A DNA stretch of 64,000 nucleotides from NCBI RefSeq assembly GCF_964199755.1, contig NC_133896.1, positions 97,712,200 through 97,776,199 on the forward strand, written 5' to 3'. Source of the DNA: Larus michahellis. Taxonomy: Eukaryota; Chordata; Aves; Charadriiformes; Laridae. Position 1 is the first letter of the stretch. Every line of letters starts with the position of its first letter. Under the pieces are notes generated by a model, which was given only the letters and a program-made list of their open reading frames with translations, did no database searches and was not told the origin of the DNA. Of the stretch, positions 1 through 64,000 are shown piece by piece. A program made the translations under genes and the position numbers.

Positions 1-772
1 TGAAAAGCTCTCATGCACGAGAAAGGCTGAGGACTCACTGCTTCACCCATGGCATGAGCAATGTTGGGGATGGGGACACTTCCAAGGGCCTCTGGACTTG
101 AACTAGGAGACAGCTTGGTATCGCTCTCCATTAGCCCAGTGGGGCAATTAGCCTTGCTCGGCAAGCAAACCTGTGAGGATGTAGACTTCCGTGCTTTATC
201 ACTACACATAAGAGGTGGCAAAAATACAGCGTCTACTTAAGTGAGACAAATGCAGAACAAAAAATGCATTTTTGCCAAATGCCTAGGGGCTCTTGACTGG
301 CTGAGCCCATCCCTTTTTTTTGCATAGGGTCTACTTGAAATCCAGAGACAAAAGACTGTGACAAAAAAAAAGTGGCTACTGGTCAGATACAAGTCATTTA
401 GCTCAATATAAGGGTAATTGGGTGTCCTCCCAGGGTCTTTATAACACAAAAGATCAGGCTAGCTGGTCTAATGATCTCTTTTGGCCTTCAAAACTATGGA
501 CTGATGCTCCATTTTTCAAATACTCATTTTGTCTCTCAAAAACTGGGTGCAGATTAGGTCTAAAATATAAGTTTCCCATGTTGCCAGTATCATTGTGCTG
601 GGCATGTTTGGTAGTCGCGCCCTTGCCCAGCTGCCTCGGGAGCTGTTTTTTCTACACTTGTCCCCATTAGGTTGCTTCTGTTATAAAATTCCAGAGTGAC
701 AGACCCTGGAGAAATGCAAGAGGTTTTTTTTATTTCTCTCCAGCTGTAAATGTGTGAATACTTTTATCACAG

Positions 773-829
773 ATTGTCTCTGCAAATGTCACAGACAATG
801 AGGCATTTTTTGCATGAGTCAATGCAAAA
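773..829. promoter_or_regulatory. Possible enhancer core with paired inverted motifs
   Basis: Two inverted repeats lie side by side. The first (773-782 and 790-799) pairs attgtctctg with cacagacaat, putting SOX-like ATTGT/ACAAT on both sides of a TGCAAATG octamer-like core. The second (808-815 and 822-829) pairs ttttgcat with atgcaaaa perfectly around a TGAGTCA AP-1-like core. The arrangement is seen directly; regulatory function is inferred. Confidence 0.35.
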
Positions 830-1049
830 GCATAAAAACGTCTCCCGGACAATATTTTGTCTGTGACCCTGGTACGTGTTTGTTCAACTGGCTTTGGGAC
901 AGTGACAAAGATCCAGCCCTTCTTCCAGTGAGTATCTGAGCATCCTCAGGAAGGAGTAAGGTGACCGTAGGGACAAAGCTGCCGGGTTACACCTTGGAGG
1001 GGAGATTTTCTTTGCCTGTTTCCCAAGCCCAGAAAAAAACACAGCGGGG

Positions 1050-1560
1050 GTTTTGTTTCTCGAAGCTGCAGCTCGGCGGCGGTGCCGGCAGATCGTATTT
1101 TACAATTGGGGCCGGAGCAGGATGAAAAACAGAGAGCTAGTTTCTCGATGGCCCTGGCTTTACACCGAAATCCCACCCCGCTCCCTTCTTGCGGCGCCGA
1201 CGGCCTTCGAGCACGCAAGGACCTCGCTCCGAGTGCCGTTTATGACTTTTTCTCTTGTTTTTTTCCCCCCTCCTCCTCATTTCTTTGGGAGAAACTTACT
1301 TCTCCGCGGCGGCTTCTCCCTCCATCTCTCCCCCCGCCGCCCCACTCGGCATCCCCTCACCTCTGCCACAAAACCGCCACACACACACACGCACGCACGC
1401 ACTCGCGGGCAGGCACAAAGGCTTTCAAAGCCGCCCTTTATGTCCCCCCACAGCTGCCCGCGCAGCCCCTGCTCCAGCGCTCGCCCGGCGAGGGCGCGTA
1501 TTCTTCGGCTCCCAAAGGCCCCCATTGCTGTCAATTAGTTACGGGACGCCACCGGGATTC
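1050..1560. promoter_or_regulatory. CpG-rich block, possible promoter or regulatory island
   Basis: GC- and CpG-rich compared with flanks (for example gcggcgccgacggccttcga). It ends in an AT-containing segment, ccattgctgtcaattag, that looks like a homeodomain-type conserved element. Open frames here are proline/arginine-rich by-products of composition. No coding exon is recognised, and any gene it serves may lie outside the window to the left. Confidence 0.4.
1377..1403 (+). repeat. (CA)n/(CGCA)n microsatellite
   Basis: CA dinucleotide run passing into GCAC tetranucleotides inside the CpG-rich block. Confidence 0.9.
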
Positions 1561-4500
1561 AAGGCTGACAGCTCCGGCAAAGCAGGAGAAATGGGCTCAG
1601 TGGGGAGTGAGGGGGCCTGCCCTCTTTCTTCCCCCCCATGTCTTTCTCCCCACAAGAAATACCTTTCTCAGTGAGGCTTTTTAAGAGCTCCCCCCCCCAA
1701 CCCACCACCCGCGCATGCATGCAGGGACATGCACGTACAGGGATGCACGGCGCCGAGAGATGCGAAACATGCTGTGAAAGGGGCGCCGGAGAGAGACAAC
1801 CCACTGAGATAGGGGGTCATCAATATCTGTGCACATTTCTTTCTTCCCCCACCTTCACCCCCCACCTCCATTCTGGTCTCCGGTTACAAATCCCCCCCTT
1901 CTCTCAGCTCTCCGGGATGAGCGTAACATCTTATTTCTCCCCGACTTTCCCACCCAGGCTGGCTTTTGGAAGGGGAGGGATGGGGCAAGGTTAAAACACG
2001 ACTCCACAACAAGTGTGGGTTTCACACGGCAGTGTTTTATCTGCCGCTGCTGCCGGGCAATTGCAGCTCATCTCTCTGCCTGCAACCTGGAGGGAAACAC
2101 CGCAAGCTCGCGGAGAGAGGGGGAGTAAAGCTGGGAGGGGGATGCTGACCCGGTGATTTCACGGCAAACGTCGGTGCTATGAGATTTAGGAAAGAAACAA
2201 AGGCTGTAATGGTTTGGGAGTGAGGGACCTCTTTAGCCAGACCGTGGAAATAAGATATATTTCAAGAGAAGGCATTCCCACGCTTTCAGCCCTGATATTG
2301 GGTATAGAAGCAAATCCAACCCAGGCGTTGGCTTTGGTGGTCTGAAACAGGATGTGTTTCATGTGAACCCCAGCTTTGGCTCCTGTGGTAAACGCCAGTT
2401 AGAAATGGGGCTCACTCACTCCTAACTCGATCTCTATATTTTTATCTTTCCCAGATATTTGGATAGTATGGAGGCTCTTACGCCAGCTGTGGATTTGGCC
2501 CACCCAAACTAGTCTCTGTGCATCAAAGAGGGATAACAAAACGGTATTTAGATATTTTTTTTCCCCTTGTCTCTGCTATAGGCTGTTTGTGTGTCCCTTG
2601 TCAAGTCACACCATCAAGCACCCACCCGAGCCACAAGTAGCTTTGCTTACTGGCCCATCATTCTGTCTCCTGCCTGGAGGCACAACTAAGTCAGGGTGAC
2701 TGCATTTCACATGCCTTCTTGGACTCAGAAAATCCTTTCATCTGAAACACTTGAAGATAAGAGCAGCTCAGATTCAATTTCTTGGACTGAAATCCTCCCC
2801 TGAAGTTTGGATCCTGGCTGGACCCAACCCAGAAGAAGAGCAGTGTTTCGGTTTGGCTGCATCTGAAGCCTCCAGCTCAAGCCCACATGGCAGAGTCTTG
2901 CACAAACAGCTCATCTCGAGAGACGACTTCTTCCTGGAGAGATGAAATCTTTAAGAAAGAGTATGAGATTTCAAATCCCTAGGAAAAAAAATCCTCCCCT
3001 CCGCTCACACCCACAGCTTGGCATCAATGTGGAACCATGGACCCCTGCCTAATTCAAAATCAGATTTAGACAACAAGCTCTGGGCTATTACAGTGGGAAT
3101 GAGAAACCTTCAGTCAGAGTGGAAAAATCCATGGACATCTGTGAAGGCTGGCAGAGGGTGTTGGGGGAGTTGTGCGTGGCTTAAATTGGGTGTGCGCTAT
3201 TATTTTCACACTGCGGGTGCTGGGGAGGAAGCAAGGCAGCAAAAAGACTCGGTGTTACAAAGGGCAGATGTGGTAAATAGTTCACAAGAGAGGCTGACAG
3301 CCTTCCCAGGCCACCAGAGGAATAAGCTGTCCAAGGAACAGCTTCTAAACGAAACAGCCTCCGTGCAGTTTCTGCATCTGGACAAAGGATAGGTTTATTT
3401 TGGATGTGCTAGTAAAACTGCTGTCTGGGAGCTGTAAGGTCATACAGCTAAGGTCTGGCTGATGTCTGGTGAGGAAGCATTCCTCTGGGCCTCCTCTCTC
3501 AGCGAGAAAATGCAGGACTTGTAAAAAGGAATAATATATTCACCATTTCCCTCCAGAGCAGTACTGAAATGAATGAACTCACTGCAATGAGTTCAAACCC
3601 GCTTGTCCTGCAGCATAAAATGTTCTTCCCATATGGAGAACCCTTAGTAACAAAATGCTCTAGATCCTGAGCAAGGGATTGGTGATGGGCAAGGATTTGT
3701 CAGACAGTGGCACATGCAAAATGCACTGATCGCGTCTCGTATTATTTCTTTGGGCACATCAAGGCAGAATAAACCTGCTATCACGAAGGGCAACAGCTGG
3801 CTGCCTCATTGGCAGACCATCAAAAAACCAGAGAGTATTGCACCTAAAAAGATGAACTCTCTTTTCCCTCTTTTGACAGGATTCTTGTCCACATTACTAC
3901 TGCCGGTACGTTACACATTTCACAGCCAACCTGAGAAGTCACTGGCTTCCATGGCCATTAATCCAGAACTTCTCACTTTTGTTTTGTTCGTACAACCATA
4001 TACAATGATCGCATCTTGCTCTTTTAAAATGCCTCTGAAAACAAACCTTCCTGGAAAGGAAATTTCAAGGGATATGTGTTTGGTACCTGACTGTTGAACC
4101 TTATTGACTTCTGGGCCACGGACCTCAACATGCCAAGCAAAAAGCACTAACAGAGAGAATAAGAAAGGCTGAACTGGAAACGCCAAGGGATGTCTCATAA
4201 ATAATGGAAATGCTTTAGCAGCACCGAGGCGGGAGGGGGGCGGGAGATGATGACGAACGGGGGATGGTGAAGAGTGGCCAACGAGGAGAGCGGATCTCAC
4301 ACGGCGCTTGCTGGGAGGCCAGTTGGGTCACGTGCATTCTCATCGGGCTGTAGAAAAGTTGACAAAGAATGTCAGGGCGTGCAAAAGTCAAAATAGCCAC
4401 TTTAATTAACACCTCTTCACTGGGTGAGACAAGAAGCCACCACCCCTCTCCATGCCTCCTTTGCCACCCACCCCACAGAGCACCTAGTACCTGAGCTGCC

Positions 4501-5542
4501 GAAAAAGCTGCCGAAAACAGCCTCCGGTGAGAGATGCTTGTCACCATGTCTAAGTGCATCACTGACAGGGTCTAGAGATCCAGCTCACCACCTCGAGGAG
4601 CGAGCAGGTAACAAACTGACAGGGGTTTCCTGCTGCAGACAACGTTGGGGAAACAGTCTGGATAAGGTAAAAGTGACCTTTGGGATGAAATCCTCCCGAA
4701 GTAGCCCCACAGAACTGCTGGCTCTCTTCCATCTTGCATGCTAATGCAGAAACATGAGTTTCTCAAGCAGGGATGAAAGGAAAACATGTCTCATATCACA
4801 CGGGACCCCTGGGACTGGGACGGGGGGTAGGAGGATATGAGGCAAGAAAGAAGATCTTTCTTCTCCTTTCCATTCCCATTAGCACCGAGCACCACACAGG
4901 AAGAAAGAGGTTTGATGTCCAAAGAGCCAACCGCTCTCTTTAGTTTTGCTGATGGAGATACAGGCCGAGGGAAATATCCCACCAGTTGTCACCCTGCTGG
5001 AATGGAGTACCTCACTTGTCCTGCTTGGGCAGGTTAAAGAGACTTTTACAATTTGCTTTAGTTTGCATCAGGTAGAGGCAGAATTGGAGACTGCACCGAG
5101 CCTGTAAAGAAATGAAATCTTTCCGAAAGGTGAATTTTAATCCAGTTTTTGATAAAAGTTTTGTGGTCTGCGTTGGACTAGATTGTTGTGGTGTGCCCCC
5201 CTGGGACATCCTATGGATTTACTTCCTGGGATCAGGAGGTGGGGAGTAGAGGTCTGCTTTGCGGTAAAGGTCTGCTTTGCCCTCACCTTAAGACTTTTAG
5301 CCCTGCATTAAAATGCACAACTGTGAGAGATAAATCCCTTGGTTTTAGAAATGCAGTTTAGTGGGAAAGGCTGCCCAGACAACTCTTCGCGATCTGAAGC
5401 ACTTGAGGAGTGGCTCCACCTGGGAGATTGCTCAGTGGTGAGGAGGCAGAGTTAGAAGAGTAGGGTTCAGTTCCTGACTTGCCACCAGTGCCCTGGGTAA
5501 GCTTTTGCAAATTCCTTAGCCAACCACAGTGTTTCATGTTCC
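1561..5542. other. Non-coding stretch without supported genes
   Basis: No exon, RNA gene or named repeat can be supported. Visible small items are a perfect 8-bp inverted repeat (tgaactca/tgagttca at 3574-3581 and 3588-3595) and a 13-bp direct repeat (aggtctgctttgc) twice between about 5249 and 5279. GC content falls from left to right. Confidence 0.6.
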
Positions 5543-5616
5543 CCGGTTGTAACCAGGGCTGGTTATACCCAACTGGCTGTAACCTCAGCTGGTTATAACA
5601 CCAGACGGTTGTAAGC
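5543..5616 (+). repeat. Degenerate minisatellite of five CTGGTTATAAC-like units
   Basis: Five related 10-11 bp cores start near 5544, 5559, 5573, 5589 and 5606: cggttgtaac, ctggttatac, ctggctgtaac, ctggttataac, cggttgtaag. Spacing is 14-17 bp. It could be a short minisatellite or a clustered binding site (MYB-like AACxG/GGTTAT cores). Confidence 0.75.
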
Positions 5617-6930
5617 ATGGTAGAATAGCGATGTCTCAGCTTCTTAGACTATGCGTGTTACAGACTGTGGTATTCCAGCATCCAAGAGGAGATGCATGTG
5701 ACAGTGGAAATGCCATTCTGCATGAGTTTTGGGCTTAATGAATGCAGCAGCGATACTGGGCTGCAGAACTTACAAACCAACAAACAAAAGCTATAAATTG
5801 TAATAGCATGGGGATACAACATGGCTCTCCTTTCCGTTTCAGACAAGATGAACTTCCACAGGGTCCCCTCTCTGCCACAGAGATCTCTTCATTGCAAAGC
5901 CTGGCAGAAAGATATTTTTAACACTTCTTGAGCTGGAGGCTTCATTAAAAACCTTTCCCTCTTTTGTGCCATACTACTGAGAAAAGTTAAAATCTGAAAC
6001 TATGTTGCAAACCAACAGTCAAAAATTTTTTTCCTTAAAAATAAACCTTTTTTCCCCCCCATATATAAACTATTGTGGCTAAACACCCTTTGATCCGAAA
6101 GACTAATCTATTTCTCCAAGACTGCTGGTACACAATGTGCCGGCCAGTTGGAAATCTCCTTCCCAGCCTTGCACTACCAATCAGCCTCAATTGCCGTGAC
6201 CCACTCAGCACACCATGACAGCAGCAAAAATGGCAGCAAATTTTATTTTATCGGTCCTTATACACTTGAGGAGCAGCTCCTCCATGGCCAAACGTGGTTG
6301 TCAGGTCTTCCTCAAAGCCTCTGCTCCTCCGCTGGTCCATGCATGGCCATATCTGCCATCCTGAAGGCGTCGAGCATCCTGGGATAGCAGCCCTCTGCGG
6401 CGCCAGTGAGGGATGCAGGAACAGGTGTGGATGCCACAGGTTATTTAATGCCACATGGCTTAATCTGGAAAGGTTTCAGCAGAATGGGGGGTTGAAGTCT
6501 GGGCAACCTGCCCTATGGTGTGCAATTTAAAAAGGCACGATCTCCCTGGTTCTTCTGAGGAGCAATTTGATCTACAAGCACTTCAAGGGAGAGAGAGATT
6601 CCCGATATCAAAGGGCTTTTTAATCTGTCAGAAAAGGGCATTTATGAGAACCAGCTGCCAGCAGCTGAGGCCGGACAAATTCAGACTGAAAATCAAGGTG
6701 CACATTTTCAACTGTGAAAGTAATTAATCCACAGGGCACATTACCTAGAAGGGCAGCGGCAGCTCAGTCACCGGCAGGCCTGAAATCAGGACCAGATGTT
6801 TTCCTGGCAGAGATGATATCACCTAGCCAGGGACGGCAGGCTCGGGGCAGGAACCGCGTGGGGCCAGTCTGGAGAGTCACAGCTGCTGCTGCCACCGGCC
6901 TTACAGCCCACGCTCTGTGCGGGAATGTAT

Positions 6931-6972
6931 TTTATATATATATATATGTACACACACATATATCTATATGTG
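6931..6972 (+). repeat. (TA)n/(CA)n compound microsatellite
   Basis: Alternating TA run, then CA run, then TA again. Likely polymorphic. Confidence 0.9.
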
Positions 6973-7389
6973 TAGCTTCACACGTACAGCCCCAGTTGGT
7001 GCAGACCAGCATCCCCCCAGCCAAAGGTCTGCTCTGCTCAGCACACTCTATTTATTTACCCATTTCAGTCTTAAAGCGCAGCACAAGTGCCTGGCTGGAG
7101 CTCAGGGGCCAAAATCTCCACAGCACCCCCAGTGTTTCACCTGGCAATGGGACTGGGGAGAGGGGGGAAAGCGGCTGGATGCCCGCTCACCTGGTGGGGG
7201 ATGATGCCCGCTGTCACCTGTCTTCCTGGTGCAGCCCCCGAGGGTCTCTTTCTTTGAACCGGTGCTGCCTTGCAGCCCCTCGAGTGTCGCCTGGAGCCTC
7301 CATTGAGAATCAACAGATTGGGCAAAATCCCGTATTCACCCCTCCTTCCCCGCCCCCAGCCCTCCTTGTCCGAGCTGCAGCCCAGACCT

Positions 7390-7420
7390 CGCAAAAAAAA
7401 AAAAAAGGAAAAAAAGAAAA
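7390..7420 (+). repeat. A-rich homopolymer tract
   Basis: Fourteen or so consecutive A bases followed by an A-rich stretch. No LINE or SINE body is recognised in front of it, so it need not be a retroposon tail. Confidence 0.8.
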
Positions 7421-7566
7421 CCCCAACCCTCCACGCTGCCAAGAACAGCAACAACCAGGCCCGGGGACCTATAATTGATGGCCTCAGTGGAGGGACCCTA
7501 CTTGTCTGGCTGCCTCCCTTGCCTCCAGCCCCCTTCCCGCCCAAGCCCCTGCTGTTGCTACGTCTA

Positions 7567-7596
7567 TCCTCCTCCTGCTCCTCCTCCTCCTCCTCC
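7567..7596 (+). repeat. (TCC)n polypyrimidine triplet repeat
   Basis: Nearly pure TCC repeats in a longer pyrimidine-rich strand (7500-7620). It generates the serine/proline-rich and glutamate-rich spurious frames seen there on both strands. Confidence 0.9.
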
Positions 7597-7693
7597 CTAC
7601 CCCTTTTTTTTCCCCTGGTTAACAAGTGTGCACTGTTGTAGTTGTCATCCCTCCCTCCTTCATGCTTATTCCCTTTCTAATGGCAGCAAGGGC

Positions 7694-7714
7694 TTTTTTT
7701 TTGGGGGGGGGGGG
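7694..7714 (+). repeat. T9-G12 double homopolymer
   Basis: A run of nine T directly followed by twelve G. Prone to sequencing length error. Confidence 0.85.
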
Positions 7715-8474
7715 TGCAGGGAGTGAATATGCGTGCAACTTATCTTTGCACAGGTTGGTGCCTCTCCAACCTGGTGTGGGCAGCAGGACGCGGAAAGGGC
7801 CACGGCTTGTGCTCCAGGGCTGAGCAACACAGTGTTGACGGGCTGGGGAGAGGAGGAGGAGGAGGGGGGTGAGTCAAAAGGGCCTCCTGAATCGATGGGG
7901 AATAATATGAAAGGGAAACTCTGGCGCGCATGGGGCGACCCAGATGGACAAAGTGCAGCGAGGCAGCTTAGTTAATGGGCTGCATTAAAATTAAACAGAG
8001 ACGGTGTTCGTTTGCCAAGCGGCGCGGCGATCGCAGAAGGCCTTCGCAACCCCCGTGGGAATACGGCGGTGTGGTGTGAAACAAAACCAGGGCAAACCTT
8101 TCCCTCCCTCGCCGCCCACCCCCATCCTCAGCAGGTGTAAACTGGGGCCGCCCCACTGTCTTCCCCTTGCCTGAGTTAACACAAGCCAGCTCCCAACATC
8201 CCTTCCCCTGCCACCAGCTTGCATTTCTGTAAAAGGGATGATGATCTTGTCACTGTTGCCGTAAATCTAAATTTTTCGTACATGGTCGCAGCTCTCAGAG
8301 AGGTGACAGCCGCTTACCAGCTGGCCACCAGGACAAGGAAGGACTCAGGCAGTCTGCAAGACCAAGTCAGGCTTTAAAGAGGAGGATGATAATAACACAT
8401 ATCCATCCCCACTCCCACCCCTGTCAGGAGGAGGATTTATACTCCTTTATACAAAGGGCTTAAGTAGTCATTTA

Positions 8475-8634
8475 GGCTCTGCTTCAGCAAAGCACCTGCT
8501 TAATTGCTCCCTTTACTTCACTGTGACTGGAGCCCACGGTTAAGAGCATGCTTAGAGGCACTACTGGGTAGGAATAAACTTAATCATATGCTTAAGCTTA
8601 AAGAGGTGTTTAAATGCCTTGCTAAAGCAGGGCC
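8475..8634. repeat. Old palindromic interspersed repeat, about 160 bp
   Basis: The two ends form an imperfect terminal inverted repeat: ggctctgcttcagcaaagc on the left against ggccctgctttagcaaggc read from the right. The middle has repeated cttaagc/gcttaa motifs. It resembles a widespread amniote palindromic repeat with CAGCAAAGCAC ends (possibly a non-autonomous DNA transposon). I cannot name the family from sequence alone. Confidence 0.5.
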
Positions 8635-11499
8635 TTGCACCTGAGGAGAGCGAAAGGAAAAAGTTGCCAAAGCAGAACAGAAGAGTGGTTTTTGGAACAA
8701 TGAACCATTTTTGGTTCTCCATTCTGCATTTAATGGAGATGAATGAAAATCCTCATTACTTGGTGGCTGAAGACGGAACAATCAACCAATGAAAAAGAGC
8801 TATGTGGTGATATATTACACACTGTTACAACTATGACTGAATACTTTGACTGGCAAGAAATATGTAAACCTTCCTGCATTTTCTTGTTTTTTCTTTATAT
8901 TGAATAGGATGTGAAACATACGTCTTTGTTGAAAAAGTCATGTGAATGTTTGATGTCCATTCTGCATACTTCTAAACTATTAACGAAGCTGTCAATGCAG
9001 ATCCGGGCCCTCTGAGCAAATTTATACCTCTTCAAATAAAAAGTAACCGGGCCATTTAACCAGGTGCTGGACTGATAGCCCCAAACCCTGATGTGGTGTG
9101 CCATAGGAAGACTTCCAAAATAGCCTGAGCACCCTTTTTTGGCACTGCAAGGTGTAACTGCCCGTCCCCTTTTGGTGTTCCCGCTAGGTAGGTGCCAGCA
9201 GTGAAGGCAGTGGCAGTGCCCATAACACTGACCTAAAAGGTGCATCGGCACCAAGGAGGTAGGTCAGGCTCCCTTCTCCGTGCCCGGCTGAGCTGTTGTG
9301 ACCGTCACCAAAAGGCACTGTCCGAGTTGCAGCTCATGTCATGGGGATGCTTGCTCCAAAGAGAGTCTGGAAGACACAAATATGACTTCTCTTGAATCAC
9401 CGGATGTGATTTAGGAGACATGCTAAATGCCCACGATGGTGGACTCACAGAAATTACCTATGCAGGGAACATAAATTATTGGATATTTTCTACCTGTAGT
9501 ATAAATAAGTCTTTCTCTCAGCTCAGCTTCACAAATAAGCAGAAAGAGATCCCAAATTTACATGGCATGCAGGTAACTCTGGGATGAAAGCATGCATCTT
9601 TCTTCAAGCTTGATCCACATTTTGGGGAGGACTGTCATGGCAGCCCTTGCTGAAGACACCCATTTTATAACCAATACATTTTTGAGAACTGCACTTACTT
9701 TGAAATTGCAGTCCCGAAAAGATAAAAGACGAGCTATAAACACTGTCCTCCTTCAGTTTGTGGACCAAGGCTTCAAACATACTTGTCTAACAGACATGCA
9801 AGCCCCCCGAGCGATCTGCTTCAACTGATGTATTTATGTATCAAAGAAATGTCATACCTAAATCAAAAGTGTTAGCAGCTCTAAAGAATGCTGTTTCACC
9901 TGAGTTTGCAAATCTGTCTCCCTCCCTCTCTCTTAGGGTTGGATAGAGCTATGTAACAGGGGTGAAGACCAAACCACACTCTCATGTACCTGCAGCAACA
10001 TACAGGCATGATCCCAGCTGGACCAATGACACGCTGGGTCTCTGGAACAGCAGAGCTGCAGGAAATCTTGCAAAACTTGCTTACTACGATGTGACCCCAC
10101 AAGTTGGGGATAGGTTACTGCTGGCTGAGAGGATGATTTGGTGGCCAAAGTAATATGGGGTGTGCCAGGAGGTGGAGAGACTCAAGAGGTGGCAGGAGAT
10201 GATCGTGTGGCAAGGGCTGCCTCCTGCCGCTGGCTCCGTCAGACACAAACCCTGGTGCTCCCGGGAAAGGGGATGGTGCAAAGCAAGGGTGCAGCAGTGC
10301 AAACAAACTCACTGATGGGGCTGGAAACCTCTACACAACTCCCTGTCATCACTCTGATTAAAAAGTCAGAGCAACAAGTACCTGCAGCTGGAAGGCAGCA
10401 TAAGCACCTGTTGCTCTCCTCTCTTTTTTGTGCCCCTGAGCTTGTTCTCTCTTTGCCCCTTCAGATCATCACAAAATGAAGTCCTCCTCCTAAGCACTTT
10501 GGGATCCTCGTGTCTGCCCATCTCTCGGGCCCCCGCTAGCCCTGCATCCGTCCCCGTGCCCCCCAACCCTGCCTGTCGCCCACATCCTGAGCATGAAAGC
10601 CGGCCGGATTAATCCGGCACAGAGCACATTGTGTGTGAGTCATGACAGGCTCACTAAGGCGTGCAGTGCTGATAAAAGGCAGCTCTGATGGGCTCTGTCA
10701 GGGATCCCGGAGAAACAGCGTGGAAAAAATCTGCTAACCCACATCCCAGCCTGGCGGCCGGGGCCTGGAGACAGCCAGGCACCGAGGGGAGTGCAAGGAA
10801 GGCCCCGCGGCGCTGGCAGGTCCCGCTCTGGGCTCAGCCCCCAGGGAAAGCCCGGCCCTGGGCACGAGCTGGTGCTTCTTGGTGCCCTGGAGTCAGCCGA
10901 GAGCTCATGGGGCTAAATCAGGGCTGGTGCCAGCCCTCAGCTCCCGAGGATGCACCCTGGGATAATCCCCCTCTCCCCAGATGGCTAGGGTATTTTGGGT
11001 ATTTATGGAGCTATAGAAAGGGAAGTCTGCCTGACCCTTCAGTGCATCCTTCTGCCTAAAAGTTCCCCCTGGATATTTTTCACAGTTCAGTTCCTCACAG
11101 TCGTGGACCACAAGGTAGCTTTTTTTGCCAATTTTTTCGCTTAGCACTCAGCAGTGCTGCTCCCAGAAGCCCAGCAATACCCGGTACCCTCCAGTGTGCT
11201 GGAAAACTGCCTCATGAGCAACCAGGAACCTGCAGTGGGTGAAAGCATCCTACAAGCAGGTGTGCAATTCACTGTAACACTGTCCCAAAAGCTTAGTGAC
11301 TGCATTTGCTGCAAACAGGGTTCTGGCCCGGGCCCCACGTGGTTCAACAGCTTGCCTGACCACAGGAGTAGAGATAATAGGGAACACAACATCAGGGATA
11401 TTGCAGAGAAATCAGGATAACATTCATGTGCACCACTGAGCTGGGAGGAGTTGCAGCCATGGGGTCTGTGTGGAGGGGAAGGCAGCAGCAGATTTCAAA
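8635..11499. other. Non-coding stretch without recognised genes
   Basis: Unique-looking sequence. The longest minus-strand frame (about 119 codons, 9254-8895) has no family I recognise, no splice context and no start context worth noting. The TAATCC palindrome described separately is the main structured item. Confidence 0.5.
10603..10618. promoter_or_regulatory. Perfect 16-bp palindrome with paired TAATCC homeodomain sites
   Basis: gccggattaatccggc is its own reverse complement. It contains GGATTA and TAATCC head to head, the recognition sequence of K50 homeodomain factors (OTX, PITX, GSC). About 20 bp later comes TGAGTCA and then a GATA core near 10669. Function is inferred. Confidence 0.4.
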
Positions 11500-12110
11500 A
11501 CAATCTAGATAAATTGGAGAATTGGTCTCAAATCAGCAGGATGGAAATCACACAAGAGCGAGCGCAAAATACCACAGCGAGGTGTTGGAACTCAAATGCA
11601 AAATGGGGACTAATTGGATAAAGAGCACCGCTGCAGGAAAGGCTCCAGGGATCGCAGACAAAAACTTAGTCAACACTGTCATGCTGTTTCAAAACCTGCC
11701 AGTCTCTTGATGGGATCCATTAATGAGAGATTCATCGGCCAGGCATGGGAGAAAATGACTGTGCTTGCTGTTGGCCCTGGGGACGCATCAGCTGGGGACA
11801 CCGGGCACAGCACTCTCCAAACTGGGTAAACAAACTGGGGAGCGCTCCGAGGTGCAAGAGCAAGCACGATAAAAGCTTTAGAAAACATAATCTATGAGGG
11901 CAGATTGAAAGAATTGGGTTTGTTTAGTCTGGAGAAGAGAAAACTAAGAGGGAACATAACAGCCTTTCAGTACATAAGGGCTTGTCCTAAAGACTGTGGA
12001 GTCCAAGGGAGGAGTACGAGGAAAAATGGGATTTGTTTTCAGCAAAGACTTAGGCCAACAGAGCCAGAAAAATGCCTGTCAGAGATGGCTCAGGTGTAAC
12101 GAATCTTGCT
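11500..12110 (+). mobile_element. Ancient CR1 fragment
   Basis: It resembles the amniote CR1 type: agataaattggagaattgg near 11509, the tcaacactgtcatgctgttt analogue near 11670, and tttgtttagtctggagaaga near 11918. It is heavily diverged with internal losses. It may form a pair with the following fragment at 12495, but the two have different consensus types, so I treat them as separate insertions. Confidence 0.7.
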
Positions 12111-12494
12111 TCAGAAGATGAGGGCACCTACGGGACCATAACCAAGCACTCAGCGGTGTACTCCTTCCCCGTCCCGCTCTCCGAGTGAGCCTGCAGCGTT
12201 ACTTACAGCCCATCTCTGACTTCCAGCAAGGCAAGGGAATTAGGTTATCCTGAGGAGAAAGTTTTCCATAAAGTGATCATCCATCACCCTTGCCTCCCCA
12301 CTCTAACTCATCACGTCCCCAGGCCCCTCTGCACACCCCAAATTCTCAGTCGGTTTCCAAAGTTCATTTGTGCTCTATTATTTATTTCTGTGCAGTCGAC
12401 TCATGAGACCCCAGCAGAGAGATCCAGGAGGTCTCAAATTGCCATGCATGTACTAAATAACAATACCCATCCCAAAGGCCTCACTGTTTAAATA

Positions 12495-12960
12495 GATGGG
12501 GCAGAGGAAAATTACTTCCCACTAAAAGTTGTGGGGGCTGCAGAGGGTGCATCAGGAGAAGCCAAGAGAAAGGGACCTGTTTAACCTGGAGCAGAGAAGG
12601 CTAAGGGGGAATCTACTTGCAGTCTTCAGTTATCTAAAGGAGGTTAAAGAGAAGACAGAGCCAGACTGCACCTGGAGGAGGCCAGTGAGAGGACAAGAAA
12701 CAATGGGCACAGGTTGCAACAAGAGAAATGCTCACTGGAGCTAAGGAAAAAAAGTCTTGTCTGGGAGGATGTTTCAGCATTGGAACAGGTTTCCCAGAGA
12801 GATTGGAAAATCCCCATCCTTGGAGATTTTCAAAACTCAACTGAACAGAGTCCTGGACAACACGATCTAACTTTGAAAATAGCCTTCCTCTGAGTGGGGG
12901 CCAAGGCTGGAGCCCTGCCAAGGTCCTGTCCCACCTGAGGTATTCTGTGACAGGTATACT
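12495..12960 (+). mobile_element. Old CR1 3' fragment
   Basis: Sense-orientation CR1 tail: tttaacctggagcagagaag, acaagaaacaatgggcacag, catccttggagattttcaaa. It is substantially diverged, and the terminal octamer repeat is not intact. The 5' boundary is approximate. Confidence 0.8.
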
Positions 12961-15889
12961 GTGAATGCCACAGAAGCCACCTATGCAACTGAACCCTGCC
13001 ACTGATGCTTCGTACAGCACCGTCTCTGCCACACCGGACTCTCTTCATACAGGCATTTCTGTCCCTTTGCCCCATGAGCCTTTCTTTGGTCTTTATGTTC
13101 TGCAAAGCTGGATCCCCACTGTTTGCATCAGGCCTCAACCCATTGTAAAGCGCTATGTAATAACAACATGTCTTGATCGTGATTCACAACAATAGCTACC
13201 ACCCAAGTTCTTGGCTCGCTGCGCAGTCCAATATCTAACGGCGTTCAGTTCAACCCAATATTATCTGCATCCCTCACCCCCTCTGACTCCGGCTTCAGAG
13301 CCTGGCCAGCGTTGAGCCCATGCTGTTCATGTTCGCAAACCCTAAGCACCCTGACTGCTGCTTGGAATGAAGAGGGAGCACTTGGAGATGAACTTTTAGC
13401 AGTGCAAGCTCTAGGGAAGGCTGAAGTCCTTGCTTGTCTGTCACTGATTTATTGATGCCTCCCTAATTGTGGAATGCCAACCATACATGGAGATCTGCAG
13501 AAAGAAAGGACTTGGCTTGAAGGAAAGAGAGGTCATAGCAGGCAAATCAGGCACAGGCACCAAGAAATGTTTTTGTTTTGTTCTGTTTTGTTTTTTTTTC
13601 TTTGCTGCTGCAGTGAATGTAATAAATGTGCATCTGCTGAGCTGTTTCTACTGACAGAGTTTTCCCTTGTTCCAGATTTGGCCTTAACTCTTCTCAGTAA
13701 TCCTGATTAGCAGTGATCTGCCTAGCAAGGGTATGTGTGCATGTGTATGAGACAGGGAGAGACAGCGCTCATTTCTAAAGCAGACTTTTTGTTCATCTTC
13801 TGCCAGCCATTTTTTGGACAGAGGTATTCTTTCCGTTCATTCTTTTGGATCCTAATGTAAGCATGAATTTGAAAATGATCTGTAGAAGTAAGATTTAATA
13901 AGCTCACTGACATAGTCACACACCAAGAAGGGAAAAAAAAAAAAAAGAGAGAACAAAAATCACAGACCTTTTCTCTAGACCTTCTTCTTTACAAAAGTGG
14001 GTACTTTTTTATTAAAAGTTCCTCTATAGCAAACACTAGAGAACAACATTTGTAAATTTTGGAGAGTGTAATCTGCAATAGTTCCTCTTGTACCACTGTA
14101 ACACACATCTTTTGCGCCCTCTTCTTCACTTTCCTCTCTTGAGATGGAGCAGAGCTCTGGTTTAGCAGCTGGCATCTGTTGCCTATTACAGCGGCTTAAG
14201 ATTTTACCTCTGAGGAGCAGAGGGGGAGCAGATTGGGGTCCCTGTATGTAGCTGCACACATCTCTTCTCTGGCACTTCACTCCACACGCCATCACTCCTC
14301 CCTTCTAGATTTGCTCTTCCAGACCCTCCTCAGACCAGCCCTCTCCCCCATTAGTCCTCTTCATGCACCATGCCTGGGAGACAGATCCTGTTGTTTCATC
14401 CCAGTACCAGAGCTAAAGAGCGTTGATTTGACAGCACACCAGAGAAAATGTGCAGTCTACTTCGGATTAATCATACTAATCGAACATTTTGAATCTAGCC
14501 TGCTGTGGCATGGCTGCACGCAGCATCCAAATTAGGGTCTACAGCAGACAAGCTGTCGTTAGATTGAGGTTTCTGAGTCACGCTATTGAAGCAACACTCG
14601 TTGTGAAGCATTTTGTTAATAACTTTTGTTGCAGAACCTTATCCCGACAAACAGTCTGAAAATGATACCACTCATAATTGCACTTACATCTTGTAGCACA
14701 GGGTTATTTTGTCATTTATTTATGTCAAGTGGCTGGGGTTTTTTGCTATTTTAAGCCTTCTTCACTGTAATCTGCAGGCTTGCTCCTGTCCTGCTTTGGT
14801 TGCTGTAATATAGCTCTGTTTATCAAAGCAGGTTTTCCCCCAGTGCGCAGACCTGAAAGTTCAAGCCTCGGTTCTAGTTCGGGTATAGAGCAAGTTGGCT
14901 GACAGAAGTTCAAATAAGGTGGAGAGAGCAGGTCACAGATGTGGCTGACCAAAGCAGAGACTCTACACAACTTAAGACACATTGGTTTGAGTACGGCTGG
15001 TGCTGGGGAGGCTGTAAGGAGGGAACGGCCTCTTGCAGCGCAGGCGCAAGGAGCAGCAGCAGCAGCAGGCTGTGTGTGGCAAAGTCTGCGCAGCACCTTC
15101 CTGCACTAAACTTGGACCCAGTCTCTGGAAATCTCTCACATTCCCCTGGCAACAGATTCACTTTCCAAAACAAAATGAACTAAAACAGAATCATTTCCTA
15201 TGAATGAAGTCGGGACGGAACATAAAACACAGGCGGGGAAATATATATATGTGACATACTTGAACCAGCAGAGAGAATGATTTCATCTAGCATCCAGCTG
15301 ACTAGTAAAGAGAGTCAGCAGCCCCCGAGGAGAAAGCCATTAACACACAAACACGTTTTATGCTGGCCAAGGTGAGAAAGGAAGGGCTGTAGGTACTGAG
15401 GTGACAGCTACTTTAGGATCAAAGGAGAAGGCTGAGAGGAAACTATAAAACTTAACTTCAGATCTGGATGTGGGAGGCTGTGTGAACAGAGGGGAAAACT
15501 TAATTAAATGTGGCAAACAATGACTATTTTTTTCTGGGGAAGGAGCAGCGATGATTTCACTTCCAAGATACTACACCTGAGCAAACATTATCCAAAGATG
15601 GCTTGAATTAGGACTTTGCTGCCAGTATGGTAATACAGATCTAACCTTGACTTCAAAGGCTAAGAAAAGTAATTGCGGGGGGAGGCTCTAGTTTGCCAGC
15701 GGTGCTCAGTATCCCTTCACTCTTCTGCAGAGGAGCTGGAATGGACAGTTGCTGAGCATTGCTGAAGATGCGGCCATCTCATTCACGCCCATCATTTCTG
15801 ACAAGACCAAACGGAAAGAAAGAAATAAGGTGGCACCAGTGCTGAGGCGGGTGGCCCAGAACATCAGCCAGGTGAAATGTTATAGCTAA
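12961..15889. other. Non-coding stretch, AT-rich subsegments
   Basis: No exon is supported. A poly-A run lies near 13928-13945 and a T-rich run near 13590. The 14450-14760 part is AT-rich and unique, with several TAAT cores, and could hold a conserved enhancer. Nothing else is seen. Confidence 0.5.
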
Positions 15890-17480
15890 CATAGCTCAGG
15901 GAGAAAACACGAGCATCAACAGCATAGGGTGGCCTACAGGTCACCAGATGTAGGCCTCATCACCATGACAAGTCTCCTGCAAACCATCAAGCCAGGAAGC
16001 AACCACCAGATTTCAACCACAGCCCAGGCTTTGGTGGTAATGGGGGATTTTATGCACCCAGCTAGTTGCTGGGACAGGAAGGCAGCAAGACATGGTTTGC
16101 CCAAGCAAGATCACACCAGTGCAGAGAAAGGAAAAGGAGTACAAGAAAAGAACAGCTTGACTTAGACTGTTGCTGTTGACCTTGAGCATAAAGAGGTTAT
16201 GTATAGGTAGTGAATCTAGGCTGGATTACTAAGAATTAGTATACAAGCATAGTAAAAGCAAGGAAAGTTAAAATCGGAAAGTCAAAATCAGAATGTCTTG
16301 GAAAAAAAAAGAGCTGGGGAATTATAGACTAATGAATTTAATTTCAATTACAGGAAAAATTCTGGAATGAATAATGAAAAAAGCTATTTGTAAGGAACTG
16401 GAATGTAATGGGATGAGTAACAACCAATATTAGCTTCATAGTCTAGTCTTGACAAACCCATCTAATTTCCTTTTAAAACAAGGAGACAGACCTCGCAGGC
16501 TAGTAAGGAGAAGCAGATGTCAGTATCCTGACTTGAGTAAGTCCTTCAACACTGTCTTGCATGAAATTCTCCTAAACCAGCAAGGAATGTGTGGTCTATC
16601 TAGTGCAGAGCAGACACAGAACAGGTACCCAGAAGTCTGTGAACAGGACTTCACTCTCCATGTACAGGAACCTATTCAACAGAGATGTACAGGTTTCTCT
16701 TAAACTCCAGTCTCTTGGTGACTTGGACTGTCAACCAGAAGAAGGATGATTAAATTTGAAGGGTGCCCAAAGCTGGAAGGATCTGCAAGTACATAGAAGA
16801 CAGGATTAAACTTTAAAAAAACCCCAACACAACAGCCTGACAAAATAAAGAGTCAGTCAGGGAAAAAAAAGAAAGGACACAGTAGGAATCCATGCAAGAC
16901 TCCACACTGAGGAATAACTGACTGCACAAATATGGATATGGAACTACTGGAGCTGAGGTTTAGCGCAGATTAAAAACTGAACTGTTTGTCATCAGTGTCA
17001 TGCTCTTGGAAAAGCCAAAAAAAGATGTGAGCTAATTAGACACAGTGCAGAAGAAAACAAGAATAACAAGAGGTCTAGAGAACATGATCTGGGAGGAAAA
17101 TATGAAAGACGTGGTAAAGGTTAGCCTTAAGAAAAGAAGACCAAGGATAAACACATGTCTTTAAGGTCATGAAAGATTGCAGTAAGGGGAGAAAGGCACT
17201 GGTCAGTTCTACCTACCCAAAATGAAGAGGTTAAGAAATAATAACAGTCTTAAACTGCAGTAAGAAAGATTCGAACTTGATGTTAAAAAAATATTAGGGC
17301 AAATAGATGGAAGCAATGCATCAAGTGTCTGGGCATGAAGCCTCCCTAAGTGGACCTTCAAGAACAGATTGGATAGCTGTCAGGAATGACAGATGCATCC
17401 TGACTCAGGGATCTAGGGGAGGGAAACAGAGGTTTGGGGGTAGTCAGCACCTCTTCTGGGGGAGATGGACTGATGATGAG
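15890..17480 (+). mobile_element. Ancient CR1-like LINE with endonuclease and RT remnants
   Basis: A long, degraded, sense-orientation CR1-type element. Near 15929-16090 the translation VAYRSPDVG followed by ALVVMGDFMHPASCW matches the APE-type endonuclease motif (GDFNHPxxCW). At 16310-16600 the nucleotide phrases for the start of the reverse transcriptase are recognisable (ggggaattatagactaatga; cctaatttcc-like; a diverged 'agtaaggctttTGACACAGT' counterpart). The 3' part near 17040-17180 carries the tail of ORF2. Stops and indels are frequent. The age is probably early amniote or reptile; the subfamily cannot be named by eye. Confidence 0.75.
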
Positions 17481-18697
17481 AGCTGGACAGGGTCCACTGT
17501 AAGTGGAGGGCCTTGTTAGGAGTAATCAGTGGGACAGGCAGGGCAGAGTACTAGAATGTTTCTCCTTCCCCCTTCCTCAGTCTGCTCCCCCAAACTTTCT
17601 TTCCTCTCTGCACAGGGCCTGTTTCCGCTTACTCCCCTTGCAGTCCCTTATCTGCAGTAGGTGTCACTGATCTTTTTGTGCTTCCCCAGCTGCTGCTGCT
17701 GCACGCCTGAAGAGCAGGAAGGGCCCCGTGCAGACTAACCTTGTCCCAGGGAGGTGGAGGATGCAGGGCCAGATGGGAGAGCACCGAAAACCCTGGAGGC
17801 TTGTGGCTCCCAGTGCCAATGGTGGTATGGGGTGGGGAGACACCTATTGCTGCTGCAAAAGGAAAACTCTTTGCAGCCAGCACTGCCAGTGGGGACAGGA
17901 ACGGGGGGATATGCCTGCAGGAGGTGAGAAACTGGTGGTTTGCCTTCACACGTCCCCAGCAGCAGCCAGCGCCTGTCTCCTCTGGCCTAAGGAAAGAGAA
18001 AGACTGCAAGTCTGGCACCCAAGGCAACTGCTCATGTTGTTGGTGCCTTAGAGCATGTTACAGATCCCACTGACAGGAGTTTCTCACAACAGGCAGCTAT
18101 CAAAGGCAATCTGCATCTTTAGCCTGATCTTAACAAGGTTCTTCCCTTGGTTACAGAGCACCAATGTAAACAGAAGATGACTGGTGACCACAGGAGAAAT
18201 AGGTAGGATAAACTGAAGACCAGATAATTGAAAGTTACCATTGTGTTACTTCTGTTCCACAAAAATCTGCATTTGTGAATGGATTTGCACTACAGGGAAG
18301 CATAGTTTTAGGAGTAGAAGATATTATAAACCTACATATCATCCTTGGATGGCACAGTAGGGGTTGTTAGGTGTTCATACGCACAGATAAGTTGCAGGCA
18401 CACCTCTACTATCACTCACAACCACCTTTTCCTCCGTGTTCTCATTCTAAATTCAAATTGCGCCCTATGCTCTGCCCTGACAACCAAACGCTTCAGGACC
18501 TCTTAATTGTGCTTTCTGTTATTTGGGCTCAGAATAAAATTTTTCCCCACTGACATGATGGTATAGGCTCAGCATTTCAGCTGGCAAGTGGCAACTGAAT
18601 CAGTTGGAACTGCAGGTTCCAGCAATGAATGAAAAGCTAGCCCCTTAAGTGTTTAACATTAATAATGACTCTAACGTTCAACAGAAAACTTAGGATA

Positions 18698-18781
18698 CGA
18701 TTTTCAGCTTGTGTAAATTGGCTGATTTAGATTTCATTGAAAGTAACAGTGCCAGCACATCAACTAAGCAACCTGGCCCTG
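18698..18781. repeat. Fragment of an ancient palindromic amniote repeat (copy 1)
   Basis: It matches, with many differences, a common repeat that reads cagctggtgtaaatcagc ... ccattgaagt ... ctggccc. Here: cagcttgtgtaaattggctg, tttcattgaa, ctggccct. Low identity implies great age. Confidence 0.4.
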
Positions 18782-18886
18782 TAAGCCCAAAGAATCTAAA
18801 TTATTTACTTTCAAAGAAAGATTGGTTCTGTTTTCTTTGCCTTTCGGGTGCTCACAGATCATTTGTTCAATGGTAGTCTCATGTGC

Positions 18887-18930
18887 GTTGCTAAATATTA
18901 CTAATAATCATTTTGCATTGCATTAGCAAC
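18887..18930. promoter_or_regulatory. Inverted RFX-like half sites
   Basis: gttgctaa (18887-18894) and its exact reverse complement ttagcaac (18923-18930) are separated by 28 bp. Each resembles half of an RFX X-box (GTTGCYA). The spacing is far larger than a classical X-box, so function is doubtful. Confidence 0.2.
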
Positions 18931-19097
18931 TCAGCAGAAATGCACTTGGCTAGTACATTGGACTTCTTTCCTGGTATGTTTTTACTGGCAAAACCCATCT
19001 CTGAGTACTTATTTTCATTCAGCTGAACATTGGTCATATACACAAAAGGACCAAGAGACATCATGACACCCTATGTGTAGTAGACTATATTTCTATA

Positions 19098-19179
19098 GGT
19101 CAAATCCTCTTCTAGCATCAATCAACATTAAAAATCAGTGGAGGTGCAATGATTTCACAGACATAGGAGCCAGGTCAAA
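19098..19179. repeat. Fragment of an ancient palindromic amniote repeat (copy 2)
   Basis: Same family as the copy 400 bp upstream. Ends ggtcaaatcctc and gagccaggtcaaa are near mirror images, with aatcagtggaggtgcaatga in the middle. It covers the full palindrome more evenly than copy 1. Confidence 0.45.
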
Positions 19180-21577
19180 TAATCTTTGTCTCACACTCCT
19201 GCCTGATGGGCCATGCCCAGAGCACATGGCATAGCACTGCCCCTCCTGCTTCACCTTAGGCACCAACACCATACGCTTTGTTACCATGCGATTCCTTAGT
19301 CTCGCCCCCTGTCGGGTCCCCATCTCCTCTGCGAGGATGCTTTCCCCACATGCTGGGGTAAATAAGCGGGTTCAGCCAAACCCCGGTGCAGCCAGGGAGA
19401 AGTGACAAATGCTTTCTTGGTGTCAGAAGTGGCCCCCTTGTCAGAAATCAGAAGAATCATTTCCCGGTTACAGTAGCCTTCAGATACATTGATCCAACTT
19501 CAACCCCCAAATAAAGACACTGGGAGTGATATATTGGCTATTCTGTTTCGGTGACTGACCACTCGAGAGCAAGAATGCAGCTCCCAGAGGCGCGACACAA
19601 GGGCTTGAAGAGGTTGGCTGTATTTTCGTCCACTTAAAACTGGGAGAGGTGAATAGCTGCTGAAAGTGGGGAGGAGATTGATGGCTTTGGAAACTGCAAG
19701 GCCCTCTCCCTATGTGGGACAGCTTTGGTACAGACAGTCAGCTTCAAGCCTGACCTTGCCCTCCCTGACCTGTCAGTAACCTCAACACTGACCTTGGAAG
19801 GACCACACTTCTCCTGGGATAAGAACAGTTTAGGGAATAGGGGGAAAATTGGAGTGGTGATCAGGTCAAGATTATTTTATTTTCTAGGAGAAGACAGGCT
19901 ATGAGGTATGTAGAAGCTTGATGGCCTTCTCATGCTTTGGTATTCATGGCACAGCAACCTCACGCTGCTCACACAGCATTAGCCCCAAACATGGTGTGAG
20001 ACTGACTACCTCATTATGTTTCTGCTTGGAGCGCCTTTGCTGAGTCCCCATGTTCATCGCACTTTGGCTGCCATGACAGCAGTCAGACCACATCCCTGAT
20101 GGAATTTGTCGAGTCTCTCCTTCAAAAGTCATCAAGATCCAAAACAGGCTCTTTCCAGAATATTTCAGCAGCATGAGCCCCAAACCCATCTTGTCGCTCC
20201 CTGCTTCCCCCTGCAAGGAAATGCCCCCCTTCCCTAGGAACTGCCTCCCCCCTGCTTTCCCTTTCTCATAACCAGCCGTCCTCCACCGTCCTGTTTCTGT
20301 AAAACACTCAGCACACACGGCAGCTGAGGGGGAGGGACCGAGGGGCTGGTGGAAGCCACTCAGATTTCACATTTATTTAATAGCTGTGGCTGTGCTTGTT
20401 TGATTTATCTTCACACATACATTTGACAGATACAGTCTCATAAAAACTCCACAGAGCAAAAACACGAAAAAGGCCTGCAGCCATACTGTGTTAGCATGCA
20501 GCCTGGCTCCAGCTCCGGAGCTAAGCAGAGATCAAGCTCCCTGCAGCTGGCAACACCCCTCAGATGGGAAACTTTTGAGTTTGCAATACCCAAAAATGCA
20601 GGGTGCTCAAGCATCGCTGAACCTGAGTTCCCCAGGTATCTGGGCAAAAAATAAAAAAGGTGCTGATTTCCTCTTATTTTGAAATGTCCCGCTGCACTTT
20701 ATATAAATTGCTTAGTTCAAATAAACTTACATTTGGGTGGCTAATCTCATCCTTCCCCCAAATCCTGTGGGATACAGCAGTGTTCAGAATATCTGAAGGA
20801 AGCTTATGATTTTCATAGCTCTTCCAAAAAACCTCTCCCAAGTCACAGCACTTAAAGAGTGAGCTTGCTTCACCCTTACCTTGCAAGGACATTATAAGCT
20901 TGATGTATTTGTATTGCTCCTAACGTTCCCTTAAAAAACCGAGGTCTCATTAAATGAGTTGGGTTCATACTGCCATGGTTCCGATAAACACATTTTCACT
21001 GGAGTGGAACTGTGCCTTTGTACAATTTGTGCATAAAGCGGCTACTATATAGTTTGGGATACTGGCTCCACAAAAGCACAACCAACTTTAACATATGCAT
21101 ATTTCACAGTGGGGTTTTTTTTAAACAGGAGCACACCTGAAACTCTCATTTCCAGCGTCAAGAGAGGCAAAATGAAATAACTGTAAATGAAGTCACAAGC
21201 GTGTTAATGTTGCTCAAAGGTAGGACTCCAGCTGCATTCAGGTGGTGTTTTATTATGCGTATAAATAACAGCCCCTCCACTTCTCAGCGCTGGCAGCACG
21301 GTCTGGAAGAAGGAGCTCAGGGCCGAGACTGAAAGACCCTGTGTTCCAACCTGCTGCTGCGGTGGCCGCTTCGTTTCTTTATACATTACTCCCACTTATA
21401 AAATAAAGTTCTTCATACTTAACAATCACGCAGAGATAGGATAGATCTTGCTCTGTTAACAGAAGCGAATGTGAAGGCCTGTGTATCTGGCCCACAATTA
21501 TCTTGGCTGGTTAAAAACACTGTAGAAGATTAGTGGGAGAAATTGCGACTGCTTCTCTGTGGGCAAATAAGGTACTT
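19180..21577. other. Non-coding stretch without recognised genes
   Basis: No coding exon, RNA gene or well-supported element. A sequence near 19418 resembles a leucine tRNA primer-binding site but lacks supporting long terminal repeat structure. Confidence 0.5.
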
Positions 21578-21657
21578 GTGGTTCTCCCTCTCATTAGGGA
21601 CGGTTTTCCCCAGCTACAGAAATGTCATCTTTTCTGTTTTAGGTAAATAACTACGGA
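21578..21657 (+). repeat. Local duplication, copy A (about 80 bp)
   Basis: The segment around ctctcattagggacggtttt and aaatgtcatcttttctgttt recurs 318 bp downstream at 21897-21976 with roughly 85 percent identity by eye. No known repeat family is recognised. Confidence 0.8.
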
Positions 21658-21896
21658 GGATGCAATGAAGGTTTGGAAGCCTCATGTTTTCCTGACTTTG
21701 GATAATGTGGTTTTGTTTATGGTTTTCTCCTCTATCACTGATCTCCTAGCTGCGGTGCGGAGTCAGTGATGCTCTTGGTGCCATACCCACCCAGTTTTCA
21801 TAGTCACACTGAGCAGCGTCACCCCAGTCACAATCCATAGGTGCAGCTCAGTGGCTGGCAGGGAGTTATTTTCCAAAGGCGAGGAATTTCAGGCAA

Positions 21897-21976
21897 TGGT
21901 TCCCTCTCTCATTAGGGACAGTTTTTCCCAGCTATGGAAATGCCGTCTTTTCTGTTTTAAGCAAATACCTAAGAAG
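21897..21976 (+). repeat. Local duplication, copy B (about 80 bp)
   Basis: Second copy of the 21578-21657 segment (ctctcattagggacagtttt, aaatgccgtcttttctgttt). Flanks do not match, so the unit is about 80 bp and not a full 318-bp tandem duplication. Confidence 0.8.
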
Positions 21977-22837
21977 TTTGCAGACACCCTGCCTTCATGA
22001 TACACTCACCAGCTCTCCTGTTTTCTGAGGACACTAGACAAGGGTTGCAGATACTGCTCATCATGACCTGTCTTCTTCCCCTCCTCTTACTCTGTTGCTG
22101 GCAGATGAAAAACTTAATTCACCTTCATTAGTAGTTTCAAGGGGTGGAAGGACATGCTCCCAGACCGAGGGCCAGCTTCACACCACAGACTCCTCCTTTC
22201 TGGATTCTGCGCCACTTGAAGAGACATCATTTGTGGGCAATGTATTAATTACAACACCTGTTGCTGTACACATTGTTAGGCACAAGCACCACACACATTG
22301 GGCAGTGTCTGGGCTTGGACACTCAAAGCCTTGACCTGTGACAAACTGAGAGTGAAGACCCATGGTCTGATACGACTCCTTTCAGAAACAGGCCAGCCTT
22401 TGCCAGAGGTGGGACATGACAAGCTCCCTCAGAAAGCTGCAGGCAACATGGAAAGTCAGGTCCCTGGAGCACACAAAATGAAATAACCATATATGAGATC
22501 CGGCTACCACAAGGAGGGGGACTGTATCTCCTACGTATAAACGCAGAAAAGGACCCATCCTCACACTGGCAACATTGCCACCGGTATATAGCATTTCTAT
22601 CCCTCCTTTTTCATTCTGGATAGCTACAGAGCCGCAAGGAAGGTACTAACAAGCAGTTAAGGAATTCAGCCTGCTGGTTGGCTATGCAGGACTTGGGAGC
22701 TGGAGGGTGAAAGTGATGCATGGAAATTAAGTTAATTTTAAACCGCAGGCAAGAGAAGAGACTTGCTAGCAGTTACTTAAGAGAAGCTGCTGACTGTTTA
22801 AATACCATTAAGAAGATTAATGTCGGCCCGCAGAACC

Positions 22838-23260
22838 ACTGAAAAATTAGGGCTGAAAGGGACCTTGAAAGGTCAGACCAGTCCATCCCGCTAACCCAAG
22901 GCAGGATCACCTAAACCTCGGACATCCCTGACAGATGTTGCTTAACTTGATCTTAAAGCTCTCCACTCCCCAGGCAGCCTATTCTTTATTAGCCCTGTCA
23001 TTGGAAAGTTTTTCCTAACATCTAAATTGAGTCTTTCCTGCTGTGACTTAAGCCTTCTTTTTTCTTTTTTTCCTCTTCTCCATCACAGACAAGGAGCAAA
23101 GATTATGTCCTTTTATGTGCTTAAAGACTTCAGTTCTCTCCTCCTTTGGGTTAGAGAATTTCAGTTCTCTCAGGCTTCCCCGGTAGGTAATGGTTTCTGG
23201 ACTTCCGCTCACTCTCTCTGCTCTCCGCTGGGCTGGATCCAATTACCCCACATGTCCCCT
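22838..23260 (-). mobile_element. Older CR1 fragment, antisense
   Basis: Diverged antisense CR1 3' region with agggctgaaagggaccttga, then the typical ctccccaggcagcctattct and gtttttcctaacatctaaat phrases. The far boundary is uncertain. It is clearly older than the copy at 23898. Confidence 0.75.
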
Positions 23261-23897
23261 CAACTTATTTTCCATCACCTCAACACCATGACATAGCTGA
23301 CTCGCATTCAGCTTTTGATCCTTTTTCTGAAGAATTGCTACTTAACCCATCACTCCCTCCTCAGTACTTGGGGAGTTCATGTTGCTGCTCAAGTGTATGA
23401 CTTTCCACTTATCCTAATTCAGCTGCCTCTTGTTTCTTCCAGACCATTTCCCCAATTTGCCCCCATAGGTTTTAGATCGAGTCCTGCCCAACATATCTAC
23501 GGTTTCATTTCATGCATAAAATATGACGCCCTTATGTTTATTCTTCATAACAAAAGAAAAAAACAAAACATTAAGCCAAACTGAATCGGATGCAGGGTGA
23601 AACCCCACTCAAAACCACCGTTCACCTGAACAAGAAGTTGCTGGCAGCAGCACCCTGGGTGAGGTTATTCAAGTAGCTTTGCACCTACTTTCTACACCAG
23701 CATGTTGTCCCAAATGGCTTCAAGCACCAAACAACCTGGACATCAACACCAGGTTACTGCAGCCTGGCCTCTCTTGCTCTCAGCTCCACCTAACACCTCC
23801 TTTGGGGTTTGCTGTGTCTCCCTCCCAGCTCTCTTTGGCACACGCACCCTCTTTTTCCCCCTCACCCCAGCCACTCCTCGCCTCCCCACCACAGTCA

Positions 23898-24232
23898 GAG
23901 AATCATAGAATGGTTTGGGTTGGAAGGGATCTTGAAGATCACCTAGTTCCAACATGGCAGGGACACCTCCCACTAGACCAGGCTGCTCAAAGCCCGATCC
24001 AGCCTGGCCTTGAACACTTCCAGGGATGGGGCATCCACAGCTTCCCTGGGCAACATGTGCCGGTGTCTTGCCACCCTCAGAGTGAAAAATTTCTTCCTGA
24101 TATCTAATTTACATCTACCCTCTTCCAGCTTGAAGCCATTACCCCTCGTCCTATCACTACATGCCCCTGTAAGAAGTCCTCTCCAGTAGGCCCCCTTCAG
24201 ATACTGGAAAGCCCGATGGGACCTTCCCTGGA
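23898..24232 (-). mobile_element. CR1 LINE 3' fragment beside a CpG island
   Basis: Antisense CR1 tail beginning agaatcatagaatggtttgg and running about 335 bp through the conserved 3' UTR and ORF2 end. It is 5'-truncated where the (AAAT)n tract and CpG island begin at about 24240. Divergence is low to moderate. Confidence 0.93.
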
Positions 24233-24262
24233 CTAGGGCTCAGGGGAGTGCAGCGGGAGAGA

Positions 24263-24283
24263 CAAAAATAAATAAATAAATAT
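24263..24283 (+). repeat. (AAAT)n short repeat between CR1 and CpG island
   Basis: Four AAAT units (aaataaataaataaat) at the junction of the CR1 fragment and the CpG island. It also supplies AATAAA motifs on the plus strand. Confidence 0.85.
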
Positions 24284-24299
24284 GGTAAAAATATCTTTT

Positions 24300-24720
24300 A
24301 TTTCCCAGAAGTGGCGAAGGACGGGGCCCGGCCAGCAACTTAGCCCGTAAACCCGGCACCGCCGGGCAGGCTGGGGGTAACCACCTGCGCCCGCCCGCCA
24401 AACCCTCTGCCGCCTCCACGGGGCCCGCCGGCCGGCCCCGGCCCGCGACGGGCAGCGCGGCCCGTGTCTGCCCCCTACCGGAGCGGCGGTTGGCTGCCGG
24501 GCGCGGAGCCCGCGGGAGCCGTTGGAACCGGCGGGAGCCGTTAGGCCGGGCGGGCGAGGCTCCCGCCTCAGGCTGCCTCCCCGGGGCGGCCGGGCCCTGC
24601 CTTGCTGGCAGGCGTGAGGGCGAGGCGCGGAACTTCGCCGCCTCCGTACCGCCTGGCTGGGGTGAGCCGCCCGGCAGGTCACTGCTCGGAGGCCCCCCCC
24701 CGCCGCCGAAATGAAAGGTG
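24300..24720. promoter_or_regulatory. Strong CpG island with no assigned gene
   Basis: Very dense CpG (for example gcccgccggccggccccggc) over about 420 bp, comparable to the NEPRO and TAF13 islands. Long frames on both strands are Ala/Gly/Pro/Arg-rich composition effects. It lies 2.7 kb beyond the 3' end of the SPIRE-like gene. A possible splice donor (atgaaag|gtgtcc) occurs near 24718 on the plus strand. The best reading is a promoter of an unassigned transcript, perhaps a long non-coding RNA. Confidence 0.6.
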
Positions 24721-24885
24721 TCCCGGCTCAGTCCTGACCGCCCCCGGCTGGCTTCAAGGAGCAGCGGGCACAGAGTTGACCCGGGGAGGAAACAAGATGA
24801 AAGTAATCTCGCCCAGGCAGATCTCCCTCCTCTGCTCCCAGTGCCCCGGTCCAGGCTCCTGCCGTTAGCAGTAGTAATAATGAAG

Positions 24886-24903
24886 ACTACTTTTCCCATT
24901 TGC
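24886..24903 (+). promoter_or_regulatory. ZNF143-like motif downstream of the CpG island
   Basis: ACTACTTTTCCCATTTGC keeps the spacing of the ACTAYRNNNCCCR promoter motif bound by ZNF143, with one mismatch at the R position. Its location beside a CpG island fits known ZNF143 promoters. Confidence 0.3.
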
Positions 24904-27189
24904 CAGTCATGATTCACTACTGGGATAGGGCTAAAGACTGCAGCTGTGCTTTAAGGGATGAGGGGCTGTGTGAAGGGACCCAACGCCAGAGCCTGGAGAC
25001 GGGCCACTATCTGCAGCAGTGGGAGAATGCAAAAAGGATCCCGTGTTCAAAGACAGGTTTCACCCAAACACAACACCAATAACTAGAATCAGTTGACTCT
25101 GAACAGGCTCTGGTCCATATGATGAGAGGAACCAGCAAAAGACAGATCAAGTCCTGCCACACACTTGCAGAGGGAAGACTCTCCTCCAAACCGTCACCTT
25201 TCAGGGGCTCTGAATAGAAGAGGTTTTGAACAGTCACTTCCCCATCCCTGGGAAGTGCTGCTCTTGGTGCCAGATCTGTTCCATAAGGGAATCCCCCACT
25301 CTGCACCCTGGCTTCAGGCTGCCTGTACCTGCTCCACCCTGTGCTCCATGGTTCCCAAGTAAGGCCTAATCTCTGATCCATCCCTCCCAAGGGCTCTCCT
25401 CAGCCAGGGAAAGGAGATGGCCAGGCTCTTTTGGCTGTGTTTAAACAGATGCACATTTCCAGTAAGCCTGCCCCTACAAGCTGTCATGACCTGCCCTGGC
25501 CAGGAGCAACAGTTATGCGCCAGCGTTAAGAAGGACTAGGTGTCACTCCTGTACAGGGAACAGAGGTTTTACTAGCCCACTCAGGGGCTAATGCAACCAA
25601 TATAGTAGAGAGGAGCAATGGGAACATGGGTTTTCCTGACAGCTCGCTAGATCAGGGACAGACAGGGAAGGTCAGGCAGTTCCTTAGCATCCATCCACCC
25701 CTCCGTTTCTTCTGAACTGAAGGCATCTCCTCACCCTGCTCATGGTCACAAGGTAGGAAAAGGGGAAGCCAGTAAAAAGAGCCCATGTGGCAACACAGCA
25801 GATACGCAAGAGACAGAACTGCCTTTGCGCTCCAGGTGAACTGAAGCCTACCGTGGTGCCATACAGATACTGTCTCTCCATACTGATAACCGTCGCTCCA
25901 TACCACTGCACCCAGGCTCTGAGAAACATTTTGGCCTCGCACATTAATCAAAACAGGCTGATCTCAGCTCATTTCTTGCTCTATCTAAACAACCTCACTC
26001 AGCAAGCACCCAAAAGCACCTCATGCCCCCGGCCCCACGCTGTGCCCATCATGCCAGCAAGCACAGCTGTGGCTTGGCTGCCATTCCCTGCAGCCTGCAA
26101 GGAGCCCACCTGCCTGGTATGGATGTGCCTCCCAGCAGCACCAGCGATTAGCACATGCAGGAGAGGACCTGGGCAGGCAGGCTGCACCCCTCCTAATTGA
26201 CTGAAGGAAGAGGAACACTTGAACGTGCTCCAAAAGGAAGTACAAGCTCCAGCTTCCCCGCATTCATTTACTTGCGGAGCTTGCCCAAACCTGCAAGTAG
26301 GCACCAGCTTGCAGACAGGCAGTTTGGAGGAAGCAGAGTTAGGCCAGCACAAGTCAGCTGGAGGTATTGACCCTCCTGGCAGTTTGGATGCAGACCTTGG
26401 GGCTCAGCTTAAACATGTCTTTCTTCCCTTCTCCTCTATCTAGAAGAGCTGGCCCTTCCCAGCCATTATTTTCTTCAGCATGACTCATTCCACCTACAAG
26501 TCCATTGTATCCTTCAACACCCTGGATCCTTCAACAACCTGGAAAACACACCAGGGAGAACTCCATCAGAGCACCTACACCACTTCCATACAGGCAACTC
26601 CTGGGGAGAAAAAGACAAACTATCAAATATCCAATTTTTGGGTTTAAGCACACAAAGAATTTACCAAAACATTCTTTATTTTTCTAGAATGTCGTATGTT
26701 GTAATAGTCCAGTTTAACTTCAGGGAAAGTTTAAGGCCAATAAAAAAGAGCAAGAATTTATTGAGAACAACCATCTGCCCCTCAGGTGATGATGGCATTG
26801 ACACATACTAGGTACTTCAGTGACATGCACCAGAATGCTCTGGTAGCAAAGCACGGATTGCGCACAGATGAAAAACAAATCAAGAGCTAGCTTCCTGAGC
26901 AAGCAGACTGAGCAGGCCACCTGACAGCCATCACTACAGCATTGCATGCAGAGCAGTGAGTTTTAAGCGCTTTTTAGTGAGTTACCAGAAAAATACACGG
27001 TGATGTGATCACATAACCGAGAGGTCCACTTTCCAAGCCTCTCAGGAACAGAGGTTTTAGGTTAAAAGTTTGCCTGTTCTCATTACATAGGGTGAAGTCT
27101 GCTCAGCAATGAATGCAAACAGTGCCACAGAACAATGACAACTGCAGGTGCAAAGGAGGAAATGCTAGAGGCGTGATAGTGCTTCAACA
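24904..27189. other. Non-coding stretch between CpG island and SPIRE-like 3' end
   Basis: No protein-coding exon is supported. If the CpG island starts a plus-strand transcript, it would run through here toward the 3' end of the SPIRE-like gene. I see no open frame with conserved content. Confidence 0.5.
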
Positions 27190-27195
27190 TTTATT
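27190..27195 (-). promoter_or_regulatory. Candidate polyadenylation signal of the SPIRE-like gene
   Basis: AATAAA on the minus strand, about 230 bp beyond the stop codon at 27422. Further minus-strand copies occur at 26675-26680 and near 26755, so the 3' end may be alternative. Position is the only evidence. Confidence 0.4.
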
Positions 27196-27421
27196 TTTCC
27201 CAAAGACACAGACAAGAATTAAAACAGCTCTAAAAACCACAATGCTTTATAATACTTCACAATGCATAAATACTAACTGTGCTTCCTGCTTAGACTAGCC
27301 AGCAGGGCGGTCTTTTATTCAGGCCTTTATAGGTCTTTGTAGGTGCATAAAGCGGTTTCATTTACTTCAGGTACGGAACAAGTGACAGGAGAGATGTATG
27401 GTAGAGTCATTCCAGTTTGGT

Positions 27422-30400
27422 TCAAGGCCAGGAAATTCTCCTGAGAGGGATGCTCTGCTGCTGACTGGAAGCCATGTTCAACAGATACCGCTCACATCGC
27501 ATACAGATGTCTGCAGTCAGCCAGTCTGCCATGGTCCCTGCGTAACAGCACAGAGGCTGTGCTAGGCAATGGGGTTCCAAAATAACAGGTATACTGGAGT
27601 GGGAGAGGGAAAAAGAAAAGCAGGAAAGCTGACCCAGATTTCTGTTAGCGGGTATGGTGCTCTTCCACCCTTCCCCCACACCTGATCCAACACTGCTAAG
27701 TGATTTAGCTAAATGCATGAGTTCAACAGAGCAGTCAACTCCGCTTAGGAAAGCTACTAAGCACCAGAACAGCTTCACTTAAGACACCTTCTCTCTATTG
27801 ACAGTATGTCAGCCAAAGACCTAACAGATATCTGTGGTTGTTCCAAGGTTATGGCTGCATCCTTATGCTGCAGGATTTATTTTTTTTTTTTTGCCATTCT
27901 GAAGTATGGCAGTAATGCAGTCACTCAGACCTCTTCTGCAGCACCTGCATTGTAAGACAGACCAAACCACTGCCCCACACAGTTAACTTCAGTGGCCAAA
28001 AATCAGGGGCAGTGTTCACTACTGAAGTACAAGCCTTTGAACCAGAAATTGGTGTGACTATTTACTTTGGCTACATTAAAGAATGGTTTCAGAGATAAAA
28101 GATACCTGTTCCCCCAGTGGAATGTATAACTGATTTGGAAAGACGAGAACAGATAATGCATGTTTCAAGACCTACGTATTGCACTTATACCCACAAGGTC
28201 TATCTTTTCCACCCAGAACTCTTTTTGAAATAGTTCCCTTTCTGTGGACAAAAAGGAAAGGGTGTCTGTGTGTGTGGAGGGACTGAGAAACCATTTGTGG
28301 CATTACTCTTCAATCCATTATACCTCAGACCATTAGCATAGTTTATTTCTAGGTATAAAGGGGCTACTCCTGGGTTGTAGTGACAGACTCACAGCTGTGG
28401 GGGACAAAATATAATGGGGTCTCGAAATTCTCATATAAATTTAAGCTGTCACAAGGAACCATCTATATCTGGGCTAATATAGACACTTCTGAATCCATAT
28501 CAGACACCTGATAGCTAAAAAGCAAAATGGATTTCAGAGAACCTACACGTCCTCACTTTTGGTCATCTAAAATCCACAATACTTCCAGAGAACTCTAGAC
28601 TAGCTAGACCAGTGGCTAAACCAGTCATTCAGCATAACATTCAGCTGACCAGCATACTACTACATATTGTTGTCTGCATGTTTGTATATGCAAGTCTACA
28701 AGTAGCTTGTAACATCTTTCAAAGTAAAAGCAGAACATCCCTGTCCCAGCTTACCCAAAACACTCCCAGTGCTCTATTTCATGCAGCAACTCTGAGCTCT
28801 TCTGCTCTTGAGTAGCAGGGTCCTCTTCTCTGGAGAGTCTCAAAAGTTTTAAGAAGTGAAGTGGGAGATGTATACATGTTCTGAAGGGCATGGACATCTA
28901 GAATCACAACACAAGTCACCTGAGTTCTCACGGAAACACATCCTCCTCCTTACCAGGAAAATTTGCATGGCATGCAATTGATTTATTGGTGCACTTAGAA
29001 GATAGATATTAATGCAGTGAACTTCCTGACCCTTGTATAAATAGACCACAGAGTAATCCCAACCTCTTTATACAGGACGAAAGAAAGAGGAACTAGAGTT
29101 GTTTTAGCTGCATATGACAAGAGATGTCTGGGGCACCATGGCTCCTTTTGCACTTTGTAATATTCCCTCTTCTATTTTCTTGTCAACAAGCTAGAGGGTA
29201 GATTTGAGGTATCAGTGAGGTGAAGGAAAGCTTCCTAAGACTAGGTGAGGTGCAGGGGAAATAGAAAATGTAAAAAAAACCTCATATGCTGTTCTAAAGG
29301 TTAGACTTGCCTTGATGCAGCAGTCGCAGCAGACAACACTAAGAGAAAGAAGTTCCCAGTATTATCATTTAATTAAAGCTCAGCAGATACCAATATTGCA
29401 GCTAAGGGTGACTTTCCCAAGCAAGTCTTAATTTGTGATTGTGGCACAATCACTTGATGGCAAAGTGAGCAAGCTTAGAACTCCCCTATTCAGTTTGCTA
29501 GCCCTCTTATTTATGCTAGTTTAGACCATCTGAAATGTGTCAACATCCATAGCTTGAAGGCTTTATCTGCCAGTGCCCATTATTTTTCACACAGCACTAC
29601 CATCAGACAGTTACTCAATTCCCAGTAGTTGTTTACTTGTTGCTTGTAATCAATTCAGTGCTTCACCACTGCTTCAAATAAATTTAAGTGAGCCTTACTG
29701 AGCCTGAAGTAACTCTTTTCCTCTCCCACAAACAGAAAACCTCTGACAAATAAGTGGATACAAGTAGGTCCAACTCCATTCCCAGTCACAGGGTCTGGAA
29801 TTCACTTTTCCAGTCCTCAACAGAAGATTCTGGTGAGGAGCCTCTCCTGGAATGTGCTCAAGCCCTTGACTGAAGTTAAATCCAACATTTCGAGCAAAAT
29901 GCAGAGAGTGATCTCTGAAAGAAATTAATCTTGCACAGTAAATTTGGTTATTGCTAGCTTAATACTAAGAGTTAAAATTGAGATACCACTTCAGAGGCAA
30001 GTTTTTCCACATCCTCTGCAGCTGTAGACACTTCAGCCTGGCTTGTGCAGTAAGGCAAAACTGAAGGGCTCAGCAACCTGTTCCTATCCAGTACTGCAAC
30101 CATTTGAATACTGAGTATTGTCAGTACTGTTGTTCTACTCTTTTCTCCCTCCTCATTCAGTTCTTTTGTACCAGCTCACCTGCTGCAGAGGTAACAGCTG
30201 TAAGGCCACTTAAGAAACATCTGCTTATGGCAGCTGAAACAGATCTGTGGAAAGGAAAGTTACTTGTGAATGCCAATGGGAAATATCTTTGTACCAACAC
30301 CATCTACTGCCTGCCAAAGAGCAAGCACACAAACCAGCCTTCTAAAGGCTTTAGATCCACATACAATAACAGAGGTCCAATAAAGGATAGCAAAGACACA

Positions 30401-33400
30401 GGAATTAAAAGCTAAAAAGGCAAAAAAAAGTCTTACTTGTAGGCCAGTGTTTTTATGATGCAGAGGTTTGGGGCAGCTGCCAGACAACAGGAGTTTAAAA
30501 AAAGGCTCTTGAGCAAACAATAGCTGTATTGTGCAAGAGTGTAACAGTAGCTAGTTAAGAGAGAGGGAAGAAGAGAGACATTCTTTGAGGTAGACTGCAG
30601 CAATCCCAAAGAGATTAAGTCAGGGCAAATTTGAATCCAATCCTGAAGCAAAAAATGAGTCATAAGGAAGCTGATGAGTCGCTTGAACTTTTTAAAAGAG
30701 AACACATTCATACACAGCTGGCAGTCAGAATTGATATTATCTTGAGAAGCAGAGCTTGAGAAAGCTAAAAAAACTTCAGCAGCAAGAACACAAAGAAGGT
30801 AAGACAGCCATTTTAGAATAGGCAGAGAGCACGCAAGTTAAAGCAGGGTCAGTAAGTAAGATGAGAAAATAAAAACATGGATTTAGTCTCAGTAGCATCA
30901 GACAGATTGTGGAAGTAGCATAGCTCCGCTAGCAGAACCCTTTGGCTCTGTCTATACTGCTAAATAAGTGAGGGCAAGAAGCTGACCCCTAAGCCAAGTA
31001 GCACGGACTTCCTCACATCTGTGTTGCAAAGGGCTTGTACTCACAATGTCTGCTCTGGAGGCTGCAACACTCCCTCTAAAGGGGAGGCTGAGTGAATAAG
31101 CCAGCAGTTCAGCAGAGTGGACAGCCAACAGTCCTGTGCTGTGGGTCATTCCCTGTCCCCCTCATCTCCCCAGCCTTTGAGTCCACTCAGCAAGGTGGTT
31201 TGAGTCAGCACAACTCAGATGTGGGAGCCTTAGTTAAGAGCCTTTGCTTCACTGTTTATCAGTACCAAATCCCAATTACTTTGTGATTTCAGAGCTGGCC
31301 AACATTCATAGCAGTCAGGTCTCCTAGAGTAGAAATAACAGACAAGAAGTATCAAGCAAAGGCTGGGTTACTTTCCAGGCAATTAAAATAGCTTAAGCTT
31401 GATTAGAAGCTATCACTGCACAGGTATCAAAAGATTTTTTTTACAGCTGAGGGCCAAACTCGGATCAGCTGTATCAACAGGGTAAGTTGAGGCAGAGAGC
31501 ACCTCAGTAGTTCAGCTCTGAGGGCCATGAAGCCAGCCAGCTTTTGAAAAGGCAAAGACAGCACAAAGAGAAGGAGAGGAAACATACCTTTGCTCTTGGA
31601 AAGACACCATCACTATCTCGGTGGAAGAAGCCTTGCCCTTCCAGAACCATCATTGCATATCTGGTTTCAATCATCTCAGCAATGGTTGGTGATGGCCACT
31701 TGGTAGAAAAGGGACAGTCCTAATTGAAAGACAGAAGTTAAGCATCAGAGAAAGCTGAAGGAAGCAGGTATTTGGGGAAGTCATCCTCAAAATAGGTCCC
31801 AAAAGGCTCAGGAACATTTGTCCCCAAAACTCAATTTTGCCAATGATGGGGGCGGGTATCAGTTGGCTCTTTGACAATAGTAGCAGAGGATCTTCTACAA
31901 GGCCTTTTAGTGGTTGCTATAATTTGCGAGCAGCTTCCTGACACCTCAATTAAGGAAACAGGTCCCTTGGTCACCACAGTAGTTAATACCATCTCCAGAG
32001 CCAGTCTCTGCGGAATTCTACCCTTTGGTACAGACGACAGCACAGATGGCACCCTGGCCCCTCCTAGGTACAGGATCCCCTTCCACAGCACAACGCTCTC
32101 TCGCCTTCTCTTTCCCAAGACCGACTAGCTCCACACAAATGGCAGCTATGGTCTGGTTGTTGACCAGGAAAGACAACAGTGCTTTTATCCCCAGGTGGGG
32201 AGCCCAACCCACCTGCATCCCCCACCACACTGCTGAACAAAGAGGTCATACAGAGTTATGGTTAGTTTAGAGACTTGCTGGGGATGGGGCAGGGAGGGAA
32301 ACAGAAGGAAAGGAGGCAGCAAGGACACAACACACCTTACCTTGTTGGGGCAGAACAGGGCAAGGCCATGATTCAGAAGGTTGCATGGAAACGCACAAAC
32401 CCCAGCCTTGTTCCCACAACAGTCATTCAGAGCCTGACGACTTCAGTACTGCATACATTTAGAAGTCGCTGATACTGTGCTATCTACATTTTGTCAACTA
32501 CTTGTTCCCTTTACTGCAGCTTAAAGAATGCTTGTGAATATATCAGAATCTAGAAAGAATGAGGGGAGACAGAGAAAGCAGGACAATCCCACTGCCAACT
32601 ACAGTCTGCTTGAGGAAACCTTGACAGACACTTTCAAGTAATGCAGTGATATCTTTCTCTTCTTGTACGAGGAACAACTCTACATCGTACCATTCAAACT
32701 AGGAAGCCTCCACAAGGACACTACAGCATCCAATATTTTCTTAAGCTGTCTCCAAGGAGACAATAATATCCCAACTTAAGGTCAGTATACAATATGGCCT
32801 AAGATAAAAACCACAGAACTTGCTTACTGCTTGCATGAGGATCAAGGTGCAAGCTCTGCACCATTACCAGATGTATCAGACTAGGCTTGCTAGCTGACAT
32901 GCCGGACTTACAAGTTCCTTGCTTTGAAGGTCTCTCTCTAAAGATTTGGACCTTCCTCTGTAAGGAGGCAGCTGCTGTTGACCAGCATTCAGGAAACCAT
33001 TAGGTTTAATGTCTCCTAGTGTGGGTGCACTCATGGGAGGACATGTGCAATTTGCAGCAAGACCTGGAAAGGAAGAGATAGATTTAGGGTGCAGAAAGCC
33101 AGCTGGCAGCTTTAAATATTCACCCCAAAAGCTGAATGCTCAAGAGCTCTACACTGCCTTCTGAAGGTAGCAAGGCTTACATCTCTCCCCCTCAACCCCC
33201 ACCAGCCTAGATCACAAATAGCAGAGGTTACAGTAATTTGCTTGTCAGTGGGCAGTGATAAGAATTCATTAGCACCATTTAGTTTAATGAAATCAAGTGA
33301 TCCACTTTCTACTTGAACATTCAAACCACTCATTTAGCTTTTACTGTGAATTCCAGTTAGGTCTTTGGGGACATGCTATCATTGTTTTGAAGCTGCAGGA

Positions 33401-36400
33401 GCTATACAAGCTTCAGTCAACTGCTGAGGAATGGTCTTCTAAGGGCACCTCCCCAGACTCATTAGTAACTGTTGGAGCTCCTCCTGTAAAATGTCTTCAG
33501 GTGATCAGGGAGAAAGCATACAGTGAGCCCAACCTAAGGCTTTGGGAACCCAGCAGGCCACTGACTGTACTTTGTCACCTGGTTTAGACATGCAGCTAGA
33601 AGTACACTGACCTGTGCTGTTGCAGGATACTACCGATGACCTGGTTAAGGCAAGCCAGGTGCTGGAAGGCAGCTTGGGAGTGGTTTCCTGTAGACCAGAG
33701 GACAGGATGTTCTTAAGCTACATACAAGAGACACCAAGCCTGCTTCCTCAGAAGTGCTGCTGCTAAACAAAACCCAGGATACCCAGGACTGACCAGAAAC
33801 ATTCAAGGCTTAGCTGGAAGCGCAGCTGAGAGAGAAATCAATGTGGTGCATTTAGCAACTTTATATTTCAAGAGGTAATAGCAAGTTAATTCCCCCCACA
33901 ACCAGGAAGCTCCAACTAAGATAGTGAATTTTCAAATGTATCTGTTCTCTCTCTCACTCAAGCTCAATACGGATATACTAGTCCCAAAGTTTCATCTATT
34001 CACGAACCAACTTCACAAAATCCTCCCTATACAACATTGGAACCATTTTCTTGGCTCCAACTGACATGTAGCAACACTGGCAACAGTTCAAGAGACTGTG
34101 CCCTACTAACCCAACTCAAACCCAATGCTGTACCTCAAGAACATTGTTCGTAGCTTCTCTAGAGAAGCAGAAAACAAATTTGATTATATTAGTCTCCATA
34201 TGAAGGTCCTTCTATTATAGCAGTAATACGTCAACCACAGGGTTCTCAAATGCTGAGCATTCCTACAAGGAGAACAGACTTGTGCAAATACAGTGAATAT
34301 TTTCTGCTTTTATTAATTCATATCTGTTTTCCTCAGTTAAGCAACTGCATTTCAGACAGAAATGTTTACAGAAAACAGATTCCTGTTTGTATGCCAGTGC
34401 ATCTGTGCTAGACATGATGTGTTAGAGCTTAAGTTCTGTTCCACAGAATTTCTGAATATGCTCAGGCTAAATCCCAGAACCAAGCAGTCAAGCTTTTAAT
34501 ATTCAAGCCAGGAGTTAAAGAACCCAAGGACTATGTATCATGGGTTATTGAAGAATTGTGCTCCTGAAATTGCTCCACAGGCAGAAAGAGTGGGAATTCA
34601 CCAGTAAAGTTGCTTCCTGAAAATAAATCATGAGGTTTTCCTTTCACAAGCTCACATACCACGTCAAATGCAAATATATCAATACATCTAGCATCAAATG
34701 CCTCACTGTAAGGTAAGAGTGGGAATAGTTCTGGCCCATATTGGCCAAACTCCCATGCATATCAAAACTTCTGCAGGATCTAGTTTTAAGAGACCAGAGC
34801 AGACGTTGGTTCTATAGGCTGCAGTCGTGCCACAAAAAGAAGTGTTTAAATATGGCATGAGCTTCTGTAGAGGAAAGGACTTCAGTGAACTTAATAGTTC
34901 CACATTTGTTCACTTTTGAGAGACAAGACTGCCCACATCAGGATTTGAACTGGCTGTTCCAGGCTGTGGATGTGCAGATCTAATGCCTGAAGTACTTGTG
35001 CCTCTCCACAGTCCGTCAGTCTAAAGCCTTACCTGAACTGGTCCCAGCTGCTCTGTTGTAGCGTTGACATTTTTAAATTTGGTACTGGCATCTTGGAGAG
35101 TTAAGAAACTATTGCTTGGAGATTTCAAGGCAATATTTGGTGTCACAAGCGTTTCTGCAGGGGAGAGGGGGAACAAAAAAAACCCCACAAAAACCACAGA
35201 GAAGATAAGATATTGTGCTGTGACAAGAAAATGACTAGTTTGATACCCACACATCAGAATCTAAGATTTGGATGGACTTTGTCCTGGCAGTTACATAATC
35301 TTTTAGTTTTATGTGATGGTGAAAATCCTGTTCTCTCACTTAGTGGACAGAAAAATCTGAACACCCCTAAAAAAAAAAAAAAGAGTAAGCTGAAACATCT
35401 TTTGAGTCTTAATAAGTCACAAACAGATATTCTAGAAAGAACTATCCTTATGCCATACCACCTCTACCAACACAGAATTTGCATTCCCACCTCTCTTGAA
35501 TTATACACGCTATGGGAAAGATAAGTGGGCTTTCATTTCAAAAGCTATCCATTATTTTCAGTCAACGCTGACTTCACTTGTATGCTTGATAGGTCACTTC
35601 ATAGCAGGTACCTTTGGGCCTGCTCCCATATTCCCTTGCTGGTGATGACCGAAGCTCCTGTGGTTGTTCTGTTTCTGCCATGAGCTGTTCCTGACAGCTG
35701 GCCTCCCACGGCACATGCTCTTTCAGCTTCCTCTCCAGCACCTGCAGGCAAAGCATAGCACCAGAAAGAGCCAGTGGACGAAGCGAGAAGACCACTGGTG
35801 AGAGAACTATTCCTTCAGCAACAGCATTGTTTTACAAGTGCCTCTCATTCAAGAGGGCACTGGGCCTTGCACACAAGAGACACATGAAAGAACCTTTTGA
35901 TAATGCATAGGAGAATACTTTAGCAACTCTCAAATTTGAAACTGAGAACTTCAGGAGTACTTTCAGGACCAAAAAATGTTCCAAATGGAAGAAGCAGAGG
36001 AGGAAGTAGGGAGACTGATCATCTTCATCCTATGAAGATTTCACCTCCCATTTTCCTAGCCCCGTGTTTTGGCAGGAGGGCCTACCCAAAAGTTAAGTGT
36101 GGTTAATATATCCCTCTCCGAAATCCAAACCAGTAGCTAAGACATTAGTTCTATATTCCTAGAAACTGTCCTGTCTACTCCCGAATTATCTTGTTTTGCT
36201 ATCATTAGATACACCACCAGGTCACCTACAGGTTTTAGACAAGGCTTCAGAACAGCTACATCAGCTTCAGGGATCTTGTGGTTTTGCTCGATGATCACCT
36301 GAAAGAGCAGAAATGATGCTTAAGCAATAGTTATTTCTCTACTCCTGGTACACCCTCCCAATCAGTGGCACAGTGAATGAGTCAAGTCAGGATTTGGGAA

Positions 36401-39400
36401 TGGGAGAGGTGGAGAAGGCATAACAAAACTGAGTTAGGAAGTGTAGAATGATGTTTACTTACATGGGGTTTTGGTAGAGACAGATTTGCTGTGGCAAGAC
36501 TAGAGGCAATCAGCAGCACTGCACAGCCCTTTGGGGCTTGCACAAGAAAGATACAGGCTTCTAGCCCCAGCAGCTCATGAACTGCTCTGAGGAAACTGGA
36601 AAACATTGTACTCAGATTTTAATGTCAGGAGTGATCCTGACAAGCACCATGGTCACATCACATTCATCAGTGAGAACTCAGCTCCAGGGAGGAGAGTAAT
36701 TGAATGGGTTAACAAGACTGTAACAAGAACTGTAGCAGCAGGCAGCTGTATGCATAAGCTAGAGTCCCAGAGACTGGCTTACAGCCCTACATGAACTACA
36801 AACAATAGCAAGATAGAATTGCAGGGCAGGTATTCATGTGAAGCAGGCTGTCTCCCTCATCAGGCCCTGTGCTTGCTGCATAGGGGAGAACTGACAAAAA
36901 AATCAAGTTGCACATGTATGTCTTTAGCTGCCTTGTTCACTCGTTCTTACTTTGAGGCTATGCCATTTGCTTTCCCTGTGTGTACAGCTTCAGAACACGT
37001 GGGAGTGCAGGTAGAAAAACGCTACAGCTTCCCACACTAGCTGTGCTTTCATTCATTTGCAAATTGGACTACTGTTTGCTAGAGAAGCTTTAAAATAGCT
37101 TTGCAGATGGGGAAATTATCATTTAAGAGCCTTCACAAAGACCTGAGCCCCGCACTCTATGCTTTCTTCTAGCATTTCTGACCACTACTCTTCAAACACT
37201 TTTGTGCTTCTCCTTGACCACAGAAAAAAATATATAATAAAAGAAAGAAAGAAAAACAAAAAGACCCAGTTCATTCTGCCACCTTGAGTTACAGTTCTGT
37301 ACTGCACAGTGAATTGATAAACAGTACATTGCAAGGAACACAAGTAGTTATGATATATTGTCTCCTTTCCACTACTGTTCATTTATATATCTGTCAAGAT
37401 ATCATATCCGGAGAAGTGTCACAGCCTTATCTGAAGTCTGGAGCCACAGTCAAGAAAAGCGAGAGCTGGGGTTTTATAAAGGTGCATGGTTTAGCTGAGG
37501 GTTTTAAACCCCCTGCACTCTAGCAGCACCAACAAGGAGAAAAAAAGGATGATGTTTAGTGCGGTATGCAAAGTTTTCACTTTTTAAAATATCACTCTTT
37601 ATTACAAGTAGAGTTGTGTCTCATCTTCTGCCAAGATGTCTGTTTGCAAAGCAGGCCAATGCCACAAAACCGTATGCCAGTGTTTCAGATCTGCTCATCA
37701 TTCCCAGCTCAAGCTGCAGCAAGCAAACAGCATCACAAGCCTTTAGAGGCACCCCAGATATTTTTGTATCTGGTCATCTTCACCAACTGTACATGTTGCT
37801 GGAAGCCCCCACCACTTGAGTCAGCACAGCAGCTGCCCCGGAAGGGGCTCAGCTTTTTTTACCCTGACAAAACTCCTGCAGTAGCTTGTGTACACTGCCT
37901 AGAGGCCTCTACCTGAGGCAGAGCAAAGGACTTGCTCAAAAGTGCTTTTGCACTTGCACACATCCCACAACATCCAGGAAGGTGAGGAAACTAGCAAGAG
38001 ATGCCAGGCACAGCTCAGCTCAAGGAGCCTGAGCAGACAGATGTGTCCAAGGTGGAAAGCATAAGCAGGCAAGGGACTGTTTCATGAAACTGTTGTGTGC
38101 AAGGCATCATAATTGCTCCAGGGAAGGGAGTGGTTGACCACTGGAGGGGGAAAAAGTTTACCATCCAGCTTCATGAAAACGTTGCTGTCCGTGAATTAAA
38201 ACGTTACTGGGAATGAAGCACTTGGGTGGACAAACAGGGTGATCTAATGTTGAGCTGCAGCTGAGAGGGAAACACAGACACTTCTGGACTTGGAAGTACC
38301 TTTGAGAAAGACAGGCTTTTGGAGAAGCCATCTCAACAAAAGTTGCTTAGAAATGCAGTGGAACAGGTGGTTTCAGAGTTGTCCATTGATTCTAGTCACT
38401 CACCTTCCGAAGCGTGTACCTTTTGTGCTGAATATCATCCAAAAGTAATTCATAGGGAGAGCGGACACTTTCTTTTGGAGGCATGTGATGCTGTGGTCGC
38501 TCAGTGGCCTTGCGCAGCTTCACACCATTCTGCAGTTCCTGGATGACACTGGGCCACAAGGATGCCTAGGAGAAACCGGTGAGGGCAAAGTCAACAGCTG
38601 GATAAAATGCACAGAGCAGCATTCCCTTCCTCCATGTCATACGGCACACTTAGCAATTGAACTTATTCAGAAACACTAAAGCATGTCCTTAACTCCCCCT
38701 TCAACTCACTTGCAGATCAGGGCACGGTACCAGAACAGAGAATTGCTTCTCTTTGCAGAAATTAATTTATAACAAGGGATCTGGGAGCTGGCTTACCAGG
38801 TTCATTCCCAAATTTTGTCATTAACTTTATGAATATACTTTAGCAAAACACATCTGCTGCTGCCAGGTAGCTAGACCCATTTTCTTGAATACCTACTTCC
38901 TGCAAATGCTCCAGGTGCCAGAGTTTTTTCATATTATTGGACCCTAGGAAACACTAGAAATGAAATCCCAAATCATTAAAATCCTCTGAACTTTCAGAAA
39001 CCAAGGGCTGAAGGGCCCACAGACAAAAGAGGAAGGCAAGGAGAAAGGGATCTCACACTGTAACCATCACAGCAGTGTATGTTAGCAGTTTCAGCCTGGA
39101 GACACAAGCTGATAACTCTGACATCTGCTCATCCTGTTCCTGTATTAATATCTGAGGATGCTCAGACATGCAGTATAACCCAACAAAAGTTAAAGACAGA
39201 AAAAAAAATAATCAACTCAATATCATGTTTAGACAACACTGTAATGGAAGTGCAAAGTCAACCACTTATCTGGATCCCAAAGGCAAATTGAGTAAGAACA
39301 AGCGATTGTATTATAAACAGAGAAAGGGAAGCAAAACATTTCAGAAAACTGCCTCAGAACAAAGCTTCTGACTTAGACTTCTTTTCCTTTTCCACTTACA

Positions 39401-42400
39401 GTATGAAGCATCTTCTCTTAACTTATCCCTTCAGATATTTTGGTATAATATCAGAAGAGTCTTAGGCAAGCTCTGACTGATGGCTGTCTTCAAGGAGATG
39501 GATTTTTTTGTTGGATTGTTTTAGTGTGTCTTTGGTAGAGTCATACCTCAATTCCAGAAAACCAGAACTCTCAGAGAATGAGCATATACTAGCCTTATCT
39601 CCTAGGCTATATTTATTGTATAGGAGAACACACAAAAGTCTCTGGGCAAAGTGGTTAGTATTAGAGACCTTGGAAATAGCTTATCCTGAGCCATTTGCAC
39701 TTTCTAAAATTGTATTTCAGATGGTGACAGAGCTTAACTGAAAGATATGACCTGAAGCGAGACTTCTGTACTGTAACATTGACACATTACTTTCAGGACA
39801 AGAATTGCCTTCAGCTGGCCATTTCAGAGCAACTTGTACACCCAAAACATTTTTCCGGTGTAGGCGACATCATTATCACTCATACTTTTCTCTCCCTACT
39901 GACTGGATCACTGCAATTATTCTACTTGGGCAATCCCATGTATTGTCAAACTCCAGATAAACTTCCCACACCTGTGCAACACAATGCAAGATGCCACAAC
40001 ACTCCAAAACCAGTGAATTCAGTTCAACAGTAAGACAGCTGTGTTCCTAAGAGGTCTCACTTCAAGGTAAAGATTGTCTTGTGACATGTACAGATAAGGT
40101 CTGCTGAAACTGTACAACCCTGCACACCATCAGGCTGTGATCTCTGTTTCAGATGGCCTGTTTTGGAGCAATCAATGTGAAAAAGTATGGTCCACAGAGA
40201 GACTAGCTGCTTGGCACTGCTCAAGGCATCAGCTCTAATCTGTCGGATCCCAGTGAAGTTGGCAGCCTGCTTATTCTAAGCTCAAGAGTTTGTCAGAGCA
40301 ATGCAATCAACTGGTTCTTAGGGACTTGGAAACTAGAGGCAGAGGATTTGCAACAGACATCCTGCTTTTGGAATTCATGTCTCCTGAAGGAACAGGGGCC
40401 AAATACACTGGCCTTCAGGCCACACGGCAAAGCCCATGTATTTATTCATGTATTCCCTGCAGAAAAGAGCTATAGCAGTTGATGAGTTTGTGGTTTGAGA
40501 TAGCCTGCCAGTTTATTTTAATAGATCACAAAATTGAAAATATGCCCAAACACACATTTCACAAACATTTTCATACGAATAGTTTGAGCATGCTTCAAAG
40601 TAAGTGCTATTTAGACAAAGGGAGCGAGTCCACAAGTCTCTCGGGGCTTGCCGTTTGTCTCCACAGACTCCAGACTACAGTGCATTTGTTTATGCTGGGC
40701 AGAGCTCCAGCCAGAAGAGCTATTTGTTTCTGATCAAGCCCTGACTGTGTAGGGCCTTGAAAAGAACAGAATAAGTTGCTTTCTCTGCCCCAAACACACA
40801 GTCCGAGATCTACAGAAGGACACACTGGAAGGACAAGAAAGGCAGTGAGAAGATGGTAGGAGCTACATCTCCAACCTCACCCTCCATCACCTCTTTTGTT
40901 TGAGCTGCTGGAGCTGCACAACCACAAAGATGGACAGAGCTACTGGCCTTCAGCCCCCTCCAGCCCTGACCCAGCACAGACCCCACATAAGAGTGAACTT
41001 GTCCACCCCAGTACTACCGCCAACAGAAGAGTTTTCTGGGAGTTTTCAGCCCAGCTACAAGAAAGGAACAGATTGCTTTTGGCAGGTGTGAGTTCCTGCC
41101 AAGAGCTGGAGGTTTGGGGCTCATTTGCAGGAAGAAACAGCCTGAATAACTACTTGTGGACACTTATTCCAAAGACTGCCTCCAACTTCATTTTTAGAAG
41201 TGGTTTAAGTTGAACCACAAAGACACTCTTTGTGTAGAATAAATGTCCACATAAGGTTAACACATGAAGTAGTTTAACTTCAAGTTCACTCCCCAGCTTG
41301 CTTTACAGACCAGTCTTTAACTACTTAAGCTCTTGAACAACCTAAGAAGTTTTGTTTGTGTTCAAGCTGTACTTTTCATAGAGGAGTCAATGGAAAGCCT
41401 CAGAGAGCCAAGGTAGACAAAAAACCCCAAGCACCCATAATGAAGGAATTAAATCTCTCACCCAATGTTTTTCCTCCTTCTGAAGGGGATTTTCCACCAA
41501 ATCTTCCACATCCATTTTTCTCAGACTCTGAGAAGCAAGCACACGAGGTCATTACCTTGCACTGTTCAGTGATTTCCCATCTATCTAGTATAAATTACTG
41601 ATGTTAATCTGAAAAGCATAGATGCTCCAAACACCCAAACCTTCAAAAGGTACTAATATGGTGCAGACAGTTGCTTTCACATCGTGAAAACAGACCTTCA
41701 GCTAGGTACTCCATTTCTAGTGCAACGGGAAGGTTACTTTAGAACCAAGTGAGTGGGTGAAGGCAGAAGGAATAACAGCTAAGGGGTGATCCCAAATGTA
41801 CCTCTTTGGAGGTCTGGATAATGGTCACAAGCTTCTGAAGTTCCATATATTCAGTAAACAGACTACTACAGGTCACTTCGTAATGGCTGGTAGCCTCAGA
41901 AGGCCTGGACGAGTGCTCCTCGCAGGCCTGAAAGAAGTGCAGCTATTTAAGAGAGATCTTGAAATGAAAAAATATGGTAGGATGGAATAAAGCAGGATTC
42001 AGTTTTCTCAATCCATGGTTAAAAAACATCTTCCTCACAGCCCCTTTCTATCTTTTTTGTTTTTCTGTTGCAGATGCATAGGAACAAAGAAGCAAAATGT
42101 CCAGTCTTATACATACAAGAATGTAAGTAGCTGTGTAATTTCTCTCTCTCATTCTCCATAAGGTGTGCTCTGGAGAATACCTGGAAGAGGAAGTCTCCAG
42201 TGCAGACAAAGCACAACAAAATGCAGCAGGTAGAGTCCCTTTTCCTGTTCTTTTCCCCTGCCCTGATCAGACTAAGGGATGGGAAGCTCCTCATACCTTT
42301 CAATTATGGCTGAAAGGAAAATACTTGTTTTAGTTGAGACATTCAATTCCCAACTCTTGCAGAAACTGAATACTATGGACAAGTGACTTTTTTGAATATC

Positions 42401-44433
42401 CATAGTCTTCTAGGTATCCAATTTGGAGACTATGTACAGAAGGACTTTGTAGGCACAGCTGTGTGAGAGCCATGCTCAGTCTTCCTTCTTAATTCTTTCT
42501 CATAGTCACTTGTGCACACCTAAGATGGTTTTGCCTTTTCCCTCTGATGGGAAAGCCACGTGCTCCCTCTATGTCTTCCAATAAGATACCCAGATTTTTC
42601 CTGGAAATGGTCTTGCCCCTTGGTTCACAACATTGTTCCATCTAAAGCTGCTATATTTACTAAGTAGGAAGAAGGAAACCTTGATAACATCCTGCAGGGT
42701 GACTGCTGGTTTCATTGCCTCATCGTCCAGTTTCAACATAAGGCACAGCAATTTCTCCAAGGGATCACTCAGTTCTCGCTCCACTTGGCTGTCGATTCCC
42801 CAGTCCAGGGCTTCATAGATCACCACTCCCAAGAACTCCAGCAGCTGCAGACAGAGACCAAGGAAGCAGTGCAGCACAAAGTGTTGTGGAGAACTTCACA
42901 GTTGTCACTTCCCAGCCACGCATGTACCCTCCACTGCCCCTTAGGGCTGAGCACATATCTCAGGATGAGAAGGGCCCAAAAGGCATCCAGATGCTCATCG
43001 CATAGCCTGAGATACTCCCTAAACAAGCTGTTTCAAGATTTTTAAATGGCACCTAGCCATTAATCTAGCACCTCTAAGTTCTCTATTATTAAGATAAAAA
43101 GACTGTGGGCTACTCCTCAGTAGGCAGCGTCTGTGCACGTTATTTCCCAGCCCCATTGTCTTACTGGAGTTCGGTCCTAAGATTTTGTTTCACTTTACAG
43201 ATTGCAGAGGACAGAGTCACTCTCACAGGGAACAGCAAATTTAAGCACCTTAATAATTTCCAAAGACATCCTTATCTCCTTACCTGGCCTTCTACTACAG
43301 TAGGATTATATCTGCACATGTACGAAGGTGAAGACACAGGCTTACCTTGTCCTCTGACTGCTGAATGCTGCCAACATCTGAAAGGGGAAAAAAAGAGGGG
43401 ATGGAGAGAAAGACAAGTGCATAGGCATTGATAAACAGCTTTTAGAATCCCTCTCGAGAGAGAAACAGGAAGAATTCTTGTTAATAAAGAAACAAACCCC
43501 TCTGACTAAGGTCAGTCTCGCCTGGGGAAAGTAGGCCTATATTTGGGTACTCTTGGAAAGCAACACAGAATACTCTTATTGTGAGCATTAGCCCCAAATT
43601 AACTGCTGCTGGATACTTTTTTTGTTTGCTAATAGGTATCTAACCACAAGGAAGTCACTGGATCTTTGTTTTTATTCTTTATTACCCGCTCTTGTCCCTG
43701 AAGGGTCGGCCTAGCACTGCCTTCTGCAGCAGTGCAACTAAGCAGTGCTTAAGACAAAGCTTGTTGCCACTTGCTGACTACATGTAGTGACAAAAAAGGG
43801 AAACTGTCAATCATAGATATGTCATGAGAGTTGCTGTAACAAAGGAACCATACGTTGGAAGATGAACAGAGCAGGGCATATAATAACATCTCAGACTATT
43901 TATTTCAAATCACATAAGTGGTAACAAACTTTCATCCCAGCTATTCCCTAGAAACAAATGACTCTCTAGAGCATTATTAGAAAAATTAATAGGCCGCACA
44001 TTTGCATTACCACTCATCTGCAGTCTTTTGCAATGAAGTATAGGCAGCAGCATAGCCTCGTGACAACACACGGAGAGAGAAGAGGTAAAAAAAATAAAAA
44101 AGGCAGGAAAAAGAATATCTGCCCACTTTGTCCCCACATTTCAGCCTGGAATAGGAACAGCCCTTGGCATGCACAGCTACCTACGCTCTTACCAGACTTG
44201 TGGTACACCTTGAAGGAAGCAGTACCGTCAGCATGGATAAAGATGCTTCCAGGACCCTTTATGAACACAGAATGGAGTGGTGGGTGCAGCCCCATAGCCA
44301 GCTGCTCCATTTTACGGCAACACTGAAAGCAGATAGCCCAGGCTTGCTCCTCGCTTATAGGATGTTCAAAGCACCTCAGAATCTCGGCTAGAGAGACCTT
44401 TGTGATTCTCTGCTCACACCGTGGAGACTCCAT
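27422..44433 (-). CDS. Divergent SPIRE-family actin nucleator (KIND, WH2, Spire box)
   Basis: SPIRE proteins nucleate actin through tandem WH2 domains, bind formin tails through a KIND domain, and reach vesicles through a C-terminal Spire box and mFYVE finger. Minus-strand exons read by eye: 44433-44193, 43377-43346, 42844-42680, 41927-41802, 38565-38404, 36298-36230, 35741-35612, 35154-35033 (continuous frame, 349 codons), then 33063-32912, 31719-31588 and a last exon from 27593 or 27537 to the stop at 27422. KIND shows SEEQAWAICFQCC, ALDWGIDSQVERELS and HYEVTCSSLFTEYMEL (residues about 14-188). WH2-like segments are VIQELQNGVKLRKA and SPYELLLDDIQHKRYTLRK (189-242); the next two are degenerate. 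A Spire-box-like TIAEMIETRYAMMVLE is at 31719-31588, and the tail has DWLTADICMRCERYLL. The ATG at 44433 has A at -3 and G at +4. One exon between 35033 and 33063 is implied by phase. mFYVE exons were not assembled. Family membership is firm; orthology is open. Confidence 0.85.
27872..27893 (+). repeat. Poly-T tract
   Basis: Uninterrupted T run of about 16 bases, in sense a poly-A on the minus strand in the last intron of the SPIRE-like gene. No retroposon body is recognised next to it. Confidence 0.8.
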
Positions 44434-45752
44434 TTTCACCTTTGCTTCTCATCACCACTCTTAGCCTAGGAAGCTGAACACCCTCCTTCCCAGGGCAGGC
44501 AAGTGCTCATAGCAGCCTTTTATCAGTTCTGCCTCCTGGTTTGCTCTCATGCCTCTCTTCCCTACAGGTGTGATTATTAATGCCAATTTTGCTCTGTCTT
44601 TTTAAAGGGACGCCACTTTAATCTGTATTTGTGTAAGACTCCTTGAAAGAAAACAGAGATGATAATTGTGTACAAAATTCATTCTCAATTTAACTCTGTT
44701 GTTTCTAACGAATTCTAGCAAATATTTTAACGGCAATACCAATGTTGGCAGGTAAGAAAAGAGCACATTCAACTTCAGGCAGAGAGGGACAGAGGCAGGA
44801 AATAACGTCTTATACTCAGGGGAGAAGAACTCAGGGAAGACCACAAAAATTCAATCCATTTGATGGGAAACCATTCTGGGAGCACCAATACAACAATCAA
44901 CTCCATCGGGCACCTGCACCCACCACAGGCCCCGCTCCTGCCCGGCCTCGACCCTTTGGCCCTGCCACAGCCCATCCCAGCGGCTGGGGCTGGGAGGCAG
45001 GCAGGCACCCAGGGCACGGGCAGCAAAGCCCCTCCTTGTCCAAAATGCCGATTCTCGCCACTGGTGTGAAGTTACCCGGCTTTTACTGCACTCTGGGGGC
45101 CCTGCATCTGCGATGACAGGGACAGCCGCACGGCTGGTGACGGGGCCGTCCCCTGAAGAACACAGGGGACTTCTGGCTCTGAACAGCCCAGGCTCCCGAG
45201 GCAGGCACTGAAGAATTGCGAGGTTTTAGAAGTGTTGAATAACACCCATAATTTATATTTCTTTCCCTTCTCACTTATGACATTTTGGGAGCGCAGCCTG
45301 TCAGAGTCAGGCCCTGGGCCTTGGAGCTGCATCCAGGCTGGGGTGCCTTGGTGTCACCAGATGATGGAGTGGGTGCCCACAGCCAGCACACCCCACACGG
45401 CCGGGGGACTCACGGCTGCCCCACGGCCTTCACCCAGCCCCGGGCATCGGCCTGGCCACGCCGCTTGCCCCGGGACGCTGAGCGGGGCTTTCCCGCTCCC
45501 GCCCGGCTGTGCCCCCGGCATCGGCCCCGCCTGGCGGGAGGGACGGGGGGGAGCCCGGGGGCTTCCGTCCCGCGGCTCTGGGATGCGGGGTGCCGGCACC
45601 CAGGCACCGCAGACCCCGGGGCGAGCGAACCCTGCGCCGCCTCCCCGCCCCCCCACCCCGGGCTTGCGGGCCGGAGGTGCTGCTGCTGGGAACGGCCCGG
45701 CCCCCACCCAGATGGCTTGGTCCGGCCCGGCTCCCCCCCTCGTCCCGCCAAC

Positions 45753-46077
45753 ATGGTCGCGCCCGCGTTCGAGCTCCCTCCTGCCCTGCGCGGCGCCGCC
45801 CCGCACCGGGGAAGATGGCGGCGCCCGAGGCGGCGTGGAACCGGCTGGACGTGCCGTGGCCCGCCAGTAGCCCCACGGTGGCCCTGGCGGACAGTCACCC
45901 TGCAGGTCCCTGGGGAGGGCTGGGAGGCGTCGTAAGGCGCGGCCAGGCGCCGTGCGGGGCGCCGGTTTGCGGCCGTCGGTCGGTCGGTCGGTCGGTCGGT
46001 GCCCGTCGGCCGCGGGGTGGGGGGCCGTCGGGGCCGAGGCGGTGGCTGAGGCGGTATCTCCTTCCCGCCCGCAGTGA
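45753..46077 (+). other. Overlapping upstream ORF in the NEPRO leader (spliced, 51 codons)
   Basis: An ATG at 45753 in a strong context (A at -3, G at +4) opens a frame different from NEPRO. It covers the NEPRO start at 45815, runs exactly 51 codons to the end of exon 1 (45905), and meets TGA as the first three bases of exon 2 (46075-46077) after splicing. Such an overlapping uORF would be expected to lower NEPRO translation if the mRNA begins upstream of 45753. The transcription start is not known from sequence, so use of this uORF is inference. Confidence 0.4.
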
Positions 46078-49000
46078 GGTGGCTGCCGGTGCTGCGGCGG
46101 CGGTGCGGCATGGTCGGCAAGCGGTTGTCGGGGAGGGGCCTGGCCGCCGAGGGACGCGTCCTGCGGGCCGTGCTGTACGTGTACCACAGCAGGCTGCTCC
46201 GGCACCGGCCCTACCTGGCCCTGCAGCAGGTGAGGAGCGGCCCCGGCCGGTCGGCAGGGAGCCGGCAGCGGGTCACCGGTCCCAGAGGGGCACCCGGGGC
46301 ATCATCGTGCGCACAGCGTTTTGGAGCTGGGGCGTTTTTGTCGGCTGTGAGGCTCCGCACAGTTGAGTGGATCTGCTGGCTCTGTGCAGCCAGTGCCATT
46401 TGAGCTTTCCAGCCATGGGCGGCCAAGACTCGGTCTCTTATATTCACACCAAGACCTGAAGTAGTTACAATTACATACTTTTTGAATGCATCAGCACTAC
46501 AGAGATTTGATTTTCAATTAATTGTAATAATGGGAGGGGGGAAGAATAATTCTAGGCTACTCTATTAGGCCACGTTCTGGTTTAAGATGAAAAGTGAAGT
46601 GCTTACTCGTTTTCCAGTACTTTACTGGATTGTCAGTATCTTCAAATAACTGCTTTGAAATAAAACAGGAATTTGTTCTTACTCTCGTGGTTTGTTTATG
46701 TATTTTTGTTCTTGAAAGCCAATACCACAAGCCATTGTATACTGCTTGAGAAACCACACAGCACCAATTAACAATGGCTTACTCCAACTCTTCACTTAAT
46801 TCCATGTTCGCAGTAGTGTGATAAAGGAGTCTCTTTCATCATAGTGCAGATATAGGAACATACCAGAGCTTTCTGTCACACAAACCTGCTATTTGTGCTG
46901 TTAAACTGATAAGGGGAAGGTATCACTTAAGATAGTGATAGTTCTTAGAAAAAGACTCTCCCCCCTCTTAAAATACCAGTCAAAGGAGCTTTCTTTTTTT
47001 CCCTAGGTAGAACAATGCTTGAAACGCCTATGGAAGATGAACTTGGTGGGCTGCATTGAAACTCTGGCAGGACTGATCCCCAAGTAAGTGTCACGATCCC
47101 ATATACTGGATATATCTATTAAGCAGGCCTGCAGAACTAAAGGTGGGGGGAATGCTACATCACAACCATCTTCTCATCCTTGTATCAACACAGGAAGAAT
47201 ACACCCCAAGCCCATGCAGAGTGCTTAGTTCCCAGCCAGCCTATGCTGGAAACAGTGGCTCTGAAGGTATTGGGAGGTTGCAAGCTCATTCTCCGTCTAC
47301 TGGACTGTTGCTGTAAAGCTTTTCTGTATCCTTTTTTCACCATGAACACATTATTACAGTTCACCAGCAGCACCTCTTGAGACCAGAACTAGGTCTGCTG
47401 TAGGCCACGTATTGCTGATGGACTCAACCGTGCAATTCATATGTGCAACTTGGAGTTTCTTTGATAGCCAGACATCTTATTTTCAAGTTATTATGTAGGA
47501 ACCTCAGGCTGTTGGCTGGCTGCTGCTCCACCCTTGAGCAACCCAAAGTTTGGATGTTTATCTCCCAAATTATCCAGAATATTCCCCTGTGAATTGCCTC
47601 TAGTTGGTGTGTTCAGCAAGTCTCATTATATACTGTTTATTTTTTATCCTTAACTGGTCTAATCTTCAGCTTGTCCGTTCAACATCTCTGCTCAGAAGAA
47701 TTCATACTTTTGAACACTGTGGCTTCAGGGTTGTTGAGCCGGCTATGGTTTGTGTGTTCAAAAGTCTGTCTTGTTTGTTGTCTGTTTGACGTGCCTGTCA
47801 GGGAGAAGGGCTTGTAATTAGGCCTTGTTGCTGAGTGAGCTTTATTTGGTTGGGGAGAGGAGGAGGTGTGTGGGGGGGTCCCTCCATCCTTTTTGGACTT
47901 GATTCTAGCATCTGAAAAGTTGTGTAAGTGGAGAGAGACCTCTTACATGCTGTTTTGGAAGGCTTTGTTCTTCACTCGTAGCAAACTTTATGTAGCACTA
48001 ATAAAATCACAGTGTTAACGCCAGCCTGACATAAACATCTGGTACTTCTTGCAGCAAGCAGTAAGTCCTGCCTCATGCTGAAATAGAAAGGCTGGGATAA
48101 AGTTCTGTAATACTCCTGAGTTTTCCAGGGAAATCATTGTTCTAGTCTCAGTACAGCAGAGCAACGCCAAGAAAGTAACTGCTGTCTGTAGCTGAAAGAG
48201 TAACAGCATTGTGTAGAACTCAGTAAAGCCTTTTTTGGCACAAGGAATCTGTCTGCCCAGTAAACGCAGAGCAGGCGATTGTATGGCCTCAGTGCTAGTA
48301 CCGTTGTCCTGAGTTGGTACAGGCTGCTTTGGGGGGAAGTCCTCTTTGTCAAATGACTTGGATGTGACCTTAGAACCTGCTAAGTCCCTGGTGTGGCACT
48401 CCACAAAGTTCTAAGGAAGCAGAGGGGCCCCCTGATCAGGGATTTACTAGTCAAGTCACTCCTGTGATCTGACCTAGAAGAGTTCCTTAAAGCTCAGACT
48501 AATATCAAGGAAAGTACGGAGTGTAAAAAGAAGCTTGTCTTGAGGGGGAACAAGGAAAAATCAGCTTGGAATCTCTTCCATCAGTGCTTCCGCTTGAGCT
48601 GAAGGTAGTTATTCAGCGAGCACGAGGTTTTGCTAGAGGAGACTCCATGCCTTTGTGTCTTCTCTCTTCAGGATTCAGCACAGGTGTGTACTGCAGAGCC
48701 TCATTTCCTTGTATGGCGTATTGTCGACATCACTTCATCTGGTATCTGAGACCCAACAGATGCCTTATATCAAGGGGTTTACCTTCCCTTCTGATATCAG
48801 TAACTTCCTTGGAGTGAATGTTTCTTCTGAGGTGAAGAAGCAAAAGGCTAGAATGCTTACAACAAAAAAACCTACCAGCTGGCTGAAGAAGCTCTTTCCT
48901 ACAATGCCAGAGGCAGTGTCAGAGGTGGGGAAAAAGAGACGTTTTGCGACCTGCACGAGTGCTCTGAAAAACCGTAGCATCCCATGCCCTGTGGACATTG

Positions 49001-51363
49001 GAGAGCCAGTTCTGGTGACCAGAGCCAGCAGAGGTAAAGCCTTGTGCCACAGTGCTACTGGTTATCTCAGAGACTGACTGCAGCTTCTGCCCAACAGAGC
49101 CAAGCACTTTTACCCACAGAGTGCGATTCTAGTACAAACCCCCCTCTCCTGACCTTGGAAGAGGAAGTGAATGCTGCATGTACCCTTGCCTTTGTAAAGC
49201 TGTGGATAATTTCAGTATTGTGAGGCTTTTTGGTTTGTTTGGGTTTTTTTGTTTTGGTTTTTTTTTAAATGTGGCATAGCCTGAAGAGAAGCAGGTAAGG
49301 AATACAGTATACAGGTCCTGTAAATAGTCATTTATATTTTCCTGCCTCTATATAGATGGGGCCCAAGGATAGTGAGGGAAGCTACAAGCACTGTCTGTAA
49401 TCTGTGCAAGAGTAGATAAGTTTCTAAGTACAGGATGCAAGCATCCTGTGCGTGCTGGTTCTGGGCTGTGCCCAAGTCGTCCCCTGCAGTCAGGGCTATG
49501 GCCAGTGACTGCAGGCGTCCAGGTGTTTGCGTGAAGCTTTTACACATGAAGCTATCTGTAAGTCTCTGCATCCTCTTCATCCCTTGCCAGCTGCCATGGG
49601 AGATGAGCGCAGCCCCCTTGAGTTTGCCTGGAAATGCTGAGTACAGGTGTGAGCCTGCTGAGGCGGCAGGAGATCTGAGCGCTCAGCAGGGCAAAGCACT
49701 GCAGCATCTCTGTGCTAAGACTGAAAACTGTCTTTATTTCATAATAGGAACTCTCCTCTCTCTTTGTAGGGAAGCACCTGGGGTTTGATGTGAAGAGCTT
49801 GCTTAGACCATCCAGACCTCTAACACAACAGGTTTGTATGGTGCCATTTTACGTATTTTATTTTTTTTAACTTTAAAGACACTAACACTCAAAACATGAT
49901 ATCCCTGATGGAAAATGTCTTCTTTCCCTGCCTTATTTTTGCTTGTTCAACATCCCAAGTTGGTGTGGAAGCTTTGCACTGAAAATCACTACTAATTTCT
50001 GCTTAAAAATTTGAGCATTTGTTGGTATGTCAAGTGAAATGACCAGAGAGCAAGTCAGTAGTAGACAGGAATACAGGAACAGCCAGAAATTGTACTTATC
50101 TGCCGCCTCTTTTTGTATTCCACAAAACAAGACTGCTCTTCCACTTTTTCCTTAGGAAATAAGGCCTGTTCTCCCAAAAACCTTAGTGCTCTGCTCCTCT
50201 CCAGCAGAGAGGATCAGGCCTGTCACATTTTTAAAAGACTAACTGTTTCTGTTACTCTGTTTCAGGGTATAAGCATTGCATCAACACCTTTTAAAGCAAA
50301 ATCAGCATCACTTTCCTCTCATATAGCAAAATCGCAGCATACTGGAGCTCTTGTACAGATGGTCCAAACAGCTTCGTCGTTTGGGGAACTGTCAGAGGCA
50401 CTCAGAAAAGCTATTTTGTGGTGCAAAGGCAACAAATTCAAATCGGAATCTTATTTTCTGCGTAACAAGTTGTTGAAAAGTAATCGGTTGCACCATGTGG
50501 AGGCTCAAGGATGCAGGTAATTTTATGTGGGTGCGGGGTTTCTGGATCTGACACTTTACATTTTAATAAAGTATTTTGCTAGTGTAGAGAAATGCAGTGG
50601 TCTAACCCACTCTTTTTAAATTCAAATGGGATCACTAGTTCAGGTCACTGGATGCTCCGACATGAGCATTTTGTTTAGCTTCAGTCATTTGTGAAAGGAT
50701 TTAAAAGGCTAATAAATGCATAAATGCTTTAGAAGGAGGGTGAAAATGCACCTTAAATCATGTGCATGTCTAATGGTAATGATTATCCGATGCAAGGGGT
50801 GTCATCTTTCTTCAGAATGCCCTGACTACCGTTGTGCAAGGTGCTGTTGTATTTCCTTGGTACGACAAGGAAAATGGTAGAGAAGGCCAATAACTAAATC
50901 TCCCAAAACAAAATAACACTTGAGCAGCTGATAAAGTTATATTTTGTGCACCTTCCTTCCCTTAAGGTTGAAGAAAAAACTGTGCTGTGTCAAAACATCT
51001 GTCCGTAAATACCTCCTATATGGGTCACAAAACACACGCTGGCCAAAGCAGTACCTCAGGGCACGGTTCTGTCGAAGGAGGATCAAATCATCCGCACGCT
51101 TGAAGAGAACTTTGAAGACTGTTCGGCAAAATTCTTCTCAGCTTTTTGGGGTCTGTGAGAACAGTGCATCCCCTGTGCTCCCAGCTTACCAGGATGGGCC
51201 TCCGAGTCGTGAAGGACGTTCCAATGCTGATAGAGCGTCTGTCAGACTAAGCACAGCCGGGACCACTAAGCAGCTGCTGCTGGAAGGAAGCCCTGGCCCT
51301 GCGTGGGAAGAAGCTACTGAGAACATGGATATTGATTCTATTTTTGCAGCAATGGGTGTCTGA
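45815..51363 (+). CDS. NEPRO: Nucleolus and neural progenitor protein, nine exons, complete
   Basis: NEPRO (human C3orf17) is a nucleolar protein linked to RNase MRP and pre-rRNA processing; in mouse it keeps neural progenitors undifferentiated downstream of Notch. Coding exons: 45815-45905, 46075-46229, 47007-47083, 47194-47325, 47670-47747, 48672-49033, 49770-49831, 50266-50516, 50967-51363. All have AG/GT borders and compatible phases, giving 1,605 nt and 534 residues; the human protein is slightly longer (about 567). Diagnostic matches to human are VEQCLKRLWKMNL, LILRLLDCCCKAF, SVQHLCSEEFILLN, PYIKGFTFPSDISNFLG, KLLKSNRLHHVEAQG and the C-terminus MDIDSIFAAMGV. The start was chosen because its frame runs into exon 2 and the N-terminus resembles human. 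The Lys/Arg-rich second half suits a nucleolar protein. An out-of-frame upstream ATG overlaps the start. It is convergent with TAF13. Confidence 0.97.
45974..46000 (+). repeat. (CGGT)n tetranucleotide repeat in NEPRO intron 1
   Basis: About six perfect CGGT units inside the short first intron of NEPRO, within the CpG island. Likely length-polymorphic. Confidence 0.9.
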
Positions 51364-52182
51364 CCCTGGACTTGCAAGGAGGAAAGAGATCAAGCCATTC
51401 CAATTATTTTTTCTTAAGTAAAAACCCTCAAAACCCTAACAGTGTCTTGGTAATTCACAGCCCGAATTCTGCTATGGAAGTAGCAATTATTTTATTATAT
51501 TTTTGTAAACCAGTTTTTTTTTTTATGGAAGGGTGTTCCAAACAGCTGAATAGTCTTCATCCTTTCACCTAGCCTTGTCCAGAAACAGTGAGCTACCCCT
51601 CCTCAGTGTCCCCTATTGCTGGACCACATGTTAAGTGCTGCTGTCAAACCCACAGTACCAGTAATTGCCATCTATGTCAGAAGGCTGCAGCTGATCGCCT
51701 ACTGCTGCTTAGGACAAGACTTGCTGCTGCTTTTCCAAGGAAGTAGCCTTATACCCTTCCTTCTCTGCCACTTGTATATGGGACAGCCTTAACTTGCAGT
51801 ATTATTGCTGTTGAACATTGGTTATCCTTGTCCTGCAATAGGGACTTAACTGAACGTATTGCCTCTGAGCTGCTCCAGAAATAGCGGAAAGCACAGCTGT
51901 GGCCTGCAAACATGTTTCTCGCTGTCCTAAAATCTCTTTAACGTAAGTGCAATTTCTGCCTGTTTGGCAATGTAAGGCACAGCTACTCTGAAATATATTA
52001 ACAAAGTGATGTTAGAACAAGCAACGTGGTTAGTGCTTTCTGACAAGCTCTTGCTTGTAACTAAGTCCCAAGATCAGGATCACCAGGAAATACTAAGAAA
52101 AAATTGTCTCAGAATGAAGAACAGGAATCTGCTTTATTGTAGAGCACCTGCCTAACAGAGGTAAAGAATGGCTGTAAGTGCA

Positions 52183-52188
52183 AATAAA
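52183..52188 (+). promoter_or_regulatory. Candidate NEPRO polyadenylation signal
   Basis: First canonical plus-strand AATAAA I find after the NEPRO stop, about 820 bp downstream. It implies a 3' UTR of roughly 840 bp that ends before the likely TAF13 signal on the other strand. Confidence 0.45.
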
Positions 52189-52365
52189 TCTGTAATAGGT
52201 TAACTCCAATTTCTTAGGCTTAATATTGTTAGGAAACAAGAGCTTTACCCAGTGGGACAGAAAAAAAGATAAACCAATTAAGTGCTAAAAAAAAATCTGT
52301 ATTATGCACCTTGTATAAATTGGTCAATGTAAGTTTAGTTAGGAGTGGGCACAAACTTAACATGT

Positions 52366-52371
52366 TTTATT
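52366..52371 (-). promoter_or_regulatory. Candidate TAF13 polyadenylation signal
   Basis: AATAAA on the minus strand about 430 bp beyond the TAF13 stop. A second copy at 52133-52138 would make the TAF13 3' UTR overlap that of NEPRO. Confidence 0.45.
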
Positions 52372-52803
52372 CAAAGAGCATGTACAGAGCAAAGAGCAGA
52401 AGTTCTCTGGCAGTTTGGCCTTGAAGACTTTGTCCAGTTAGCCAAGATCCATTGCCTGGGTTTCGTTTCTCTACAACTGAAAGAGTTGTAGGGAATCACC
52501 CACCATTAGCCCTCTGGATCTCCCATTCAACATAGTCCTCCTTCAAACAGACTTCCTGCCATTACAAGAATCTTCAGAGTTCTCTTCTCATTTCATAAAA
52601 TGGTATAAAAATACGTAAGTATACCACATACAATCCGATAACATTCAGCTGCTTCAATACTTTTCAGAAAAGGCTGGGAGTGAGGTTAGACATCCCAGCA
52701 GTGACCTCCAGCCTGAATAACCCCTCCAAACAACGCACATGACATTCCTTCCTTTTGGGCAGCAGGTGCTCAAGTAATGCCCCAGTGCACCCTGCACACA
52801 GAA

Positions 52804-55197
52804 TCAAGATCCATAGTTTGCTTCATCAAAGGCCTTTCTGGCTCGTTTCAGTTCTTCATTCATTGTTAGGAGGTCTTTAACTCTGGCAAACTTCCGGGGG
52901 TCCTTGCGGATTAGAAAGACAATGTCCTCAACCTGTACACGACCCTGCCGCCCAATGGACATGGCCTTATGTGTCTGTTAGAGGAAAAGAGGAAAGTCAG
53001 CAGGGTTCCTTTGCCCCTTAATTTATATATATAGTTTTGGTTTGTGTGGTGTTTTTGTTTTGGTTTGTGGTTTGGTTTTTTTTTTAATCTCCATTCCACT
53101 TTATTTCCTGTCTTATAATCAAAAAGTAAGCAATTTCAAGACCTGGGCACCATCATCCTAGTCACAAGAGAACTTCCCAGTAAGCCATGGAGTTACTGTT
53201 GCTCTGCTGTCCCCAGCTGCCTGTCACACCCTGCACATACCACTATACACACTAACAATAATGATATCAAAACTAAAGCAGATTATATATAGGACCCCCC
53301 CAGCCTGCAGAGTGTTTGATGATGAACAGCATCAGGCAGAACCTGGAAGCAGCGTGAAGCACCTGTATCACAGGACAGCTTAGGGCATTTTGATGAGGGA
53401 AGGCAAGGCCAACCTTTCAAAAGAAAAGGCATCCAAAACCAGTAGGAATAACATTTTTGAAAAAAACAAAGCAAACTTGCAAACAGTATCCAAATGAAGA
53501 GGGATGGCTTCGGGTCTCAGAAGCTTGTGTTTCTTTCATAGCAAAGCTATATTCCCATCCAATAAACTTTCAAAGCTGAGCCTTGTGCCTTGTCTTTTGT
53601 CAGCTGCACGTACAGTGATGCCACAGTGAACCTCAGTCAGCTGTGTATTTCCCCACCACCAACACAAATCTATCTGCTACTTAAGGAATTCAGACACTGT
53701 TCTAAATCCACGTGGAGTAAAATGTATGAATTTTGCCTTAATCTTGGAAGAGCAAAGTCTACGTTTAGCTTTTTCCTACTAGCATCAGAGGTTTTGGCCT
53801 GGGATAATGCAGTATTTGAGTCAGAGGCATTAACCTTCAGAAGACTGAAGTCTTACTGAGGATGTTTTGATAACACTGTCTAGAGCTGACTTACCATTTC
53901 TGTGATAAACTCTATTACCAGGTCCTCAAGAATGTCCACTGATTCTGTGTAAGGGTTCTGGTCATCCCCAAATCCATACATCATGCACCTTACTGCAGAA
54001 AGAAACACTTAGCGTGAGGCTTCTTTCATCCATTCAGCGCTGTCAGCAGCACACATCAAGTTGGAGCTCACCAGCCCGCGTGCTCCAGCCCCAGGATGGC
54101 ACCTTCTCTCTTGGACAGGACAGTTCTTGAGCAAACGTATGGGAAATAAGGAGGCAGACAGAAACCAACAAAAGCCTAGTGCTGTATACACAGAAAAGCT
54201 CATCTGATAACAGGCTCCTTAAATATGCATTTAGCCTACCAAATACTGAACACCGACTGACAGCATGACTGATTATTGGCACAGTTAAGTTCAGATGATC
54301 GTAGAATGATAAAATGGTTCGGGTTGGAAGGGACCTTAAAGATCATCCAGTTCCAACCCCCTGCCATGGGCAGGGACACCTCCCACTAGACCAGGCTGCT
54401 CAAAGCCCCATCCAGCCTGGCCTTGGACACTTCCAGGGATGGGCCATACACAACTTCTCTGGGCAACCTGTTCCAGTGTCACCACCCTCTCAGTAAAGAG
54501 CTTCTTCCTAATATCCAATCTAAATCTCCCCTTTTCCAGTTTAAAACCGTTACCCCTTGTCCTATTGCTACACTCCCTAATAGAGTCCCTCCCCATCCTT
54601 CCTGTAGGCCCCCTTTAGGTACTAGAAGGCTGTTATCAGGTCTCCCCAGAGCCTTCTCCAGGCTGAAATGATGCATTAGCAATATTTTTGGGGGGTCTAC
54701 ATGATAGTTTTATGCGCTTCCAGCCAGGGCACAGAAGGAAAGCTGCCACTTTGCTAAGGAAAACCGAGTTTTGGAACACCACAGCTGCCTCCTCAGAGCT
54801 CCAGCTGTGTTTGGGACAAGGACACGGTCCCTCACAGCCGCAGGGAGCTCCGCCAGCCCCGGGGGCTCCCCGCAGCGCCGGGCGGGGGGCCCTGCCCCGC
54901 CTCCACTCACGTTCTTTGGAGAACAGCCTCTTCCTCTTGCCCTGCCCGCCGTCCAGGCCCCCGCCGGCTTCTTCCGCGTCTTCTTCAAACTACAGGGGCA
55001 CAGCGGAGGAGAGGCCGCCATCAGCACCCGGGGCGGTGGGGGGACCCCTTTCCTCTACCCTCCCACCACAGCCCCGGCTCGGGGCGAGGCCTAAGCCACC
55101 GGCCGCCCCGCCACCGGCACACCAGGGCGGATGCGGGCCGGGGCGTCCCTCTGTAGCGCTCCCCACTCACCGGCGCGTCCTCCTCCTCGTCAGCCAT
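52804..55197 (-). CDS. TAF13: TFIID subunit 13, histone-fold protein, four exons, complete
   Basis: TAF13 is a TFIID subunit whose histone fold pairs with TAF11 during RNA polymerase II preinitiation-complex assembly in the nucleus. Minus-strand coding exons: 55197-55171, 54989-54911, 53992-53895 and 52974-52804, all with AG/GT borders and compatible phases, giving 375 nt and 124 residues, the same length as human. The N-terminus MADEEEDAP and an acidic, Gly-rich stretch lead to GKRKRLFSKE, then the histone fold with CMMYGFGDDQNPYTES, LEDLVIEFITEM and SIGRQGRVQVEDIVFLIRK. The protein ends KAFDEANYGS. The body is almost identical to human; only residues about 8-22 differ. Introns and a CpG promoter show a parental gene, not a retrocopy. 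A CR1 copy sits in intron 2 (54298-54668) and a T/G-rich tract in intron 3. Confidence 0.98.
53032..53092 (+). repeat. T/G-rich low-complexity tract in TAF13 intron 3
   Basis: Repeated ggttt/gtttt units ending in a T run. A similar tract lies in NEPRO intron 6 near 49228-49267. On the TAF13 coding strand it reads as an A/C-rich tract. Confidence 0.8.
54298..54668 (-). mobile_element. CR1 LINE 3' fragment in TAF13 intron 2
   Basis: The avian CR1 tail lies in antisense, starting with the octamer-like end (tagaatgataaaatggttc) and the hallmark gggttggaagggacctt. It then follows the consensus through the 3' UTR and final ORF2 segment. It is 5'-truncated at about 370 bp, as most CR1 copies are. 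Low divergence from the consensus I remember suggests a fairly young insertion. Confidence 0.93.
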
Positions 55198-55400
55198 AGC
55201 CGCCAGAACCCGCCGTGTCGCTTCCGAGCCGGGGGGAAGAGCTTCCGCTTCCTCAGCCCCGCCCCGCGGCCGCCGCCGCCGCCGTGACGCCCTGCCGTGG
55301 AGGGCGGGGGCTCGGGCGGATCGTGCCGGTGCGCGTGGGTTTGTCGTCCGCCGCTCCGCTCGCGCCTCAGCGGTGCCGCTGCCCAGCACAAAGGTGGCCG
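54830..55400. promoter_or_regulatory. CpG island over the TAF13 promoter and exons 1-2
   Basis: A dense CpG and GC block covers TAF13 exons 1 and 2 and roughly 200 bp upstream. It stops where the CR1 copy begins at about 55420. Its plus-strand side could also start a divergent transcript toward the candidate exons after 56600, but nothing in the sequence proves that. Confidence 0.75.
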
Positions 55401-55419
55401 CAGTTGTGGGCTCCCCGGT

Positions 55420-55896
55420 TCAAGAAGGACAGGGAGCTGCTGGAGAGGGTGCAGCAAAGGGCTACAAAGGTGATGAGGGGACTGGAACACCTCTCTGATG
55501 AGGAAAGGCTGAGGGATTTGGGTCTCTTCAGTCCGGAAAAAAGACAACTGAGGGGGGATCTTACCAACACTTATAAATACTGAAAGGGTGGGTGTCAGGA
55601 GGATGGGGCCAGGCTCTTTTCAGTGGTGCCCAGCGACAGGACAAGGGGCAATGGGCACAAACTTGAGCATAGGAAGTTCCACGTAAACGTGAGGAGGAAC
55701 TTCTTTACTTTGAGGGTGGCAGAGCACTGGCACAGGCTGCCCAGGGAGGTGGTGGAGTCTCCATCTCTGGAGACATTCAAAACCCGCCTGGATGCGTTCC
55801 TGTGCAGCCTGCTCTGGGTGACCCTGCTCTGGCAGGGGGGTTGGACTAGATGATCTCCAGAGGTCCCTTCCAACCCTACCATTCTGTGATTCTGTG
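55420..55896 (+). mobile_element. CR1 LINE 3' fragment upstream of TAF13
   Basis: About 475 bp of CR1 in sense orientation, from caagaaggacagggagctgc to the terminal ATTCTGTG octamer repeat. It is 5'-truncated and close to consensus, hence fairly young. It starts about 220 bp upstream of the TAF13 start codon, at the edge of the CpG island, so it may sit within or just beyond the promoter. Confidence 0.95.
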
Positions 55897-56632
55897 GTGC
55901 TTTCAAGGCCAGCGTCCTTTGCAGCTGCTTTAATGTCAGTAGGCTTTTAATGTAGTGTGTTTTCTTCAGGGGAAAAAATTGTAAAGTCTCATCCCCCTTC
56001 GTAGGTGTAGACCTTGGTCATTGTGTCGGGTCTCTGCCCGCAGTAGTTATCTGACTGCGTAGCCATTTCCCAGTGCAGACAAGCCCTGTCTCTCCCTGCC
56101 CGAGGGATGGTTTCAGGCTCGGGAAGAGCCATGGGGGTAGGGCTGGGCTCCTGCCTCTGCCCACCCCCCCAGTCCGTGTCACTGTGGGGGCTCCCATGAA
56201 GAAGCTGACCCGGCCCCTGGCGTGGGGTTGGGTTGTCCAGGTGCTCGCCTTGGCACAGAAAGGGGGGTTGAGGCTTACAAGGAGAAGCCGGAGTACGGGT
56301 TGTTCACCTGGAATCAGTGACTTATCACTAGTGACTGTATAAACTAACTATAAAGCGTAGAGCTTTGACTTGAAGACAAATTCTTGTGCACTTGTAACGT
56401 GTTGAGTATAAATCTGTGTAGTTTACAGCTACAAAAAGTAGTGGATGTGCTATATCAAAGCTGGAAACTAATTTCTCTTTCTGACTTTTGTTTTAGGAAA
56501 AATAGCACTAGGGTGTCACACAGAACTCAGTGGGCTTTATTTTTTTCTGGTACTGGAGGCTGAAAGATTGCAGGTTGCTTTGTGGCAGGGTTTTAGGGAA
56601 AAAGGATCTCAACTCTGGAATTTCCCTTTCAG

Positions 56633-59600
56633 ATCATCCCTGACTTGGGAAAGAACACACAAACTTTTGCTGATGCCTGGGTCTGCTCAGGAGAAACTGA
56701 AGATGAAACTTAACAATGTAAGGTAAGATACTGGCGCAGTTACAGCACAGAGTTCCGTCCCTGTCAGGAAAAGGATTCGTGGGAGTAAATGTCTGTGTAA
56801 TCTGCATGAATTCTAAATACTTAGGACTTTACTAGCTCTTAGACCATTTTTAAAAAAACCAAAAAGTAAAGTATGAATAAACTTGTGGTTTTTTCTTCCT
56901 TTCCTGATGGCATTGGTACATGTTTTTGCAACATGCTAAAGTTTTAAATATGGGCTAAGTATAGGTAGAAAAGGAGAAGAGAACAGCTGGTTTCATTGCT
57001 TGCACATCAAACCAATTTGGCCTGGCTGAGACAAAAGACCGGGCTTTATTCTTCTCTCCGTTTTAGCACCATTTTGGGTGAGTTCTTCCTTCCCGCTTTA
57101 TATGCATGCATATAAACATCCATCCATGCTTGGTGGTTGTTTTGAATTTGATCACGTGAATGAAGAGCATTTTCTTTCTAGCATGGTAAATTATTTTAGA
57201 TCAATAAAATTTGAGATTATGCTTTTAATAATAACTAACATCCAGGAAAGGGAATGGATTTAGTCTTTTTTTTCAGTGAAGTCACTGATGGCTCTGAGAG
57301 CTGGAGCATGCGAAGGGCAAAGGGCTGGTGAGTGAAACTGTTGGCAGTTGTAAAGAGATAGAATTAGATGCTCTCGCTGTTCTTGATGGTGAGGGTGGGA
57401 ATCCGAAAAGAAAATGCATTCTTCATGAGCTCTGGAATTAAGGAAACAGGAATGGATGTGTAGCCTTTTCAGATAAGTTTTGCCTTTTCCCAGCTGTCAG
57501 TACTTCACAGATTGGAGCACAATTGACTGACTATGACCAAACAACTTGGAAACTGAAGGTAATCCCCACAAACATGGCAGTTTCCCATGGCTGCAACTTC
57601 AAAACTGAATTTAATTCAGAGGATGGAGTTCACTCTTTCATCAAAAGCCGAACTTAAATCAATACGAGCGTGTTGGGGTAACTTCTGGGTACGCTGCTCG
57701 CTTCCCGCTGCAACTGGGCTTTCAGTGTAGGAGCCTGCGCTGGTATCTAGAAGTCCTCACTGGCAGTCCCGTGCTTGCAGGGGACCAAGCTCAGAATGAC
57801 TTCCCCTAAGCCAAAGAACAAGTACAATGTCACTTGTAAATCCTCTTTTCCTTTCTATATACTAACACCTTACTTCTGTCAACATCTAAATAAACAATTT
57901 TTTTCTTCTTTTTTTTTGTGAGGTATGTTTCTTGCTGTTAGCCTAAACTAGGTAAAAAATGTCAGAGGAGGGGCACGCAAAGGAAATGGACACAGATCAG
58001 TTGCTTAAGTAATGTGCTTTTCAGCTAGGTTTATAATAGAAGGGCCTATGCCCTATGCGATTTAACTTTTATTTGTGCTTAAGTTCCTACCTGTAGCTGC
58101 AAGGAAATTTGCATTCCTTTGTAATTTAACATGTAAGGCTTGAACAAGATTTATCCTCATCAGCTTGGTCACCTGTTAGTGATTCTTAATGTCTTAAAGA
58201 AACTTTAATGTTGCCAACTCTTTCCCAAGGTTTGTTGGTATTGTTCCTTATTTTAGTTCTTCCGTCATCAAGTTCTAGAATTTCTGAAATTTCTGTTGTA
58301 ACTGGGGGCTGAGTACCAGGTTTCCCACACCTTCTGTGTTTTTTTTGAAGGAAAGGAATCTCTAAATATGAGCACAACGTTTTTTATTGTCTTTGAGCAC
58401 AAAGGCAGCTGTGGTTCTGAAGTCCTACTGAATCTACATGGGCCTTGGTCTGAGTGCATTTCTTTTGCCCTGTTAAATAATACTTCTGGAATTGTACAAC
58501 AGCTTACATCCTTCATAAATTGTTGTGAGCATTTAAGCTAGTTTTGCTGATGCTTGAGAAATACAAGTTTCTTATGCCTTTGTCAGGTTTTGCCTTAAGA
58601 AAGATTTTTGTCATGAAGAAATTTTTCCTTATAAAGAAAAATCCATTATGTCTCCAGTAGGAGGCTGACTCTTCTAGTGTAATAAATGCCTTGCTAAGTT
58701 AAGTTTGAACGAAAGTTTTTTTCTCTAGGAAGCTGAAGAAGGAAAAGGTGCAGCTGAGGCACAGACACTGGAGAAACAATAACGTACTGGAGAGTAGAGC
58801 AAAGAGAGGGTCTTGATGAAGCACTGAAGGATCCCAAGGAATGAATTCAAGAAAAGTGAGTACAGCGCATTGCGGTGTCTGAGTCTAAACAGCCTTGCCT
58901 GAGGGAGCTGAGCGCTGGTGCCATGCCAAGACACCACATTCTGCACTTGCACCAGGAGCGAGGGCAACAGTCCAGCAGCGCTGTATTCATCACACAAGAA
59001 CCAGTCGAGAATAAATTCTTGGGGAGCAGCACTAGCAAGAACAGTGCTAACATTTATTCTCCCCTGTAAACATGCCACAAGGTGCACGAATGCCATCACA
59101 GATTATTAGAATACAAAAATGTGAACTAGCTTCCCTGAGAAAATCTGCTGTACGTTTAAGTAAACAGTTGATAGCTGCTCAATAATGACCTTGTTGAGCA
59201 AAACAGTTTCTGTGCTTATTTAAGAGATGCTTGTAAGTAGACCAGTTACAGCGGAAGTAGGTAGAGATCAAGTATTTAACAAGTGCTTGGACAGTGTGAA
59301 ATTAGTGTTAAAATAAATCTCTGCATATAGGCTTAATGCTGTGGCTATGTCTTTGGAGCAGATCAAATTGCAGTTACAGAACCCAGTGTTAAAATCACTT
59401 GTGTAGGTAAGGAAGGGATGTTTGCTTTACTTTTTATTGCTGGTGTTTTTAGGTATGAACTGGCTGTGAATGCATCAGATGAGAATAAAAGGAAGTTACG
59501 GGACTGGCATGTTGTGGAGAGGGTGGCTTCTAGAGAGCTGTCAAGGTAAGTCACGCCTCTGTGAGAGGTGCACCCAGGCTAACTGAATTAACAGTATTTT

Positions 59601-61932
59601 GATTCAGGCATCGCTGACAAGCAGGCCTGAGTGAAATCAGCCCTGTTGTACAAACCTTGAGAAATTGTGCTAGGTCATATCTTCTCAGGATCTTAAGGAA
59701 TTTAGGTCATGTCTTATCACGGTACCAGCCTGAGCTGGGACCAGACAAAACTACAGCTGCTGGGGGTTGCACAGTTGCATGTACACCAAAGGGGAATTTG
59801 ACAACAAGTCAATCACTTTAAATATTTGCAGCCACCACAGCCCCCTGAGCTCTCTTACACAGCAGCAGGCTGCATGGCAGTGATCTCCCCTTGACACCTG
59901 TCAAGGTTAGTCCTTGAGGTTGAGAGATCCTTTAGCCTGCATCCAGTATCTACAGCAGGGTAAATGACATTTTATATTAGATCTAAAGTGTATTGCATAC
60001 AGGCTAGCTTAATTATTAGAAGTGTAGTAAGTAGTAGAGTGTTTTACTACTGTCTAATAATCATTTAATCGTTATTTAATAAAACCTTTTGGTTAATCCC
60101 ACAACGATGACTTCTCTTAATAAATCACCTCTCAATTTATCATCTCTATTTTGGGATGTAATGCAAGATCAGTTTGCCTTTTCTTAGTTCTGTTCCTTTC
60201 CGCTCATCTTGTGTCCTATTTGTAGCATGGGACAAAGCCACAACTTACTCCTCCTTCCTCTGATTCTTCTATAAATGGGTTCTGGTCTTACTCTGTTTCC
60301 AAAACACTTAAGCAGGGGAGTGATGTAAGAAGCTGTTATGTTCCTCTGGGTTTGTCTTTGCTTGCACAGAAACAGCTACAACTTCTCCATTAAATACAGT
60401 ATCATGTTATAGCTGGGATAAGCAGGTACTAAAAGTAATCTCAAGCATGAGTAGGGTTAGCCAGTCAGATGGACTGGAAATATCAGCTGCTGCTAAAATT
60501 TCTGTTTCCTCTCTCACCAGAAACTTTGATAGTTGAGGTAGCAGTATTTTGCTTCTCCTGTGCAGCCACCCCACTTAATGCAGAATGAATTGTCTATATT
60601 CAACACTTGGCATGTTCTGTGTTCCATGCTGTAACAGAGGGCTCCTACTGCAGTACGTCCTAGTTCTGAGCAGAGTTTGAAAACAATGCTGAGCACAAGG
60701 AGCAAGACCTTGGACAAGATACAGAGTGAAAGATGGCAATACTGAAACAACCTTCAAAGTGACCGTAAACCAGAGCTCTTTCTGCCTTAGTGCATGTTGC
60801 CTCTCTGTGTAACTGCCTCAGAGAGGCTAAATCTGAAATGTCTACCTGCTGAAACCTGCCCCCTCTCTGCTTTTTTAAAATAACCCAAGAAACCTGTTTA
60901 GGTTACTTTGCTAATATTAATAGAATTATTGACGTAGTATCTGGTCAACCTCCCCGCTAAAATGCATTCTACGCCATACTGACTTCAGGGGACTTCTGCA
61001 AGAATACGGTCAAAATACTGGCTTTGCAGTGCCAGGGTTATGGTGACAGACTAGACCAGACACAGTAGAAGAAGAAAAAGGAGAAAGTACTGATGAAAGA
61101 CTAGAGAGATGCACAAGGTAAAATCCTTTTCCATTGAAGCCTGTACTCAACATCACTTCTGTAAATGACGGGTGCAGGAGAGGCAAAGCTTTACAAGATA
61201 ATGCTGGGTGCCTGCAGAGTGGTGTATACACTGCAAACAATTTAAGACATCAAAAGCATTTGAAACTGAATGGTCTCTACTGTTTCGGCATGCTCCTGGG
61301 CCCACCATTGCTCAATGAGTGGGGAAAAAAAACGGGGGAGCTCCTGTGGCCTTGGCCTCAGAAAGCACAGTTCTGCACTCAGCAACACAGCTGAGTTCCT
61401 TAAGGACTTGCCAAGAAAGTCTGCCAGTGCATCAGGCACCTGTCTACCCAAACCTTGTTCCCATGATGGCACCTAAATGTAAGTTTTAATGTTTAAGTGA
61501 AGGAGAAGACGTGATTTTATTTACTACATTACTTGTCCGTCCTGGTTTGGGGTAGAACAAAATCAGTTTCTTTTCAGTAATCTTACTTTTCAGTTAAGTC
61601 TTTTCTAACTGTGAACATCAGACCTTATCACTGCTAGAAGCAGACACTGTCTGAAAAACATACCGTTAATTTCAGAGAGCGCAGTTAGTAAGGAGAGAAA
61701 AATTGTTTTTGTTCTACCTTAAAAGAGAGCATCTGTCATTCATTTGGTGGCCATCCCAGCGTAAACCACAACACTGTCACAGGGGCAGCGATTCTTACAT
61801 GTAACAGAACTGTGGTGTTCCCTCCTGCAGATGGCTGAAGAAAACCCAAGAGTCACTCCAGTATTTGAAGAATTTGTTAATGAAGATCTTTTGACTGATA
61901 CAGCAGAAAACCCAGATGTGCCCAGAGGTTAA
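56633..61932 (+). other. Isolated candidate exons, no recognised product
   Basis: Segments with good AG/GT borders and open frames: 56633-56722 (ends LKMKLNNVR), a segment from 58729 (KLKKEKVQLRHRHW, in phase with the first, stop after about 28 codons), 59453-59545 (YELAVNASDENKRKLRDWH ...) and a segment from 61831. The last reads either in phase with the third (WLKKTQESLQYLKNLL, then a stop at 61892) or as MAEENPRVTPVFEEF ending at 61930. The charged, helical content is suggestive of a coiled-coil protein, but the second and third segments cannot be joined in frame with obvious donors. They may belong to a long non-coding RNA, a decayed gene or two genes. I do not recognise any product. Confidence 0.25.
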
Positions 61933-64000
61933 GCTGGTTCTTCAGGATAAGACTGGACCCACTGCTTCTAGTACAGCTCTAAGAAACTGCATGACCTTGC
62001 TCCACGTGGCTTCCACTAAGGACACCTCATGGCAGCTATACATACCCACAAGGATCATGGGGTCCAATTTGCCGTCTGCTGCCATTTCAAAGCACTTCTT
62101 ATATAAACGGATTTACCAGACATACTGAATTTATTTAAGTGGTTAATAAAAGACTTCCTAGCACTGTAAGGCGTTTTGTTCTGAAGAGGGACTGAAAACA
62201 GAACTGCACTTTCTTTTACACGTACAGACTTATTTTCAGAGGCTTTTCAGTCAAGGCTGAGGCCTTGAAAATGACACCCTTGGCAAGATGGGTGCTTTTG
62301 GAAGATCCTGGTTTTAAGATACTAAGAAAAGATTATTCCTGAAGTGTTCACTTGCACCTGTTTGATCTGTCTAGATACTACCGCACTTTTCCCTAGGACT
62401 AAGCATCCTATGGGCTGGTTTGCCCAGGAGCACCTTAGGATTAGAGGTAAAATACTAGAGAATTACAGGTTTGATCTCTGCTAAGATGTGGAAACATCTT
62501 TCTATTGCATTCCCCACCCCACTTCCTACGTGTATGCTGAAAACAGACCTCACCTCATGTCTAATCTTAGAAGAAATTCCATAATGAAAAAACCCACTAG
62601 CAATACCTCAGGGTGGTTCACAAAAGACCTGCCCTTTCTTGAGGTTTAAACACTTAGTGTAAGTAACTTTGACAACTGCATACACACATTTGGCAATGTT
62701 AAAGACATGACATGACAAGACCTATGTTTGATGTAGGCACTTAATAGCTTTAGCGTAAATGCTTTTGTAACAACTACTGCTATTGATGGCAGTCCTTTTT
62801 TTTCCAAATCTGTGCCTTGTAACAAGCCAACTTCAGGTGCTCTTATCTGCTGTGGGACATGGTTCTGCCAGCTGTTACAGTGCTCCTAAAGAGTATGGGA
62901 CATCAGCATTGTGCTTCAGCTGCCAGGGTAAAACAGATGCAGATAATGGACAATGTGTCTCATTGCTGGCAATTCCTCTGAGCGCAGCTGCAGAACTTCA
63001 CGCTGGATTTAAAACAGAAGGTAGATGCAGCACTGATGGATGATAAAGTGCAGAAGGAGAGAGTTCCCCTAGGTGTCAGTCATTTATTCCTCTCTGTTTC
63101 AAGCCAACAGTGATCAAAAAGCAGATCCCATTAAAGATGTCTCCATTCCTTCGTCCACCTGGAACAGGGAGAACCCGAGGTATGCAATCGAGGTGTCCTG
63201 TCACGCTGCACCTATTGAATGCATGACAGAGTTAGAAAAGTAAAATATACGAGAAGTCCTAAATGCACCCTCACAGACAACATGTCTCTTTCCACTCTAG
63301 ATGGCCTTAGAGCAGGCAGGTTGCACAGGTGCTAGTTTTTGGCCCCTACCGTGTAAGCTGAGAGAAGTAAACCTCTGTATCATTTGATTCACCTTAGCAA
63401 GTACAGTTTGCTTAATGTTAGGGCTATAGTTTTTCTTTTCTAAACTAAATACCTTTTTTTAAATGATCCTACTAGTCTTATATCTCTAGTATCCTAAATA
63501 TAGCAGAGGTTAGGCACGCAGTGGTAGCTTTTTGAACATTTAGCTGGAGGGAATGAAAATGCTGTATTAAAACTTAGCTTCTCTTTGGAAGTTCTCTTTG
63601 CTTTTTTCTTCTGAGAACCATCATGTAGGTTTTATAAAACAGTTTTGTAATAACCTGAATTCATTCATAGTGCAAACCTCCTGAACTGATGAATTTATTA
63701 AACAAAAAGCTTAGCCTTACAAATATTAATTTATCCAAAAATTCATACAAGTTTATCCAAAAATAAATTCTAGTACCTCGGGTTATTTACGACAAAAATC
63801 CACACCTCTAGTTTTGCTACCTTTTCTTCTGGATGAGCCGAGCAGACCAGGAGCAAGTCTTTTCAGCTGGCCTCTACAGTAGGCAGGTTTCCAGTAACAT
63901 GGGCTACAAAACACCGTAGCAAGTGAACCCCCGAAAACTCCAGAGAACTGTGGAAACAAAGGTGTGGGTGTTCAGTGCCAGATGCTGCTGTGTCTTGGAG
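61933..64000. other. Terminal stretch with one weak candidate exon
   Basis: A 69-bp segment at 63111-63179 has an acceptor-like and a donor-like border and is open in two frames. Otherwise the sequence is AT-rich, with no recognised gene or repeat. Confidence 0.3.

Follow-up and report, generated by a model that had tools for sequence, protein, structure and literature searches.

A third SPIRE gene, very probably SPIRE3, between BOC and NEPRO in Larus michahellis

The window (the whole stretch of 64,000 nucleotides analysed here, positions 97,712,200 to 97,776,199 of contig NC_133896.1 of Larus michahellis) carries a divergent gene of the SPIRE family, which raises the question of whether it represents the species' ordinary SPIRE1 or SPIRE2, a recent duplicate of one of them, a decaying gene or a third paralogue. 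An earlier note on this DNA favoured a third paralogue and considered that it might have been overlooked. That birds and reptiles have a third SPIRE is known: according to PMC11231147, published in 2024, they carry SPIRE1-3, and SPIRE3 was lost in mammals and euteleosts. Judged from its sequence, the gene in the window is very probably this SPIRE3, the third vertebrate SPIRE, and is complete with 14 exons and 560 residues between BOC and NEPRO; the tie to chicken SPIRE3 is made by description.

The gene lies on the minus strand, and the limits given at the outset (27422-44433) are exactly its stop codon (27422) and its ATG (44433). Exons (Table 1) were chosen by eye, in part for phase compatibility. 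All 14 modelled exons are open with consistent phases, and 12 of the 13 introns are GT-AG, the remaining one (after E12) being GC-AG. The earlier remark on open splice phases therefore holds, whereas its number of exons (eight) was too low. A processed copy is ruled out by the 13 introns, and a degenerate pseudogene is disfavoured by 14 exons that are all open. For random placement within the gene region, the single chances of the 14 exons to be open multiply to 2.9e-13, which is no clean probability because openness partly guided the choice of exons. In protein order, the parts are KIND, WH2-A, WH2-B, a shrunken WH2-C/D stretch, the APTL motif, a putative Spire box of weak similarity and a zinc finger, followed by a short tail, i.e., the domain order described before (KIND, WH2-like segments, APTL, Spire box, C-terminal tail) with a zinc finger in addition.

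Regarding the 3' part of the model, a start of E14 at 27537 was rejected (frame broken), and a start at 27591 was two bases off, the acceptor before 27593 matching phase 2. No additional exon was found between E13 and E14 by a simple splice-score scan restricted to exons of phase 2-to-1, which would suit the rejected 27537 acceptor. Reading E12 through to a GT donor was likewise rejected, as the micro-exon ends at the same place in SPIRE1 and SPIRE2. A further AATAAA/ATTAAA occurs at 27195, downstream of the stop.

Table 1. Features of the SPIRE gene and its neighbour, in window positions (Pfam matches of single exons in genome positions).
Feature	Positions	Strand	Content
E1	44193..44433	-	ATG and first half of KIND; donor (GTAAGA) in phase 1; Pfam KIND match G000:C1:97756387-97756596, 58.9 bits
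E2	43346..43377	-	32-base exon (DVGSIQQSEDK) joining the KIND halves; splice sites and phase 1-to-0 fit
E3	42680..42844	-	C-terminal part of KIND (LLEFLGVVIYEALDWG...DVIK); Pfam KIND match G000:C1:97754918-97755046, 41.9 bits
E4	41802..41927	-	End of KIND (ACEEHSS...TSKE)
E5	41462..41527	-	Linker exon (SLRKMDV...EEKHW), based on splice sites and phase
E6	38404..38565	-	WH2-A (LWPSVIQELQNGVKLRK) and WH2-B (PYELLLDDIQHKRYTLRK)
E7	36230..36298	-	Shortened; WH2-C helix of SPIRE1/2 absent
E8	35612..35741	-	Corresponds to the WH2-D exon, with a degraded motif (LRSS instead of LRPV); donor in phase 1
E9	32912..33063	-	Linker; its SAPTLGDI corresponds to the myosin V binding motif
E10	31588..31719	-	Weak counterpart of the Spire box (SPTIAEMIETRYAMMVLE)
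E11	30180..30244	-	Part of zinc finger (CFSC...CYLC)
E12	29311..29338	-	28-base zinc-finger micro-exon (VVCCDCCIK); GC-AG intron follows (AAG/GCAAGT)
E13	28755..28897	-	MSMPFRTCIHLPLHFL..., counterpart of SPIRE1 MRLPSKPYSTLPIFSL
E14	27422..27593	-	Final exon (TMADWLTADICMRCERYLLNM...RRISWP, stop TGA)
AATAAA polyadenylation-type signal	27314..27319	-	About 100 bases past the stop
NEPRO exons	46977..47781	+	PF14780 in three frames; neighbour in divergent orientation

Membership in the SPIRE family is indicated by the N-terminal KIND of the joined protein, which yielded an E-value of 7.4e-40 with the Pfam KIND model (the sole Pfam match at E<=1) and of about 2e-24 with the SPIRE1 structures PDB 3r7g/2yle. 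Comparison of the whole protein by hhalign with an alignment of SPIRE1 and SPIRE2 from the same genome gave a probability of 100 and an E-value of 1.1e-49 over 508 columns with 34% identity. In a tblastn search with an approximate query sequence, E1, E3, E4 and E6 yielded E-values from 8e-10 to 5e-5; the tail (0.049) and the zinc finger (0.13) did not surpass a spurious match at 46255-46103 (0.040). E2, E5 and E7-E14 (E11-12 jointly) were subjected to 2000 shuffles each, counting those that reached the true alignment score. These were 0/2000 for both E11-12 and E14, 1/2000 for E13, 4/2000 for E8, 105/2000 for E9 and 7/2000 for E10, the putative Spire box of which showed an identity of 6/44 and 8/44 to SPIRE1 and SPIRE2 (14-18%). 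The sequences of E2 (993/2000), E5 (841/2000) and E7 (1280/2000) were no better than their shuffles, and these three exons are therefore supported by their position, their splice sites and their phase; E2 has as its counterpart an exon with identical phases at this place in SPIRE2 of the same genome. A 28-base counterpart of E12 is found in both SPIRE1 and SPIRE2. The Pfam models WH2 and FYVE_2 did not match the window protein and gave no convincing match to SPIRE1/2 either. The former is no test here, because it yielded only an E-value of 0.56 in SPIRE1 and no match in SPIRE2 of the same genome; the latter is no test of the zinc finger, because none of the three SPIRE loci was among its 12 matches in a genome search. 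(Among viral contigs, a scan with E6 yielded 11 pattern matches, none of them a relative, and nothing was matched when phages were searched with the first exon.)

Three KIND loci were found in the genome (at least seven matches from at least nine scored candidates), namely the window and one locus each on contigs C2 and C4. The window protein as query gave 22 matches at E<=1 (13 in this gene, four at the C2 locus, three at the C4 locus and two weak strays). The C2 locus (111.99-112.12 Mb) is SPIRE1 by its sequence, its KIND being 83% identical to that of human SPIRE1; SPIRE2 lies at C4:1.500-1.506 Mb, with the nearest TCF25 match about 15 kb off. The gene in the window is thus a third SPIRE in a genome that also has SPIRE1 and SPIRE2, as is expected of SPIRE3. 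SPIRE1 and SPIRE2 were identical at 301/559 positions (54%), whereas the window protein reached only 168/492 (34%) with SPIRE1 and 156/471 (33%) with SPIRE2; its 560 residues compare with at least 675 and at least 649 in these two (both incomplete). The descriptions of the gene as a divergent third SPIRE and as the source of a shorter product are in line with these figures.

That the window holds the ordinary SPIRE1 or SPIRE2 of the species is hardly conceivable. It shares their domain order and, where read, their intron phases, and a KIND tree places it together with the C4 copy at 81% bootstrap (an unrooted tree of four sequences, which shows only the pairing of human SPIRE1 with the C2 copy). 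Both ordinary genes are located elsewhere, however, so that this reading is already refuted unless the C2 or the C4 locus is a contaminant, and the copy in the window has diverged much further, with a KIND identity to human SPIRE1 of 40% as compared with 57% for the C4 copy. A recent, lineage-limited duplicate of SPIRE1 or SPIRE2 is very unlikely: the tie to published SPIRE3 is by description instead of direct sequence comparison, which leaves some room for it, but identities of about 33-34% to both copies, below that between SPIRE1 and SPIRE2, would require an old split or extreme speed, and the third WH2 is missing as in the SPIRE3 of PMC11231147.

WH2-A and WH2-B were recognised by alignment with SPIRE1/2 (the letters A-D are those which we take to apply to the WH2 stretches of this protein). 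E7 lacks the AHEIILDFIRSR helix, and in our reading this stretch is the third WH2, which PMC11231147 describes as missing from sauropsid SPIRE3 in general. The residues of SPIRE2 reported to contact MYO5 are L408, L409, A411, L414 and M417, and the exchange L408A,L409A impairs or abolishes binding of myosin V. Alignment on the APTL motif, which is kept, places P, M, A, L and I at these positions, i.e., both key myosin-V-binding leucines are replaced. In the zinc-finger region (E11, E12 and E14) all four CxxC pairs are kept, as are eight of the nine cysteines common to SPIRE1 and SPIRE2, one being lost; particular cysteines would bind zinc. KIND-formin contacts in SPIRE2 involve Tyr106 and Phe103, plus a backbone contact at Arg119 (PMC10726347), and the formin-contact tyrosine, mapped by spacing, appears to be kept in the window KIND (IYEALDWG).

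The loss of WH2-C, the degraded WH2-D and myosin motifs, the shortened tail and a long KIND branch (1.26 substitutions per site) would also suit a gene whose frames are still open while constraint is relaxed in this lineage. Such decay is considered unlikely in view of the intact splice sites, the 14 open exons and the retained cysteines, and the loss of WH2-C is no recent decay, because the third WH2 is absent from sauropsid SPIRE3 generally (PMC11231147).

Taken as SPIRE3, the protein would be a vesicle-linked actin nucleator, with the C-terminal Spire-box/zinc-finger region serving membrane attachment, KIND as the docking site of an FMN-type formin, and actin monomers supplied by WH2-A and WH2-B. 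Nucleation weaker than in SPIRE1/2 is expected, because only two good WH2 motifs are present; the decay of WH2-D and the replaced leucines lead to the prediction of a weaker nucleator with weak or absent MYO5 coupling. A more speculative reading, much less probable than the assignment itself, is that SPIRE3 has been uncoupled from myosin V in this lineage and, as a vesicle-bound, formin-docking protein with only two working WH2 motifs, builds or sequesters membrane actin without a MYO5 motor; mammals would then have lost this division of labour between SPIRE3 and SPIRE1/2. The accessible text of PMC11231147 gives no description of SPIRE3 function and mentions neither the locus nor the degraded WH2-D nor the changed myosin-binding leucines. 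The altered myosin and WH2 motifs represent a testable functional difference from SPIRE1/2, and the full gene model and the neighbourhood are added here to what is published on SPIRE3.

The order at the locus is BOC - SPIRE3 - NEPRO - GTPBP8. Matches to PF14780 of NEPRO were found at about 46977-47090, 47171-47341 and 47653-47781 in three-frame Pfam scans, which covered 46-56 kb on the plus strand and 55-64 kb and 16-26 kb on both strands; at 55-64 kb and 16-26 kb only a sub-threshold match to NDC80_loop was obtained. In human, NEPRO and BOC lie at 3q13, and the interval that separates them is therefore where a mammalian SPIRE3 remnant could be sought.

Among known systems, chicken Gg-SPIRE3, compared by description only (PMC11231147), is alike in being a third gene beside SPIRE1 and SPIRE2 and in missing the third WH2. 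SPIRE1 of the same genome (the human KIND being PDB 3r7g) has in common with the window gene KIND, WH2-A/B, the linker APTL, the Spire box (a weak, putative counterpart in the window gene), the zinc finger, the 28-base micro-exon and the phases at the junctions read; it differs by four WH2 motifs, an acidic KIND insert, at least one additional linker exon and a longer tail, at 34% identity. SPIRE2 shows the same architecture and micro-exon and, like the window gene, begins E2 with a split D codon and ends E8 with ...KG in phase 1, whereas it differs by additional exons in the linker and by a myosin motif that is intact (LLKAPTLAEM), at 33% identity. The E3/E4 intron is absent from SPIRE2 here, whereas it is retained by both the window gene and SPIRE1.

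The gene was read on the minus strand as 14 exons (E1-E14, from the ATG side to the stop side), with frames, splice sites and phases judged by eye, and yields an open protein of 560 residues. The limits proposed in the earlier note, where no strand was stated, coincide exactly with the stop and ATG ends of this model. The 13 junctions have the phases 1,0,0,0,0,0,0,1,0,0,2,0,2 in order; 12 introns are GT-AG and one, after the 28-base micro-exon E12 of the zinc finger, is GC-AG (AAG/GCAAGT). AATAAA occurs ~100 bases past the stop. Collinear exon pieces were located by reading all frames and by a tblastn search whose query only approximated human SPIRE1; in this search the zinc finger and tail pieces scored no better than a spurious match at 46255 (E 0.040).

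Features of the SPIRE locus, its surroundings and the related loci (window positions unless a contig is named; tblastn with the approximate SPIRE1 query)
Feature	Position	Strand	Evidence
SPIRE gene	27422-44433 (C1:97739621-97756632)	-	ATG 44433, TGA ending 27422
KIND pieces	44391-44281, 42847-42737, 41924-41802	-	tblastn
WH2-A/B piece	38565-38401	-	tblastn
Zinc finger piece	30247-30179	-	tblastn, E 0.13
Micro-exon E12	29311-29338, donor 29310	-	
C-terminal tail piece	27532-27443	-	tblastn, E 0.049
NEPRO region	46977-51360	+	last exon, ending near 51360, placed by eye
GC-rich stretch	44-46 kb		59% GC
Second GC-rich stretch	54000-56000		58% GC
Repeat relic	23976-24239	-	RTRGNG...
Repeat relic	54339-54614	-	RTRGNG...
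Repeat relic	55584-55850	+	RTRGNG...
BOC side	C1:97625557		PF16625
GTPBP8-like GTPase	C1:97777498-97778253		family matches
SPIRE1 locus	C2:111.99-112.07 Mb		Pfam KIND
SPIRE2 locus	C4:1.503-1.506 Mb		Pfam KIND
SPIRE2 and TCF25	C4:1.48-1.51 Mb		

Regarding the joined protein, Pfam KIND matched at 7.4e-40 and no other Pfam family at E<=1, human SPIRE1 KIND structures were matched at about 2e-24, and the full-length alignment to SPIRE1/2 of the same genome had a probability of 100 (E = 1.1e-49). A shuffle test covered E2, E5 and E7-E14. E8, E10, E11-12, E13 and E14 were individually supported (score reached by 4, 7, 0, 1 and 0 of 2000 shuffles) and E9 weakly (105 of 2000); E2, E5 and E7 were no better than shuffles (993, 841 and 1280 of 2000), their assignment being based on where they lie, on their splice sites and on phase.

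The Pfam KIND search of the 1.41 Gb genome gave at least seven matches (nine candidates scored) at three loci, the window gene and one each on C2 and C4. The window protein gave 22 genome matches at E<=1: 13 to its own gene, four on C2, three on C4 and two weak strays. From exons read in stretches of both loci, the C2 KIND is 83% identical to that of human SPIRE1, compared with 57% in the C4 copy and 40% in the window gene. Judged by its sequence, the C2 locus is SPIRE1; a four-sequence KIND tree pairs it with human SPIRE1 (81% bootstrap), and the longest branch of the quartet is the window gene (1.26). The C4 locus is SPIRE2, from the LLKAPTLAEMEEM motif present in this copy and from TCF25 matches beginning about 15 kb away, a pairing which we take to hold in human. 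Over 13 exons, omitting E2 and extra linker exons, identities were 301/559 (SPIRE1-SPIRE2), 168/492 (SPIRE1-window gene) and 156/471 (SPIRE2-window gene); SPIRE1 and SPIRE2, both incomplete, share 49% in whole-length alignment. SPIRE2 and TCF25 are located on a 94.8 Mb contig, ~1.5 Mb from its end; as both are presumably on a small chromosome in chicken, this placement hints at a chromosome fusion in Larus michahellis.

The immediate right-hand neighbour is the divergently oriented NEPRO, matched by PF14780 in three frames, and the sole genome match of PF16625, which we take to be the linker domain of BOC, lies to the left. GTPBP8-like matches follow about 1.3 kb beyond the window; this family gave four genome matches, none of which reached its cut-off, and the remaining two are on C33 and C10. 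From these matches, with PF16625 taken as BOC, the order is BOC, window gene, NEPRO, GTPBP8; the human order is presumably GTPBP8-NEPRO-BOC. One GC-rich stretch separates the SPIRE gene from NEPRO; the second holds an open minus-strand frame with MADEEEDAPVSGE near 55.2 kb. The repeat relics share a similar protein reading, presumably resembling the end of a CR1-type element.

Between SPIRE1 and the window gene, 11 of 13 junctions were readable on both sides, with identical phase at 11/11, an agreement that carries less weight than this number implies because E2, E5 and E14 were partly chosen for phase. The two junctions flanking E2 agree in phase, read on one side only. In SPIRE1 the E6/E7 junction is displaced by two codons and the E9/E10 interval holds at least one extra linker exon; SPIRE2, also with extra linker exons, matches in phase. 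SPIRE2 lacks the intron between two KIND exons (E3/E4; about 7200-6838 of C4:1496000-1505999) retained by SPIRE1 and the window gene.

The earlier suggestion of an overlooked third SPIRE paralogue holds as to a third gene, distinct from SPIRE1 and SPIRE2, and fails as to its being overlooked, since PMC11231147 (Commun Biol 2024;7:832) reports SPIRE1-3 in birds and reptiles. The same paper describes SPIRE3 as apparently lost independently in mammals and euteleosts. A literature search for the name SPIRE3 returned only this paper, spelling variants adding three mollusc papers only. The window gene is most likely this published paralogue in one more species.

The product may be a membrane-bound, formin-docking actin nucleator. 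Nucleation needs at least two WH2 motifs according to PMC11231147, and the window protein has two good ones by alignment, WH2-A and WH2-B; its nucleation would be weaker than that of SPIRE1/2. Coupling to MYO5 would be reduced or absent: the linker retains APTL, but where SPIRE2 has L408 and L409 it has P and M, with A411 and L414 retained and M417 replaced by I. In SPIRE2, changing both L408 and L409 to alanine impaired or abolished myosin V binding (PMC5021521). The zinc-finger region retains four CxxC pairs, 8/9 of the cysteines common to SPIRE1 and SPIRE2, across three exons in changed surroundings, and the tail is short.

The WH2-C helix is deleted in E7, and E8 is a WH2-D counterpart without the LRPV motif; for sauropsid SPIRE3, PMC11231147 gives the third WH2 as missing or altered beyond recognition. 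In alignment to SPIRE1/2, the KIND domain retains the EEQAWA and IYxALD stretches, whereas their acidic insert is absent. SPIRE1 and SPIRE2 of the same genome have a 28-base counterpart of E12, but with GT donors.
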